Source: Spirochaetales bacterium (GTDB taxonomy: Bacteria > Spirochaetota > Spirochaetia > JABEVK01). From it: a stretch of DNA of 44,019 nt. Positions 1 through 44,019 of this stretch are shown here, one piece after another. Under the pieces are notes generated by a model that saw only the letters and a list, made by a program, of their open reading frames with translations, made no database searches and was not told the DNA's origin. Where the stretch lies: positions 144,246-188,264 of the forward strand of contig CANJXC010000005.1 of the NCBI GenBank assembly GCA_947478845.1. Direction: 5' to 3'. How positions within the stretch are numbered: the stretch's first letter is position 1; every line of letters begins with the position of its first letter. A program made the position numbers and the translations under genes.

Positions 1-66
1 GATGGCCCGAGATACCGAGGCTACCGAAACTCCAGCCTGAGCGGCCACATCTTTGATCGTCGCCAT
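1..66 (-). CDS. LacI-family transcriptional regulator, N-terminal fragment
   Basis: The first 22 codons of a gene that runs off the left edge translate to MATIKDVAAQAGVSVASVSR followed by AI. This is the classic LacI-family DNA-binding helix-turn-helix (T-I-K-D-V-A, then A-G-V-S-x-x-T/S-V-S-R). The ATG at 64-66 is preceded, on its own strand, by AAGAAGG at a good ribosome-binding distance, which supports this start. The effector domain lies outside the window. It points away from the alcohol dehydrogenase operon at 1126, the usual layout for a local sugar-operon repressor, with a transposase unit now lying between them. A palindromic stretch just upstream could be its own operator. The family call is firm; the ligand cannot be known from this fragment. 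Confidence 0.88.
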   Translation of the reverse strand, partial: MATIKDVAAQAGVSVASVSRAI

Positions 67-381
67 CAGAACCTTCTTGATGTAATCGTTACCAGTAACG
101 TAGCCCTGGTGGCAGTCGCGGTCAAGGGCACCAAGACAACTAACCAATGCGCCACGCTGGAGATCAAGAGGCGAACTTCCTGTCGCCGAACGTGCAGCGG
201 GGGCATTACGGCTTTCTGAACCTCTTTCCCGAGGACACCCGGGGGGGTCGACCGAAGTCTGTGGCGCCTATCAGGTCTGCGATGGGAACCTTTTTAACCT
301 TTTTTTGGTTCGGTGTTCTCCTAAGGTCGTTGGATCCCTCTCAGCATCGGGTGGGCCTTTGCTTTAACGATGGAGCTCTTA
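67..381. other. Gene-free stretch with a possible structured RNA (about 130-311)
   Basis: No convincing protein gene lies here; the open frame that begins at 147 has atypical composition and overlaps the transposase gene out of frame. The stretch has complementary segments: GCGCCAC at 149-155 with GTGGCGC at 261-267, AAGAGG at 166-171 with CCTCTT at 221-226, and GGCGA at 170-174 with TCGCC at 183-187 (the last two compete). It ends in two T-rich runs (291-306) flanked by GAACC/GGTTC. That resembles a folded transcript with a terminator-like end on the plus strand. I do not recognise it as 6S, SRP, tmRNA or a known riboswitch. Confidence 0.18.
81..99. promoter_or_regulatory. Candidate LacI-type operator upstream of the regulator gene
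   Basis: Two overlapping inverted repeats lie 15-33 bases upstream of the LacI start: GTAATCGTTAC at 82-92 and the perfect palindrome GTTACCAGTAAC at 88-99. LacI-family operators are commonly TGTAA..TTACA-like palindromes, and the TGTAATC word at 81-87 (TGTAATC begins at 81) recurs at 1064-1070 ahead of the neighbouring operon. Autoregulation is therefore plausible. This is inferred from sequence only. Confidence 0.4.
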
Positions 382-393
382 GGGACAGACCTC
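382..393 (+). repeat. GGGACAGACCTC, copy 1 (left of RAYT gene)
   Basis: Exact 12-mer, 43 bases upstream of the transposase ATG. Identical to the copies at 989, 3003, 3056 and 23334; those at 2897 and 4069 match over the first 11 bases. Confidence 0.75.
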
Positions 394-435
394 TGATTTT
401 GAAGCGTCTACTCCAAGTTTCTTGTCTTGACAAGT

Positions 436-948
436 ATGAGAAAAAAAAGAGTTCTACTCGATGGTGCCAAGTATCATGTAACTGCCCGAGCAAACCACAA
501 GGAAATGCTGATGGAGCAAGACACCACCAAACAGATGTTCCTCGAGGTATTGGCCAGAGCTAAACAAAAGTTCGAGTTCGAACTCGACAATTTCGTTATT
601 ATGGGAAACCATTTTCATCTGATCATTCAGCCTCTTGGTGACACAAGCCTATCCAAGATAATGAAATGGATTCTCCAAACGTTTGCAATCCGCTATAACA
701 GGGCCAACGGTTTATGGGGACACTTCTGGGGAGACAGGCACTACTCTTGGATCATCCCGACCCTCCAAGATTTTTTGCGGACTTTCACCTATCTTGATGA
801 GAACCCGGTCCGGGCAGGCCTTGCAAAACACATATTTGACTGGAAATGGGGAGCTATTGGTCTTCGTAGAACAGGAAGGGCGGCCTGGTTGGGCCAACCA
901 CCGACTTGGTTGCTCGCGATTTTTCCTTCGCATAAACCTTCCTCCTGA
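436..948 (+). CDS. REP-associated tyrosine transposase (Y1/IS200-like family)
   Basis: A 170-residue protein of the TnpA-REP (RAYT) type. It shows the HUH-like metal motif in GNHFHLIIQP (His59 and His61), an early YHVTARANHK segment, and the family signature YLDENPVRAGL, with Tyr119 a candidate nucleophile. RAYTs are single-strand DNA nicking and joining enzymes linked to short palindromic repeats scattered in a genome. The ATG at 436 is preferred; a TTG three codons upstream at 427 is also possible. The C-terminus is not obviously truncated: its PPTWLLAIFP segment looks like the end of related Y1 proteins. It is flanked by copies of a 12-mer that also occurs inside neighbouring genes, which fits an enzyme still tied to its repeat family. 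Function is assigned by family, not shown. Confidence 0.85.
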   Translation: MRKKRVLLDGAKYHVTARANHKEMLMEQDTTKQMFLEVLARAKQKFEFELDNFVIMGNHFHLIIQPLGDTSLSKIMKWILQTFAIRYNRANGLWGHFWGDRHYSWIIPTLQDFLRTFTYLDENPVRAGLAKHIFDWKWGAIGLRRTGRAAWLGQPPTWLLAIFPSHKPSS

Positions 949-988
949 ACTGAAACTTTGGAACATCCGGGAGCGAATGACTTAGAGA

Positions 989-1000
989 GGGACAGACCTC
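989..1000 (+). repeat. GGGACAGACCTC, copy 2 (right of RAYT gene)
   Basis: Exact 12-mer 41 bases after the transposase stop. Extended context GAGGGACAGACCTC can pair GAGG with CCTC around a GACAGA loop. Confidence 0.75.
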
Positions 1001-1063
1001 GAAAGTTTCCCAAAAGTCCACAAACGGGGTCTTTTGCTTGGCAAGTTTCCATCTTTCTTCTCA

Positions 1064-1079
1064 TGTAATCCATTTTACA
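1064..1079. promoter_or_regulatory. Candidate LacI-type operator before the dehydrogenase operon
   Basis: TGTAA and TTACA arms separated by six bases, 47 bases before the ATG at 1126. It shares TGTAATC with the palindromic region at 81-99 upstream of the LacI gene. The spacing is close to LacI-family operators but the centre is not the usual CG, so this is a moderate-to-weak prediction. Confidence 0.4.
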
Positions 1080-1125
1080 AACTCAGAATCCGAACCATAA
1101 TGGCAAAAACCTTAGGAGGTTCACG

Positions 1126-2199
1126 ATGACGATTCCCAAGAAAATGTCCGGGGCCATGCTTCCCGGAAACAGTACAGTCGAAATGGGTTCTTTCGATGTA
1201 CCCATCCCCGGCCATGGAGAAGTCCTTGTCAAAGTAAAGAGTTCGACCATCTGTGGTTCGGACATTCGCGCCATCTACAAGGAACACACAGGGAAAGGTC
1301 CTGAGGGCTATCAAAACGGTATGATCGCTGGTCATGAGCCCTGCGGCCAAATCGTCGCCGAGGGCCCCGGTTGCCGTCGCTTCAAAACCGGAGACCGTGT
1401 CATTGTTTATCATATTTCGGGTTGTGGAGTGTGCAACGATTGTCGTCGGGGTTACATGATCAGTTGTACCAGCGACAAATACCGGCGCGCTTATGGCTGG
1501 CAACGTCATGGTGGCATGGCTGAATACCTTCTGGCAGAAGAAAAGGATTTGGTGCAGCTTCCCGACGAGCTGACGTATTCCGATGGCGCCCAAATCGCCT
1601 GCGGCTTTGGAACCGTTTATGAAGGCCTGGAAAAGATCGGAATCAGCGGCAACGACGCGGTACTGGTTACGGGCCTCGGCCCAGTTGGATTGGCAACCGC
1701 GATGCTTGCCAGGGCAATGGGTGCAAAACTCGTGATTGGCACCGACACAGTGGCCGAGCGGCTGTCCCTTGCCAAGGAACAAGGACTCTGCGACCACGTA
1801 TTCGCTTCAGGGCCAGAGAACCTTGCCCAGGTGAAAGCCCTAACCAGCGGTTTTGGAGTCGAGAAGGCCATCGACTGTTCTGCCAACGACAAAGCAAGGC
1901 TTACCTGCATCCAGGCTACACGAAAATGGGGCAAGATCTGCTTCATTGGCGAAGGGGGCACCGTCCAGTTCGCTCCGTCCGCCGACATCATTCATGATCA
2001 GAAAACCATCTACGGCAGTTGGGTGACAAACATCTGGAGGATGGAGGAGTTGGTTGAGCGCATTGTCCGTTGGGGAATCCACCCTGAAACCTTGATTACC
2101 CATCGTTTTACTCTGGAAAAGTGCGCCGATGCGTACGCGCTGATGGCCACGGGTAGATGCGGCAAGGTGGCTGTTGTCTTTGACGAGGAGGTGAAATGA
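1126..2199 (+). CDS. Zinc-dependent medium-chain alcohol/polyol dehydrogenase
   Basis: A 357-residue MDR-family dehydrogenase that oxidises an alcohol or polyol group with NAD(P). The GroES-like N-terminal domain carries the catalytic zinc ligands Cys43 and His70-Glu71 (AGHEPCG), and the four-cysteine structural zinc lobe is intact (Cys100, 103, 106, 114). The Rossmann motif GLGPVG is at 183-188. The start is clear: AGGAGG lies just upstream of the ATG. Its stop overlaps the next start by four bases, so 1126-4120 is a three-gene operon with a DUF4380 protein and an aldo/keto reductase. This suggests interconversion of a sugar or polyol and its oxidised form. The substrate is unknown. A candidate LacI operator lies upstream. 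Confidence 0.88.
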   Translation: MTIPKKMSGAMLPGNSTVEMGSFDVPIPGHGEVLVKVKSSTICGSDIRAIYKEHTGKGPEGYQNGMIAGHEPCGQIVAEGPGCRRFKTGDRVIVYHISGCGVCNDCRRGYMISCTSDKYRRAYGWQRHGGMAEYLLAEEKDLVQLPDELTYSDGAQIACGFGTVYEGLEKIGISGNDAVLVTGLGPVGLATAMLARAMGAKLVIGTDTVAERLSLAKEQGLCDHVFASGPENLAQVKALTSGFGVEKAIDCSANDKARLTCIQATRKWGKICFIGEGGTVQFAPSADIIHDQKTIYGSWVTNIWRMEELVERIVRWGIHPETLITHRFTLEKCADAYALMATGRCGKVAVVFDEEVK

Positions 2200-3125
2200 G
2201 CACCGTTAGGCTGGAAAAACTCGCCTATGGTGGATGGCCGAACTGCCTCAAACTCACCGACGGTAGGCTCGAACTGGTAGTCACCCTCGATGTGGGTCCA
2301 CGGGTCATCCGTTTTGGTACGGTGGGAGGTCAAAACCTGTTCAAAGAGTTCCCAGATCAACTGGGAAAAACCAAGGGAACCGAATGGCTGAGTTTTGGCG
2401 GACACCGCCTCTGGCACGCGCCAGAGGTTGCTGGGCGCACCTACGCGCCGGATTTTGAACCCGTTGACCACCTGTGGGACGGAGCCACCCTCATTTTGCT
2501 CAGCAAAAGGGAACCCACGACCGGTATTGCGAAGAAAATAGCAATTCGTCTTGAAGACGGCCGGGTTCACCTGAAGCACAGCCTGGTCAACGAAAATCTT
2601 TGGACGGTAGAATTAGCTCCGTGGGCATTGAGCGTTATGGCAGGTGGGGGACGCGCACTGATTCCTCAGGAACCATTTGTCGAACACGGTGTGTCGTTTA
2701 CCCCGGCGCGCCCGGTCGTCTTGTGGCGCTTCACCCGGATGAACGACCCCCGCTTCACTTGGGGCGACCGTTTGATCCAGTTCCGCCAAGATGACAAGCC
2801 TCCAACCAAACAGAAGTTTGGCCTTGGGAACAAGCAAGGCTGGGCTGCTTATGAGCTGAACTCCCAGCTCTTCCTCAAAACGTTCGCCTACCACGAGGGA
2901 CAGACCTACCCGGACCAAGGCTGTAATTGCGAGTTTTTCACGATGCCAGGCTTCTTGGAGGTCGAGACCCTCGGCCCTTTGACGAAGCTGGAACCGGGCC
3001 AAGGGACAGACCTCGAAGAAACTTGGTATCTTTTCGACAATGTAAAGCTTCCTCAGGGACAGACCTCGGATGACGAACCGGCACTGCTATCCGCCCTTGA
3101 ACCCTATTTGAACGAGGCCCTATGA
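2196..3125 (+). CDS. DUF4380 protein, galactose-mutarotase-like fold
   Basis: A 309-residue protein resembling the DUF4380 family, which is usually found near sugar genes and is thought to adopt the aldose-1-epimerase-like fold. The N-terminal segments LVVTLDVGPRVIRFG and GGHRLWHAPE (68-77) are what I recognise. Its exact reaction is unknown; anomer conversion or a carbohydrate-binding role is inferred. It starts inside the stop of the dehydrogenase (ATGA) and ends inside the start of the aldo/keto reductase, so translation is probably coupled. The gene is odd in carrying three copies of the RAYT-associated GGGACAGACCT word, at 2897, 3003 and 3056, read as Gly-Gln-Thr, Gly-Thr-Asp-Leu and Gly-Gln-Thr. 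The frame stays open through all of them. Confidence 0.75.
   Translation: MSTVRLEKLAYGGWPNCLKLTDGRLELVVTLDVGPRVIRFGTVGGQNLFKEFPDQLGKTKGTEWLSFGGHRLWHAPEVAGRTYAPDFEPVDHLWDGATLILLSKREPTTGIAKKIAIRLEDGRVHLKHSLVNENLWTVELAPWALSVMAGGGRALIPQEPFVEHGVSFTPARPVVLWRFTRMNDPRFTWGDRLIQFRQDDKPPTKQKFGLGNKQGWAAYELNSQLFLKTFAYHEGQTYPDQGCNCEFFTMPGFLEVETLGPLTKLEPGQGTDLEETWYLFDNVKLPQGQTSDDEPALLSALEPYLNEAL
2897..2907 (+). repeat. GGGACAGACCT inside the DUF4380 gene
   Basis: Eleven-base match to the RAYT-flanking repeat, read in frame as part of Glu-Gly-Gln-Thr-Tyr. It keeps the reading frame. Confidence 0.65.
3003..3014 (+). repeat. GGGACAGACCTC inside the DUF4380 gene
   Basis: Exact 12-mer, read as Gly-Thr-Asp-Leu, a different frame from the copies at 2897 and 3056. 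This shows that the DNA word rather than the peptide is conserved. Confidence 0.7.
3056..3067 (+). repeat. GGGACAGACCTC near the DUF4380 gene's 3' end
   Basis: Exact 12-mer only 53 bases after the previous copy, read as Gly-Gln-Thr-Ser. Confidence 0.7.
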
Positions 3126-4120
3126 ACTCTGCCAGTGTTCCTTTCAAAACCCTACGGAACGGGCACAAGATTCCGGTGTTGGGCATGGGTACGTTTGGTT
3201 CTGACACGGTCTCTGGCGATCAGGTTGCCGCTGCGGTGATTGAGGCGGCCAGACTGGGCTACCGCCATTTCGATTGTGCCGCCGTCTACGGTAACGAAAA
3301 CCTGATCGGAGACTCGCTCAAGCAGGTGATTGCCAGCGGAGTCAAGCGGGAGGATTTGTTCATTACTTCCAAGCTCTGGAACAACAAACACGTCGAAGCC
3401 GATGTCGTCCCAGCCTTTGAAAAAACCCTTGACGATTTGGGGCTACAATACCTCGACCTTTACCTTATCCACTGGCCATTCCCCAATCACCACGCGCCCG
3501 GGGTCGATGTGCACAGCCGGGCGCACGACGCTAAGCCCTACATTCACTCCGACTACATGAAGATCTGGCACAAACTGGAAACTCTGGTCGATCTCGGCTT
3601 GGTACGCAGCATCGGCACCAGCAACATGACGATTCCCAAGCTCGAGCTGGTGCTCCGCGATGCCCGAATCCAACCTGCAGTGAACGAAATGGAATTGCAC
3701 CCCCACTTTCAGCAGGAGAAATTATTTCAGTACGTGGTCAGCCAGGACATGGTTCCCATTGGCTTCAGTCCGATCGGCTCTCCCGGACGGCCACAACGTG
3801 ACCGCACCGCCGAAGATACCGTCGACACGGAAGACCCGGTAATTCTTGAAATCGCCAGAAAGCGCGTTGTAAGCCCAGCGACCATTTGTTTGCAGTGGGG
3901 ACTTCAGAGGGGACACGTGGTAATCCCTTTCTCGGTGAACCCGAAGAATCTCCAGACCAACCTTGAGGCCACAGTTGCCAAACCTCTGTCGAATCAAGAA
4001 ATGGAGGCTTTAAGCCGGATCGATCGAAACTGTAGACTTGTCAAAGGGCAAGTATTCCTGTGGAAAGAGGGACAGACCTGGGAGGACCTTTGGGATCCAG
4101 AAGGGACCATCGTCACCTAA
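3122..4120 (+). CDS. Aldo/keto reductase
   Basis: A 332-residue NADPH-dependent aldo/keto reductase of the aldose/xylose-reductase branch. The catalytic tetrad is visible: Asp51 and Tyr56 in FDCAAVYGNE, Lys84 in ITSKLWN and His117 in LIHWPF. Such enzymes reduce sugars to polyols or the reverse; beside the zinc dehydrogenase, a polyol/sugar pair is a plausible substrate class. The start overlaps the previous stop (ATGA). A RAYT-associated GGGACAGACCT word occurs near the C-terminus (4069-4079), read as Glu-Gly-Gln-Thr-Trp. The gene ends seven bases from the end of the convergent binding-protein gene, with no obvious terminator between them. Confidence 0.88.
   Translation: MNSASVPFKTLRNGHKIPVLGMGTFGSDTVSGDQVAAAVIEAARLGYRHFDCAAVYGNENLIGDSLKQVIASGVKREDLFITSKLWNNKHVEADVVPAFEKTLDDLGLQYLDLYLIHWPFPNHHAPGVDVHSRAHDAKPYIHSDYMKIWHKLETLVDLGLVRSIGTSNMTIPKLELVLRDARIQPAVNEMELHPHFQQEKLFQYVVSQDMVPIGFSPIGSPGRPQRDRTAEDTVDTEDPVILEIARKRVVSPATICLQWGLQRGHVVIPFSVNPKNLQTNLEATVAKPLSNQEMEALSRIDRNCRLVKGQVFLWKEGQTWEDLWDPEGTIVT
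4069..4079 (+). repeat. GGGACAGACCT inside the aldo/keto reductase gene
   Basis: Eleven-base match to the RAYT-flanking repeat in the last 20 codons, read as Gly-Gln-Thr-Trp without breaking the frame. Confidence 0.65.
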
Positions 4121-4127
4121 GCACCGT

Positions 4128-5141
4128 CTACTTCGCTAGAGGTTTGGCCTCATCAAAGGGAAACAATCGCTGCTCGTTGGCGGGTAGAAACATGTTTTCC
4201 TTTGTAATCTCGATGGAACCAGTATCCTGACTCCGAGGAATCGGTTTGTGTTCCAGCAAATGGCGAACTGATACGACACTGAGGTAGCCCATATTGAACG
4301 GTTGTTGCACCAAGAGACTCCTGAGCACCCCCTCTTCGAGAGCCTTGAGCAATTCAAACGACTGGTCGATGCCGACCAGTGGGATCGTGTCTGCACGGCC
4401 GGACTCCCGCAAAGCCCGTATCACCCCCTGCGTGGTAGGCTCGTTCAGGGCTAAAATTCCTCCTAAATTGGGGCGATTGCCCAGAATCTCCTTTGCAAGG
4501 CGGTAGGCCGTATCGATATCAGCTCCGCTGTAGACCACCGGGAGCACGGTAGCTTTTCCTTCCAGAACGTTCTGTGCACCCTTTTCCCGGTCGCGGGCCG
4601 TTGATGAGCCGCGGATGTGGCTCAGAATGGCCACCTCAGGCTGAGGGGTGGCAAACTTCAGCAGGCTTCGGGCTGCCGAGGCTCCCATGTCCACACTATC
4701 GGTTCCAATTTGCGACAACGCGTCATCCGAGGCGATGAAGGAATCCATTGTGACAACGGGGATGCCTGCGCGCACGGCTTCCTTGACTCCCGGCACCAAA
4801 CGCAGGAAGTCGGCGGCAGCTAGCACGATGGCTGCTGGTTTGTCGCGAATAGCCTGGGAAAGCTGCTGTATTTGCTGATCCACAGCCTTCTCGTTTTCAG
4901 GCCCGCGAATATCGAGGTCCAAGTTCACGTCTTCGGCCGCAGACTCCGCACCATCGCGGACAATCTTCCAAAACGTCATGCTGCTGTTGTTTTCCTTGAG
5001 CAGCACAATGACCTTGGGTCGTCCCTGATACCGGCCTTCGGCAGCCGAGAGAGCACCAGGCAGTATAAACAGTCCAAAGGTGGTCATGGCCAACAAGACG
5101 AGGGCGGCCAACCCCGCGATCATGCGGGTAGACTGTTTCAC
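4128..5141 (-). CDS. Periplasmic sugar-binding protein coupled to a two-component system
   Basis: A 337-residue type I periplasmic-binding protein (ribose/xylose-binding class). An N-terminal hydrophobic segment at about 7-33 acts as signal peptide or membrane anchor, and the binding domain follows from about residue 42. It is last in a three-gene operon after a response regulator and a histidine kinase, overlapping the kinase stop by four bases (GTGA). The GTG start is supported by GGAGG directly upstream. It clearly resembles the transporter's own binding protein at 11081 (shared FWK, GPE, DQQ/DKQ and AGIPV positions) but has no permease or ATPase beside it in its operon. By analogy to the XylFII-LytS-YesN system of clostridia, it likely presents a bound sugar to the kinase sensor domain. 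That role is inferred. Confidence 0.85.
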   Translation of the reverse strand: MKQSTRMIAGLAALVLLAMTTFGLFILPGALSAAEGRYQGRPKVIVLLKENNSSMTFWKIVRDGAESAAEDVNLDLDIRGPENEKAVDQQIQQLSQAIRDKPAAIVLAAADFLRLVPGVKEAVRAGIPVVTMDSFIASDDALSQIGTDSVDMGASAARSLLKFATPQPEVAILSHIRGSSTARDREKGAQNVLEGKATVLPVVYSGADIDTAYRLAKEILGNRPNLGGILALNEPTTQGVIRALRESGRADTIPLVGIDQSFELLKALEEGVLRSLLVQQPFNMGYLSVVSVRHLLEHKPIPRSQDTGSIEITKENMFLPANEQRLFPFDEAKPLAK

Positions 5142-6856
5142 GCAACCTCCGTTGTAAGGAATGGCAGGGTCAAACGAACCTCAGTGCCTTTCCCGAGAGT
5201 GCTGGTTACGGACAGTCCGCCTTCAAGGCCATAGAAAATTCGGATGCGCTCCCGAACATTTTCAAGACCGATATGAACCTGAGTGCCGTGGCTCTTCAGC
5301 CTTTCCAGCACCTGTCCGCTCATTCCCACCCCGTCGTCCTTAATGATCAACACAAGATTGCTCCCTTCCCTTCTGCCCGTCACTTCAATGCGACCGGGAC
5401 CATCCTTGGGCTTGATGCCGTGGTAAAGCGCATTCTCAACCAGTGGCTGGAGCAAGAGGCGCAACATTAGGGCGTCTCGGATACCCTCTTCGATGGCTAT
5501 GGAATACTCAAACCGACTGCCGTAGCGCATCTTCTGAATCTGGAGATACGACTCCACGTGTCCGGCTTCGTCTTTGAGCGTGAGGATATCAGAACCCCTG
5601 CTGATACCCAGCCGAAAAAAGCGCGCAAGCGCTGTGGTCATTTTTATTGCACCCGGGCCGTCGTCCATCTCGCACATCCAAACGATAGAATCGAGAGTGT
5701 TGTAGAGGAAGTGTGGGTTGATTTGCGACTGAAGCAGCAACAAATCCTGCTTGCGCTTGTTTTCCTGCTCCCTCTCGTTATCGAGCATGAGCTCACGGAT
5801 TGTCTTGATGGCAAGGTTGCAGTCCCGCGCAAGTTGATAAAGTTCGTTGTCGGCTTGCACCGTGATTTCGATTTCGAAATCGCCGGTCTCGATCTTCTGC
5901 ATGGACCGTCGCAACTCCTCAATAGGTGCAGAAATGCGCCGTGAAACCAGCCAGGCCAGCAGAATGGCCACCAAAAGACTCCCAAGTGCGATGAGTGCCG
6001 TTGCCGTAAACACGTCATTGCTGGAAGAATACACTTCGTCAAGAAACGAAACGCCTACCACGGTCCAGCCTGTGTGGGTCGATGTGGCAGCGGTGTATAC
6101 GACAGTCCTGTCACCAACTCGGGTCGTGAGAGTGCCATTCTTCATGGCCAGAACTTCAGAGGTTTTTTCTTCTTTGATCTTGGAGTACACCAACTGCTGG
6201 CGCGGGTGGTACACCAGCTCGCCATTGGAATTGACGATGTAAACATAGCCAGACCGCCCCAACTGTAAGGCACGGCAAAGGTCCCGAATCACTTCATAGT
6301 TCAAGTCAACCTGTACCACTTTCTGGTCTTCCGAAGGCAGCGCCAGCGAGACGACCCAGGTGTAGCGATTGGCGAGAACATTCTCAACGCGCGCCGACGA
6401 CACAACGATGCGGGAACCAGCCTTAAGGTAGGGTTTGTACCAACCAAGTTGCTTTTGATCTAAGTAAGGATTCAGCCCGACTTTACCTTCCGAGGTGAGG
6501 ATTTCGCCCGGCGAACGGGCCACAAAAACCGAATCGATATCACCCCGGACGGCACGGAGATTTTGAAGAAACACCGACACCCGGCCCTGCAGAACCTGGT
6601 CGTTGCCCGGATTCTCGAAGTAGTCCCGCACATCGCTGTTGCCCCAAGCGACCAGGACAAGGTCCTCCATATATCCGATGTAGCCGTCAAGCACCCTGTT
6701 GAGCTGGCCAACCAACTGGAGCGTTGACGACTGGTTGTTCTCAAGAAGGTTTCGTTGGAACACGAGGCTCGAGGAGATGCCCAAGATCAAAATGCTCAGA
6801 ATCACGACCAGCATGAACGACAGAATCAGGGTGGTGCGAATGCTGCGGATCTTCAT
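5138..6856 (-). CDS. Sensor histidine kinase, YesM/LytS type with extracytoplasmic Cache domain
   Basis: A 572-residue membrane kinase. Order of parts: transmembrane helix at about 8-30, extracytoplasmic double-Cache-like region about 35-275, second helix about 283-305, HAMP about 305-357, then the His_kinase domain with QINPHFLYNTLDS (phospho-acceptor His382), an N-box at LVENALYHGI (Asn475) and a DDGVGM G-box. This is the YesM class that pairs with AraC-type response regulators, which is what the overlapping upstream gene encodes. The downstream sugar-binding protein overlaps its stop, so sensing probably involves that protein contacting the Cache region. The likely output is control of the divergent transporter operon at 8464. 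Confidence 0.92.
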   Translation of the reverse strand: MKIRSIRTTLILSFMLVVILSILILGISSSLVFQRNLLENNQSSTLQLVGQLNRVLDGYIGYMEDLVLVAWGNSDVRDYFENPGNDQVLQGRVSVFLQNLRAVRGDIDSVFVARSPGEILTSEGKVGLNPYLDQKQLGWYKPYLKAGSRIVVSSARVENVLANRYTWVVSLALPSEDQKVVQVDLNYEVIRDLCRALQLGRSGYVYIVNSNGELVYHPRQQLVYSKIKEEKTSEVLAMKNGTLTTRVGDRTVVYTAATSTHTGWTVVGVSFLDEVYSSSNDVFTATALIALGSLLVAILLAWLVSRRISAPIEELRRSMQKIETGDFEIEITVQADNELYQLARDCNLAIKTIRELMLDNEREQENKRKQDLLLLQSQINPHFLYNTLDSIVWMCEMDDGPGAIKMTTALARFFRLGISRGSDILTLKDEAGHVESYLQIQKMRYGSRFEYSIAIEEGIRDALMLRLLLQPLVENALYHGIKPKDGPGRIEVTGRREGSNLVLIIKDDGVGMSGQVLERLKSHGTQVHIGLENVRERIRIFYGLEGGLSVTSTLGKGTEVRLTLPFLTTEVA

Positions 6857-8361
6857 GGCTTCTCCCGGCGCAGGGCACGAAACTCCGAAGGCGTGTTACC
6901 GTTGTTCTTCTTGAAGCTCGAGCTGAAGTAGCGGGCGTCGGCAAAACCTGTTTTCTCGGCAATTTCGTAGGTCATCAGGTTAGTCGACGCCAAGAGGTGG
7001 CGGGCTTCATTCATGCGCGCTTCGGTCAGACAATCGAGGAAACTACGGCCGAGTTTCTTGCGCAGCAGCTTAGTGAGATAGCTGGGGCTCAAATTAAGCT
7101 GACTACTCATTTCGTCGATTCCCAGCTGCGGTTCAGGGAAGCGGCGGGCAAGGAGGGACTGGAACTCGCGGATCTTCTGATCCGCAAGAGGGGAGCTTTC
7201 CAACTCCAACCGCTGTTTGACCCGCCGGCACAGCGTTTCCAGGCGCCGGCATAAGTCTTCGGCGTCACGGGCAATTTGTACCGGGCGCAAGTCGTCCACG
7301 TCTTCGGGAGACGGATGCAGGTCGGCCACTGCGTTGAAAACAGCTTGTAGCTCATCGGAAAGACGGCGGGCAACAGGTCGGGCCTCTCCCAAAACTTTTT
7401 GAAAATGGGCAATGAGCAGGCTCAAGTCTTCCAAGGTCCCGCCGGAAACCACGGCCCGAAACTTCTGGGGAAAAGCCTCGAGCCCTAGCGCCGCTTTTTC
7501 TGCCGGTTGAGCCTGATAGACTTCGTCCTCTAAAACAAAACGTGCAATCAGTCCCTCCTCGGCTTCGTGGGAGGCCACGGGAAGGCCCGCAATTCCCCGA
7601 ACTGCCGAAGCCAGGGAAGCCACGGCCCACTCGCTTTGTTGCCTTAGTTCCCGCACAAGACGGCGAGAACTATAGTGAGCTATCCTTTTGGCTGCCACCT
7701 CATCAGGTGCATGGTAAAGCAGTTTCCATCGCCGAAAGGACGCATGGGGGGGCGCTTCCACGCCCACAACGACTGGTGCCTCTTCGCCTGGCCGACCAGC
7801 GAGCGTGGCAAGGTCGCCCCGCCACGTGGTTTCCAGTTGACTGCAGGCCCAGGCGGCGTTGGCGAATCCCTCTCCCAGTCGCCGGTGGCCTTCGCTCAAA
7901 AGAGTTTCGGGCACGGCTCCTCGAAGTAAGTGCAGTCCCAAGGCCTCAGCACCGGCGCGTGAAGCTGTTTTGCGGGCATCAAGCTCGAGGCGTAATTTAA
8001 CGAGAAAAACTTTGAGGTCTTCCACATTCAGAGGCTTGAGAATGTAATCCCAGACCCGGTAGCGCAGGGCCGTGCGGGCATATTCGAAGTCGTCAAACCC
8101 CGATAACACCACCAGCAGAACATCAGGATACTGTGAGTTCACCAAGCGGCATAGCTCTAAACCATCCACGTGGGGCATGTTGATGTCTGTAATAAGGACA
8201 TCGGGCCGCCGAGAAGCAAGGAGCGACAACGCCTGGCGACCGTCGATACAGGGTTCCCAGAACTCAAAGCCCAGATCTTTCCACGGGACTTTTACCTGAA
8301 AGCCACGACGAATGAGCTCCTCGTCATCGATCATCAAGACGCTGTAGGTAGTATGACTCAT
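6853..8361 (-). CDS. Response regulator with AraC-type DNA-binding domain (YesN-like)
   Basis: A 502-residue regulator. The N-terminal receiver domain has the acidic pair Asp12-Asp13, phospho-acceptor Asp59 in LITDINMPHVDG and Lys109 in LKPL. A long, poorly conserved middle region follows, and two AraC helix-turn-helix motifs fill roughly the last 100 residues (LSPSYLTKLLRKKLG; IAEKTGFADARYFS). The open frame extends far upstream, but the receiver domain starts at the ATG at 8361; an upstream start would add about 134 residues unlike any receiver. An extended minus-10 box lies only 10 bases before this ATG, so the message may be nearly leaderless. Its stop overlaps the kinase start by four bases. 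Confidence 0.92.
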   Translation of the reverse strand: MSHTTYSVLMIDDEELIRRGFQVKVPWKDLGFEFWEPCIDGRQALSLLASRRPDVLITDINMPHVDGLELCRLVNSQYPDVLLVVLSGFDDFEYARTALRYRVWDYILKPLNVEDLKVFLVKLRLELDARKTASRAGAEALGLHLLRGAVPETLLSEGHRRLGEGFANAAWACSQLETTWRGDLATLAGRPGEEAPVVVGVEAPPHASFRRWKLLYHAPDEVAAKRIAHYSSRRLVRELRQQSEWAVASLASAVRGIAGLPVASHEAEEGLIARFVLEDEVYQAQPAEKAALGLEAFPQKFRAVVSGGTLEDLSLLIAHFQKVLGEARPVARRLSDELQAVFNAVADLHPSPEDVDDLRPVQIARDAEDLCRRLETLCRRVKQRLELESSPLADQKIREFQSLLARRFPEPQLGIDEMSSQLNLSPSYLTKLLRKKLGRSFLDCLTEARMNEARHLLASTNLMTYEIAEKTGFADARYFSSSFKKNNGNTPSEFRALRREKP

Positions 8362-8371
8362 CTGGTCTACG

Positions 8372-8380
8372 ATTATAACA
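8372..8380 (-). promoter_or_regulatory. Extended -10 promoter for the response regulator operon
   Basis: TGTTATAAT on the minus strand is a perfect TATAAT with the TGn extension, ending 10 bases before the ATG at 8361. No good -35 is seen at 17-18 bases, which an extended -10 can do without. The predicted transcript start would be about four bases before the ATG. Confidence 0.45.
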
Positions 8381-8463
8381 CGGCCTTGGCGTGAGCCGAA
8401 ATTTGAACCTTCTGTGACCGATTTTGGATTTTCACATCCTTGAAACGGGCCCAAGATAGCGCG

Positions 8464-9993
8464 ATGAGTGATTCTGCGACCACCGATGACGTTTTGCTTC
8501 GCATGGAAGGTATCCATAAGTCCTTCCCAGGCGTCTTGGCTCTCAACAACGTCAAGTTTGATGTCCGCAAGGGTGAAGTTCATGCCCTTCTCGGTGAGAA
8601 CGGTGCCGGCAAATCCACGCTGATGAAGATTCTCGCCGGAGTGTACACCAAAGACTCCGGAACCATAACGTTCGAAGGCAAGTCCGTCGAAAGCTCGAGT
8701 CCCCGTGAAGCTCAGAAAATGGGTATCGGCATCATTCATCAGGAACTCAATATGATGCAGCACCTCACGGCTGCCCAGAATATTTTTATCGGTCGCGAGC
8801 CCCGCATGTGGGGTGGCACTGTTCTCGACGAAAAGACGATGAACACCGAAACCAAAAAGCTGTTTGATCAGATCAAGATCGACTTAGACCCCCGAGTTCG
8901 GGTGATGGATCTCGTGGTGGCTAAACAGCAGATGATCGAAATTGTGAAGGCCCTGAGCCATAATTCGCAATTGCTGATCATGGATGAACCCACTGCGGCG
9001 CTCAACGACAAGGAAATCGAGGAACTGTTCCGCATCATCCGCCAGCTCAAGGCAACGGGTGTGGCCATCGTCTATATTTCTCACCGAATGGACGAGATCA
9101 AGAAAATCTCCGACCGGGTAACCGTGATGCGAGACGGCACCTACATCGACACCGTGCGCGCCGCCGACGTCGAACTCGAGACGATTATCAATATGATGGT
9201 AGGGCGTAAGCTCGACGAAATGGTGCGCCCTGATGCCAAAATCGCCAGCGATGAGATTCTCCTTGAGGTGAAGAACCTAAACCGGGGACGCGCCATCAAG
9301 AACGTGAACTTCCAGGTACGAAAGGGCGAAATTTTGGGCTTCGCTGGCCTTATGGGGGCCGGACGGACGGAAGTGGCGCGGGCCGTGTTCGGTGCCGACC
9401 CCTTCGAAACCGGAGAGATTTTCGTGAACGGCAAGAAGGTCAGCATCAAGCAACCGCAGGACGCGGTTTCTCACGGAATCGGCTACCTATCTGAAGATCG
9501 CAAGCGTTTCGGCCTGGCGGTGGGAATGGACGTCCAGACCAACGTCGTGCTGGCCAGTCTGAGCCGGTTCTGCAATTGGGCGGGCATGATAAAGTCCAAG
9601 GACATCGGCAAGACGGGAGAACAGTTTGTCGATTCCCTTTCGATCAAGACCCCCAGCCTCTCCCAAACGGTCAAGTTCCTTTCGGGTGGCAACCAGCAGA
9701 AAGTCATTATTGCCAAGTGGCTTGTCCGTGATAGTGAGGTCTTGATTTTCGATGAACCAACCCGGGGTATCGACGTGGGTGCCAAGTTCGAGATCTATAA
9801 ACTTCTCAACAGGCTCGTCGAAGACGGAAAGACGATCATCCTGATCTCGTCAGAACTTCCCGAAGTGGTGCGCTTATGCCACCGCGTCTTAGTCATGTGC
9901 GAAGGCCGGATGACCGGCGAACTCTCGGGTTCCGAGATCACCCAGGAAAACATCATGAGGCTCGCCACGACGCGAGAGACGATTTCGACTTAA
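8464..9993 (+). CDS. CUT2 sugar ABC importer, duplicated ATPase (RbsA/MglA-like)
   Basis: A 509-residue ATPase with two fused ABC domains, energising sugar import at the inner membrane. The first Walker A is GENGAGKST (44-52), followed by a signature-like region and Walker [12 protein letters not shown]. The second half has the family's altered Walker A ([10 protein letters not shown]), the signature LSGGNQQK and Walker [13 protein letters not shown]. The ATG at 8464 is chosen; a TTG at 8440 is in frame but neither has a strong ribosome binding site. It is followed after 13 bases by the permease, then the binding protein. It is divergent from the response-regulator operon, so it is the natural target of that system. 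The substrate is unknown. Confidence 0.93.
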
Positions 9994-10006
9994 GAAAGGA
10001 TTCTCC

Positions 10007-11011
10007 ATGTCACAGACACCTAACCCGCTTGCGATTAAGAAACCCGTGACCTACGGTGCCAATGCCACCCAAAAACTCTTGGCATTCGCCAGCTTGGTGT
10101 CGATGTTGGTTATCTTTTCGCTTTCCTCTCCTAACTTCCTCCAAACAGAGAACATTATCGCCATTATGCTTTCTACCGCTGTTGCAGGAGTGCTGGGTAT
10201 CGGCGTGACTTTTGTCATTATCACGAGCGGCATCGACCTCTCTATAGGCACGGTGATGACCTTCTGCGCCATTATGGCAGGCGTTGTCATCACCTATATG
10301 GGTCTCCCGGTTTGGCTCGGTGTTCTTGCGGCGCTAGCCTTTGGTGCCTTTGTCGGTTTCCTCAACGGAACCCTGATTGCCAAGCTTAAAATCCCTCCCT
10401 TCATCGCCACCTTGGGCATGATGCTGGTGGCCAAAGGCCTGTCGCTGGTCATCTCGGGTACCAAGCCCATCTACTTCAACGACACCGAAGTCTACAATCT
10501 GATTTCTATGGGTTCGATCTTCGACCTCAGTGCCTTTGTGCCCAATCTAGCCATTCCCAACGCCGTGCTCATCTTTTTTGGTGTGGCGCTGATTTCGGGG
10601 TTCATCCTGAACAAGACCGCTCTTGGGCGCTACACTTTTGCGCTGGGGAGCAACGAGGAAGCGGTACGCCTGTCGGGCGTGAACGTAGACCGATGGAAGA
10701 TTGGCATCTACACCCTAGCAGGAGCCATAGTGGGTGTTGCAGGCATCCTGATTTCCTCCCGGCTCAACTCAGCCCAACCTGCTCTCGGCCAGGGTTACGA
10801 ACTCGACGCCATTGCAGCGGCCGTCATTGGTGGTGTCTCGCTTGCGGGCGGTGAAGGAACTATTTTGGGTACCGTCATCGGCGCGTTCATCATGAGCGTG
10901 CTGATCAACGGCCTACGAATCCTGTCGGTGCCTCAGGAATGGCAGATCACCGTAACCGGGCTCATCGTGATCTTCGCAGTGTACGCCGATATCTTGCGCC
11001 GGCGAAAGTGA
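10007..11011 (+). CDS. CUT2 sugar ABC importer permease (RbsC-like)
   Basis: A 334-residue integral membrane permease of the ribose/xylose type, with about 8-10 hydrophobic segments. The family motif [10 protein letters not shown] lies near residue 75 and the conserved C-terminal [20 protein letters not shown] is present. A ribosome site (AAGAAAGGA) precedes the ATG. It works as a dimer with the ATPase encoded just upstream and the binding protein downstream. A perfect hairpin separates it from the binding-protein gene. Confidence 0.92.
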
Positions 11012-11039
11012 TTCGAAGCTTTTAACCTTGTGTTCAACA

Positions 11040-11057
11040 CCCTTCCGTATGGAAGGG
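11040..11057 (+). other. Intergenic RNA hairpin between permease and binding-protein genes
   Basis: CCCTTCC-GTAT-GGAAGGG is a perfect 7-bp stem with a 4-base loop, just upstream of the ribosome binding site of the binding-protein gene. No true U-run follows directly. Likely a processing or stability element, as is common where a binding protein must outnumber its permease. Confidence 0.5.
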
Positions 11058-11080
11058 GAAAAGTTTTTGGAGGTATCTGT

Positions 11081-12019
11081 ATGAAGAGCAAGAAATTGTT
11101 CACGATTCTGACCATCCTGTCCATGGTCTTGTCGAGCGCTGCGGTCAGCGCACAGACCATGTACGTTCCCTTGATTTCGAAGGGATTTCAGCACCAGTTC
11201 TGGAAGGCTGTCCAACTCGGCGCCGAACGCGCTGGCAAGGATCTGGGCATCACCATCACGTTTGAAGGCCCCGAGACCGAAGCCATGGTTGACAAGCAGA
11301 TGGACCAGCTTTCCGCCGCCATTGCGAAGAAGCCGACCGCCATTGGGTTCGCCGCTGTGGACAGCAAAGCTGCTATTCCGTTGCTGAAGAAGGCCCAAGC
11401 CGCTGGCATTCCTGTGATCGCGTTTGACTCGGGCGTTGACTCCGACATTCCGTTGACCACTTGTACCACTGACAACATCGCCGCTGCCGGCCTCGCTGCC
11501 GACATGATGGCCAAAGCCATCGGTAGCACTGGTGAAGTTGCTGTGATCGTTCACGACCAGACCAGCCGCACCGGCATCGACCGCCGCGACGGCTTCCTCT
11601 TGGGCATGAAGAAGTACCCCAACATCAAGGTTGTTTCCGTGCAGTACGGTGGTGGTGACCAACTGAAGTCGACCGACCTCGCCAAGTCGATTCTCCAGGC
11701 CTATCCCAACCTCAAGGGCTTCTTTGGTGCCAACGAAGGCTCCATCATTGGCGTGCTCAACGGCGTCAAGGAAACCAAGCGCTCGAAGGTCATCGTCATC
11801 GGTTACGATGCTGGCAAGCAGCAGAAAGATGCGATCCGCTCGGGTGCCGAGTACGGCGCCATCACCCAGGACCCGGTGGGCATGGGCTACAAGACTGTGG
11901 TTTCGGCTTTCATGGCCGTCAAGGGAATCTATCTTCCCAAGGTCACCGACACTGGCTTCAAGTGGTACGACAAGTCCAACATCGACGCCCCCGAGTTGGG
12001 CCCACTGCTCTACGATTGA
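11081..12019 (+). CDS. Periplasmic sugar-binding protein of the CUT2 importer
   Basis: A 312-residue exported binding protein (ribose-binding class, Peripla_BP_4-like). The signal peptide runs through about residue 23, with likely cleavage at VSA-QT. Start at 11081 is chosen because TTTTTGGAGG lies just before it and the signal peptide begins there; the frame extends 17 codons upstream without one. It belongs with the ATPase and permease and is closely related to the sensor binding protein at 4128, which suggests that both recognise the same or a similar sugar. A strong terminator follows. Confidence 0.92.
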   Translation: MKSKKLFTILTILSMVLSSAAVSAQTMYVPLISKGFQHQFWKAVQLGAERAGKDLGITITFEGPETEAMVDKQMDQLSAAIAKKPTAIGFAAVDSKAAIPLLKKAQAAGIPVIAFDSGVDSDIPLTTCTTDNIAAAGLAADMMAKAIGSTGEVAVIVHDQTSRTGIDRRDGFLLGMKKYPNIKVVSVQYGGGDQLKSTDLAKSILQAYPNLKGFFGANEGSIIGVLNGVKETKRSKVIVIGYDAGKQQKDAIRSGAEYGAITQDPVGMGYKTVVSAFMAVKGIYLPKVTDTGFKWYDKSNIDAPELGPLLYD

Positions 12020-12041
12020 TTTTGTGCTAGTCTGATTCACT

Positions 12042-12071
12042 GAAACCGCCCCGCTCGGGGCGGTTTCTTTA
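12042..12071 (+). terminator. Rho-independent terminator after the importer operon
   Basis: Perfect 11-bp stem (GAAACCGCCCC, 12042-12052, with GGGGCGGTTTC, 12057-12067), a 4-base loop, then TTTATTT. It separates the importer from the oxidoreductase gene at 12102, which must rely on readthrough or its own promoter. Confidence 0.9.
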
Positions 12072-12101
12072 TTTCTAAGCGCACTAGGACAAGGAGGAAC
12101 T

Positions 12102-13277
12102 ATGATCGAGTCAGTCCAAGAACCCCGAGTGAAACACACGTTGTCCTATGGCATGGTAGGAGGAGGCTCGGGATCCTTCATTGGCGATGTGCACCGCAAA
12201 GCCATCGCTTTCGACCGCTCAGCCGTGCTCAAGGCGGGCTGTTTTTCGCGCGACCCTTCCATAACCGCCGAAACCGGGCAGATGCTGGAACTCACGACGG
12301 AGCGTCTCTACAAAGATCCGCAGGAAATGGCCCGCAAGGAATCAGGCCGAGCCGAGGGCATCGATTTCGTGGTGATCTGCACTCCGAACTCGACGCATTT
12401 TTCAACCGCAAAGGCGTTTTTGACCCACGGGATATCTGTGGTTTGCGAAAAGCCCCTCACCTTTGAAGTGCAGGAGGCTGAGGAGCTCAAGGCTTTGTCC
12501 GAAGCAAAGAATCTTCTTTTTGCTGTGACTTACACCTACACCGGGTATCCGGCCGTCAAACAGGCGAAAGCGCTGATAGCCTCGGGTGCGCTGGGCGAGC
12601 TGCGTTTTGTGAATGCCGAATACCCGCAGGAATGGCTTGCGGGCCCACTGGAAACTACCGGTCAGAAACAGGCGGCCTGGCGCAGCGACCCCGCTCTGGC
12701 TGGCAAATCCAACTGCGTGGGCGACATCGGGAGCCATATTGAGAATCTGGTGAGCTATGTGACCGGCCTGACCATTGATCGGCTTTGCGCACGCCTCGAT
12801 ACCCTGGTACCCGGACGAGCTTTAGACGACAATGCAACGATTATGGTTGATTACCACGGGGGAGCCAAAGGCCTATACTGGTCTAGTCAGATAGCCGTGG
12901 GCCACGACAATGGGCTCAAACTGAGGGTTTATGGAAGCAAGGGCTCGCTGGAATGGAACCAAGAAACACCCAATACGCTTGGGTTTCATCCCGTTGACCG
13001 GCCCGCCGAAACTTGGAGCCGCGGCCGTGATGCGTTTACCCCTCACGCACAGTCGTATTCCCGCATCCCCTCGGGGCATCCGGAGGGCTATTATGAGGCT
13101 TTTGCCAATTTGTATTCCACCTTCTGCCGGGCCTTGTCTGCCCATAAGGTCGGCAAGAGTCCTTTACCGGCCGACTTGGACTATCCCGGAATCGATGACG
13201 GCCTAAACGGCGTCCGGTTTATAAGCAAGTGCGTAGAGAGTTCCACAAGCGGTTCAACCTGGGTTAGTTTAACTTAG
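12102..13277 (+). CDS. Gfo/Idh/MocA-family NAD(P)-dependent oxidoreductase
   Basis: A 391-residue sugar or polyol oxidoreductase. The N-terminal Rossmann fold begins with GMVGGGSGSFIG (17-28), and the family's substrate-site motif CEKPL is seen near residue 112. The C-terminal part fits the GFO_IDH_MocA C-terminal domain. A strong ribosome site (AAGGAGG) precedes the ATG. It lies between the importer and a TIM-barrel isomerase/epimerase, 28 bases from the latter. This pairing is common for inositol, keto-sugar or glycoside-oxidation routes. The substrate cannot be named. Confidence 0.9.
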   Translation: MIESVQEPRVKHTLSYGMVGGGSGSFIGDVHRKAIAFDRSAVLKAGCFSRDPSITAETGQMLELTTERLYKDPQEMARKESGRAEGIDFVVICTPNSTHFSTAKAFLTHGISVVCEKPLTFEVQEAEELKALSEAKNLLFAVTYTYTGYPAVKQAKALIASGALGELRFVNAEYPQEWLAGPLETTGQKQAAWRSDPALAGKSNCVGDIGSHIENLVSYVTGLTIDRLCARLDTLVPGRALDDNATIMVDYHGGAKGLYWSSQIAVGHDNGLKLRVYGSKGSLEWNQETPNTLGFHPVDRPAETWSRGRDAFTPHAQSYSRIPSGHPEGYYEAFANLYSTFCRALSAHKVGKSPLPADLDYPGIDDGLNGVRFISKCVESSTSGSTWVSLT

Positions 13278-13305
13278 AGAAACATTTCAGCTTTGGGAGA
13301 GAAAT

Positions 13306-14295
13306 ATGGCACGTCCAGTTACCTTGTTTTCGGGCCAGTGGGCCGATCTTCCCTTTGAGGAGTTCAGCTCCAAAGTCAAAGGTTTTGGTTATGACGGAAT
13401 TGAGATCGCCTGCTGGGGTGACCACATGGATGTGCGCCGTGCAGCCACCGACCGTTCCTATGTGGAGTCCAAAAAGGCAGTTCTGGCGCGCAACGGCTTG
13501 AAGGTCTGGGCTTTGGGTTCCCACCTCGCTGGTCAGTGCGTTGGTGACTCACCAGATCCCCGGCTGGACAACTTCGTTCCCTCTGCCGTAAAAGGCAAGC
13601 CTGCGGAGATTCGTCAGTGGGCTGTAGAAGAGATGAAGGCGACTGCGCGAGCTGCCAAGGCTATGGACTGTAAAGTCGTCACCGGGTTTATGGGCTCACC
13701 AATCTGGGCGGCCTGGTACTCGTTTCCGCAAACTACCGAGGAGTCTGTAAAGGCCGCCTTTGACCAGATCGTGCATCTCTGGACCCCGATTTTTGACGAG
13801 TTTGATGCCCAAGGCGTAAAGTTTGCGCTGGAAGTCCACCCCACCGAAATCGCCTACGACTTCTACACAGCCCAACGCTTGCTCGAAGCCTTTCAACACC
13901 GCCCCACCTTGGGGTTCAATTTCGACCCCAGCCATTTGATCTGGCAGGGCATGAAACCAGAGCTGTTTGTCCGCGACTTCGGCCCGAAGATCTACCACGT
14001 CCATATGAAAGACGCCGCCGTAACCCTCGACGGGCGTTCCGGAATCTTGGGCAGTCACCTTGCCTTTGGCGACCTGCGCAGGGGCTGGAACTTCCGTTCT
14101 CTCGGCCACGGCGATGTTGACTTTGACAGCATCATCCGAGAGCTAAACGCCTGCGGGTATCAGGGGCCGCTGTCGGTTGAATGGGAAGATTCGGGCATGG
14201 AGAGAGAGTTTGGCGCCAAAGAGGCCTTGGCCTTCACCCGCCGCGTCGATTTCGCCCCTGGCGCTCTTGCCTTCGACGGCTCCATGAAGAAATGA
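13306..14295 (+). CDS. Sugar phosphate isomerase/epimerase (xylose-isomerase-like TIM barrel)
   Basis: A 329-residue AP-endonuclease-2/xylose-isomerase-like TIM-barrel protein, the group that contains IolE, IolI and various sugar epimerases or dehydratases. Metal-ligand-type segments are visible: FALEVHPTEIA, FNFDPSHLIWQG, YHVHMKDA and LSVEWED. GGGAGAG upstream of the ATG serves as ribosome site. It follows the Gfo/Idh/MocA gene and probably acts in the same pathway. The exact reaction is unknown. The next gene is convergent, with an 80-base gap and no strong terminator seen. Confidence 0.87.
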   Translation: MARPVTLFSGQWADLPFEEFSSKVKGFGYDGIEIACWGDHMDVRRAATDRSYVESKKAVLARNGLKVWALGSHLAGQCVGDSPDPRLDNFVPSAVKGKPAEIRQWAVEEMKATARAAKAMDCKVVTGFMGSPIWAAWYSFPQTTEESVKAAFDQIVHLWTPIFDEFDAQGVKFALEVHPTEIAYDFYTAQRLLEAFQHRPTLGFNFDPSHLIWQGMKPELFVRDFGPKIYHVHMKDAAVTLDGRSGILGSHLAFGDLRRGWNFRSLGHGDVDFDSIIRELNACGYQGPLSVEWEDSGMEREFGAKEALAFTRRVDFAPGALAFDGSMKK

Positions 14296-14374
14296 TCCAA
14301 CCTTTGAGAACACTGCTGGCCACCTCTTCGATCGTGTTTTGTGAAGGGGCTCGGGCTTGGGAATCAGGACATTC

Positions 14375-15607
14375 TTAACTCCGGTCGACGAGAACATCGA
14401 TGTCGCGTGCAGCCCTCTGAAGAGCATGCGGCACCGTGTCCTTACCTAGATAGGCCTCCCGAAGCGCCTGAGTCCAGCGGGTCGCCACCTGCAGGTAGTT
14501 GCGGGCAGGGGTAACGAGCACGCTTCCCTGAACCTCGGCCAAGGTACGCGAAACCTCGGGGAAGTGTCCCCACGTCTTGGTCATCTGCTTGAAGGCTGGC
14601 GCTTCCCACACGCTGGCTCGGGTGGGGTTCATGTTGCCTTCTAGAGCCGACTGCAACAGGAACTCGCGGCTACTGGCCCATTCCATGAACTGCCAGGCAG
14701 AAGCCTTTTCGGTCGATTTGGCGTTCATCACCAGCGACCAAGTCCACTGGTTGGGCTTGCGCAGACCTTCCGGGCCAGCGGGAGGCAGAGCGTACCCCAG
14801 TTTACCCACTTGGTTAGAGAACTTCGCGTCTTCAAAGAACGCCACATAATGGTCTGAGTCAACTAAAAGGCCGTACTTGCCCTGAGCAGCGTCAAGAGCA
14901 AGCTCGTACCAGCGCTGATTGGTCCAGTCTGGTGGGCCAGAAACCTTGAGTGCAGCGATAAAGTCTTCGGTGGCGCGGACTCCCGCTGGTGAGTCGATCA
15001 CGCAGTGGCCGGTGGCGTCAAAGTCTGTGGCCCCGTACGACCAGAACTGGGTTGCATAGCCGGTATACATGGTGTGCCAGATATCGACTCCCCGCTGGCC
15101 AAAGCCGTGGACGCGGGTTGGAGACTCCTGTGCAATGGTCTTCGCGGCCTTAAAGTATTCGCTCCAGGTTTGAGGAACGGCCAGTCCTAGGCGCTCAAGC
15201 TCCCCAGGTAGGTACACCAAGTTGTAAGACTCGCAGTTGACCGGGAGTTCCAGCAGGGGCCCGGTTCCCAGGCGGTCGCCAAAACGTCCAGTCCAGCGGT
15301 TAGCCCGGATCAGGGTGTCAAAGAAATCCTCGAAGTGGTAGCCAGGCGAAGCCGTGGCCAAGAAGGGGTCGAGGGACTCCACAAAGCCACCTTCGAGGTG
15401 TTCCCATAACAGCACTGGTCCCGACATATACACGTCTGCGGCCTCGTGGCCTTGCAAGTGGTGGTGGATGCGGTTAGAAAAATACTCGTCGGTTGGGATG
15501 ATGTTGGCCGTCACCCGGTGGCCGCTACGGGCCTCAAACTCGGGAAGGTGTTTCAGCACACTGGAAACGTAGGCATCGGTATCAGGAGCAAAGAAACGGA
15601 TGTTCAT
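14375..15607 (-). CDS. CUT1-type solute-binding-fold protein lacking a signal peptide
   Basis: A 410-residue protein with the fold of family-1 extracellular sugar-binding proteins: FEARSGHRV and ADVYMSG near the N-terminus, and a WTWSLVMNAKSTEKASAWQF segment. It starts directly with the mature domain (MNIRFFAPDTDAY), with no hydrophobic leader. No leader can be hidden upstream, because the ATG is eight bases beyond a terminator U-run; GGGGGGA (15613-15619 region) is the ribosome site. It is last in the rhamnose importer operon, whose other parts are CUT2 type, and has no CUT1 permease partner here. It is probably cytoplasmic. Its role (sugar buffer, regulator partner or enzyme-like) is unknown. 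Confidence 0.78.
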   Translation of the reverse strand: MNIRFFAPDTDAYVSSVLKHLPEFEARSGHRVTANIIPTDEYFSNRIHHHLQGHEAADVYMSGPVLLWEHLEGGFVESLDPFLATASPGYHFEDFFDTLIRANRWTGRFGDRLGTGPLLELPVNCESYNLVYLPGELERLGLAVPQTWSEYFKAAKTIAQESPTRVHGFGQRGVDIWHTMYTGYATQFWSYGATDFDATGHCVIDSPAGVRATEDFIAALKVSGPPDWTNQRWYELALDAAQGKYGLLVDSDHYVAFFEDAKFSNQVGKLGYALPPAGPEGLRKPNQWTWSLVMNAKSTEKASAWQFMEWASSREFLLQSALEGNMNPTRASVWEAPAFKQMTKTWGHFPEVSRTLAEVQGSVLVTPARNYLQVATRWTQALREAYLGKDTVPHALQRAARDIDVLVDRS

Positions 15608-15620
15608 AATTCCCCCCGGG

Positions 15621-15680
15621 GAAAAAAAAGCCCCTTTCCACAGACTGCTGGCCTAAGCCAGGTGAGCCGCAGAAAGGGGC
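15621..15680 (-). terminator. Terminator between the rhamnose-binding lipoprotein gene and the last gene
   Basis: On the minus strand GCCCCTTTC (15672-15680 side) pairs with GAAAGGGGC (15630-15638 side), enclosing an inner CTGGC..GCCAG hairpin, and is followed by eight U residues. The downstream gene begins almost at once, so the structure may act as a partial terminator or attenuator. Confidence 0.75.
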
Positions 15681-15682
15681 GT

Positions 15683-15703
15683 GAAGTCAGGAAACCTGAC
15701 TTC
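15683..15703 (-). other. Perfect hairpin overlapping the end of the binding-lipoprotein gene
   Basis: GAAGTCAGG and CCTGACTTC form a 9-bp stem around three bases, starting at the last base of the stop codon. It stands before the terminator at 15621-15680 and could protect the upstream message from 3' decay. Confidence 0.55.
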
Positions 15704-16716
15704 TAGTACACGGCCTTCCAGTCGGCGATGTTGGTCGCGTCGAACTTGAAGGGGTCTCCGAGCATGATCTGGGTTCCGTCGCCATCGGCGATGACGCTCT
15801 TCTCACCCAGCTTGCCGGCGGTGACCTTGTCGCCCACCTTACCGGTGAAAGGTCCCGTGACGAGTGCCTGAGCGGTGAAGCCGGCCAAGTAGCCTACGTC
15901 GAGGGGGTTCCACAAGTACATCCACTCGCAAACGCCGCTTTCGATGTATTCGGCCATTTCAGATGGAAGACCAAGACCGGTCAGGTGAACTTTGCCCTTG
16001 AGGTTTTTGTCGGTGATGACCTTACCAGCGGCGGCAATACCGACGGTGGTGGGGGCAATGACGCACTTCAGGTTGGGGAAGCTCTTGAGCAGGCCTTCCA
16101 TTTCGCTGACGGACTTGTCGCGAAGGTCGTCGCCATAAGCAACCTTGACCAGCTTGACCTTAGCGTACTTGGGATCCTTCAGCTCTTCCTTCATCCATTC
16201 AATCCAGGCGTTCTGGTTGGTGGCCTGGCTGGTAGCCGAAAGAACGGCGATTTCGCCTTCTCCGCCAATCATGTCAAAGGCAGCCTGAACTTCCACGCGG
16301 CCAATGCGCTCGGGGTCGGCCTGGTTGATGTGCACCTGGCGGCTGGCGGCGTTGACGCCGGAGTCAGCCGAGAGGACCTTGATGCCGGCAGCCATGGCCT
16401 TCTTCAGAGCAGGTTCCAGGGCGTCCTTGTCGTTACCGACGATACAAATGGCCGCCACTTTCTGGGCGATCAGCTCTTCGATCATGGCGATCTGAGCTTC
16501 AGCTGTGGGGGCATCGGGGGCCTTGAGAATCGCTTCGCCACCAAACTCGGTGACGGCGTTCTTAAAGCCTTCCATTTCTTTTTCACCGTAGGGGTTACCG
16601 GTGTTCTTGAAGATGATGGCGTACTTGGCAGGACCGGGGGGGGTAGCCGGAGCACACCCAACCAGGAACACCAGAGAAGCCATAGCGATTGCGATCAGTG
16701 GAATGAACTTCTTCAA
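15703..16716 (-). CDS. rhaS: Rhamnose-type ABC transporter substrate-binding lipoprotein
   Basis: A 337-residue type I binding lipoprotein. The signal peptide ends in a lipobox FLVGC (Cys21) followed by a Pro/Ala linker, then the binding domain (FKNTGNPYGEKEMEGF; IPT-type ligand loops). The family is that of the rhizobial rhamnose transporter RhaS, and the neighbouring RhaT/RhaP/RhaQ-type genes and rhamnose enzymes support L-rhamnose as ligand. The name rhaS here is not the E. coli regulator of the same name. The start is TTG, with AAGGAGGG well placed upstream. Hairpins bracket the gene on both sides, which may raise its message level over the permeases. Confidence 0.88.
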   Translation of the reverse strand: MKKFIPLIAIAMASLVFLVGCAPATPPGPAKYAIIFKNTGNPYGEKEMEGFKNAVTEFGGEAILKAPDAPTAEAQIAMIEELIAQKVAAICIVGNDKDALEPALKKAMAAGIKVLSADSGVNAASRQVHINQADPERIGRVEVQAAFDMIGGEGEIAVLSATSQATNQNAWIEWMKEELKDPKYAKVKLVKVAYGDDLRDKSVSEMEGLLKSFPNLKCVIAPTTVGIAAAGKVITDKNLKGKVHLTGLGLPSEMAEYIESGVCEWMYLWNPLDVGYLAGFTAQALVTGPFTGKVGDKVTAGKLGEKSVIADGDGTQIMLGDPFKFDATNIADWKAVY

Positions 16717-16740
16717 TTCAATTCCCTCCTTCTTTTTTCT

Positions 16741-16758
16741 AATTGCCTCAAGGCAATT
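16741..16758 (-). other. Hairpin over the RhaQ stop codon
   Basis: AATTGCC (16741-16747) pairs with GGCAATT (16752-16758) around a 4-base loop that contains most of the RhaQ stop codon. It stands immediately before the ribosome binding site of the binding-lipoprotein gene. Confidence 0.45.
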
Positions 16759-17713
16759 TCTTACGCGACAATACGTTGGGCATCATTACAGCGATAACCA
16801 ACAGCAAACCAATGATGATGAGCAGAATCTGCGCCGGAACATTGACCAGTCCTAGCCCATAGCGCAGATAGCCCAACAAAAACACGGCCAACACAGCCCC
16901 AATCAAACGGCCCTTACCGCCCGAGGTGCTGATTCCACCCAGAACAACCATGGTAATCACTTCCAACTCATACCCAGAGGCAACATTGGGCCTCGTGCTC
17001 CCCATGCGGCTGGTCAGGAAAAGAGCCGTGACTCCCGACATAAAGCCCGTAGCCGTGAACACCAACATTCTTATACCATCAACCTTAAGGCCTGAAAAGC
17101 GGGCAGCCATGGGATTACTCCCCATAGCATACACCCTGCGGCCCAAAGCTGTCTTGTGGAGTACCCAAGCAAAGAAAACCGCGAACACCACAAACACGAT
17201 CAGCATAAACGGCACTTCAAAAACATAACCCCAACCCAAAAACGTGTACCAACCGGGAAAGTGTCCTGCTGCTTGATTCTCGAGCAACATATAGGCAATG
17301 CCACGAAAAATGATCATGGTGGCTAAAGTCACGATAACGGCCGAAAGTTCCTTGAAACGGGTAATGAGCCAGCCGTTGAACGCTCCGCAAGCGGTTCCGA
17401 CAACCAGACATAAGACGATGGCCACCGGCATAGGCAAGCCTGCCCCAAAAGCCATTGCCATCACCACCGAAGACAAGGCCACTATGGAGGCCACCGAGAT
17501 ATCGATGTCACCAAGAATGATGATGAACACCATGGGCAACACGATAAAGGCCTTGTCGAGAAACGTCATCGTAACGTCCCGAAGGCCGGTGGGGCTCAAG
17601 TAATAGGGCGACAGGAAGGAGTTGAAAACGTTAACCAGCACAAACAAAACAACGAGCATCCATTCCCACTGCAAAAAGAAGCGTCGGGCTGAAAAGGGTC
17701 TTTTAGCTTCCAT
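16748..17713 (-). CDS. rhaQ: Rhamnose-type ABC importer permease 2
   Basis: A 321-residue CUT2 permease with multiple hydrophobic segments. It has IILGDIDISVASIVALSS near residue 60, a variant of the GIDLS motif, and a conserved GYELEVITMVVLGGISTSGG near the C-terminus. The ATG at 17713 follows the stop of the other permease by two bases and has GAGGAAG upstream. A longer in-frame start at 17821 is rejected because it would sit deep inside the preceding gene. Rhamnose CUT2 importers use two different permeases, which fits this adjacent pair. Confidence 0.9.
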   Translation of the reverse strand: MEAKRPFSARRFFLQWEWMLVVLFVLVNVFNSFLSPYYLSPTGLRDVTMTFLDKAFIVLPMVFIIILGDIDISVASIVALSSVVMAMAFGAGLPMPVAIVLCLVVGTACGAFNGWLITRFKELSAVIVTLATMIIFRGIAYMLLENQAAGHFPGWYTFLGWGYVFEVPFMLIVFVVFAVFFAWVLHKTALGRRVYAMGSNPMAARFSGLKVDGIRMLVFTATGFMSGVTALFLTSRMGSTRPNVASGYELEVITMVVLGGISTSGGKGRLIGAVLAVFLLGYLRYGLGLVNVPAQILLIIIGLLLVIAVMMPNVLSRKKLP

Positions 17714-17715
17714 GG

Positions 17716-18693
17716 TCAGATCTTCCTCTTCTGCATCGTGGCGCGGATTCCCCGGCGTTTGACCAGAGCATTGATCAGCACAGCGACCAAAATAATGGTC
17801 CCTTGGATAAAGGTCTGCCAAAACGGCGACACATTCACCAGCGGGAGGGCATTATTCAGAATCCCCAAAAGGAGTGCTCCTAGCAGGATACCGGAAATAG
17901 TCCCCGTACCACCGGCTATGCTCACGCCACCGAGAACGCAGGCCGCGATAACGCTCAACTCAAAACCCGTCGCTGTGTCGCCCTGCGCTGAGGCAAACTT
18001 GCTCACCCACAGAACGCCTGCGAGCCCGGAAAGTCCACCCATGATGGTGTAAACCAGCAGTAGAATCCGATCGTTGTTGATGCCGCTCACCTGCGCCGAG
18101 TCCGGGTTGCTTCCTACGGCGTAGATCTGTCGGCCAACGCGGTTCCAGTTCACAAACCACCAGCCCACAACAAAGATCACGACAGCGATCCAGACCAGGG
18201 TGTTGATTCCTAAAAACCCGCTGGAGGCGATGGCTTTGAAACTCACCGGCATTTGGTTGGCACTTACCCACTTGCCTCCGCTCACCAGAAAGGTAAGCCC
18301 GCGAAAGACGTTCATCAGGCCCAGCGAGGCGATAATGGGGAGTACTTTGCCCTTGCTCACCAGTCCGCCGACGGCTGCACCGCACAAAAGTCCGATCAGA
18401 GTTCCCAACAAGACAGCCACAACGGGGTGGGTATCCTTCCACATCGCCACGGTTTGCGAGGCAATCATTCCCGAAAGGGCCAGCGTAGCCCCAATGCTCA
18501 GGTCGATCCCGCGGGTGATGATCACGAGCATCATTCCGAGGGCCAATATCGCAAGTATGGCTGTGTTCTTTGTAAGGTCAGCGATGTTTTCAGGGGTCAG
18601 AAAACTTGGGTTGAGCACCTGAACGAGCACTGAGAGGCCCACGATGAAGGCCATCAAACCCAAGTTGCGCGAAGCGCGTCGAGTTTTATCCAT
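17716..18693 (-). CDS. rhaP: Rhamnose-type ABC importer permease 1
   Basis: A 325-residue CUT2 permease, with the motif IITRGIDLSIGATLALSG near residue 60 and GFELSVIAACVLGGVSIAGG toward the end. Its start overlaps the end of the ATPase gene by eight bases and the second permease begins two bases after its stop. It should form a heterodimer with that second permease in the inner membrane. Confidence 0.9.
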   Translation of the reverse strand: MDKTRRASRNLGLMAFIVGLSVLVQVLNPSFLTPENIADLTKNTAILAILALGMMLVIITRGIDLSIGATLALSGMIASQTVAMWKDTHPVVAVLLGTLIGLLCGAAVGGLVSKGKVLPIIASLGLMNVFRGLTFLVSGGKWVSANQMPVSFKAIASSGFLGINTLVWIAVVIFVVGWWFVNWNRVGRQIYAVGSNPDSAQVSGINNDRILLLVYTIMGGLSGLAGVLWVSKFASAQGDTATGFELSVIAACVLGGVSIAGGTGTISGILLGALLLGILNNALPLVNVSPFWQTFIQGTIILVAVLINALVKRRGIRATMQKRKI

Positions 18694-20212
18694 GCAGGGC
18701 CTCGGTGGCCGAACCCATGGCAGCCTCGAGAATTTTTTCCTGCGTGGCCTCGGCCCTGTCGAGCATTTTCACCAGACGACCTTCCCGCATCACAGCGATA
18801 CGGTCGCTCATGCCGAGCACTTCGGGCATTTCACTCGAAATCATGATGATGCCAAACCCTTGGCAGGCCAACTCGCCCATGATTTCGTGGATGGCGGCCT
18901 TGGCTCCCACATCAACACCCTTGGTCGGTTCGTCAAGAATAATCACCTTTGGCTTGGTTCCCAGGAGTTTGGCCACGATGACCTTTTGCTGGTTGCCGCC
19001 CGAAAGGGTGTTGGCGACGGTTGAGATGCCCTGGGCCTTGACCTTTACCGAGTCGGCGAGCTCTTTTACCACGTCGCCTTCCTTCACTTCATTGAGCCAC
19101 CACGTGCCCGAAAACTCGTCAATCATGGGCAGGCTGATGTTGCGGCCTATTTCCCAGCTCAGCACCAAACCCTGTTTTTGCCGGTCTTCGGGGAGGTAAC
19201 CAATTCCCAGTTCTATTGCGTCCCAGGGATTGCGGATTTGAACCAGCTTGCCGCGCACCCTAACTTCGCCGGTATCAGCCGGTAGGAGACCGAAAAGGCT
19301 TTGGCAGACTTCGCTCCGACCAGCGCCAATCAGGCCCGTGAGGCCCAGAATTTCACCCTGAGCCAAGGTGAAGCTCACGCCGCCAAACAATCCCGTTTTA
19401 CCAAGGTTTTCCACACGCAAAAGCTCGGCTCCGATGTCGGCCTTTTTCTTGGGGAACAGGTGGGTGATCTCTCGCCCCACCATGGCAACGATGAGGTCTT
19501 CGTTGGTGATTTCGGCCACGGGCCAACTCCCTACGTAGCGTGAGTCGCGGAACACCGTCACCTGGCTGCCTAAACGCTCCATGTCTTCAAAGCGGTGGCT
19601 GATAAAAATCACCGAAACGCCCGAATCCCGCAGTTTTTCGGTGATGCGGTAGAGTTCCTCGCTTTCGCGCTTGGTGAGGGCGGCGGTGGGTTCATCCATA
19701 ATCACAATGCGGGCCTTGGTAGAAAGGGCCTTGGCGATTTCCACCACCTGTTGTTGGGCCACCGAAAGGGTACCCATCTCTGTGTGAGGATCGATAGGGC
19801 TTCCCAGTTCGGCGAGCAGCGCCTTGGCCTCGGTGTGCATTTTTTTCCACTGGATGCTTCGGGAGAACTTCGAGGTGGATTCGTGGCCCATGAAGATGTT
19901 CTCGGTAACGGTAAGGTCGGGGTAGCAGGTAACGTGCTGATAAATAGCTGCTATACCCAGTCTTTGGGCCTCGCGGGGGTTGGCGATTTTTACGATTTGC
20001 CCGTCGAGGAGAATCTCGCCCTCGTCGGGCTGATAAACCCCGGTGATGATCTTGATGAACGTCGACTTGCCCGCTCCGTTTTCGCCCATCAGGGCATGGA
20101 TTTGGCCTTTTTCCAGTTGAAAATGAACGTCTTGCAGGGCATGAACCCCGGGGAAACTCTTTCGAATACCCTTGAGCTCCAGCACGAAAAGCGGTGCAGT
20201 TGGTTCAGACAC
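18686..20212 (-). CDS. rhaT: Rhamnose-type ABC importer ATPase
   Basis: A 508-residue ATPase with two ABC domains. Walker [10 protein letters not shown] and Walker [12 protein letters not shown] are in the first half; [17 protein letters not shown] and VIILDEPTKGVD are in the second. I chose the GTG at 20212, which overlaps the upstream stop by eight bases; another in-frame GTG five codons earlier is possible. The QHVTCYPDLTVTENIFMG stretch is typical of the rhamnose ATPase RhaT. It powers the two permeases encoded downstream. The name rhaT is also used for the unrelated E. coli proton symporter. Confidence 0.9.
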   Translation of the reverse strand: MSEPTAPLFVLELKGIRKSFPGVHALQDVHFQLEKGQIHALMGENGAGKSTFIKIITGVYQPDEGEILLDGQIVKIANPREAQRLGIAAIYQHVTCYPDLTVTENIFMGHESTSKFSRSIQWKKMHTEAKALLAELGSPIDPHTEMGTLSVAQQQVVEIAKALSTKARIVIMDEPTAALTKRESEELYRITEKLRDSGVSVIFISHRFEDMERLGSQVTVFRDSRYVGSWPVAEITNEDLIVAMVGREITHLFPKKKADIGAELLRVENLGKTGLFGGVSFTLAQGEILGLTGLIGAGRSEVCQSLFGLLPADTGEVRVRGKLVQIRNPWDAIELGIGYLPEDRQKQGLVLSWEIGRNISLPMIDEFSGTWWLNEVKEGDVVKELADSVKVKAQGISTVANTLSGGNQQKVIVAKLLGTKPKVIILDEPTKGVDVGAKAAIHEIMGELACQGFGIIMISSEMPEVLGMSDRIAVMREGRLVKMLDRAEATQEKILEAAMGSATEALHG

Positions 20213-21638
20213 GGAGAAAGCCCACACCGAGCAACGTGGCGAGCTTTTCGATGCGGCTGGCCAGGTGTCCTAACCCAATGGCCGTGTGGTGTGCCGGGCC
20301 GGCCATGCTCCAGCGATCGACAAACTCCCGGGCCCCCAGCGCAAAACGGTAACGGCTGTTGGTGTTGCCGATGTTGAGCGTGGGGCCGGGCACCGATTCG
20401 CCTTCGGCGCACAGAAGGCTCACCGAACCGCCCCGGCCCTCGACCACCGAAAGCAGGGTGACGGGGCCGTGTTTCACGCCCATCTGAATCGAAAGGCCTT
20501 TGCCGGGCTTTCCATGGTAAACGGGCAAGGGAACCAAGCCGACGGGCCCCTCGGCAATGGCAGCGTGGGCTGGGCCGTCGTGGCCCCACATCACGATATC
20601 ATCATCGAAGTCGACGGCGTAGAACTCGCTAAAAGAACCACCGGCCCCAAAGAGGTCCATGATTTTCATGGCCAAGACGTTTTTTACTTCGCATTCTCCG
20701 GCAACGGGCACATGGTGGGCCGTGAGTAAGGTATTTCCCGGAATCACCGAGGTAACTAAGTTTTCGCTGTCGTTTCCTGCAGTACCTTCATAGTAGTAGG
20801 CCAAGGCGTCGAGACGATGCTCGGCCACCAAGGCATCGAGTGCGACGGATGTCCGGGCCGCGCGGTCGAGCTCATACTCTTCGCATTCGTGCGATACCGC
20901 AAACTCTTGGCTGAAGGCTTTGCGTTTGGCGGCCAAACGGGGGGCATCCACCTGTGCATGATGGACTTTCAATTGGTCGATTTCCAGAAGCTCAAAATGA
21001 CAGCCAAAGGTTGTAGCCATCAGCGTGACATCGGTATACACGTCGAGCATACCGCAGTAGTAGTGGCCCATAATGCCCACCCGGGAATCGCGCATGCCGG
21101 CCTTAACCCTCACGGCGGCCACCCAGTCGGCAATCACCTGCCAAGCGCGTGCTTCTTTAAGGTAGCCTGTGATCAGGTAGAAATTGATGTTCGCCCTATG
21201 GAACACCGAGGCAATTTCGGGCACCGAGCAGGCTTGGCAGTGGGCCAACCACTCGCCGGTCATCACTCCCCTGTCGCCGAGGGCGTTGAACTTTTTGTAG
21301 TCGATGGCAGCGACGGGTTGCAGATTAAGCACCAGCACCGGTACGCCTGCCTTTTGGACCACCGGCAACACCGTATGGCTCAGGGCGTAGGTGGAAATGA
21401 AGAGAAAAATCACCTCGACTTTCTGTTCTCGGAAAAAATCCCCCGCGGCGCGCGACTTATCGGGGGTGTCTACCAAACCAGCGTCGCAGACCTCTGCACC
21501 CAACCCGGACAACCCCGAGGCAATTTCATTCTGGTAGCCGACCAAGCGGTCCCTCAGGCCGGCGAACTGGGGCCAATAGGTGTCTAGACCAATACCGAAC
21601 AGCCCTACACGAGTTTTCACTGGGTTCATAGCCTCCAT
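20205..21638 (-). CDS. L-fucose/L-arabinose isomerase-like protein
   Basis: A 477-residue protein of the L-arabinose/L-fucose isomerase superfamily. Candidate metal ligands lie in YYEGTAGNDSE, AGECEVKN and MWGHDGPAH, beside GGGSFSEFYAVDFDDD-like segments (here GAGGSFSEFYAVDFDDD). It presumably interconverts an aldose and a ketose with Mn2+, but the substrate is open: a true L-rhamnose isomerase is encoded separately at 23841. The ATG at 21638 is preferred, because AGGGGGAAG precedes it; the ATG three codons on lies too close to a GGAGG. It is the first gene of the rhamnose importer operon, divergent from the AraC regulator. Confidence 0.82.
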   Translation of the reverse strand: MEAMNPVKTRVGLFGIGLDTYWPQFAGLRDRLVGYQNEIASGLSGLGAEVCDAGLVDTPDKSRAAGDFFREQKVEVIFLFISTYALSHTVLPVVQKAGVPVLVLNLQPVAAIDYKKFNALGDRGVMTGEWLAHCQACSVPEIASVFHRANINFYLITGYLKEARAWQVIADWVAAVRVKAGMRDSRVGIMGHYYCGMLDVYTDVTLMATTFGCHFELLEIDQLKVHHAQVDAPRLAAKRKAFSQEFAVSHECEEYELDRAARTSVALDALVAEHRLDALAYYYEGTAGNDSENLVTSVIPGNTLLTAHHVPVAGECEVKNVLAMKIMDLFGAGGSFSEFYAVDFDDDIVMWGHDGPAHAAIAEGPVGLVPLPVYHGKPGKGLSIQMGVKHGPVTLLSVVEGRGGSVSLLCAEGESVPGPTLNIGNTNSRYRFALGAREFVDRWSMAGPAHHTAIGLGHLASRIEKLATLLGVGFLRV

Positions 21639-21660
21639 CTTCCCCCTAATTTTTGCTACC

Positions 21661-21694
21661 GTGAATGGACAAAACCCGGTCAAGTGATGGACAA
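21661..21694. promoter_or_regulatory. Candidate AraC-regulator operator, two ATGGACAA direct repeats
   Basis: ATGGACAA occurs at 21665-21672 and again at 21687-21694, a 22-base period (about two helical turns), between the divergent isomerase-like and AraC genes. Direct half-sites about 21 bases apart are typical of AraC/RhaS-type regulators. Related words GTGCATGGAA and GTGCATGGAC lie upstream of the two other rhamnose operons. Confidence 0.5.
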
Positions 21695-21701
21695 TTGAGC
21701 C

Positions 21702-22592
21702 ATGTCGGACTGTGATTTCTCGTACCTCACCCATAGCCTTGAAGACGAGAACTGGCAGATGTTCTGCACCGACGCCGGCTGGAGCCGCACTCCGCCGGGT
21801 GGCGTTTATCCGCCCCGCCTAGAAGATCACCCCGCCGGCTTCCGACCTGTGTCGGTGGGTCGCCGCATCAACGAATATCAGATGGTCTATATCGTCGAAG
21901 GTCGGGGCCACCTCGAAATGGGCGAAGTCGGCTATGCGATTGAACCAGGTTCGCTTTTCCTTCTGTTTCCCGACATTCCGCATGCCTACCGGCCCGACTC
22001 GGCTACCGGCTGGACAGAGAACTGGGTAGGAATTACGGGCCCCCACATGGACGCCCTGTTGGCGGGAGGAATCATTTCGCCCTCGAGGCCCGTGTATCAC
22101 CCCGGCTATCAGCACGCAATGGTGGAAGGCTTCCAATACATCTTCCGTCAGGTGAAGCAGCAGGCGCCCTTATTTCAGTTCCGCATCTGCGCCGAGGTGC
22201 TCAAACTGCTGGCCGAAACCCTGAGCGTGGAGCGCCTTTCGGTGCAGGAGTCCAAAGCGCAAGACATCGTCGACCGTGCCAAGACCTGGATCGAGTCTCA
22301 CTTGCAGCAGGTATTCGACCTGGAAAACCTAGCCGGCGAGCTTTCCCTTTCTGTGACGGCCGTCAATGACGTTTTCAAGGGTTTTACCGGAATGACTCCC
22401 TACCAGTACGGCATCCACGTCAAAATCAACCGGGCCAAGGAAATCCTGGCAGGCGGCGAGAACTCGGTGAAGGAAATCGCCTGGCAAGTCGGGTTCGACG
22501 ACCAGTTTTACTTCTCGCGGCTGTTTAAGAAAAAGACCGGCTACAGCCCGAGCCAATGGATGCTCATGCAAACCCCCGGGCGACAGGACTAA
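21702..22592 (+). CDS. AraC-family transcriptional regulator of the rhamnose locus
   Basis: A 296-residue regulator. The N-terminal cupin-like sugar-binding domain (about 50-150, with PGSLFLLFPDIPHAY) precedes two helix-turn-helix motifs in the last 100 residues (LAGELSLSVTAVNDVFKGFTG; IAWQVGFDDQFYFSRLFKKK). This is the RhaR/RhaS-like layout, and its position among rhamnose genes suggests an L-rhamnose-responsive activator. No clear ribosome site precedes the ATG at 21702. It is transcribed divergently from the importer operon and about 80 bases before the aldolase-isomerase operon on the same strand. Confidence 0.92.
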   Translation: MSDCDFSYLTHSLEDENWQMFCTDAGWSRTPPGGVYPPRLEDHPAGFRPVSVGRRINEYQMVYIVEGRGHLEMGEVGYAIEPGSLFLLFPDIPHAYRPDSATGWTENWVGITGPHMDALLAGGIISPSRPVYHPGYQHAMVEGFQYIFRQVKQQAPLFQFRICAEVLKLLAETLSVERLSVQESKAQDIVDRAKTWIESHLQQVFDLENLAGELSLSVTAVNDVFKGFTGMTPYQYGIHVKINRAKEILAGGENSVKEIAWQVGFDDQFYFSRLFKKKTGYSPSQWMLMQTPGRQD

Positions 22593-22611
22593 AGCCTAAG
22601 TTCTCCAGAAT

Positions 22612-22621
22612 GTGCATGGAA
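22612..22621 (+). promoter_or_regulatory. Candidate AraC half-site before the aldolase gene
   Basis: GTGCATGGAA matches nine of ten bases of GTGCATGGAC at 26991-27000 and the ATGGA core of the two repeats at 21661-21694. It lies 53 bases before the ATG at 22674. No second half-site at exactly two turns is clear. Confidence 0.35.
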
Positions 22622-22673
22622 TCGCACGGTTTTCTCCATGGAGTTCCGCGGGAAACGGGCCTAATGTGGACTC

Positions 22674-23813
22674 ATGAAAAAAATAATTCCCGAAGTCGAG
22701 GCGTTGGTCGCGCTTTCTCACCACTATGGCACCCGCTGGGAGTACGTGATTGCTGGTGGTGGCAATACTTCGTGGAAAAACGATTCAACTCTTTGGGTTA
22801 AGGGCTCAGGACAAGCTTTGGGGACCATTCAAGCCGAAGGTTTCGCCCGCATGGACAGGAAGGCCCTGGCGGCCCTTTGGAGTAGGCCGATTTCCTCCGA
22901 CCCAGTACTCAGGGAAAAAGAAGTCTTGGAAGCACTGATGGCGGCCAGATTGCCGGGTGAGGAAAGCAAGCGGCCGAGCGTCGAGACGTTGCTTCATGAC
23001 CTGCTTCCCTTCGACTACGTCGTTCACACCCACCCTACGATGATCAATGCCCTCACTTGCTCCAAGGAGGGCCCCGAAGTTTTCCAGCGGCTTTTTGCCC
23101 TCGAGGCCGTATGGATTGCGTATACCGACCCGGGCTACGTCTTGGCTCACGTGGTGAAACAGGCCCTCGAGGCTTTTCGGGCGACCAACGGACACGACGC
23201 CAAAGTCATTTTCCTGGAAAATCACGGTCTGGTGGTGGCTGGCGACACTCCCGGGGAAATCCGCGACACCTACCGGCGACTGTTGGCCGACCTTGACCGC
23301 GAGGTAACTCACAAAGCCGATTTATCTCCCGTGGGGACAGACCTCCAAAAAGAAATCGCCTTTCTGCAGGCCTTGGCCCCGATAGCTCGTCGGGAATTGG
23401 GCACCGAGACCCCTCACGTAGTTAGGTCGACGGCCAGAGCGGTGGTAGCTTTAGCAGAAAGCAACGCCTCGTTCGCCCCCCTTTCGTCGGCCTTTACCCC
23501 CGACCATATTGTGTACATGGGGGTGTCGCCGGTGCGGGTCGATTCCGCCTCAGAGCTCGAGGGAGCCTTTGCCGCCTACAAGGCGCGCTTGGGAAAAGCT
23601 CCTCGTGTTGTTCTCGCCTCGGGTTTGGGGGCCTTTTGCTTGGGCGCCAACGCCAAGGCAGCCGGGCAAGCCCAGCAGTTGTTTTTGGATTCGGTGCAAA
23701 TAGGCACATCCAGCGCTGCCTTCGGCGGCCCGAGGTTCCTCACCAAAGCCGCCATCGACTTCATCATCCACTGGGAAGTCGAATCCTATCGAAGTTCCGT
23801 TAGCAGCAAGTAG
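22674..23813 (+). CDS. Class II aldolase, probable rhamnulose-1-phosphate aldolase
   Basis: A 379-residue class II aldolase/adducin-type protein. It shows AGGGNTS (28-33 region), VKGSG, zinc ligands His118 and His120 in VHTHP, and a third His184 in LENHGLVV. In the rhamnose pathway this activity splits L-rhamnulose-1-phosphate into dihydroxyacetone phosphate and L-lactaldehyde. It is longer than the E. coli RhaD type and resembles the aldolase part of the RhaE-type fusion without the dehydrogenase part. A GGGACAGACCTC word sits inside it at 23334, read as Gly-Thr-Asp-Leu. No strong ribosome site is seen. L-rhamnose isomerase follows after 27 bases. Confidence 0.83.
   Translation: MKKIIPEVEALVALSHHYGTRWEYVIAGGGNTSWKNDSTLWVKGSGQALGTIQAEGFARMDRKALAALWSRPISSDPVLREKEVLEALMAARLPGEESKRPSVETLLHDLLPFDYVVHTHPTMINALTCSKEGPEVFQRLFALEAVWIAYTDPGYVLAHVVKQALEAFRATNGHDAKVIFLENHGLVVAGDTPGEIRDTYRRLLADLDREVTHKADLSPVGTDLQKEIAFLQALAPIARRELGTETPHVVRSTARAVVALAESNASFAPLSSAFTPDHIVYMGVSPVRVDSASELEGAFAAYKARLGKAPRVVLASGLGAFCLGANAKAAGQAQQLFLDSVQIGTSSAAFGGPRFLTKAAIDFIIHWEVESYRSSVSSK
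23334..23345 (+). repeat. GGGACAGACCTC inside the aldolase gene
   Basis: Exact 12-mer 19 kb from the other copies, read as Gly-Thr-Asp-Leu, the same frame as the copy at 3003 and different from the copies at 2897, 3056 and 4069. The frame is not broken. Confidence 0.7.
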
Positions 23814-23840
23814 TATTCCAAAACCCCCAAGGAGTTCGCC

Positions 23841-25112
23841 ATGTACAAGTCCCTTTCGAAAGACCAAGTAACCGCCAACTATTCGGCAGCCAAGCAGGCC
23901 TACGCACTGCTGGGGGTCGACACCGATGCGGTGGTCAAGGCCGCCGCCGCGGTTTCCATAAGCCTCCACTGCTGGCAGGGCGACGATGTCGTGGGTTTTG
24001 AAAACCCCGACCAGGTCCTCACCGGCGGAATCCTAGCCACCGGCAACTACCCCGGTAAGGCCCGCAATGCCGAGCAGCTCCGCTCAGACCTGGCAATGGC
24101 CGCTAGCCTCATCCCGGGCGCCAAGAAGGTTGCCCTCCACGGGCTCTACGCCGAAACTGGAAGCAAAAAGGTTCCCCGAGACGAACTGGGGCCCGAACAC
24201 TTCGCAAACTGGATTTCTTGGGCCCAAAAGACAAAACTCGGACTCGACTTCAATCCCAGCTTTTTTAGCCACCCCAAGGCCGACGACGGCACGCTCTCGG
24301 CTGCCGATAAGTCCACGCGCGAGTTCTGGGTCCGCCACGGCATTCAGAGCAGACGCATCGCCGCCGCCATGGGCAAGGCGACCGGAGCCCCGGCGGTCAA
24401 CAACGTCTGGATACCCGATGGCTCCAAGGATTACCCGGCCGACCGGCTCAGTCCGCGCCTTCGCCTCAAAGATTCGCTCGACGCCGTGTTCGCAGAAAAG
24501 TTTCCTGCCGACCACCTCATCGATGCGGTAGAGTGCAAGCTCTTTGGCATCGGCAGCGAGGCCTACGTTGTGGGTAGCCACGAGTTCTACATGGGTTATG
24601 CCGTGCAGAACAAAGTGACCCTGACGCTCGACATGGGGCATTTTCACCCCACAGAAACCATTGCCGACAAAATCCCGGGCATCCTGCCATTCGTTCCTGG
24701 TTTGATGCTGCACGTTAGCCGCGGCCTGCGCTGGGACTCCGACCACGTTGTTACCTACAACGACGACGTTCAGGCCGTTTTCAACGAGATTCAGCGCGCA
24801 GGCGCTTGGAACCGTGTCGCGGTGGGGCTCGACTTTTTCGATGCCAGCATCAACCGCATCATGGCGTGGACCATCGGCGCCCGCTCGGTCCGAAAGGCCA
24901 TTTTGGGTGCCCTTCTTGAGCCTTCAGGCCTTCTTCGCGACGAAGAAAAGTCAGGGCGCCTGGGTGCCCGCCTCGCCCTCATGGAGGAACTGAAAAATCT
25001 GCCCCTGGGAGCCGTCTACGACTACTTGTGCCTCAGCCAGAACGTGCCGAATGGAACCGCCTGGATCAATGCCAGCGACACCTACGAGAAGGAAGTACTC
25101 TCGAAGCGCTAG
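23841..25112 (+). CDS. rhaA: L-rhamnose isomerase
   Basis: A 423-residue enzyme converting L-rhamnose to L-rhamnulose. The N-terminal stretch VSISLHCWQGDDVVGFE matches the E. coli RhaA signature (HCWQGDDVSGFE), and the length is close to the usual 419. Further family segments include GLDFNPSFFSHPKA and LTLDMGHFHPTETIADK, which carry metal ligands. AAGGAG precedes the ATG. It is the second gene after the aldolase. RhaA enzymes are known to act also on L-lyxose, giving L-xylulose, which is relevant to the L-xylulose kinase encoded at 36369. Confidence 0.95.
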   Translation: MYKSLSKDQVTANYSAAKQAYALLGVDTDAVVKAAAAVSISLHCWQGDDVVGFENPDQVLTGGILATGNYPGKARNAEQLRSDLAMAASLIPGAKKVALHGLYAETGSKKVPRDELGPEHFANWISWAQKTKLGLDFNPSFFSHPKADDGTLSAADKSTREFWVRHGIQSRRIAAAMGKATGAPAVNNVWIPDGSKDYPADRLSPRLRLKDSLDAVFAEKFPADHLIDAVECKLFGIGSEAYVVGSHEFYMGYAVQNKVTLTLDMGHFHPTETIADKIPGILPFVPGLMLHVSRGLRWDSDHVVTYNDDVQAVFNEIQRAGAWNRVAVGLDFFDASINRIMAWTIGARSVRKAILGALLEPSGLLRDEEKSGRLGARLALMEELKNLPLGAVYDYLCLSQNVPNGTAWINASDTYEKEVLSKR

Positions 25113-25150
25113 TCCGGAGGTTACCTAACCAGGGCGAGCCTCGGGCTTCT

Positions 25151-25465
25151 CTAGTCTAGGTGAAACACCTCCCGCAGTTCCCCCACCACCGGGGAATTGT
25201 CGGGGTTGGTCTCCATGATATCGCCCATATAAGCCCACCACTTCTTCACCACGGCGGTGTTGGCGAGGTTGGCGCTGGTATCGTGGTCTTTGATTTTTTG
25301 GAAGGCAAAGAGCACCAGAGTCTTCAGATCGAGGTAAATGGAATAGTCGCTCACTCCGGCGTCTTCGAGTTCTTTGACCAGTTCGGGCCAAATCGCGTCG
25401 TGGCGTTTCTGGTACTCGGCTTCGAAGCCGGGCCTGAGTTTCATCGTGAAGGCTGCTCGTCTCAT
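25151..25465 (-). CDS. rhaM: L-rhamnose mutarotase
   Basis: A 104-residue protein, exactly the usual RhaM length, that speeds interconversion of the alpha and beta anomers of L-rhamnose. Family features are AFTMKLRPGFEAEYQKRH with the catalytic His near residue 21, SDYSIYLD, and KKWWAYMGDIMETNPDNSPV near the end. The ATG at 25465 overlaps the rhamnulokinase stop (ATGA) and CAGGAG precedes it; the frame is open far upstream but that part is antisense-like inside the kinase gene. It is convergent with rhaA, 38 bases away. Confidence 0.95.
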   Translation of the reverse strand: MRRAAFTMKLRPGFEAEYQKRHDAIWPELVKELEDAGVSDYSIYLDLKTLVLFAFQKIKDHDTSANLANTAVVKKWWAYMGDIMETNPDNSPVVGELREVFHLD

Positions 25466-26949
25466 TTTCTTGCTCCTGCGGTTGTGGATTTTTTCTGTTG
25501 GGCTTTCAAGTCTGCGAGTCGGCGGGCGGCCTTGAGCCAGGGTTCCCGTTCCGCTTGAGGCCGGTACACCACCGGCGGGAACGAATGGGCCACCAGGCGC
25601 CGGGCCTCGGCCTGATTCGCTACCAAACCCAAGGCCCGCGCCTGCACCACCAGGTTTCCCAAGCCGCTGGCCTCGACCGGACCTGCCAACACGGGCAAAC
25701 CGGTCGCATCGGCCGTGAGCTGGCACAAAAGTGTGTTTTGGCAACCACCGCCCACCAAGTGGATTTGGCTGAGCCGGAAGCCGCGGATAGTCTGGATTTC
25801 TTCGAGCGTCTTGCAGAAGGCCAGCACGAGGCTATCGATGCAGGCCCGCGCGTAACCGCCAGGGCCTTCGGGCTGGGTTTGGCCGCTGTGGTCCCAATAG
25901 GCCTCGAGGGCCGCCTTCATCGAGGCAGGCTGGAAAAACGAGGGGTCGTCGGCATCCACCAAGGCGCGGAAGCCCGGGGCCGCCCTGGCCGCCCTGGTGA
26001 GAGGGCCGAAGTCGGGACACTCAGGCCACGAGGCCTTGAGCTGCTGGATGAGCCACAGCCCCATGCAGTTTTTCAAGAAGCGGTAGGTGCCGTCGACGCC
26101 GGCTTCGTTGGTGAAGTTGGCCGCTCGGGCGGCCTCTCCGGTTTCAGCCTGAGTCGATTCGATCCCGATAAGGCACCAAGTGCCGGTGCAAATGTAGGCC
26201 GAAGTTTGGTCGGTAAACGGAACGGCCGCCACCGCGGAGCCCGTGTCGTGGGTTGCTGGAGCTACCAGCGACAAGGTATGGGGGCCCAATTGGGTGCCCT
26301 CGGTCAGCACCGTGCCGGGCCAAACGGGTTTGGTGAACAGGGAAGGTTCCACACCGAGGGCCTTGAGCGTGCTTTGATCCCAGTCGCGGGTACGGGCATC
26401 GAGCATTTGGGTGCTGCTGGAATTGCTGAGTTCGTTCACCAGCGGCCCGCCTAAACGGTGGAGAAGCCAGTCGGGCATCATGGCGAAACGGCGGGCTCGT
26501 GCCAGAGTGGCGGGCGAGGCTTGCTTCCAAGCGGCAAACTGAAAAAGGGTGTTGAAGTGCAACGTCTGGATTCCGGTACTCTGGTAAACGGCCTTTTCAC
26601 CGAGCAGCGCAAAGGTGGAGGCCATCACCTCGCGGGTGTGCTCGTTGCGGTAGCAGCGGGGGGCTTCCAGTGGGTTCCCATCTTCGCCGACCAGCACGAA
26701 GTCAACGGCCCAGCTGTCGAGGCCCAAACTGACCACGTGAGCGTCGCTGGAAACCAGAGAGAGCCCAAGGCGAATCTCGGTTTCGATGTGGTTAGCATCC
26801 CAGCGCAATAACCCGTCTTCCATGCGAGGAGGACTGCCAAAGCGGTGAATTTCGTTGAACTCCAGTTTTCCTTCGGATAATCGGCCGGCGATGACGCGAC
26901 CACTTCCGGCCCCCAAATCGACGGCCAGCAAAGTAGATGAAGCAGGCAT
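25462..26949 (-). CDS. rhaB: Rhamnulokinase
   Basis: A 495-residue FGGY-family kinase that phosphorylates L-rhamnulose at C1. The N-terminal ATPase-fold start is LAVDLGAGSGRVI, followed by GLDSWAVDFVLV, RCYRNEHT and MPDWLLHRLGG. The C-terminal nucleotide-site motif is IHLVGGGCQNTLLCQLTAD. The ATG has GGAGGAATT directly upstream. It forms an operon with the mutarotase. A GTGCATGGAC element 41 bases upstream probably links it to the AraC regulator. Confidence 0.95.
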   Translation of the reverse strand: MPASSTLLAVDLGAGSGRVIAGRLSEGKLEFNEIHRFGSPPRMEDGLLRWDANHIETEIRLGLSLVSSDAHVVSLGLDSWAVDFVLVGEDGNPLEAPRCYRNEHTREVMASTFALLGEKAVYQSTGIQTLHFNTLFQFAAWKQASPATLARARRFAMMPDWLLHRLGGPLVNELSNSSSTQMLDARTRDWDQSTLKALGVEPSLFTKPVWPGTVLTEGTQLGPHTLSLVAPATHDTGSAVAAVPFTDQTSAYICTGTWCLIGIESTQAETGEAARAANFTNEAGVDGTYRFLKNCMGLWLIQQLKASWPECPDFGPLTRAARAAPGFRALVDADDPSFFQPASMKAALEAYWDHSGQTQPEGPGGYARACIDSLVLAFCKTLEEIQTIRGFRLSQIHLVGGGCQNTLLCQLTADATGLPVLAGPVEASGLGNLVVQARALGLVANQAEARRLVAHSFPPVVYRPQAEREPWLKAARRLADLKAQQKKSTTAGARK

Positions 26950-26990
26950 AATTCCTCCGTTGATTATTTCAACACGTAAGACTCAGACCC

Positions 26991-27000
26991 GTCCATGCAC
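26991..27000 (-). promoter_or_regulatory. Candidate AraC half-site before rhaB
   Basis: GTGCATGGAC on the minus strand, 41 bases upstream of the rhaB start. It contains the ATGGAC core found twice upstream of the importer operon. A degenerate partner (ATGAGC) lies about 21 bases further upstream. Confidence 0.4.
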
Positions 27001-27058
27001 GATCACCGCTAGCTCATGGATATTTTGGCCCTAACCATTGGTTTGGACCTTCCTCGGT

Positions 27059-27313
27059 TTAACCAGCTTTGCCAGTTTCCAAGTAGCCCACCGTAGGCTC
27101 GGCCGCTAGATCTGCGTCCCGTTGGTTTCCTGCGGGATGAGGGGTATCGGCCGCTTGCCGGAGCCACACCCTAAGGCACAGGGCGCGTATAGTTTGCAGG
27201 TCTTCGCCGTTGAGCGTGGTGCCCGACCTTTCTTCAAGCAAATCTCGCAACTGGAACTCGTCGGCTTCGGGCATCAGTTCCAAAAGCTCGGGGACGAGGG
27301 CGTACAGGTTCAT
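27059..27313 (-). CDS. Small acidic protein of unknown function
   Basis: An 84-residue, Leu- and Glu-rich protein (LVPELLELMPEADEFQLRDLLEE) with no family that I recognise. A GCGAGG ribosome site precedes the ATG by about seven bases, and a plausible promoter (27341-27369) lies upstream, so it is likely real. It has no signal peptide or membrane segment. It is 79 bases downstream of, and on the same strand as, another small gene (27393-27650), with the predicted promoter lying mostly in that gap. Confidence 0.5.
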   Translation of the reverse strand: MNLYALVPELLELMPEADEFQLRDLLEERSGTTLNGEDLQTIRALCLRVWLRQAADTPHPAGNQRDADLAAEPTVGYLETGKAG

Positions 27314-27340
27314 GAATTACCTCGCAGGAAGTCTCCATGA

Positions 27341-27369
27341 AGTATACAAGTGTACGCTGTTTTCTACAA
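27341..27369 (-). promoter_or_regulatory. Candidate promoter for the 84-residue protein gene
   Basis: On the minus strand TATACT (27341-27346) is preceded by a 17-base spacer and TTGTAG (27364-27369). The -10 matches five of six bases and the -35 three of six. It lies 28 bases before the ATG at 27313. Confidence 0.35.
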
Positions 27370-27392
27370 GACAAATCGACAGCTAAGGCGGT

Positions 27393-27650
27393 CTAGTCGA
27401 GCAAAAACTTCACCGTGGCTTCGTCGAGTCCGGTGGTCAGCGAAATCTCGGCAATAGTGATGCCCTTAGATTCGAGCTGTTTGACGAAGGCCGTTGTTGA
27501 AATCTGCACCACATCGGCTTGAGACGCCGTAGAGGCGGAGGCCGTAGCGAAAATCGGGGACGGAAGCGGCGGCGAGGCTTGGATTCCGGTTGAGCCCGGT
27601 GCCATACCGACAGCTGGACCTCTTCCGTAGTTGGAAGAAATGGTACTCAT
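27393..27650 (-). CDS. Small protein of unknown function with a conserved-looking C-terminus
   Basis: An 85-residue protein. The first half is Ser/Gly/Ala/Pro-rich and probably disordered (STISSNYGRG; PPLPSPIFATASAS). The second half is a compact helix-like block, QADVVQISTTAFVKQLESKG then ITIAEISLTTGLDEATVKFLLD, resembling a short helix-turn-helix ('AEISLTTGLDEATV'). The ATG at 27650 has AAGGAGAG upstream; the frame runs a little further but without a better site. No signal peptide. I cannot name the function; a DNA- or protein-binding role for the C-terminal block is only a guess. Confidence 0.6.
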   Translation of the reverse strand: MSTISSNYGRGPAVGMAPGSTGIQASPPLPSPIFATASASTASQADVVQISTTAFVKQLESKGITIAEISLTTGLDEATVKFLLD

Positions 27651-27798
27651 GGTACTCTCCTTATTACCATTATGTACCCAAAAGGCCAAAAAAGGGTCAA
27701 CAATGTTTCAAATTCGCTGTTTTTAGAACTCAGGCAAGGCGACGGCTCCTGAAAAGGGTCTCATTGCAGGGAAGACTCTTCTTCTGTGAGGTGACATA

Positions 27799-28761
27799 AT
27801 GACCTTTATGGTTGATAAACAACTTCGTTTTCAGGGATTTCTGGTGAACTTACTCATGAAGGTAAAAAGTGAGACAAAGTACCTGAAAAGTTCCCAAAAA
27901 ATGGCCAAAAGCATGCGCTCGCTATCCGGCAGGGTCGCCAAAGGGTTGGATTGCCGCGAAGTTCAGGTGCCCCGAACCGGTGGTGGCACCATCCGCACCC
28001 GCATCTACATGCCCGAAGAGCCGCATTTTCCGCTGCCGGGGGTTCTCTGGCTCCATGGTGGAGGCTACGCTATCGGTGTACCGGAGCTCGACCACGCCAT
28101 GTACCAGCGCCTCATGGCGACCAGCCCCTGCATCATCGTGGCTCCAGACTACCGATTGTCTACCAAGTCTCCCTACCCGGCCGCGTTAAACGACTGTTAC
28201 GATGTCTTGCTGTGGATGCGCACCCAAATCACCGAGTTGGGCCTGCGTTCCAATCAGTTGATGGTTGGCGGCAATAGTGCCGGCGGTGGGCTCACGGCCG
28301 CCTTGACCCTGTTGGCCCGCGATCGGGCTGAAGTCAACTTAGCCTTTCAGATGCCGCTCTACCCCATGATTGACGACAGGATGACCAACCCTTCGGCGGT
28401 GGGAAACACCTCACCGGTATGGGACTCCAACTTGAACTTGTGGGCTTGGAAACTCTACCTAGGCGATCGCTTCGGTACCGAAGTTCCGGCGTATGCCGCC
28501 GCGTCACGGGCCACCGATTTCAGCCGCTTACCCCCCACAGCCACCTTCGTCGGCGACCTAGAGCCTTTTCGTGACGAGACGGTAGCGTATGTGAACAACC
28601 TGCGCGAGGCCGGAGTGAAGGTTGACTTTCAGGTGTACGAAGGCTGTTTCCATGGGTTTGATGCCGTCTGCCCGGGCGCGGAAGTCAGCCAGCGGGCGCT
28701 CGCCTTCCTGATGGAATCGTACAAAAAAGCAACCGAAACCTATTTCGCCGAGCAGCCGTAG
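27799..28761 (+). CDS. Alpha/beta hydrolase, hormone-sensitive-lipase-like esterase
   Basis: A 320-residue alpha/beta hydrolase of the HSL (class IV) esterase group. It shows the oxyanion HGGGYAIG near residue 91, the nucleophile elbow GNSAGGG, a downstream acid region GDLEPFRDE and the catalytic His in CFHGFD. It should hydrolyse short acyl esters, possibly acetylated sugars given the neighbourhood, but that is inference. GAGGTGAC precedes the ATG. No signal peptide, so probably cytoplasmic. It starts an operon with an aldo/keto reductase (23 bases on) and an MFS transporter. Confidence 0.88.
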   Translation: MTFMVDKQLRFQGFLVNLLMKVKSETKYLKSSQKMAKSMRSLSGRVAKGLDCREVQVPRTGGGTIRTRIYMPEEPHFPLPGVLWLHGGGYAIGVPELDHAMYQRLMATSPCIIVAPDYRLSTKSPYPAALNDCYDVLLWMRTQITELGLRSNQLMVGGNSAGGGLTAALTLLARDRAEVNLAFQMPLYPMIDDRMTNPSAVGNTSPVWDSNLNLWAWKLYLGDRFGTEVPAYAAASRATDFSRLPPTATFVGDLEPFRDETVAYVNNLREAGVKVDFQVYEGCFHGFDAVCPGAEVSQRALAFLMESYKKATETYFAEQP

Positions 28762-28784
28762 GCTGCCAGCCACAAAGGATACGT

Positions 28785-29765
28785 ATGGATTACATAAAAT
28801 TGGGGAACACTGGTCTGGACGTCTCGAGGCTTTGCCTGGGCTGCATGAGTTTCGGCGATGCCAAGACGTGGGTGCATGAATGGGTGCTCGATGAGTCCGA
28901 CAGCCGGGTGATCCTTAAGCGGGCCCTCGAACTGGGCATCAATTTCTTCGATACGGCCAACGTCTACTCTTTGGGCAAAAGCGAGGCCATTCTTGGCCGA
29001 GCCCTCAAGGACTTCGCAAAACGCGACGAGGTTGTGGTCGCCACCAAGGTGCATGGAAAGATGCGCGAGGGCCCCAATGGCTCCGGGTTATCCCGCAAGG
29101 CTATCCTGAGCGAAATAGACCAAAGCCTGAAACGCTTGGGGATGGACTACGTTGACCTTTACATCATCCACCGCTGGGACTACAACACGCCCATCGAAGA
29201 AACCATGGAGGCCCTGCACGACGTGGTGAAGGCCGGAAAGGTCCGCTACCTTGGGGCCTCGGCGATGTACGCCTGGCAGTTCCAGAAGGCCCTCCAGGTT
29301 GCCGATACCCACGGCTGGACCCGCTTTGTTTCGATGCAGAATCACCTCAACCTCATCTACCGCGAGGAGGAACGCGAAATGCTCCCCCTCTGCCGCGACC
29401 AAAACATTGCGCTTACGCCCTACAGTCCACTGGCAGCCGGCCGCCTTACGCGCAACCTAGAGGAAACCACCAAGCGGTTTCAAACCGACAAGATGGCCCG
29501 CTCCAAGTATGATTCCACCGTCGAAGCCGACAGCCTCGTAGTGGAGCGCCTGGTGGCGGTAGCCGAAAAACGCGGAATCCCACGGGTCGAAGTGGCGCTG
29601 GCGTGGGTGATGCAGAAGGCCCCGGTGAGCATTCCCATCGTGGGGGTGACAAAGCTCTCGCAACTCGAGAGCACGTTGCCCGCGTTGTCGGTGAAGCTCT
29701 CCATCGAGGAAGTGGCCTTCCTGGAAGAGCCTTACGTGCCTCACCGCGCCATAGGGGCACTTTAA
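28785..29765 (+). CDS. Aldo/keto reductase (YajO-like)
   Basis: A 326-residue NADPH-linked reductase of the AKR11/12-like branch. The start KLGNTGLDVSRLCLGCMSFG and the tetrad elements are clear: Asp and Tyr in FFDTANVYSLGKSE, Lys in VATKVHG and His in YIIHRWD. The C-terminal cofactor segment IPIVGVTKLSQLES is present. Its substrate is not predictable. It sits between an esterase and an MFS transporter whose start is one base after its stop, so the three probably act on one imported compound. Confidence 0.9.
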   Translation: MDYIKLGNTGLDVSRLCLGCMSFGDAKTWVHEWVLDESDSRVILKRALELGINFFDTANVYSLGKSEAILGRALKDFAKRDEVVVATKVHGKMREGPNGSGLSRKAILSEIDQSLKRLGMDYVDLYIIHRWDYNTPIEETMEALHDVVKAGKVRYLGASAMYAWQFQKALQVADTHGWTRFVSMQNHLNLIYREEEREMLPLCRDQNIALTPYSPLAAGRLTRNLEETTKRFQTDKMARSKYDSTVEADSLVVERLVAVAEKRGIPRVEVALAWVMQKAPVSIPIVGVTKLSQLESTLPALSVKLSIEEVAFLEEPYVPHRAIGAL

Positions 29766-29766
29766 G

Positions 29767-30978
29767 GTGGCCCGTCCCGCGGTCGTCGAACCGCAGTTTC
29801 GGGGGTTGTTTCTGGCTTTGTTTGGCGTTTTTGTGCTCTACGGCACCTCGATGACCATTATTGGGGCCACCCTGCCCCGCATTCTTGCCGATTTTCACTG
29901 GGACTACGTCACAGCCGGTGCGGTAATCGCCGCTGGGGCCATTGCCTACTTTTTGTCTGCGTTTGGTTCTGGCTATCTTATACAAGCTATAGGACCCAAA
30001 GCCACTGTCCTTATCGGGGTCGTCCTCGACTTGATTGGCTTGGCTATGTTTGGAACTTGGAGCGACCCGGTGGTCAATCTGGTTCTGAACCTGCTCATTG
30101 GCGTGGGCCAAGGTTGTATTGAAGTGACGATCAATTCGGCAGTGGTGCGCCTCGATACCAAAAAATCCGGTGCGCCTATGACCTTTATGCAGGGTGCCTT
30201 CGCACTGGGAGCCATTATTGGCCCCGTGGCACTGGCGGTGTTGCTGCAGGCCGGTGGTTCCTGGACGCTGGTTTACCAAGGTATGGCCGCCGTCTTCTTC
30301 CTTCTCTTGGTGGCGCTCGTTTTGTTGAAGTTCGACCTGCCGCTCGAGATGACCGCCTCGGATGCAGGCAACGGATCGCCGCCCCAAAAGGCCCGGCTGG
30401 CCTCCCACCCGGCCTATTGGATGGCGTTTCTGGTGCTGTTCCTGTACGTGGGAGTTGAGCTGGGAGTTTCCAACTGGATTTCTGAATACTTTATTCAGAG
30501 CTTCAAGCTTGACCCTTCGGCCGGCTCGACGCTCGTTTCTGTATTTTGGGTGGGAATCTTGGTGGGGCGGTTTGGAGTTCCTGTGGTGGCCCCTCGTTCT
30601 CACCCCGATCGGCTTCTGGTCGTCTTTACGGCAGTTGCGGCAGGCTTCATCGGCGTACTTACCGTCTTGGGGTTTTTTGCAGGCCCCTCGTGGATCGGGG
30701 TCGGGGTAGCGGCGGTTTTTGGGGCCGGACTGGGATGTTCCATCATTTACGGCATGGTGTTGACGTTAGTGGGCGCTACCTTTCCGTTTGCGCAAAGTCA
30801 GGCCATCGGTTTCGCGGCCACCGGTGGCGGCATCGGAGCCTTTTTGTTCCCCTTTGTGATGTCGGTGCTTTCACAAGCGTGGGGAATCCAGTGGGGCTTT
30901 GCCGCCTACGCAGGTTTCGCGGTGCTGATGACGGTGTCGGCCGTAGGGCTGGTACGCAGCGCTCGAAAGGCTGGCTGA
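29767..30978 (+). CDS. MFS transporter
   Basis: A 403-residue major facilitator superfamily protein with about 12 hydrophobic segments. It resembles the sugar-transporting or FucP-like branch more than drug exporters, though the substrate is not certain. The start is GTG, following the reductase stop by one base. It spans the inner membrane. Its stop TGA abuts the stop of the convergent SUMF1 gene (TGATCA), leaving no room for a separate terminator. Confidence 0.87.
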   Translation: MARPAVVEPQFRGLFLALFGVFVLYGTSMTIIGATLPRILADFHWDYVTAGAVIAAGAIAYFLSAFGSGYLIQAIGPKATVLIGVVLDLIGLAMFGTWSDPVVNLVLNLLIGVGQGCIEVTINSAVVRLDTKKSGAPMTFMQGAFALGAIIGPVALAVLLQAGGSWTLVYQGMAAVFFLLLVALVLLKFDLPLEMTASDAGNGSPPQKARLASHPAYWMAFLVLFLYVGVELGVSNWISEYFIQSFKLDPSAGSTLVSVFWVGILVGRFGVPVVAPRSHPDRLLVVFTAVAAGFIGVLTVLGFFAGPSWIGVGVAAVFGAGLGCSIIYGMVLTLVGATFPFAQSQAIGFAATGGGIGAFLFPFVMSVLSQAWGIQWGFAAYAGFAVLMTVSAVGLVRSARKAG

Positions 30979-31956
30979 TCAAGGGCGAACAACACGGAAA
31001 CCGACATCACTCCAAGAACCATCCGGGCCATGGGCGTCTCGAGCGGACACGTAGGTACAGCTGGTATCGTTGCGAAAACTTTCGCCCCGTATGATCCGCA
31101 ACGACCCGGAACCCGGGGCCACGTCGGGTCCGGTGGGATTCGTCTGGGCCTCACTAGGGTAGGCATCGTACCAGTCCCAGCACCATTCCCAGACATTTCC
31201 GCTCAAATCGTAAATCCCCAGTTCGTTGGCAATCTTGGTAGCAACATCGTGGCTTGTACCGATACTGTTCTCGGCAGTCCAGGCCACAAAACTGGCGGTG
31301 TTGCTTCCTGCGTAGATGTAGCCGTGTGTGCTGTTGCCACCGCGAGCTGCGAACTCACGCTCGGCTTCGGTGGGCAAGCGGTAACCATTGTTGGCGCGGT
31401 TCATGGTCACTGTGGCGCTGGTGATGGGGTAACCTGCCGAGGGGCTACGGCTAGTTACGGTGTAAACTGGTGTTAGTCCCTCTCGGTCACTTAGCTTGTT
31501 GCAGAACTCGACGGCATCGTACCAAGTGACTTGTTCGACAGGTCGACTGGTACCCGTGTAGTAACTTGGGTTGTTACCGGTTACAGCGGTGTATTGCGCC
31601 TGGGTGATCTCGGTGGCGCTCAAGTGAAAGGTTGCCAACGTAACGCTATGGGTTGGTAACTCATCGTTCCAGCCGATTGCCGATCCCATGGTGAAGGTAC
31701 CGCCAGCAACAACTTTCAGGGTGCCGATAGTGGTGGAGGTGAGGTCCGATAGCTGTGCTGGCGGAGGAGGGGCACTCCCGGGCGGCTGGTCAGTCTCAGT
31801 CGCGGCGGTTCCTGGTGTCGAGCTAGCGGCGGACTTCACTCCAGAGCCCGAGGGGTTGCAGCAACTCGTAGGCAGCAAGAACAGCCAAAACAAAATCAGG
31901 CAAAGATTCAGTGCCCCGGCGATTGATTGAACTCTCAACAAAACGACTCGCCCCAT
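30979..31956 (-). CDS. SUMF1/FGE-sulfatase-domain lipoprotein
   Basis: A 325-residue exported protein. A hydrophobic leader ends at a lipobox-like LPTSCC, followed by a Ser/Pro/Gly-rich linker (about 35-75) and a SUMF1-type domain (GGTFTMGS, THSVTLATFHLSATEITQ, YRLPTEAEREFAARG, VWEWCWDWY, GFRVVRP). The usual C-terminal RGGSF is RGESF here, and I see no pair of catalytic cysteines like true formylglycine-generating enzymes, so it is probably a C-type-lectin-fold binding or structural protein. I chose ATG 31956, with GGAG upstream, over the longer TTG start. Such lipoproteins are frequent in spirochaetes. Confidence 0.82.
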   Translation of the reverse strand: MGRVVLLRVQSIAGALNLCLILFWLFLLPTSCCNPSGSGVKSAASSTPGTAATETDQPPGSAPPPPAQLSDLTSTTIGTLKVVAGGTFTMGSAIGWNDELPTHSVTLATFHLSATEITQAQYTAVTGNNPSYYTGTSRPVEQVTWYDAVEFCNKLSDREGLTPVYTVTSRSPSAGYPITSATVTMNRANNGYRLPTEAEREFAARGGNSTHGYIYAGSNTASFVAWTAENSIGTSHDVATKIANELGIYDLSGNVWEWCWDWYDAYPSEAQTNPTGPDVAPGSGSLRIIRGESFRNDTSCTYVSARDAHGPDGSWSDVGFRVVRP

Positions 31957-32041
31957 CAATCGTCTCCGCAACAGAAGCCTCCGAAACGCTTTCTTCCTGC
32001 GCAACCTTAGTAAAACGTGTTGCTATCGTCAACTCTAAAAC

Positions 32042-32536
32042 TCATTTCCAGGCCTGAACCACTTCGTAGCTGTGGGTGTGGATTTCGAGGATGGTCCCAA
32101 ACGGGTCGCTGCAATAGGCCATTTTGAACACGTTGCCAGGTGGCCTATCGTCCCAAACCTTGGAAAGCTGTTTGCCCCCTGTTTCGACAATCTTGGCAAT
32201 CAGCCCGTCGATATCGGGGTCGGTGACGCAGAGGTGAAACGGGCCGCTCCTATCAAACTCAATGTCGGGTTCTCTATCACGATGAGGCGGATCAATCGAC
32301 TGGAAGAGTTCAACCCCCACACCACCTCCGGTAGACAAATGCGCTATCTTGAGCGAACGAAATCGTGGTCCCAAGACGTCCTTGGCGTGGCCACGGGTAT
32401 CGGCCTCCAAACTGATGGTCGTGGGCCCGGCAAAAACCCGGTATCCCAGCACTTCGGCATACCATCGGATGGCCGCGTCGATATCCGAAACTCCGATTCC
32501 AATGTGGTTCAGTGGTCGTGGTGCGGTTTTGGTCAT
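32042..32536 (-). CDS. VOC-superfamily (glyoxalase-like) protein
   Basis: A 164-residue protein with two vicinal-oxygen-chelate beta-alpha-beta-beta-beta units. It begins PLNHIGIGVSDIDAAIRWYAEVLG (His11 as first metal ligand), then VGVELFQ, GPFHLCVTD and YCSDPFGTILEIHTHS, which give the other metal-ligand positions. Members include lyases, epimerases and dioxygenases; the substrate is unknown. AAGGGA precedes the ATG. It is divergent from the pyranase/cupin operon. Confidence 0.85.
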   Translation of the reverse strand: MTKTAPRPLNHIGIGVSDIDAAIRWYAEVLGYRVFAGPTTISLEADTRGHAKDVLGPRFRSLKIAHLSTGGGVGVELFQSIDPPHRDREPDIEFDRSGPFHLCVTDPDIDGLIAKIVETGGKQLSKVWDDRPPGNVFKMAYCSDPFGTILEIHTHSYEVVQAWK

Positions 32537-32597
32537 TTTTTGTTTCCCTTGGAGCTCTTCCTATCAAAGAAAGGCAGGCCGGGCAAGGAGGCCAACC

Positions 32598-32672
32598 ATG
32601 AACGCTTGGCTTGACAGGTGGGTTCACCGAACTGATACTCATGCTCAGACCTTTGAGGAGTTATTGCCATGA
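32598..32672 (+). CDS. Short upstream reading frame coupled to the pyranase gene
   Basis: ATG at 32598 is preceded by a near-ideal ribosome site (AAGGAGG, seven bases away) and encodes 24 residues, MNAWLDRWVHRTDTHAQTFE then ELLP. Its TGA overlaps the ATG of the RbsD-family gene (ATGA). It looks like a translated leader that couples translation into the operon. It is too short for a known family and has two Trp and two His but no run of a single amino acid that would mark classical attenuation. It could be an unannotated small protein or a leader peptide. Confidence 0.5.
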   Translation: MNAWLDRWVHRTDTHAQTFEELLP

Positions 32673-33088
32673 AGTCCTCCCGGCTTATCCACAGCGGCCT
32701 GTCGCTGGTGATTTCTGAAATGGGGCACGGTGACAGTCTTGCCATCGCCGATGCAGGCCTTCCCATTCCCCCAACAACCAAACGAATCGACCTCGCGGTG
32801 ATGAAGGGTGTTCCTTCTTTCCTAGAGGTGCTCGATGCCGTGCTCAGCGAATTGCGCGTCGATCGTGTGCTGATCGCCGAAGAGTTTTCCCGTGTTAGCC
32901 CGGCCCTGTATGCCAAGTTGACCGCGAGGTTGGAACGTTACAGCAAGGCCACCGGGCAGGCAGTGAAGATTCAAGCGGTTTCCCACACTGAGTTCAAAAA
33001 AGAAACCGGTTCGGCGAGGGCCGTGGCTCGAACCGGCGAGTTCACCCCTTATGCGAACATTTTGCTCTACAGCAACGTCGTGTTCTGA
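32669..33088 (+). CDS. RbsD/FucU-family sugar pyranase or mutarotase
   Basis: A 139-residue protein of the D-ribose pyranase/L-fucose mutarotase family, which interconverts ring or anomer forms of an imported sugar. The family's His-Gly-x-Asp site (MGHGDSLAIADAGLP, His20) and the C-terminal GEFTPYANI segment are present. Its own GAGGAG precedes the ATG, which overlaps the leader frame's stop. It heads an operon with a cupin protein, an epimerase-fold protein, a UlaE-type epimerase and a LyxK-like kinase, so its sugar is probably the same as theirs rather than ribose. Confidence 0.9.
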   Translation: MKSSRLIHSGLSLVISEMGHGDSLAIADAGLPIPPTTKRIDLAVMKGVPSFLEVLDAVLSELRVDRVLIAEEFSRVSPALYAKLTARLERYSKATGQAVKIQAVSHTEFKKETGSARAVARTGEFTPYANILLYSNVVF

Positions 33089-33108
33089 AGTCTGTTAAAG
33101 GAGCGGTT

Positions 33109-34311
33109 ATGAAAAACCCGAAATTGATGTTGGAAACCTTTTCCAAAAACGCTGGTGTGCTTTGCCTGGCGCCCGTGTTTGTGCCCCGCAGGTTCAACAC
33201 CGCCGGCCGAAGACTTCGGTTGCATCCCGATGACTACTATGCCTTGGGTACCGCCCGAGGCTCCATCAAGGAACGTTGGTTTTCCTCGGTCATCGCCGCG
33301 ATGAATGGCCCTCTGGCACCGGCCGACGAGGGGATGAGCTACGTCGACCTGACGGGCAAGAAAGACGACCTCTTCCTGTTCAAGGATGCCGTTGAGGAAC
33401 TCGGCGAGAAAATCATCGGCAAGGAACTGCACAAGAAGTTTGGAACCTGGCCCATGTACTCCAAGTACTTCGATTACGATGCGCCCTTGTTTCTGCACCT
33501 CCACCTGAAGGAAGAAGATGCCCAGCGTGTGGGCCGCAAGGGCAAGCCCGAGGCCTATTACTTTCCACCGCAGCTGAACAACCACCCCGGGCAATTTCCC
33601 CACACCTACTTCGGTTTTGACCCCGATGTCTCCAAGGCGGAAGTCCGGCAAAGGCTGGAAAAGTTTGAAACCACCGACAATCGGATCACGGAACTCTCGC
33701 GCGCCTTCCGTCTCGAGTTGGGCACCGGCTGGTACACCCCTCCAGGGGTGGTGCATGCTCCGGGATCGTATTTAACCTACGAACCCCAGTGGAACTCCGA
33801 CGTGAACTCGGTTTACGAAAACGTGGTTTCCGGCGAGGTTTACCCGTACGACTTCCTCGTGGAGAACTGCCCCGAAGACCGCAAGCACGACCTCGACTAC
33901 GTGATGAGCCTGATGGACTGGGACAAGAATGTCGATCCGCACTACCGGAAAAACTGGTTCCGGCCCCCCTTGATTTCTACCGAGGACGAGAATCACGTGG
34001 AAAAATGGGTGGTCTACAACACTGGCTACATTGCTGCCAAGGAACTCACCGTGTTTCCGGGCAAGTCGGTGGTCATCAAAGACAAGGCTGCCTACGGTTG
34101 CATCCTGACCCAAGGGCACGGCAAGTTCGGCGCCTATGATGCGGAAACCGCGGTGATGCTCCGCTACGGAGGCCTGAGCGCCGACGAGTACTTTGTGAGC
34201 GAAGAGGCGGCCGGTAACGGAATCAGGGTGGTCAACCACAGCCTGAAGGAGCCGATGGTGATTCTCAAACACTTTGGACCCAACGCCGGTGACCCAGGAG
34301 CCTCAAGATGA
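33109..34311 (+). CDS. Class-I mannose-6-phosphate-isomerase-like cupin protein (paralogue A)
   Basis: A 400-residue cupin protein. It carries the type I phosphomannose-isomerase pattern: metal positions His130, His132 (LHLHLKEEDAQ), Glu148 in GKPEAYYF, and His216 in PPGVVHAPGS followed by EPQWNSDV. Classic enzymes have Gln at the first position, here His. A second cupin-like region ends the chain (VVIKDKAAYGCILTQGHG). No signal peptide. It starts after the RbsD-type gene and overlaps the next gene by four bases. With an L-xylulose-type kinase and epimerase downstream it is the best candidate for the missing aldose-ketose isomerase of this pathway. That reaction is inference; it has a paralogue at 37905. 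Confidence 0.8.
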   Translation: MKNPKLMLETFSKNAGVLCLAPVFVPRRFNTAGRRLRLHPDDYYALGTARGSIKERWFSSVIAAMNGPLAPADEGMSYVDLTGKKDDLFLFKDAVEELGEKIIGKELHKKFGTWPMYSKYFDYDAPLFLHLHLKEEDAQRVGRKGKPEAYYFPPQLNNHPGQFPHTYFGFDPDVSKAEVRQRLEKFETTDNRITELSRAFRLELGTGWYTPPGVVHAPGSYLTYEPQWNSDVNSVYENVVSGEVYPYDFLVENCPEDRKHDLDYVMSLMDWDKNVDPHYRKNWFRPPLISTEDENHVEKWVVYNTGYIAAKELTVFPGKSVVIKDKAAYGCILTQGHGKFGAYDAETAVMLRYGGLSADEYFVSEEAAGNGIRVVNHSLKEPMVILKHFGPNAGDPGASR

Positions 34312-35540
34312 ATGCCCAAATAGTCGACGCCTTAGGACGCCGGTCGGTCCTCCTCGAAAACCACCACATCCGCGCCGTGATCGAAAATCGTGGCGGGATG
34401 ATGCCCGAGTTCAGCCTGAAGCGGGGTCATGGCGGGATCAACTCGCACTGGAACCCCGAGTTTCGCGACAATTCAGGCCTCCCCTACGAGCAGAATCAGA
34501 ACGCCGCTTACTGGAAGGTCAAACTCCTATCGCAGGTGGCGGGCGATTTTCTGTGTAGCCCAAACTTCGGTGGCGGCTGCCAAGTGGATGGGGTGGACCT
34601 TCCTCCTCACGGCTGGGCTGCCAACGAGGATTGGAGTTTGGAAAGCCACGGAGTTTCCCCAGACAAATCTGTGGGGTCCGCACGGTTTTCTATGAACAGT
34701 CCACAGCCGAAAATGCCGCTGAGCTGGACCAAGTGCGATCTGGTGCTCGAGGGCCAGGCGGCCTACTTCTCGGTGATGCGCATCAAAAACTCAGGCAGCG
34801 CACCGCTGGCGATCAACCTGACCCGGCATAACACCGTGGGGGTTCCTTTTCTGCAGGCGGGTTGTCAAATCAGCCTTTGCGCCGACCGCTATCAGGTTGC
34901 GCCTTCCGGCACCGAGTTCGATTCCACGGGAAGGCTTGCCTTGGGAGCGGAGTTCTCAAACCTCCAAAAGGCTCCCTTGCGTACCGGTGCTAACGTAGAT
35001 TTGACGCAGGTTCCGGGAATCATCGGCGCCACGGACTTTGTCACCGGAGCGGTACCTTCCCACCTGAACTTGGGTTGGAGCTGCGTCGTGAACCCGATTT
35101 TGGGGCTCGCTTACGTGTGCTTTTTCCCCGGCGAGGCGGGCCTCCCCGAGGGTGAGGTAGCGCTGAGTTTCAACGACCTCTGGATGCAGTACGGTGGACG
35201 CAACTTCACCCCGTGGGCCCTCAACGAAGCAGGCGCCGACCGGACCTTCTGCCTTGGTACCGAAAATGCCATCGGCGCGTACGCCAACGGGTTGGAGTTC
35301 TCCCGCCGGAATCCAGAGATTCTCGGCCGACCGACCACCGTGACGATTCCCGCCGGGGGAGAACGCAAACTCTGTTACGGCACAGCGTTGGTGGAACTGA
35401 CGACAGAATTGGTGCAGCAGGGAATCAGGCGCGTCGAGGCCCAGGAGGGCTTTTTGGTTCTGCATGGCACCAAGTCTGCCCAGCGGATTCCCATGGATGC
35501 CACCTTCCAGCGGGTGAGAAAGTTCGAATCGGGGAGCTAA
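34308..35540 (+). CDS. Aldose-1-epimerase-fold protein
   Basis: A 410-residue protein that I place in the galactose-mutarotase-like superfamily from its pattern: VLLENHHIRAVIENRGGMM and RIKNSGSAPLAINLTRHNTVG with repeated beta strands, similar to hypothetical proteins in sugar operons. No signal peptide. It overlaps the preceding cupin gene (ATGA) and the epimerase TTG start follows after one base. A mutarotase or sugar-binding function in the same pathway is likely, but I do not see a firmly known family active site. Confidence 0.6.
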   Translation: MNAQIVDALGRRSVLLENHHIRAVIENRGGMMPEFSLKRGHGGINSHWNPEFRDNSGLPYEQNQNAAYWKVKLLSQVAGDFLCSPNFGGGCQVDGVDLPPHGWAANEDWSLESHGVSPDKSVGSARFSMNSPQPKMPLSWTKCDLVLEGQAAYFSVMRIKNSGSAPLAINLTRHNTVGVPFLQAGCQISLCADRYQVAPSGTEFDSTGRLALGAEFSNLQKAPLRTGANVDLTQVPGIIGATDFVTGAVPSHLNLGWSCVVNPILGLAYVCFFPGEAGLPEGEVALSFNDLWMQYGGRNFTPWALNEAGADRTFCLGTENAIGAYANGLEFSRRNPEILGRPTTVTIPAGGERKLCYGTALVELTTELVQQGIRRVEAQEGFLVLHGTKSAQRIPMDATFQRVRKFESGS

Positions 35541-35541
35541 A

Positions 35542-36372
35542 TTGGGCGCGACGTTGCTCGGCCTGTACGAGAAGGCCATTCCAAGCTCGCTGACTCTGGA
35601 AGACAAGCTCAAGGTGGCTTCGCGGTTCGGCTTTGACTTTTTGGAAATCAGCATCGACGAAACCGACGAAAAGCTCGGCAGGCTGAAGTGGACCACAAAG
35701 AAGAAGAAGGATCTGGCTCAGGCGATGAGTTCCACTGGGATTCCTATCAAGACCCTTTGCCTGAGCGGACACCGGAAGTACCCCCTCGGAAGTGCCGACG
35801 CTCAAACTCGCCGACGCGGCCTTGAAATCCTGGCGGATGCCGTCGACTTCGCTGCGAATCTGGGAATCCGCATCATCCAACTGGCCGGTTACGATTGCTA
35901 TTACGAGCCTTCCACCGAGGCCAGCAAAGCTCACTTCCGTGAGAATCTGGAACTCTGTGTGCATTTGGCGGCCCGCCAGGGCGTTGTCCTTGCGTTCGAG
36001 ACCATGGAAACCGAGTTCATGAACACCGTAGGTAAGGCCATGGCCTATGTTAAGGCCCTCGACTCTCCTTACCTGCAAATCTACCCCGACTTGGGCAACC
36101 TGACCAACGCGGCCCTCGCCAGCAGGACTTCGGTACTGGACGACCTTTCGGCGGGTAAGGGGCATCTGGTTGCCCTTCACTTGAAAGAAACGGTGCCCGG
36201 GAAGTTCCGCGAGATTCCCTATGGAACCGGACACGTGAACTTTGACGCCGCTATCGGCAGGGCCAAGGACCTGGGGGTTCGCCTCTTTCTGGCCGAGTTT
36301 TGGGATACCGGAAGCCCAGACTGGGAGGGGCACATCGCCTTCGCGCAGGCTTTTTTAAGGAAGAAACTATGA
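35542..36372 (+). CDS. L-ribulose/L-xylulose-5-phosphate 3-epimerase (UlaE/SgbU-like)
   Basis: A 276-residue TIM-barrel epimerase. It matches E. coli UlaE throughout: LGLYEKAIPSSLTLEDKLKV, GFDFLEISIDETDEKLGRL, TLCLSGHRKYPLGS, IRIIQLAGYD and QIYPDLGNL. Metal-ligand positions are visible in FETME, YPDLGNL, ALHLKE and LAEFWD. It interconverts L-xylulose-5-phosphate and L-ribulose-5-phosphate. The start is TTG with GGGGAG upstream, one base after the previous stop, and the stop overlaps the kinase ATG. The kinase-epimerase pair recalls the yiaP-yiaQ part of the E. coli yiaK-S operon. Confidence 0.92.
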   Translation: MGATLLGLYEKAIPSSLTLEDKLKVASRFGFDFLEISIDETDEKLGRLKWTTKKKKDLAQAMSSTGIPIKTLCLSGHRKYPLGSADAQTRRRGLEILADAVDFAANLGIRIIQLAGYDCYYEPSTEASKAHFRENLELCVHLAARQGVVLAFETMETEFMNTVGKAMAYVKALDSPYLQIYPDLGNLTNAALASRTSVLDDLSAGKGHLVALHLKETVPGKFREIPYGTGHVNFDAAIGRAKDLGVRLFLAEFWDTGSPDWEGHIAFAQAFLRKKL

Positions 36373-37880
36373 CAAAATACTTTTTGGGAGTGGATAACGG
36401 CGGCACAATGACCAAGGCCGTTCTTTTCGATGCAGAAGGAAAGGAAGTCGGCGGAGCTTCACGCAAACTCGCCTTGATCCAGCCCCAGCCCGGTTTTACC
36501 GAACGCGATATGGAGTTGCTTTGGAAGGCCAACCTCGAGGTCATCCGTGAAGCGCTGTCAACCTCAGGAGTAGAACCAGGCCAAATCGCGGGTATCGCGT
36601 GCACGGGTCATGGGAAAGGGCTCTACCTTTGGGGCAAGGATGGCCACCCCGCCTATCATGGCATAGTCTCCACCGACAGCCGGGCTTGGAAGTATCCTCA
36701 GGCTTGGGAGGCCGACGGCACGGCCGCCAAAGTGTTTCCTAGGACCCTCCAGACGCCTCTGGCCTGCCAACCTGTGGCCCTGTGGCGCTGGTTTCAAGAC
36801 AATAGGCCCGAAATCCTTAGTCAAGTTCAATGGGTGTTTTCCGTGAAGGATTATGTGCGCTTCCGATTGACCGGTGAAGCCTACGCAGAAATTACCGATT
36901 ATTCGGGAACGAGCCTCATGGACCTGAACTCCGTCAGTTTTGATCCCAAGGTCCTTGAAGCTTTCGGGGTAGCCGATATGGCGGACAAGCTTCCCCCCCT
37001 GCGTTATTCCACAGAAATTTGCGGAAAAATCACCGCTGAGGTGGCCGCGCTCACAGGCTTGAAGGCGGGCACTCCCGTCGCGGCCGGGATGTTCGATATC
37101 GACGCCTGCGCTGTGGCCATGGACGTTACCGACGAAACCAACGTCTGTGTCATTGCGGGTACCTGGGGCATCAACCAATACATTTCCCGAAAACCGGTGC
37201 TCAACCACTCGATCAAAATGAACTCGCTGTTCTGCCTTAAAGGCTACTACTTGGTGGAAGAATCGAGCCCTACCTCGGCGGGCAACAACGAATGGTTCAC
37301 CGATCTGTTCCTTGAGAGCGAGAAACAGGAGGCCCTGGCGCGCGGCCTCAGCATCCATGCCTATGCCGAAGAGCTTGCGGCTTCGGTGGAACCTGGAAGT
37401 CAGTCGCTCCTGTTTTTGCCCTTCCTCTATGGATCAAACGACAACCCACAGGCCAAAGCCTGTTTCATAGGCCTCGAGAGCAGTCACACGCGTGCCGGAA
37501 TCATCCGCTCGGTGCTTGAGGGTATTGTTTATTCGCATAGGGTGCATCTCGAGCGCCTACTGCCCAACCGCGACCGGCCCGGTTGCCTTAGATTGGCTGG
37601 CGGAGCCGCCAACAACCGAACTTGGGCGCAGATGTTCTCTGATGTGATCGGTTTACCGGTCGAGACCATCGACGCCAAGGAATTAGGCACCCTCGGCTGC
37701 GCCATGACGGCCGCTGTCGCCTCGGGATTCTACACAGACCTCAAACAAGCCGCCCAAAAGATGGTCCGCGTTAAAGAGCGTTTGGAACCTAATACCCTCC
37801 ACAAGCCGGCCTACGACAAAAAATACGCGCTTTTCGTGCAGGCGAGCCGGGCGCTCGACGGCCTTTGGAAGGAGTTCTGA
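36369..37880 (+). CDS. lyxK: FGGY-family carbohydrate kinase, L-xylulose kinase-like
   Basis: A 503-residue kinase. It starts GVDNGGTMTKAVLFDAEGKE and is similar over its length to E. coli LyxK: PQPGFTERDMELLWKAN, GHGKGLYLWGKDG, SVKDYVRFRLTG, EICGKITAEVAALTGLKAGT, SSPTSAGNNEWFTD, FLPFLYGSN and LRLAGGAANNRTWAQM. It should phosphorylate L-xylulose or a related ketose to the 5-phosphate, the substrate of the preceding epimerase. ATG 36369 overlaps that gene's stop (ATGA); a longer frame upstream is antisense-like. It ends the operon, 24 bases from the convergent cupin gene. The gene symbol is by similarity; the exact ketose is inferred. Confidence 0.88.
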   Translation: MTKYFLGVDNGGTMTKAVLFDAEGKEVGGASRKLALIQPQPGFTERDMELLWKANLEVIREALSTSGVEPGQIAGIACTGHGKGLYLWGKDGHPAYHGIVSTDSRAWKYPQAWEADGTAAKVFPRTLQTPLACQPVALWRWFQDNRPEILSQVQWVFSVKDYVRFRLTGEAYAEITDYSGTSLMDLNSVSFDPKVLEAFGVADMADKLPPLRYSTEICGKITAEVAALTGLKAGTPVAAGMFDIDACAVAMDVTDETNVCVIAGTWGINQYISRKPVLNHSIKMNSLFCLKGYYLVEESSPTSAGNNEWFTDLFLESEKQEALARGLSIHAYAEELAASVEPGSQSLLFLPFLYGSNDNPQAKACFIGLESSHTRAGIIRSVLEGIVYSHRVHLERLLPNRDRPGCLRLAGGAANNRTWAQMFSDVIGLPVETIDAKELGTLGCAMTAAVASGFYTDLKQAAQKMVRVKERLEPNTLHKPAYDKKYALFVQASRALDGLWKEF

Positions 37881-37904
37881 TGCCTCTTGGGCTTTGAGCT
37901 CTAT

Positions 37905-39095
37905 TTACGGCCGGGGACCAAAGTGCTTGAGCATGACCAGAGGGTCAGAAGTGCTGAGGTTCTCTATAGTCACTCCATGGTGAGCTGCATCGCTGGTCAC
38001 GAAAAACTCGTCCTTGGTACGCTGGCCAAAACGAATCAGGGCTGGTGACTCGGCTTCAAGATTACCGATGCGGCCATGCCCCTGAATCACAATGGCGCCG
38101 TAGGGACCCTCGTCTTTTACGACGACCTTGCGTCCGGGCAACACCGTTAGTTCCTTTGCCGAAAAGTACGTGGACTTATACACAACTTCGTACTCTTCAA
38201 AGCCCTCGGCGTGCATTTCGGCAACCGGACGCACGGGGCGTGGGTTCATGAAATGGTGTTCATAGAACCCCGGATCAAGGTTGGCCTCCCAATCGAGGAG
38301 GTCGATGTAAAAGTCGAGGTCGTTTTTGTGTGCCTCGGGGATATCCTTGCTCAGAAGCTCACGCGGGGTATAAACGTCCCAAACGACATTCTGAAACATC
38401 GAGAACACGTCGGAAGCCCTTTGGGGCTCGTAAGTCAAGAGAGATCCCGGCGCATGGAGAATTCCCGGGGGCACATCCCAACCGGTTCCAGGTTGCAACT
38501 TCATGGCTTTGGAGAGGTAGAGGATGCCGTTGTCTTTCTGGTCCCAAACGGCGAGGCATTCCTTGATTTGGTCCTTGGTGGTTCCCGGATGCAGGCCGAA
38601 GAAGGTATAGGGGAAATAGCCACCGTGGTTGTTCAGTTGTTTCGGAAAATAATACGCTTCGGGTTTACCAACGCGTCCCACCTTGGCTGCCATGGCATCG
38701 GTATGGTGAACGTGATGGGGAAGTGGTTCCTCGTTGTCGAAGAACTTCGAGTACATCATCCATCCGCCGAAGCGCTTCATGACCTCGCCGCCAAGAATCT
38801 CCTTTCCACCCACTTCCAGAGCGTCCTTCAGCGACAAATGCGAGTCTCCGGTCTGAATAAACGAAAGCCCTTCAAAGGGAGTCGTAAGCGGGCCGTTGTC
38901 GGCCTTGGTGGTCGAGGCCAGCCAGCGCTCGTCAATACCCCCTCGGTGGGGACCGTAGGAATAATAGTCTTGCGGGTGAAGTTTGAGCCTTTTGCCGGGA
39001 ATACAGAACGACCGGGGTACCCAGTTTGGTTCCAGACGCAAGACTCCGTTCCCCTGATTCAAAGCAATTTCCAGAGCCTGTTTCTCGCCAGCCAT
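37905..39095 (-). CDS. Class-I mannose-6-phosphate-isomerase-like cupin protein (paralogue B)
   Basis: A 396-residue paralogue of the protein at 33109, collinear over the whole length. It keeps the metal-site pattern (His128 and His130 in PHHVHH, Glu146 in GKPEAYYF, His214 in PPGILHAPGS), the EPQRASDV segment and the C-terminal GPYGAIVIQGHGRIGNLEAE. It has a strong AGGGAGGA ribosome site before the ATG. It is on the opposite strand to paralogue A, convergent with the kinase gene and divergent from the importer at 39247, so it may be expressed differently. Two diverged copies in one locus suggest different sugars or a hetero-oligomer; neither is shown. Confidence 0.8.
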   Translation of the reverse strand: MAGEKQALEIALNQGNGVLRLEPNWVPRSFCIPGKRLKLHPQDYYSYGPHRGGIDERWLASTTKADNGPLTTPFEGLSFIQTGDSHLSLKDALEVGGKEILGGEVMKRFGGWMMYSKFFDNEEPLPHHVHHTDAMAAKVGRVGKPEAYYFPKQLNNHGGYFPYTFFGLHPGTTKDQIKECLAVWDQKDNGILYLSKAMKLQPGTGWDVPPGILHAPGSLLTYEPQRASDVFSMFQNVVWDVYTPRELLSKDIPEAHKNDLDFYIDLLDWEANLDPGFYEHHFMNPRPVRPVAEMHAEGFEEYEVVYKSTYFSAKELTVLPGRKVVVKDEGPYGAIVIQGHGRIGNLEAESPALIRFGQRTKDEFFVTSDAAHHGVTIENLSTSDPLVMLKHFGPRP

Positions 39096-39186
39096 TGAGT
39101 CCTCCCTTTCAGATTCACTCGAGGTTAAACCCGCCTCATCGGGGTGTCAAGCGCGACGACAACCACAGTTTTGACGAAAAAATTAA

Positions 39187-39215
39187 TTGACAAGCTCTGA
39201 GATTAAGTTGATCAT
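39187..39215 (+). promoter_or_regulatory. Candidate promoter of the third importer operon
   Basis: TTGACA (39187-39192), a 17-base spacer and GATCAT (39210-39215), 31 bases before the ATG at 39247. The -35 is perfect and the -10 matches four of six. It lies in the 151-base divergent gap with cupin paralogue B. Confidence 0.55.
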
Positions 39216-39246
39216 TCGAGTAGCGTTATTTCGCTGGAGGTTGTAC

Positions 39247-40137
39247 ATGAAAAGAGTTCTCGTTGCACTGGTACTGTTGACTGCTTTGGTTCCTGGCATG
39301 CTGTTTGCCAAGGACATTGTGATTGGGATGACCGTCCCTGGCTTGCAGTTTCCCTTCTTCGTCACGATGAAGGCCGAAGCCGAGGCCGCCGCCAAGAATT
39401 TGGGTGTCAAGCTTTTATTCATCGATGCGCAGAATGCTTCCGACAAGCAGGTTGCGGCCATCGAAAACTTTGTTGCCCAGAAGGTCGATGGTATTTTGAT
39501 TTCCCCCATGACCGTCGATTCCCAGGTGCCGGCTATTGAAGAAGCTGTGGCCGCTGGTATCCCCGTGGCGAGCGTGGACCGCAAGGCGAATTCCGACAAG
39601 GTGCTCGCACACGTCGGAGCCGACAACGTGGCCGGTGGCCGTTCCGCTGCCCAGTACATTATTGACAAGTTGAAGAACAAAGGCACCGTCATCGAGCTCG
39701 AGGGAACTCCTGGTTCTTCCGCCGCTGTTGACCGCAAGGCCGGCTTCGACGAGGTGATGAAGAAGTCGAACATCAAGATTCTCGTTTCGCAGACTGCTGA
39801 GTTTGACCGCGCCAAGGCCCAGTCGGTTATGGAAAACTTGATTCAGGTTTATCCCAAGTTTGACGCCGTCTTCGGTGCCAACGACGAGATGATCATTGGT
39901 GCTATCGAAGCGATGAAGGCTGCCAAGCTGGATGTCAAAAAGATCGTAACTATCGGCTTTGACGCCACCGACGATGCCAAGGCATACATGAAGGCCGGCA
40001 CGCTCGGAGCCACGATCGACCAGTACCCTGGCAAGCAGGCCGCGATGGCCCTGAAGGCCTTGGTCGACATGATCAAGAGCAAGAAGAAGCCCGCCAAGGC
40101 CGTTGATTACATCACTCCGATGCCTGTCACTAAGTAA
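39247..40137 (+). CDS. Periplasmic sugar-binding protein of the third CUT2 importer
   Basis: A 296-residue exported binding protein of the ribose-binding class. The signal peptide ends at about residue 21 (MLFA-KD). The mature part has IVIGMTVPGLQFPFFVTMKAEAE, an AGIPV turn, SVDRKANSDK and IGFDATDDAKAYM, all typical of RbsB-like proteins. Start 39247 is chosen because TGGAGG precedes it; the frame runs further upstream without one. It should deliver the sugar that the cupin/LyxK/UlaE genes degrade; which sugar is unknown. Confidence 0.92.
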   Translation: MKRVLVALVLLTALVPGMLFAKDIVIGMTVPGLQFPFFVTMKAEAEAAAKNLGVKLLFIDAQNASDKQVAAIENFVAQKVDGILISPMTVDSQVPAIEEAVAAGIPVASVDRKANSDKVLAHVGADNVAGGRSAAQYIIDKLKNKGTVIELEGTPGSSAAVDRKAGFDEVMKKSNIKILVSQTAEFDRAKAQSVMENLIQVYPKFDAVFGANDEMIIGAIEAMKAAKLDVKKIVTIGFDATDDAKAYMKAGTLGATIDQYPGKQAAMALKALVDMIKSKKKPAKAVDYITPMPVTK

Positions 40138-40154
40138 TTCGAAGCAGTTTTAGC

Positions 40155-40190
40155 TACAGGCCGGCACTGGAAGCCGGCCTGTACTTTTTA
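40155..40190 (+). terminator. Hairpin with short U-run after the binding-protein gene
   Basis: TACAGGCCGGC (40155-40165) pairs with GCCGGCCTGTA (40173-40183) around a 7-base loop, followed by CTTTTTA. A strong stem with a modest U-run, so probably a partial terminator or 3' stabiliser that raises the binding-protein message over the ATPase and permease downstream. Confidence 0.65.
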
Positions 40191-40210
40191 TCAAGCAATG
40201 GGGTGAGCAC

Positions 40211-41746
40211 ATGGCCTTCGCGTTGGAAATGCGTGGAATTACGAAATCCTTCCCCGGGGTCCGCGCTCTCAAGGGTGTAGATTTCGAGCTCGAAGCCGGC
40301 GAAGTCCACGCCTTGGTGGGAGAAAACGGGGCCGGCAAGTCTACCCTGATGAAGATTCTTTCGGGCCTGTATACAGCGGACGAGGGTGAGATCCGGCTCC
40401 ACGGGAAGCCCATTACCACGACCGGAATCCGCTCCATGCTCGACGCGGGCGTGAGCGTCATTTACCAAGAACTGAATCTTGTACGTCATTTGTCGGTGGC
40501 CGAGAATATCTTTTTGGGCCGTGAGCCGCTGCTTGCCGGTTCCCTCATCGACTGGTCTAAGATGGACAAGGACGTGAAGAAACTGCTGGAACCTTTCGGC
40601 ATCGATTTAAATCCGCGAGCCAAGATCTACACGTTGGGCCCCGCCTACCAGCAGGTCGTAGAAATCGTGAAGGCTCTGTCTCTGAACTCCGAAATCATTG
40701 TCATGGATGAACCCACGGCCGCCCTGACCGGCAACGAAGTCGAACGTCTTTTCGATATTATCCGAAGCTTAAAGGCGAGCGGAGTGTCGGTCATCTACAT
40801 TTCGCACCGTCTGGAAGAACTCGCCAAGGTTGCCGACCGGGTCACCATAATCCGAGATGGCCAGAAAATCATCACCAAAGCGATTGCGGAACTTAAAACG
40901 GACGAAATCATCCGCCATATGGTAGGACGCAGCCTAGACGAGCAGTACCCCAAGATGACGATACCGGTGGGTCGTGAAGTTCTCAGGGTTGAAAACCTCA
41001 CGAAACAGGGAGTCTGTCAGGATGTTTCGTTCCACGTGAACCAAGGTGAGATCGTCGGGTTTACAGGATTGGTTGGCGCCGGACGAACCGAAATCATGCA
41101 ACTGCTGTTCGGTCACACCCAAGCCGACTCGGGGCAGGTTTTCATCGATGGCGTAAAGACTCACATCCGTAGTCCCCGTGACGCCGTCAAAATGGGCATA
41201 GGGCTGATTCCAGAGGAGCGAAAGCAGCAAGGCCTGGTACTGGGGCTTTCTGTGCTCGACAATGCGTCTCTCACCGTGCTCGATCTATTCTCTCGCTTCG
41301 GCGTTCTGCTCGGGCGCTCGCTTCAGGCCAAAGTGAAGTCCATGGTCGACAAGATGGACATCAAAACACCAAGTCTTAAACAGCAGGTGCTGCACCTTTC
41401 CGGCGGAAACCAGCAGAAGGTTGTGCTTGCCAAATGGTTTCTGCGCGACTGCCGTTTGTACATCTTCGACGAACCGACCCGGGGTATTGACGTCGGCGCC
41501 AAAGTAGAAATTTACAAGCTCATGCAAAATCTAGCCAAGGAAGGCGCCGCAGTGATCATGGTTTCGTCCGAACTTCTTGAGGTCATGAACATGAGCGACC
41601 GGATTGAAGTGGTGTTTAGTGGCGCCATTGTGGCGGAGTTCAAGCGCGATGAAGCCGACAGCGAGCGGGTTATGGAGTACGCCCTGGGACTTCACTCGCA
41701 AACGAGCATCAAATTACAAGTAGAGGGGCATCAGGATGGAGCTTAG
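40211..41746 (+). CDS. CUT2 sugar ABC importer, duplicated ATPase (RbsA-like)
   Basis: A 511-residue ATPase with two ABC domains. The first has Walker [10 protein letters not shown] near residue 38 and Walker [12 protein letters not shown]; the second has [17 protein letters not shown] and [21 protein letters not shown] before the ATG serves as ribosome site. It lies between the binding protein and the permease; its end overlaps the permease start by 11 bases. Confidence 0.93.
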   Translation: MAFALEMRGITKSFPGVRALKGVDFELEAGEVHALVGENGAGKSTLMKILSGLYTADEGEIRLHGKPITTTGIRSMLDAGVSVIYQELNLVRHLSVAENIFLGREPLLAGSLIDWSKMDKDVKKLLEPFGIDLNPRAKIYTLGPAYQQVVEIVKALSLNSEIIVMDEPTAALTGNEVERLFDIIRSLKASGVSVIYISHRLEELAKVADRVTIIRDGQKIITKAIAELKTDEIIRHMVGRSLDEQYPKMTIPVGREVLRVENLTKQGVCQDVSFHVNQGEIVGFTGLVGAGRTEIMQLLFGHTQADSGQVFIDGVKTHIRSPRDAVKMGIGLIPEERKQQGLVLGLSVLDNASLTVLDLFSRFGVLLGRSLQAKVKSMVDKMDIKTPSLKQQVLHLSGGNQQKVVLAKWFLRDCRLYIFDEPTRGIDVGAKVEIYKLMQNLAKEGAAVIMVSSELLEVMNMSDRIEVVFSGAIVAEFKRDEADSERVMEYALGLHSQTSIKLQVEGHQDGA

Positions 41747-42674
41747 TCTCAAGGGTATACTGAAAAACTACGGAATTCTGATCGCCTTCTTCGCGATCTG
41801 CGCCATTATCTCGATTCTCTCGCCCGTGTTTTTGGCGCCCAACAACATCATCAACGTCATTCGCCAAACTTCCATCTACGGCATCATCGCGGTGGGAATG
41901 ACCTTCGTCATCCTGACCGGTGGAATCGATTTGTCGGTAGGTTCAATTCTCGCCGTTTCCGGCGCGGTTTGTGCCGGTTTGATCCACGCGCAACTGCCGG
42001 TGGCGGCCGTCATCGCTGCCGCCTTGGGAGTGGGCATAGCTTTCGGTGTTTTCAACGGTTTGTTCATAACTTTGGGCAAGATCACACCGTTTGTCGTAAC
42101 GCTGGGCATGATGGGTATTGCCCGCGGAATCACCCTCATTTACACCAACGGGTATCCTATTTCGGGGCTTCCTGAAGATTTCCGCTTCGTGGGAAGTGGC
42201 TATCTGTTTGGTCTGCCCATCCCCGTCCTCATTTTTATCGCGGTGGTGCTGGTTGCCCATTTCGTGCTGACACAAACCCGGATGGGCCGCTACACATATG
42301 CCATTGGTGGCAATGAGGCGGCGGTCAGGCTGTCGGGGATCAACGCCAATTTCTATAAAGCGCTGGCGTACGTCATCGCGGGGGCAACAGCGGGCCTGAG
42401 TTCGGTGATTCTCACTGCTCGTCTCAATTCGGCCGAGCCAGTGGCCGGTAACGGCTACGAGCTCGATGTCATCGCGGCGGTAGTCATCGGAGGTACCAGC
42501 CTCAGCGGAGGTCGTGGCAGCATTTGGGGCACCTTCATTGGAGCCTTGATGATTGGCGTCATCAACAACGGCATGAACTTACTGGGAATTTCTTCCTACT
42601 TTCAGCTCGTGGTCAAAGGTCTCATCATCATCGGGGCTGTGTGGCTCGACCGACTGCGCGATGAGTCGAATTAG
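41736..42674 (+). CDS. CUT2 sugar ABC importer permease (RbsC-like)
   Basis: A 312-residue permease with about 8-10 hydrophobic segments, VILTGGIDLSVGSILAVSG near residue 60 and GYELDVIAAVVIGGTSLSGG toward the C-terminus. It completes the third importer. The stop is 10 bases from the end of the convergent glutathione peroxidase gene. Confidence 0.92.
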   Translation: MELSLKGILKNYGILIAFFAICAIISILSPVFLAPNNIINVIRQTSIYGIIAVGMTFVILTGGIDLSVGSILAVSGAVCAGLIHAQLPVAAVIAAALGVGIAFGVFNGLFITLGKITPFVVTLGMMGIARGITLIYTNGYPISGLPEDFRFVGSGYLFGLPIPVLIFIAVVLVAHFVLTQTRMGRYTYAIGGNEAAVRLSGINANFYKALAYVIAGATAGLSSVILTARLNSAEPVAGNGYELDVIAAVVIGGTSLSGGRGSIWGTFIGALMIGVINNGMNLLGISSYFQLVVKGLIIIGAVWLDRLRDESN

Positions 42675-42684
42675 GCGGCTACCC

Positions 42685-43239
42685 TCAGCTTTTCAAGGCA
42701 GCTTCTAAGGCTTGGGTCAATTTGGATGAGTTGGGCGCCGTACCAGAGTCGAAAGCTTTAACAAGTTTGCCCTGACGATCGACCAAGTACTTGTGGAAGT
42801 TCCAGCCGGGTACAGTGTTGGCCCCAAGCGTCGCCTTGGCCCACAGGTAAAAGGGGTGGGCCTTAGAACCTACCACCACTTGTTTGGATGCCATAGGAAA
42901 CGTGACGCCGTAGTTCAATTTGCAAAACTCGGCGATCTGCCCGTTGGTCCCCGGTTCTTGGCCACCAAAATCGTTGCTCGGGACCCCGATGATGACCAAG
43001 CCTTGGTCCTTGTACTTGAGGTAAAGCGCTTCCAAGCCCTCGTATTGGGGTGTAAAGCCACATTTTGACGCCGTATTGACGACGAGTATCACTTTACCCT
43101 TCCACTGAAGCAGCGGAATCGGTGCTTCTCCCATCAGGGGCTGGAACGAAAAGTCGTAGGCGGTCTTGGTGTTATCGGCCGCGGGAAGCCACGAAGTCAG
43201 TGCCACGAATAAGAAGAGTGCTCCGGTAAATGTTTTCAT
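42685..43239 (-). CDS. Exported glutathione peroxidase (Cys type)
   Basis: A 184-residue peroxidase with an N-terminal signal peptide (about 1-20, ending SWLPAA). The active-site segment is NTASKCGFTPQYEGL with Cys in place of selenocysteine, followed by GVPSNDFGGQEPG (Gln of the catalytic triad) and GWNFHKYLVD (Trp and Asn). It reduces peroxides, most likely using thioredoxin rather than glutathione, in the cell envelope. It is unrelated in function to the sugar genes next to it. Confidence 0.92.
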   Translation of the reverse strand: MKTFTGALFLFVALTSWLPAADNTKTAYDFSFQPLMGEAPIPLLQWKGKVILVVNTASKCGFTPQYEGLEALYLKYKDQGLVIIGVPSNDFGGQEPGTNGQIAEFCKLNYGVTFPMASKQVVVGSKAHPFYLWAKATLGANTVPGWNFHKYLVDRQGKLVKAFDSGTAPNSSKLTQALEAALKS

Positions 43240-43346
43240 CTGTTTTGATCCTTTTTAGTTTTTCGTTGGCCTATCATCCGAGGAAGCCGGGCATCGTGTC
43301 TATTGCCGGCTTGACAACGGGAGGTCGATTGGGCGCAGGGGTCACA

Positions 43347-44019
43347 TTACTCCACAGACAGATCCACCCCCGTCAGGTCATAAATCTCAGCGACGGGCAG
43401 ACCCTTGTCGCGCAACTTTATGGCCACTTCGCGAGCTTTGTGAGCAATCCCTTGTTCAATCCCTTGTTGAATGCCCTGTAGAATCCCTTGTTCAATCCCT
43501 TGTTCAATCCCTTGTTCAATCCCTTGTTCAATCCCTTGGGCCAAGCCTTTGGTTTGGGCCTCGTCGAGCCAGGCCGCTTGGTCGCGCATTTCTTTCATCC
43601 GCGCTTCGTAGATCATACGGGCCTCGGAATCGTTTTCAAAGCGGTAGTAGCGGTCGGCAAGTTCCTGCAGGTTGTGGTTTTTCTTCAGCAAAACCATCAT
43701 AGGTCCCTCCTGTACGTCGAGGTGCCTGAGGGCGTACAGCCACTCGGCAAGCTCTGAGCCCTCGTTTTGGGGCAGTTTTTTCAATTCAAGATAATGCATT
43801 ACGCAGTCGTCGGTTAAGCAGACCTCGGGGTTTGTTTTCTCCATCAGCTGAAAAGTCGAATGAAACGGCAATTCGTCGGGAAAAAGGTTAAAGTTTAAGA
43901 GGCTCACACTGACCACAGGCATCAGCTTGTGGTACTTATCGCCCTCAAGGATTTGCTCGGTGTAGCTTTTGGCCCAGTAGTAGAGGCTGCGTTCGCCGTA
44001 CTCTGCTTGGCTGCGCACC
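43347..44019 (-). CDS. Rpn-family nuclease/putative transposase, C-terminal part (5' end outside window)
   Basis: About 224 residues of a larger protein; the first residues visible (RSQAEYGERSLYYWAKSYTE) are internal to the PDDEXK_2/Rpn family, so the true start lies beyond the right edge. The segments YHKLMPVVSVSLLNFNLF and the long helical tail are typical. The tail carries nine tandem four-residue units (GIEQ and variants) before AREVAIKLRDKGLPVAEIYDLTGVDLS. Rpn proteins are PD-(D/E)XK nucleases that promote recombination, and many are annotated as transposases. The catalytic residues would be in the missing part. Whether the gene is intact cannot be judged. Confidence 0.83.
   Translation of the reverse strand, partial: VRSQAEYGERSLYYWAKSYTEQILEGDKYHKLMPVVSVSLLNFNLFPDELPFHSTFQLMEKTNPEVCLTDDCVMHYLELKKLPQNEGSELAEWLYALRHLDVQEGPMMVLLKKNHNLQELADRYYRFENDSEARMIYEARMKEMRDQAAWLDEAQTKGLAQGIEQGIEQGIEQGIEQGILQGIQQGIEQGIAHKAREVAIKLRDKGLPVAEIYDLTGVDLSVE
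43440..43547 (-). repeat. Nine tandem 12-bp units coding for GIxQ repeats
   Basis: The plus-strand unit TTGTTCAATCCC occurs exactly at 43452, 43488, 43500, 43512 and 43524 and in varied form at 43440, 43464, 43476 and 43536. Each codes for GIEQ or a variant (GIAH, GIQQ, GILQ, GLAQ). The units are multiples of three, so changes in copy number keep the frame. Confidence 0.92.

Follow-up and report, generated by a model that had tools for sequence, protein, structure and literature searches.

A phosphomannose-isomerase-fold cupin encoded with an L-xylulose kinase homolog is a candidate entry enzyme of a rare L-sugar pathway in a spirochaete

In the stretch of 44,019 nucleotides from a Spirochaetales bacterium that was analyzed here (the window), a cupin protein with the fold of type I phosphomannose isomerase (PMI), termed CUP1, is encoded in one operon with homologs of L-xylulose kinase (LyxK) and L-xylulose-5-phosphate 3-epimerase (UlaE/SgbU). 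We lean toward the interpretation that CUP1 is a metal-dependent free-aldose ketol-isomerase producing L-xylulose, preferably from L-lyxose, and that the locus serves the uptake and breakdown of a rare L-sugar.

In the proposed pathway, a rare free L-sugar would be taken up by the CUT2 importer, and RbsD and the mutarotase-fold protein would accelerate ring or anomer changes of the imported sugar. CUP1, with its His-His-Glu-His metal site, would convert the free aldose to L-xylulose, presumably via a metal-bound cis-enediol. The LyxK-like kinase would then produce L-xylulose 5-phosphate, which the UlaE-like enzyme would convert to L-ribulose 5-phosphate, and AraD, encoded elsewhere in the genome (55% identity to E. 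coli AraD), would complete the route to D-xylulose 5-phosphate. The second cupin, CUP2, probably isomerizes another aldose from this pool, such as L-ribose, which would yield L-ribulose; its sugar may thus differ from that of CUP1.

The operon consists of five tightly packed genes on the plus strand (32669–37880; Table 1). A preliminary description of this DNA had named RbsD, CUP1, an epimerase-fold protein, UlaE-like and LyxK-like proteins, and a CUT2 importer, and all of these are present. A good ribosome-binding site precedes the RbsD gene, the start of the mutarotase-fold gene overlaps the CUP1 stop by 4 bases, and the kinase gene shares an ATGA overlap with the epimerase gene. The mutarotase-fold protein gave no match in a Pfam search of its sequence, and the best folds for its model were aldose-1-epimerases/galactose mutarotases (E 1e-14). 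The importer genes span 39247–42674. Of the two cupins, only CUP1 belongs to the operon; the CUP2 gene, convergent to the kinase gene and divergent from the importer genes, lies outside the five-gene operon because it is on the minus strand.

Table 1. Features of the candidate L-sugar locus and its surroundings (positions in the window)
Feature	Position	Strand	Evidence
L-rhamnose isomerase (RhaA)	23841–25109		
RbsD-type sugar pyranase, 139 aa	32669–33088	+	PF05025, 142 bits; D-ribose pyranase model, 171 bits (cut-off 93)
CUP1, PMI-fold cupin, candidate free-aldose ketol-isomerase, 400 aa	33109–34311	+	Profile and predicted fold
Mutarotase-fold protein, 410 aa	34308–35540	+	Model pLDDT 88
UlaE/SgbU-like L-xylulose-5-phosphate 3-epimerase, 276 aa, TTG start	35542–36372	+	PRK13210, 334 bits (cut-off 200)
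LyxK-like FGGY kinase, predicted L-xylulose kinase, 503 aa	36369–37880	+	37% to LyxK, 340 bits
CUP2, second PMI-fold cupin, 396 aa	37905–39095	-	47% to CUP1, E 4e-128; metal residues as in CUP1
CUT2 importer, sugar-binding protein (RbsB-like)	39247–40137	+	PF13407, 221 bits; RbsB model, 223 bits (below cut-off 337)
CUT2 importer, double ATPase	40211–41746	+	PF00005 twice; xylose/ribose/arabinose importer ATPase models
CUT2 importer, permease	41736–42674	+	PF02653; ribose permease model, 338 bits (below cut-off 398)

Neither CUP1 nor CUP2 matched any Pfam family even at E 1, and a credible Pfam hit was lacking for every family member tested. CUP1 gave no NCBIfam match and no PDB match in a single-sequence search, and CUP2 scored only 13 bits against the PMI model TIGR00218 (cut-off 116). 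A profile of the cupin family matched the PMI structure 1zx5 (E 4e-6), and in a Foldseek comparison of the AlphaFold model of CUP1 (pLDDT 96) with the PDB, type I PMIs took all of the first 17 ranks (E 2e-17 to 1e-13; TM 0.57–0.61 by query and 0.54–0.78 by target), with the next cupins at E 2e-9. CUP1 does not belong to the RhaA or AraA sequence families, and neither does CUP2, whose fold is likewise that of PMI. Relatives were confirmed at a minimum of 567 places in species genomes, so the finding is not due to chance; a viral structure library and phage records contained no convincing relative. The cupins form a large and widespread family without a family name, resembling type I PMI.

The type I PMI metal pattern that the description had noted in the cupin is real (H130-x-H132, K146-P-E148, and H216), its K, H, and E residues being invariant in 84 relatives. 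Also invariant among the 84 sequences are K119 and E225, and D231 is present in 82 of them. The set K119, H130, H132, K146, E148, H216, E225, and D231 corresponds to K86, Q97, H99, K132, E134, H255, E264, and D270 of E. coli ManA. The hhalign alignment of the family with the single ManA sequence covered residues 82–135 only, and there Q97-x-H99 aligns without gaps with H130/H132; K132-P-E134 and H255...E264 were equated by motif, and the other equivalences come from the shared motifs K-P-E and H-A-x7-E-x3-N-S-D together with the 1zx5 alignment. The PMI residue set (Q-x-H, E, H, K86, K132, E264, and R274) is kept in CUP1 except at Q97, where the family has histidine as the first metal ligand, and at R274, which is replaced by valine, methionine, or isoleucine in 80 of the 84 sequences. 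No account of the roles of the PMI residues was found in open papers; the loss of R274 suggests a shift from a phosphosugar to a free sugar. CUP1 also possesses the catalytic set of D-lyxose isomerase (H-x-H, K-x-E, H, E, and D; PMC8378251), as H130, H132, K146, E148, H216, E225, and D231, the equivalence being by motif order rather than superposition.

The PMI-like fold and metal site would also suit phosphosugar isomerases, namely divergent phosphomannose isomerases, and the PMI C-terminal domain PF01238 was not found in the genome. However, none of the 85 family members matched the Pfam PMI models at E 0.1, the position of R274 is hydrophobic, and the copies adjoin sugar importers and lie in operons with a ketose kinase. 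Moreover, only 22 of 393 spirochaete genomes carry the family, unlike a housekeeping PMI. We therefore regard a phosphosugar substrate as very improbable.

The kinase scored 340 bits against E. coli LyxK, compared with 174 for LsrK and 140 for XylB, and in a tree whose reference kinases are all from E. coli it groups with LyxK with 100% SH-aLRT support. Phosphorylation of L-xylulose at O5 would be consistent with the adjoining 5-phosphate epimerases. The UlaE-like protein exceeds the cut-off not only of PRK13210 but also of TIGR00542 (286 against 272 bits), has UlaE (3cqh, E 8e-69) as its sole PDB match, and is 43% identical to E. coli SgbU. RbsD and the RbsB-like sugar-binding protein hinted at a D-ribose or D-allose pathway. 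This reading was rejected in view of the LyxK-like kinase, the pentulose-5-phosphate type of the epimerase, and the occurrence of AraD in sister operons.

The pairing of cupin and kinase recurs in other genomes. A LyxK-clade kinase was found at 24 sampled cupin loci, directly beside the cupin in half of them (12/24; <150 bp, same strand). Such loci, which frequently include UlaE and AraD as well, are spread over at least four phyla (Spirochaetota, Pseudomonadota, Bacteroidota, and Bacillota). The kinases beside the cupin belong to spirochaetes, gut Lachnospiraceae, Bacteroidota, and others. Within the set of 393 spirochaete genomes, the cupin and LyxK are found together 8 times, against 1.2 expected (p 3e-6). 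Many CUP1 relatives have no LyxK nearby and neighbor glycosidases, aldolases, or DHA-kinase genes. The neighbors at cupin loci include GHL6/GH42M-like, GH38, GH4, pectin-lyase-like, and GH2 proteins, as well as several proteins of 650–1200 aa without any Pfam match.

The description had called the isomerase step missing, which is too strong for the genome, as the RhaA gene lies 8 kb upstream of the operon. Since RhaA is also encoded in all the spirochaete genomes with LyxK plus cupin, L-lyxose could be isomerized without CUP1. L-Xylulose might then come from elsewhere, through RhaA acting on L-lyxose or through a polyol dehydrogenase, with CUP1 catalyzing, say, C2 epimerization or anomer/ring interconversion. 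Some LyxK operons are associated with Gfo/Idh proteins or zinc alcohol dehydrogenases, the Gfo/Idh oxidoreductase also held by the Lachnospiraceae cupin operons could convert a polyol to L-xylulose, and the two further ring-form enzymes in the window operon imply non-isomerase sugar handling. We nevertheless consider this explanation unlikely: a Pfam search of the operon's proteins detected no dehydrogenase, the conserved cupin site is that of an isomerase, catalytic lysines included, and RhaA and the cupin seldom share a LyxK locus. RhaA is present at only one of the 24 cupin–LyxK loci (L078), and AraA, XylA, and FucI at none; at LyxK loci without an adjacent cupin, RhaA is present at 6 of 18, spirochaete loci among them, these six representing only about three independent lineages.

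A related cupin also occurs in the AraB–AraD clusters of three genomes, in which AraA_N was not detected. In other genomes, the cupin apparently substitutes for RhaA and AraA. At two loci (L049 and L052), the cupin adjoins an AraA-like isomerase, so a second isomerase would be redundant there. The earlier proposal that the cupins are new isomerases feeding LyxK gains support from the predicted fold, the conserved site, the recurrent neighborhood, and the apparent substitution. More broadly, and with slightly less than even confidence, we propose that undescribed, widespread PMI-fold free-aldose isomerases have repeatedly replaced unrelated isomerases, CUP1-type for RhaA (L-xylulose entry) and CUP2-type for AraA (L-ribulose entry), giving a LyxK–UlaE–AraD pathway, formerly believed to be limited to Gammaproteobacteria, across several phyla with its own entry enzyme.

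The C2 and C3 hydroxyls lie on the same side in L-lyxose and L-ribose but not in L-xylose and L-arabinose. Among the substrates suggested earlier (L-lyxose, L-xylose, or a related sugar), L-lyxose, considered scarce in nature, is preferred to L-xylose by analogy, since the sugars on which activity of PMI and of D-lyxose-isomerase cupins is documented have these hydroxyls on the same side. Isomerization by CUP1 of L-xylose or another sugar, rather than L-lyxose, to L-xylulose or a related ketose seems improbable to us. L-Xylulose does arise from L-xylose as well as L-lyxose, and the cupins of the AraB–AraD clusters would need to make L-ribulose, possibly from L-arabinose, in which the two hydroxyls are opposed, so that the PMI substrate rule may fail in this family. 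Against this stand that rule itself and the fact that RhaA, for which the cupin apparently substitutes, belongs to the E. coli system used for L-lyxose. Weak PMI activity is documented on L-lyxose, which yields L-xylulose, and on L-ribose, which yields L-ribulose (PMC4718643).

We found no description of a dedicated enzyme converting a rare free sugar, L-lyxose being our best guess, to L-xylulose. Even for E. coli, the natural sugar feeding LyxK has yet to be named: the substrate of the LyxK operon was described as a carbohydrate, not identified so far, from which L-xylulose is formed (PMC6958661). In a survey from 2011, LyxK was confined to a few Gammaproteobacteria (PMC3245297). With LyxK-clade kinases beside the nameless cupin, a family that counts more than 560 members across species genomes could gain a name. 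If the proposed role of CUP1 is correct, a rare-sugar route would be identified in common gut bacteria, and isomerases of this kind are sought after for rare L-sugar production.

CUP1 shares its overall fold and its metal, lysine, and glutamate residues with type I PMI (ManA; PDB 1qwr, 1zx5, and 3h1m) but is only 9–17% identical to it, matches no Pfam or NCBIfam PMI model above the cut-off, has histidine for glutamine at the first metal ligand and a replaced Arg274, and occurs in a context of free-sugar uptake and a ketose kinase. The activity predicted for CUP1 is also that of two metal-containing cupin isomerases of free aldoses, D-lyxose isomerase (EC 5.3.1.15) and L-ribose isomerase. These are single-cupin proteins far smaller than CUP1, show no sequence-family match with it, and produce D-xylulose or L-ribulose rather than L-xylulose. 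The E. coli L-lyxose route (rhamnose system, LyxK, SgbU/UlaE, and SgbE/AraD) resembles the proposed pathway in its LyxK, SgbU, and AraD homologs and its order of steps. It borrows the rhamnose system, whose use for L-lyxose is indicated by the title of a reference in PMC6958661 and whose rhaT is annotated as a rhamnose/lyxose symporter, whereas the spirochaete has a PMI-fold cupin in the kinase operon beside its own CUT2 importer. The E. coli yiaKLMNO-lyxK-sgbHUE operon shares LyxK and SgbU homologs with the spirochaete locus but encodes a 2,3-diketo-L-gulonate symporter, the YiaK reductase, and the SgbH decarboxylase, and no cupin of the CUP1 family.

The nine relevant genes comprise a five-gene run on the plus strand, arranged head to tail with neighbouring genes overlapping or separated by no more than ~20 bases, the second cupin CUP2, and a three-gene CUT2 importer. 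All the genes named in the preliminary description (five operon genes, second cupin, and importer) were located; of the two phosphomannose isomerase (PMI)-fold cupins, CUP1 lies in the operon of the LyxK-like kinase and CUP2 is encoded on the minus strand, outside it. Promoter-like sites were found directly before the operon (TTGACA-N17-GATACT, 32611-32639) and the importer (TTGACA-N17-GATCAT, 39187-39215), and the number of such sites in the region showed no excess over shuffles.

Genes at the cupin-LyxK locus
Feature	Position	Strand	Remark
RbsD	32669-33088	+	
CUP1	33109-34311	+	
Mutarotase-fold protein	34308-35540	+	
UlaE-like epimerase	35542-36372	+	TTG start with ribosome site
LyxK-like kinase	36369-37880	+	
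CUP2	37905-39095	-	
CUT2 importer, three genes	39247-42674	+	

CUP1 and CUP2 share 47% identity, and the genome holds no further copies. Neither gave a significant match in Pfam or NCBIfam, and none of 85 family members had a credible Pfam match. A PDB search with the family profile found PMIs (1zx5, E 4e-6), and the first 17 PDB matches of the CUP1 AlphaFold model (84 input sequences; pLDDT 96, pTM 0.93) were type I PMIs (E 2e-17 to 6e-12), followed by oxalate decarboxylases (E 2e-9). In the alignment with E. coli ManA, ungapped over residues 82-135, K119, H130, and H132 correspond to ManA K86, Q97, and H99; the motifs K-P-E and H-A...E...N-S-D place K146, E148, H216, E225, and D231 at ManA K132, E134, H255, E264, and D270. 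Across 84 sequences, seven of the eight never vary and D231 is kept in 82; ManA R274 has V, M, or I in its place in 80 of them. Mutant PMI structures target K86, H99, K132, E134, H255, E264, and R274, according to PDB titles.

Among E. coli proteins, LyxK was closest to the window kinase (37%, 340 bits; LsrK 174, XylB 140), and a quick tree with references from E. coli only put both in a 25-row group with 100% support. This kinase, the epimerase, which exceeds curated cut-offs for L-ribulose-5-phosphate 3-epimerase, and AraD, which adjoins AraA on contig C15 outside the operon (55% to E. coli AraD) and is frequently in the same cluster in relatives (50-68%), make a predicted downstream route from L-xylulose through L-xylulose 5-phosphate and L-ribulose 5-phosphate to D-xylulose 5-phosphate well supported.

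A LyxK-clade kinase occurs in 24 of the sampled cupin loci, directly adjoining a cupin on the same strand in 12. The neighbourhood that the preliminary description proposed to check recurs in at least four phyla (Spirochaetota, Pseudomonadota, Bacteroidota, and Bacillota), and the LyxK-bearing loci are concentrated in a 24-row group of the cupin tree that includes CUP1. Among 393 spirochaete genomes, the cupin was found together with LyxK in 8 (1.2 expected, p 3e-6) and with the mutarotase-fold protein in 7 (0.6 expected), kinship being ignored in both. RhaA was present in 6 of 18 LyxK loci lacking an adjacent cupin versus 1 of 24 cupin loci, and AraA, XylA, and FucI in none of the 24 cupin-LyxK loci.

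A CUP2-type cupin adjoins AraB-AraD in spirochaete genome G009 and shares a cluster with them in G045 and G060, all three without AraA_N. Neither AraA domain was found in G009 (single contig, 90% completeness); completeness of G060 is just 60%, and one weak AraA-superfamily protein is encoded outside the cluster in G045. Since the three belong to one family, the association represents one or few events. These cupins are possibly a non-homologous replacement of L-arabinose isomerase, or L-ribose isomerases. Such clusters in spirochaetes without AraA_N are L036:9061-12730, L044:9834-14900, and L043:3795-11064; the L044 cluster is interrupted by a GH4 alpha-galactosidase-like protein.

The LyxK neighbourhood, the spirochaete co-occurrence, the apparent substitution for RhaA, and the AraB-AraD clusters argue for CUP1 at the L-xylulose-forming step, where it would isomerise a free aldose to L-xylulose for the kinase route. 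Context, fold, and residues make the isomerase proposed in the preliminary description the best available reading, and by a narrow balance the probable one; L-lyxose as its natural substrate is rated lower, as a tentative choice. The choice is made by analogy with the documented substrates of PMI-type enzymes, whose hydroxyls at C2 and C3 point the same way; L-lyxose fits this pattern and L-xylose does not. L-ribose would, on the same grounds, be the substrate of the AraB-AraD cupins. Rhamnose isomerase serves the E. coli L-lyxose route, and E. coli rhaT is annotated as a rhamnose/lyxose symporter. Use of LyxK in that route is indicated by the title of Sanchez 1994, as cited in PMC6958661.

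Speaking against the isomerase reading, RhaA lies 8 kb upstream of the LyxK operon and also occurs in the other LyxK-plus-cupin spirochaete genomes. Its surroundings form an L-rhamnose-type set (22674-26949: class II aldolase-domain protein, RhaA at 8e-178, and an FGGY kinase on the opposite strand). An AraA/FucI-superfamily isomerase (20208-21734, weak Arabinose_Iso_C match) adjoins another of the window's three CUT2 importers (15706-20227). Six spirochaete loci (L193, L194, L195, L184, L185, and L189) combine a LyxK-type kinase with RhaA, some also with RhaB/RhaD, and are candidate natural L-lyxose plus L-rhamnose loci.

The breadth of the family is a further point against it. Cupins with an AraA-like isomerase and a GlpK-like kinase (L049, L052) speak against the isomerase reading, because an aldose-ketose isomerase is already there, and a Gfo/Idh oxidoreductase in Lachnospiraceae operons also counts against it. 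Most of the contexts in other branches are those of sugar breakdown, where an aldose-ketose isomerase would make sense; the cupins of L116-L124 accompany DHA kinase and class II aldolase. On an Arthrobacter conjugative plasmid (NZ_CP084551, L003:9538-16158), a distant cupin is clustered with DHA kinase, RpiB, two alcohol dehydrogenases, a member of the triose-phosphate isomerase family, and a CUT2 importer, a set reminiscent of tetritol/erythrulose pathways. GHL6, fucosidase-like, or GH42M-domain proteins directly adjoin CUP2-side cupins (L041:10118-12154 and relatives; 12 loci, several phyla). In Chloroflexi (L069:7628-19216), a CUP1 homolog (68%) adjoins GH38 alpha-mannosidase, lactate oxidation genes, and a 113 aa protein that looks RhaM-like by eye and had no NCBIfam match. 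Large proteins (~740-1200 aa) without Pfam matches, and without a PDB sequence match in the two tested, lie beside CUP1 genes (L066:11379-14804, L067:6512-9979, L073:11170-15738, L068:3925-7197, and L084:6337-9945) and are possibly undescribed glycosidases releasing the CUP1 sugar.

The conserved residues of the CUP1 family resemble the catalytic set of the cupin D-lyxose isomerase (H75, H77, K86, E88, H143, E156, and D163), in which activity is lost when the equivalents of K86, E156, and D163 are mutated (PMC8378251). The cupins are a new protein family within a variant of a known pathway rather than a new kind of system.
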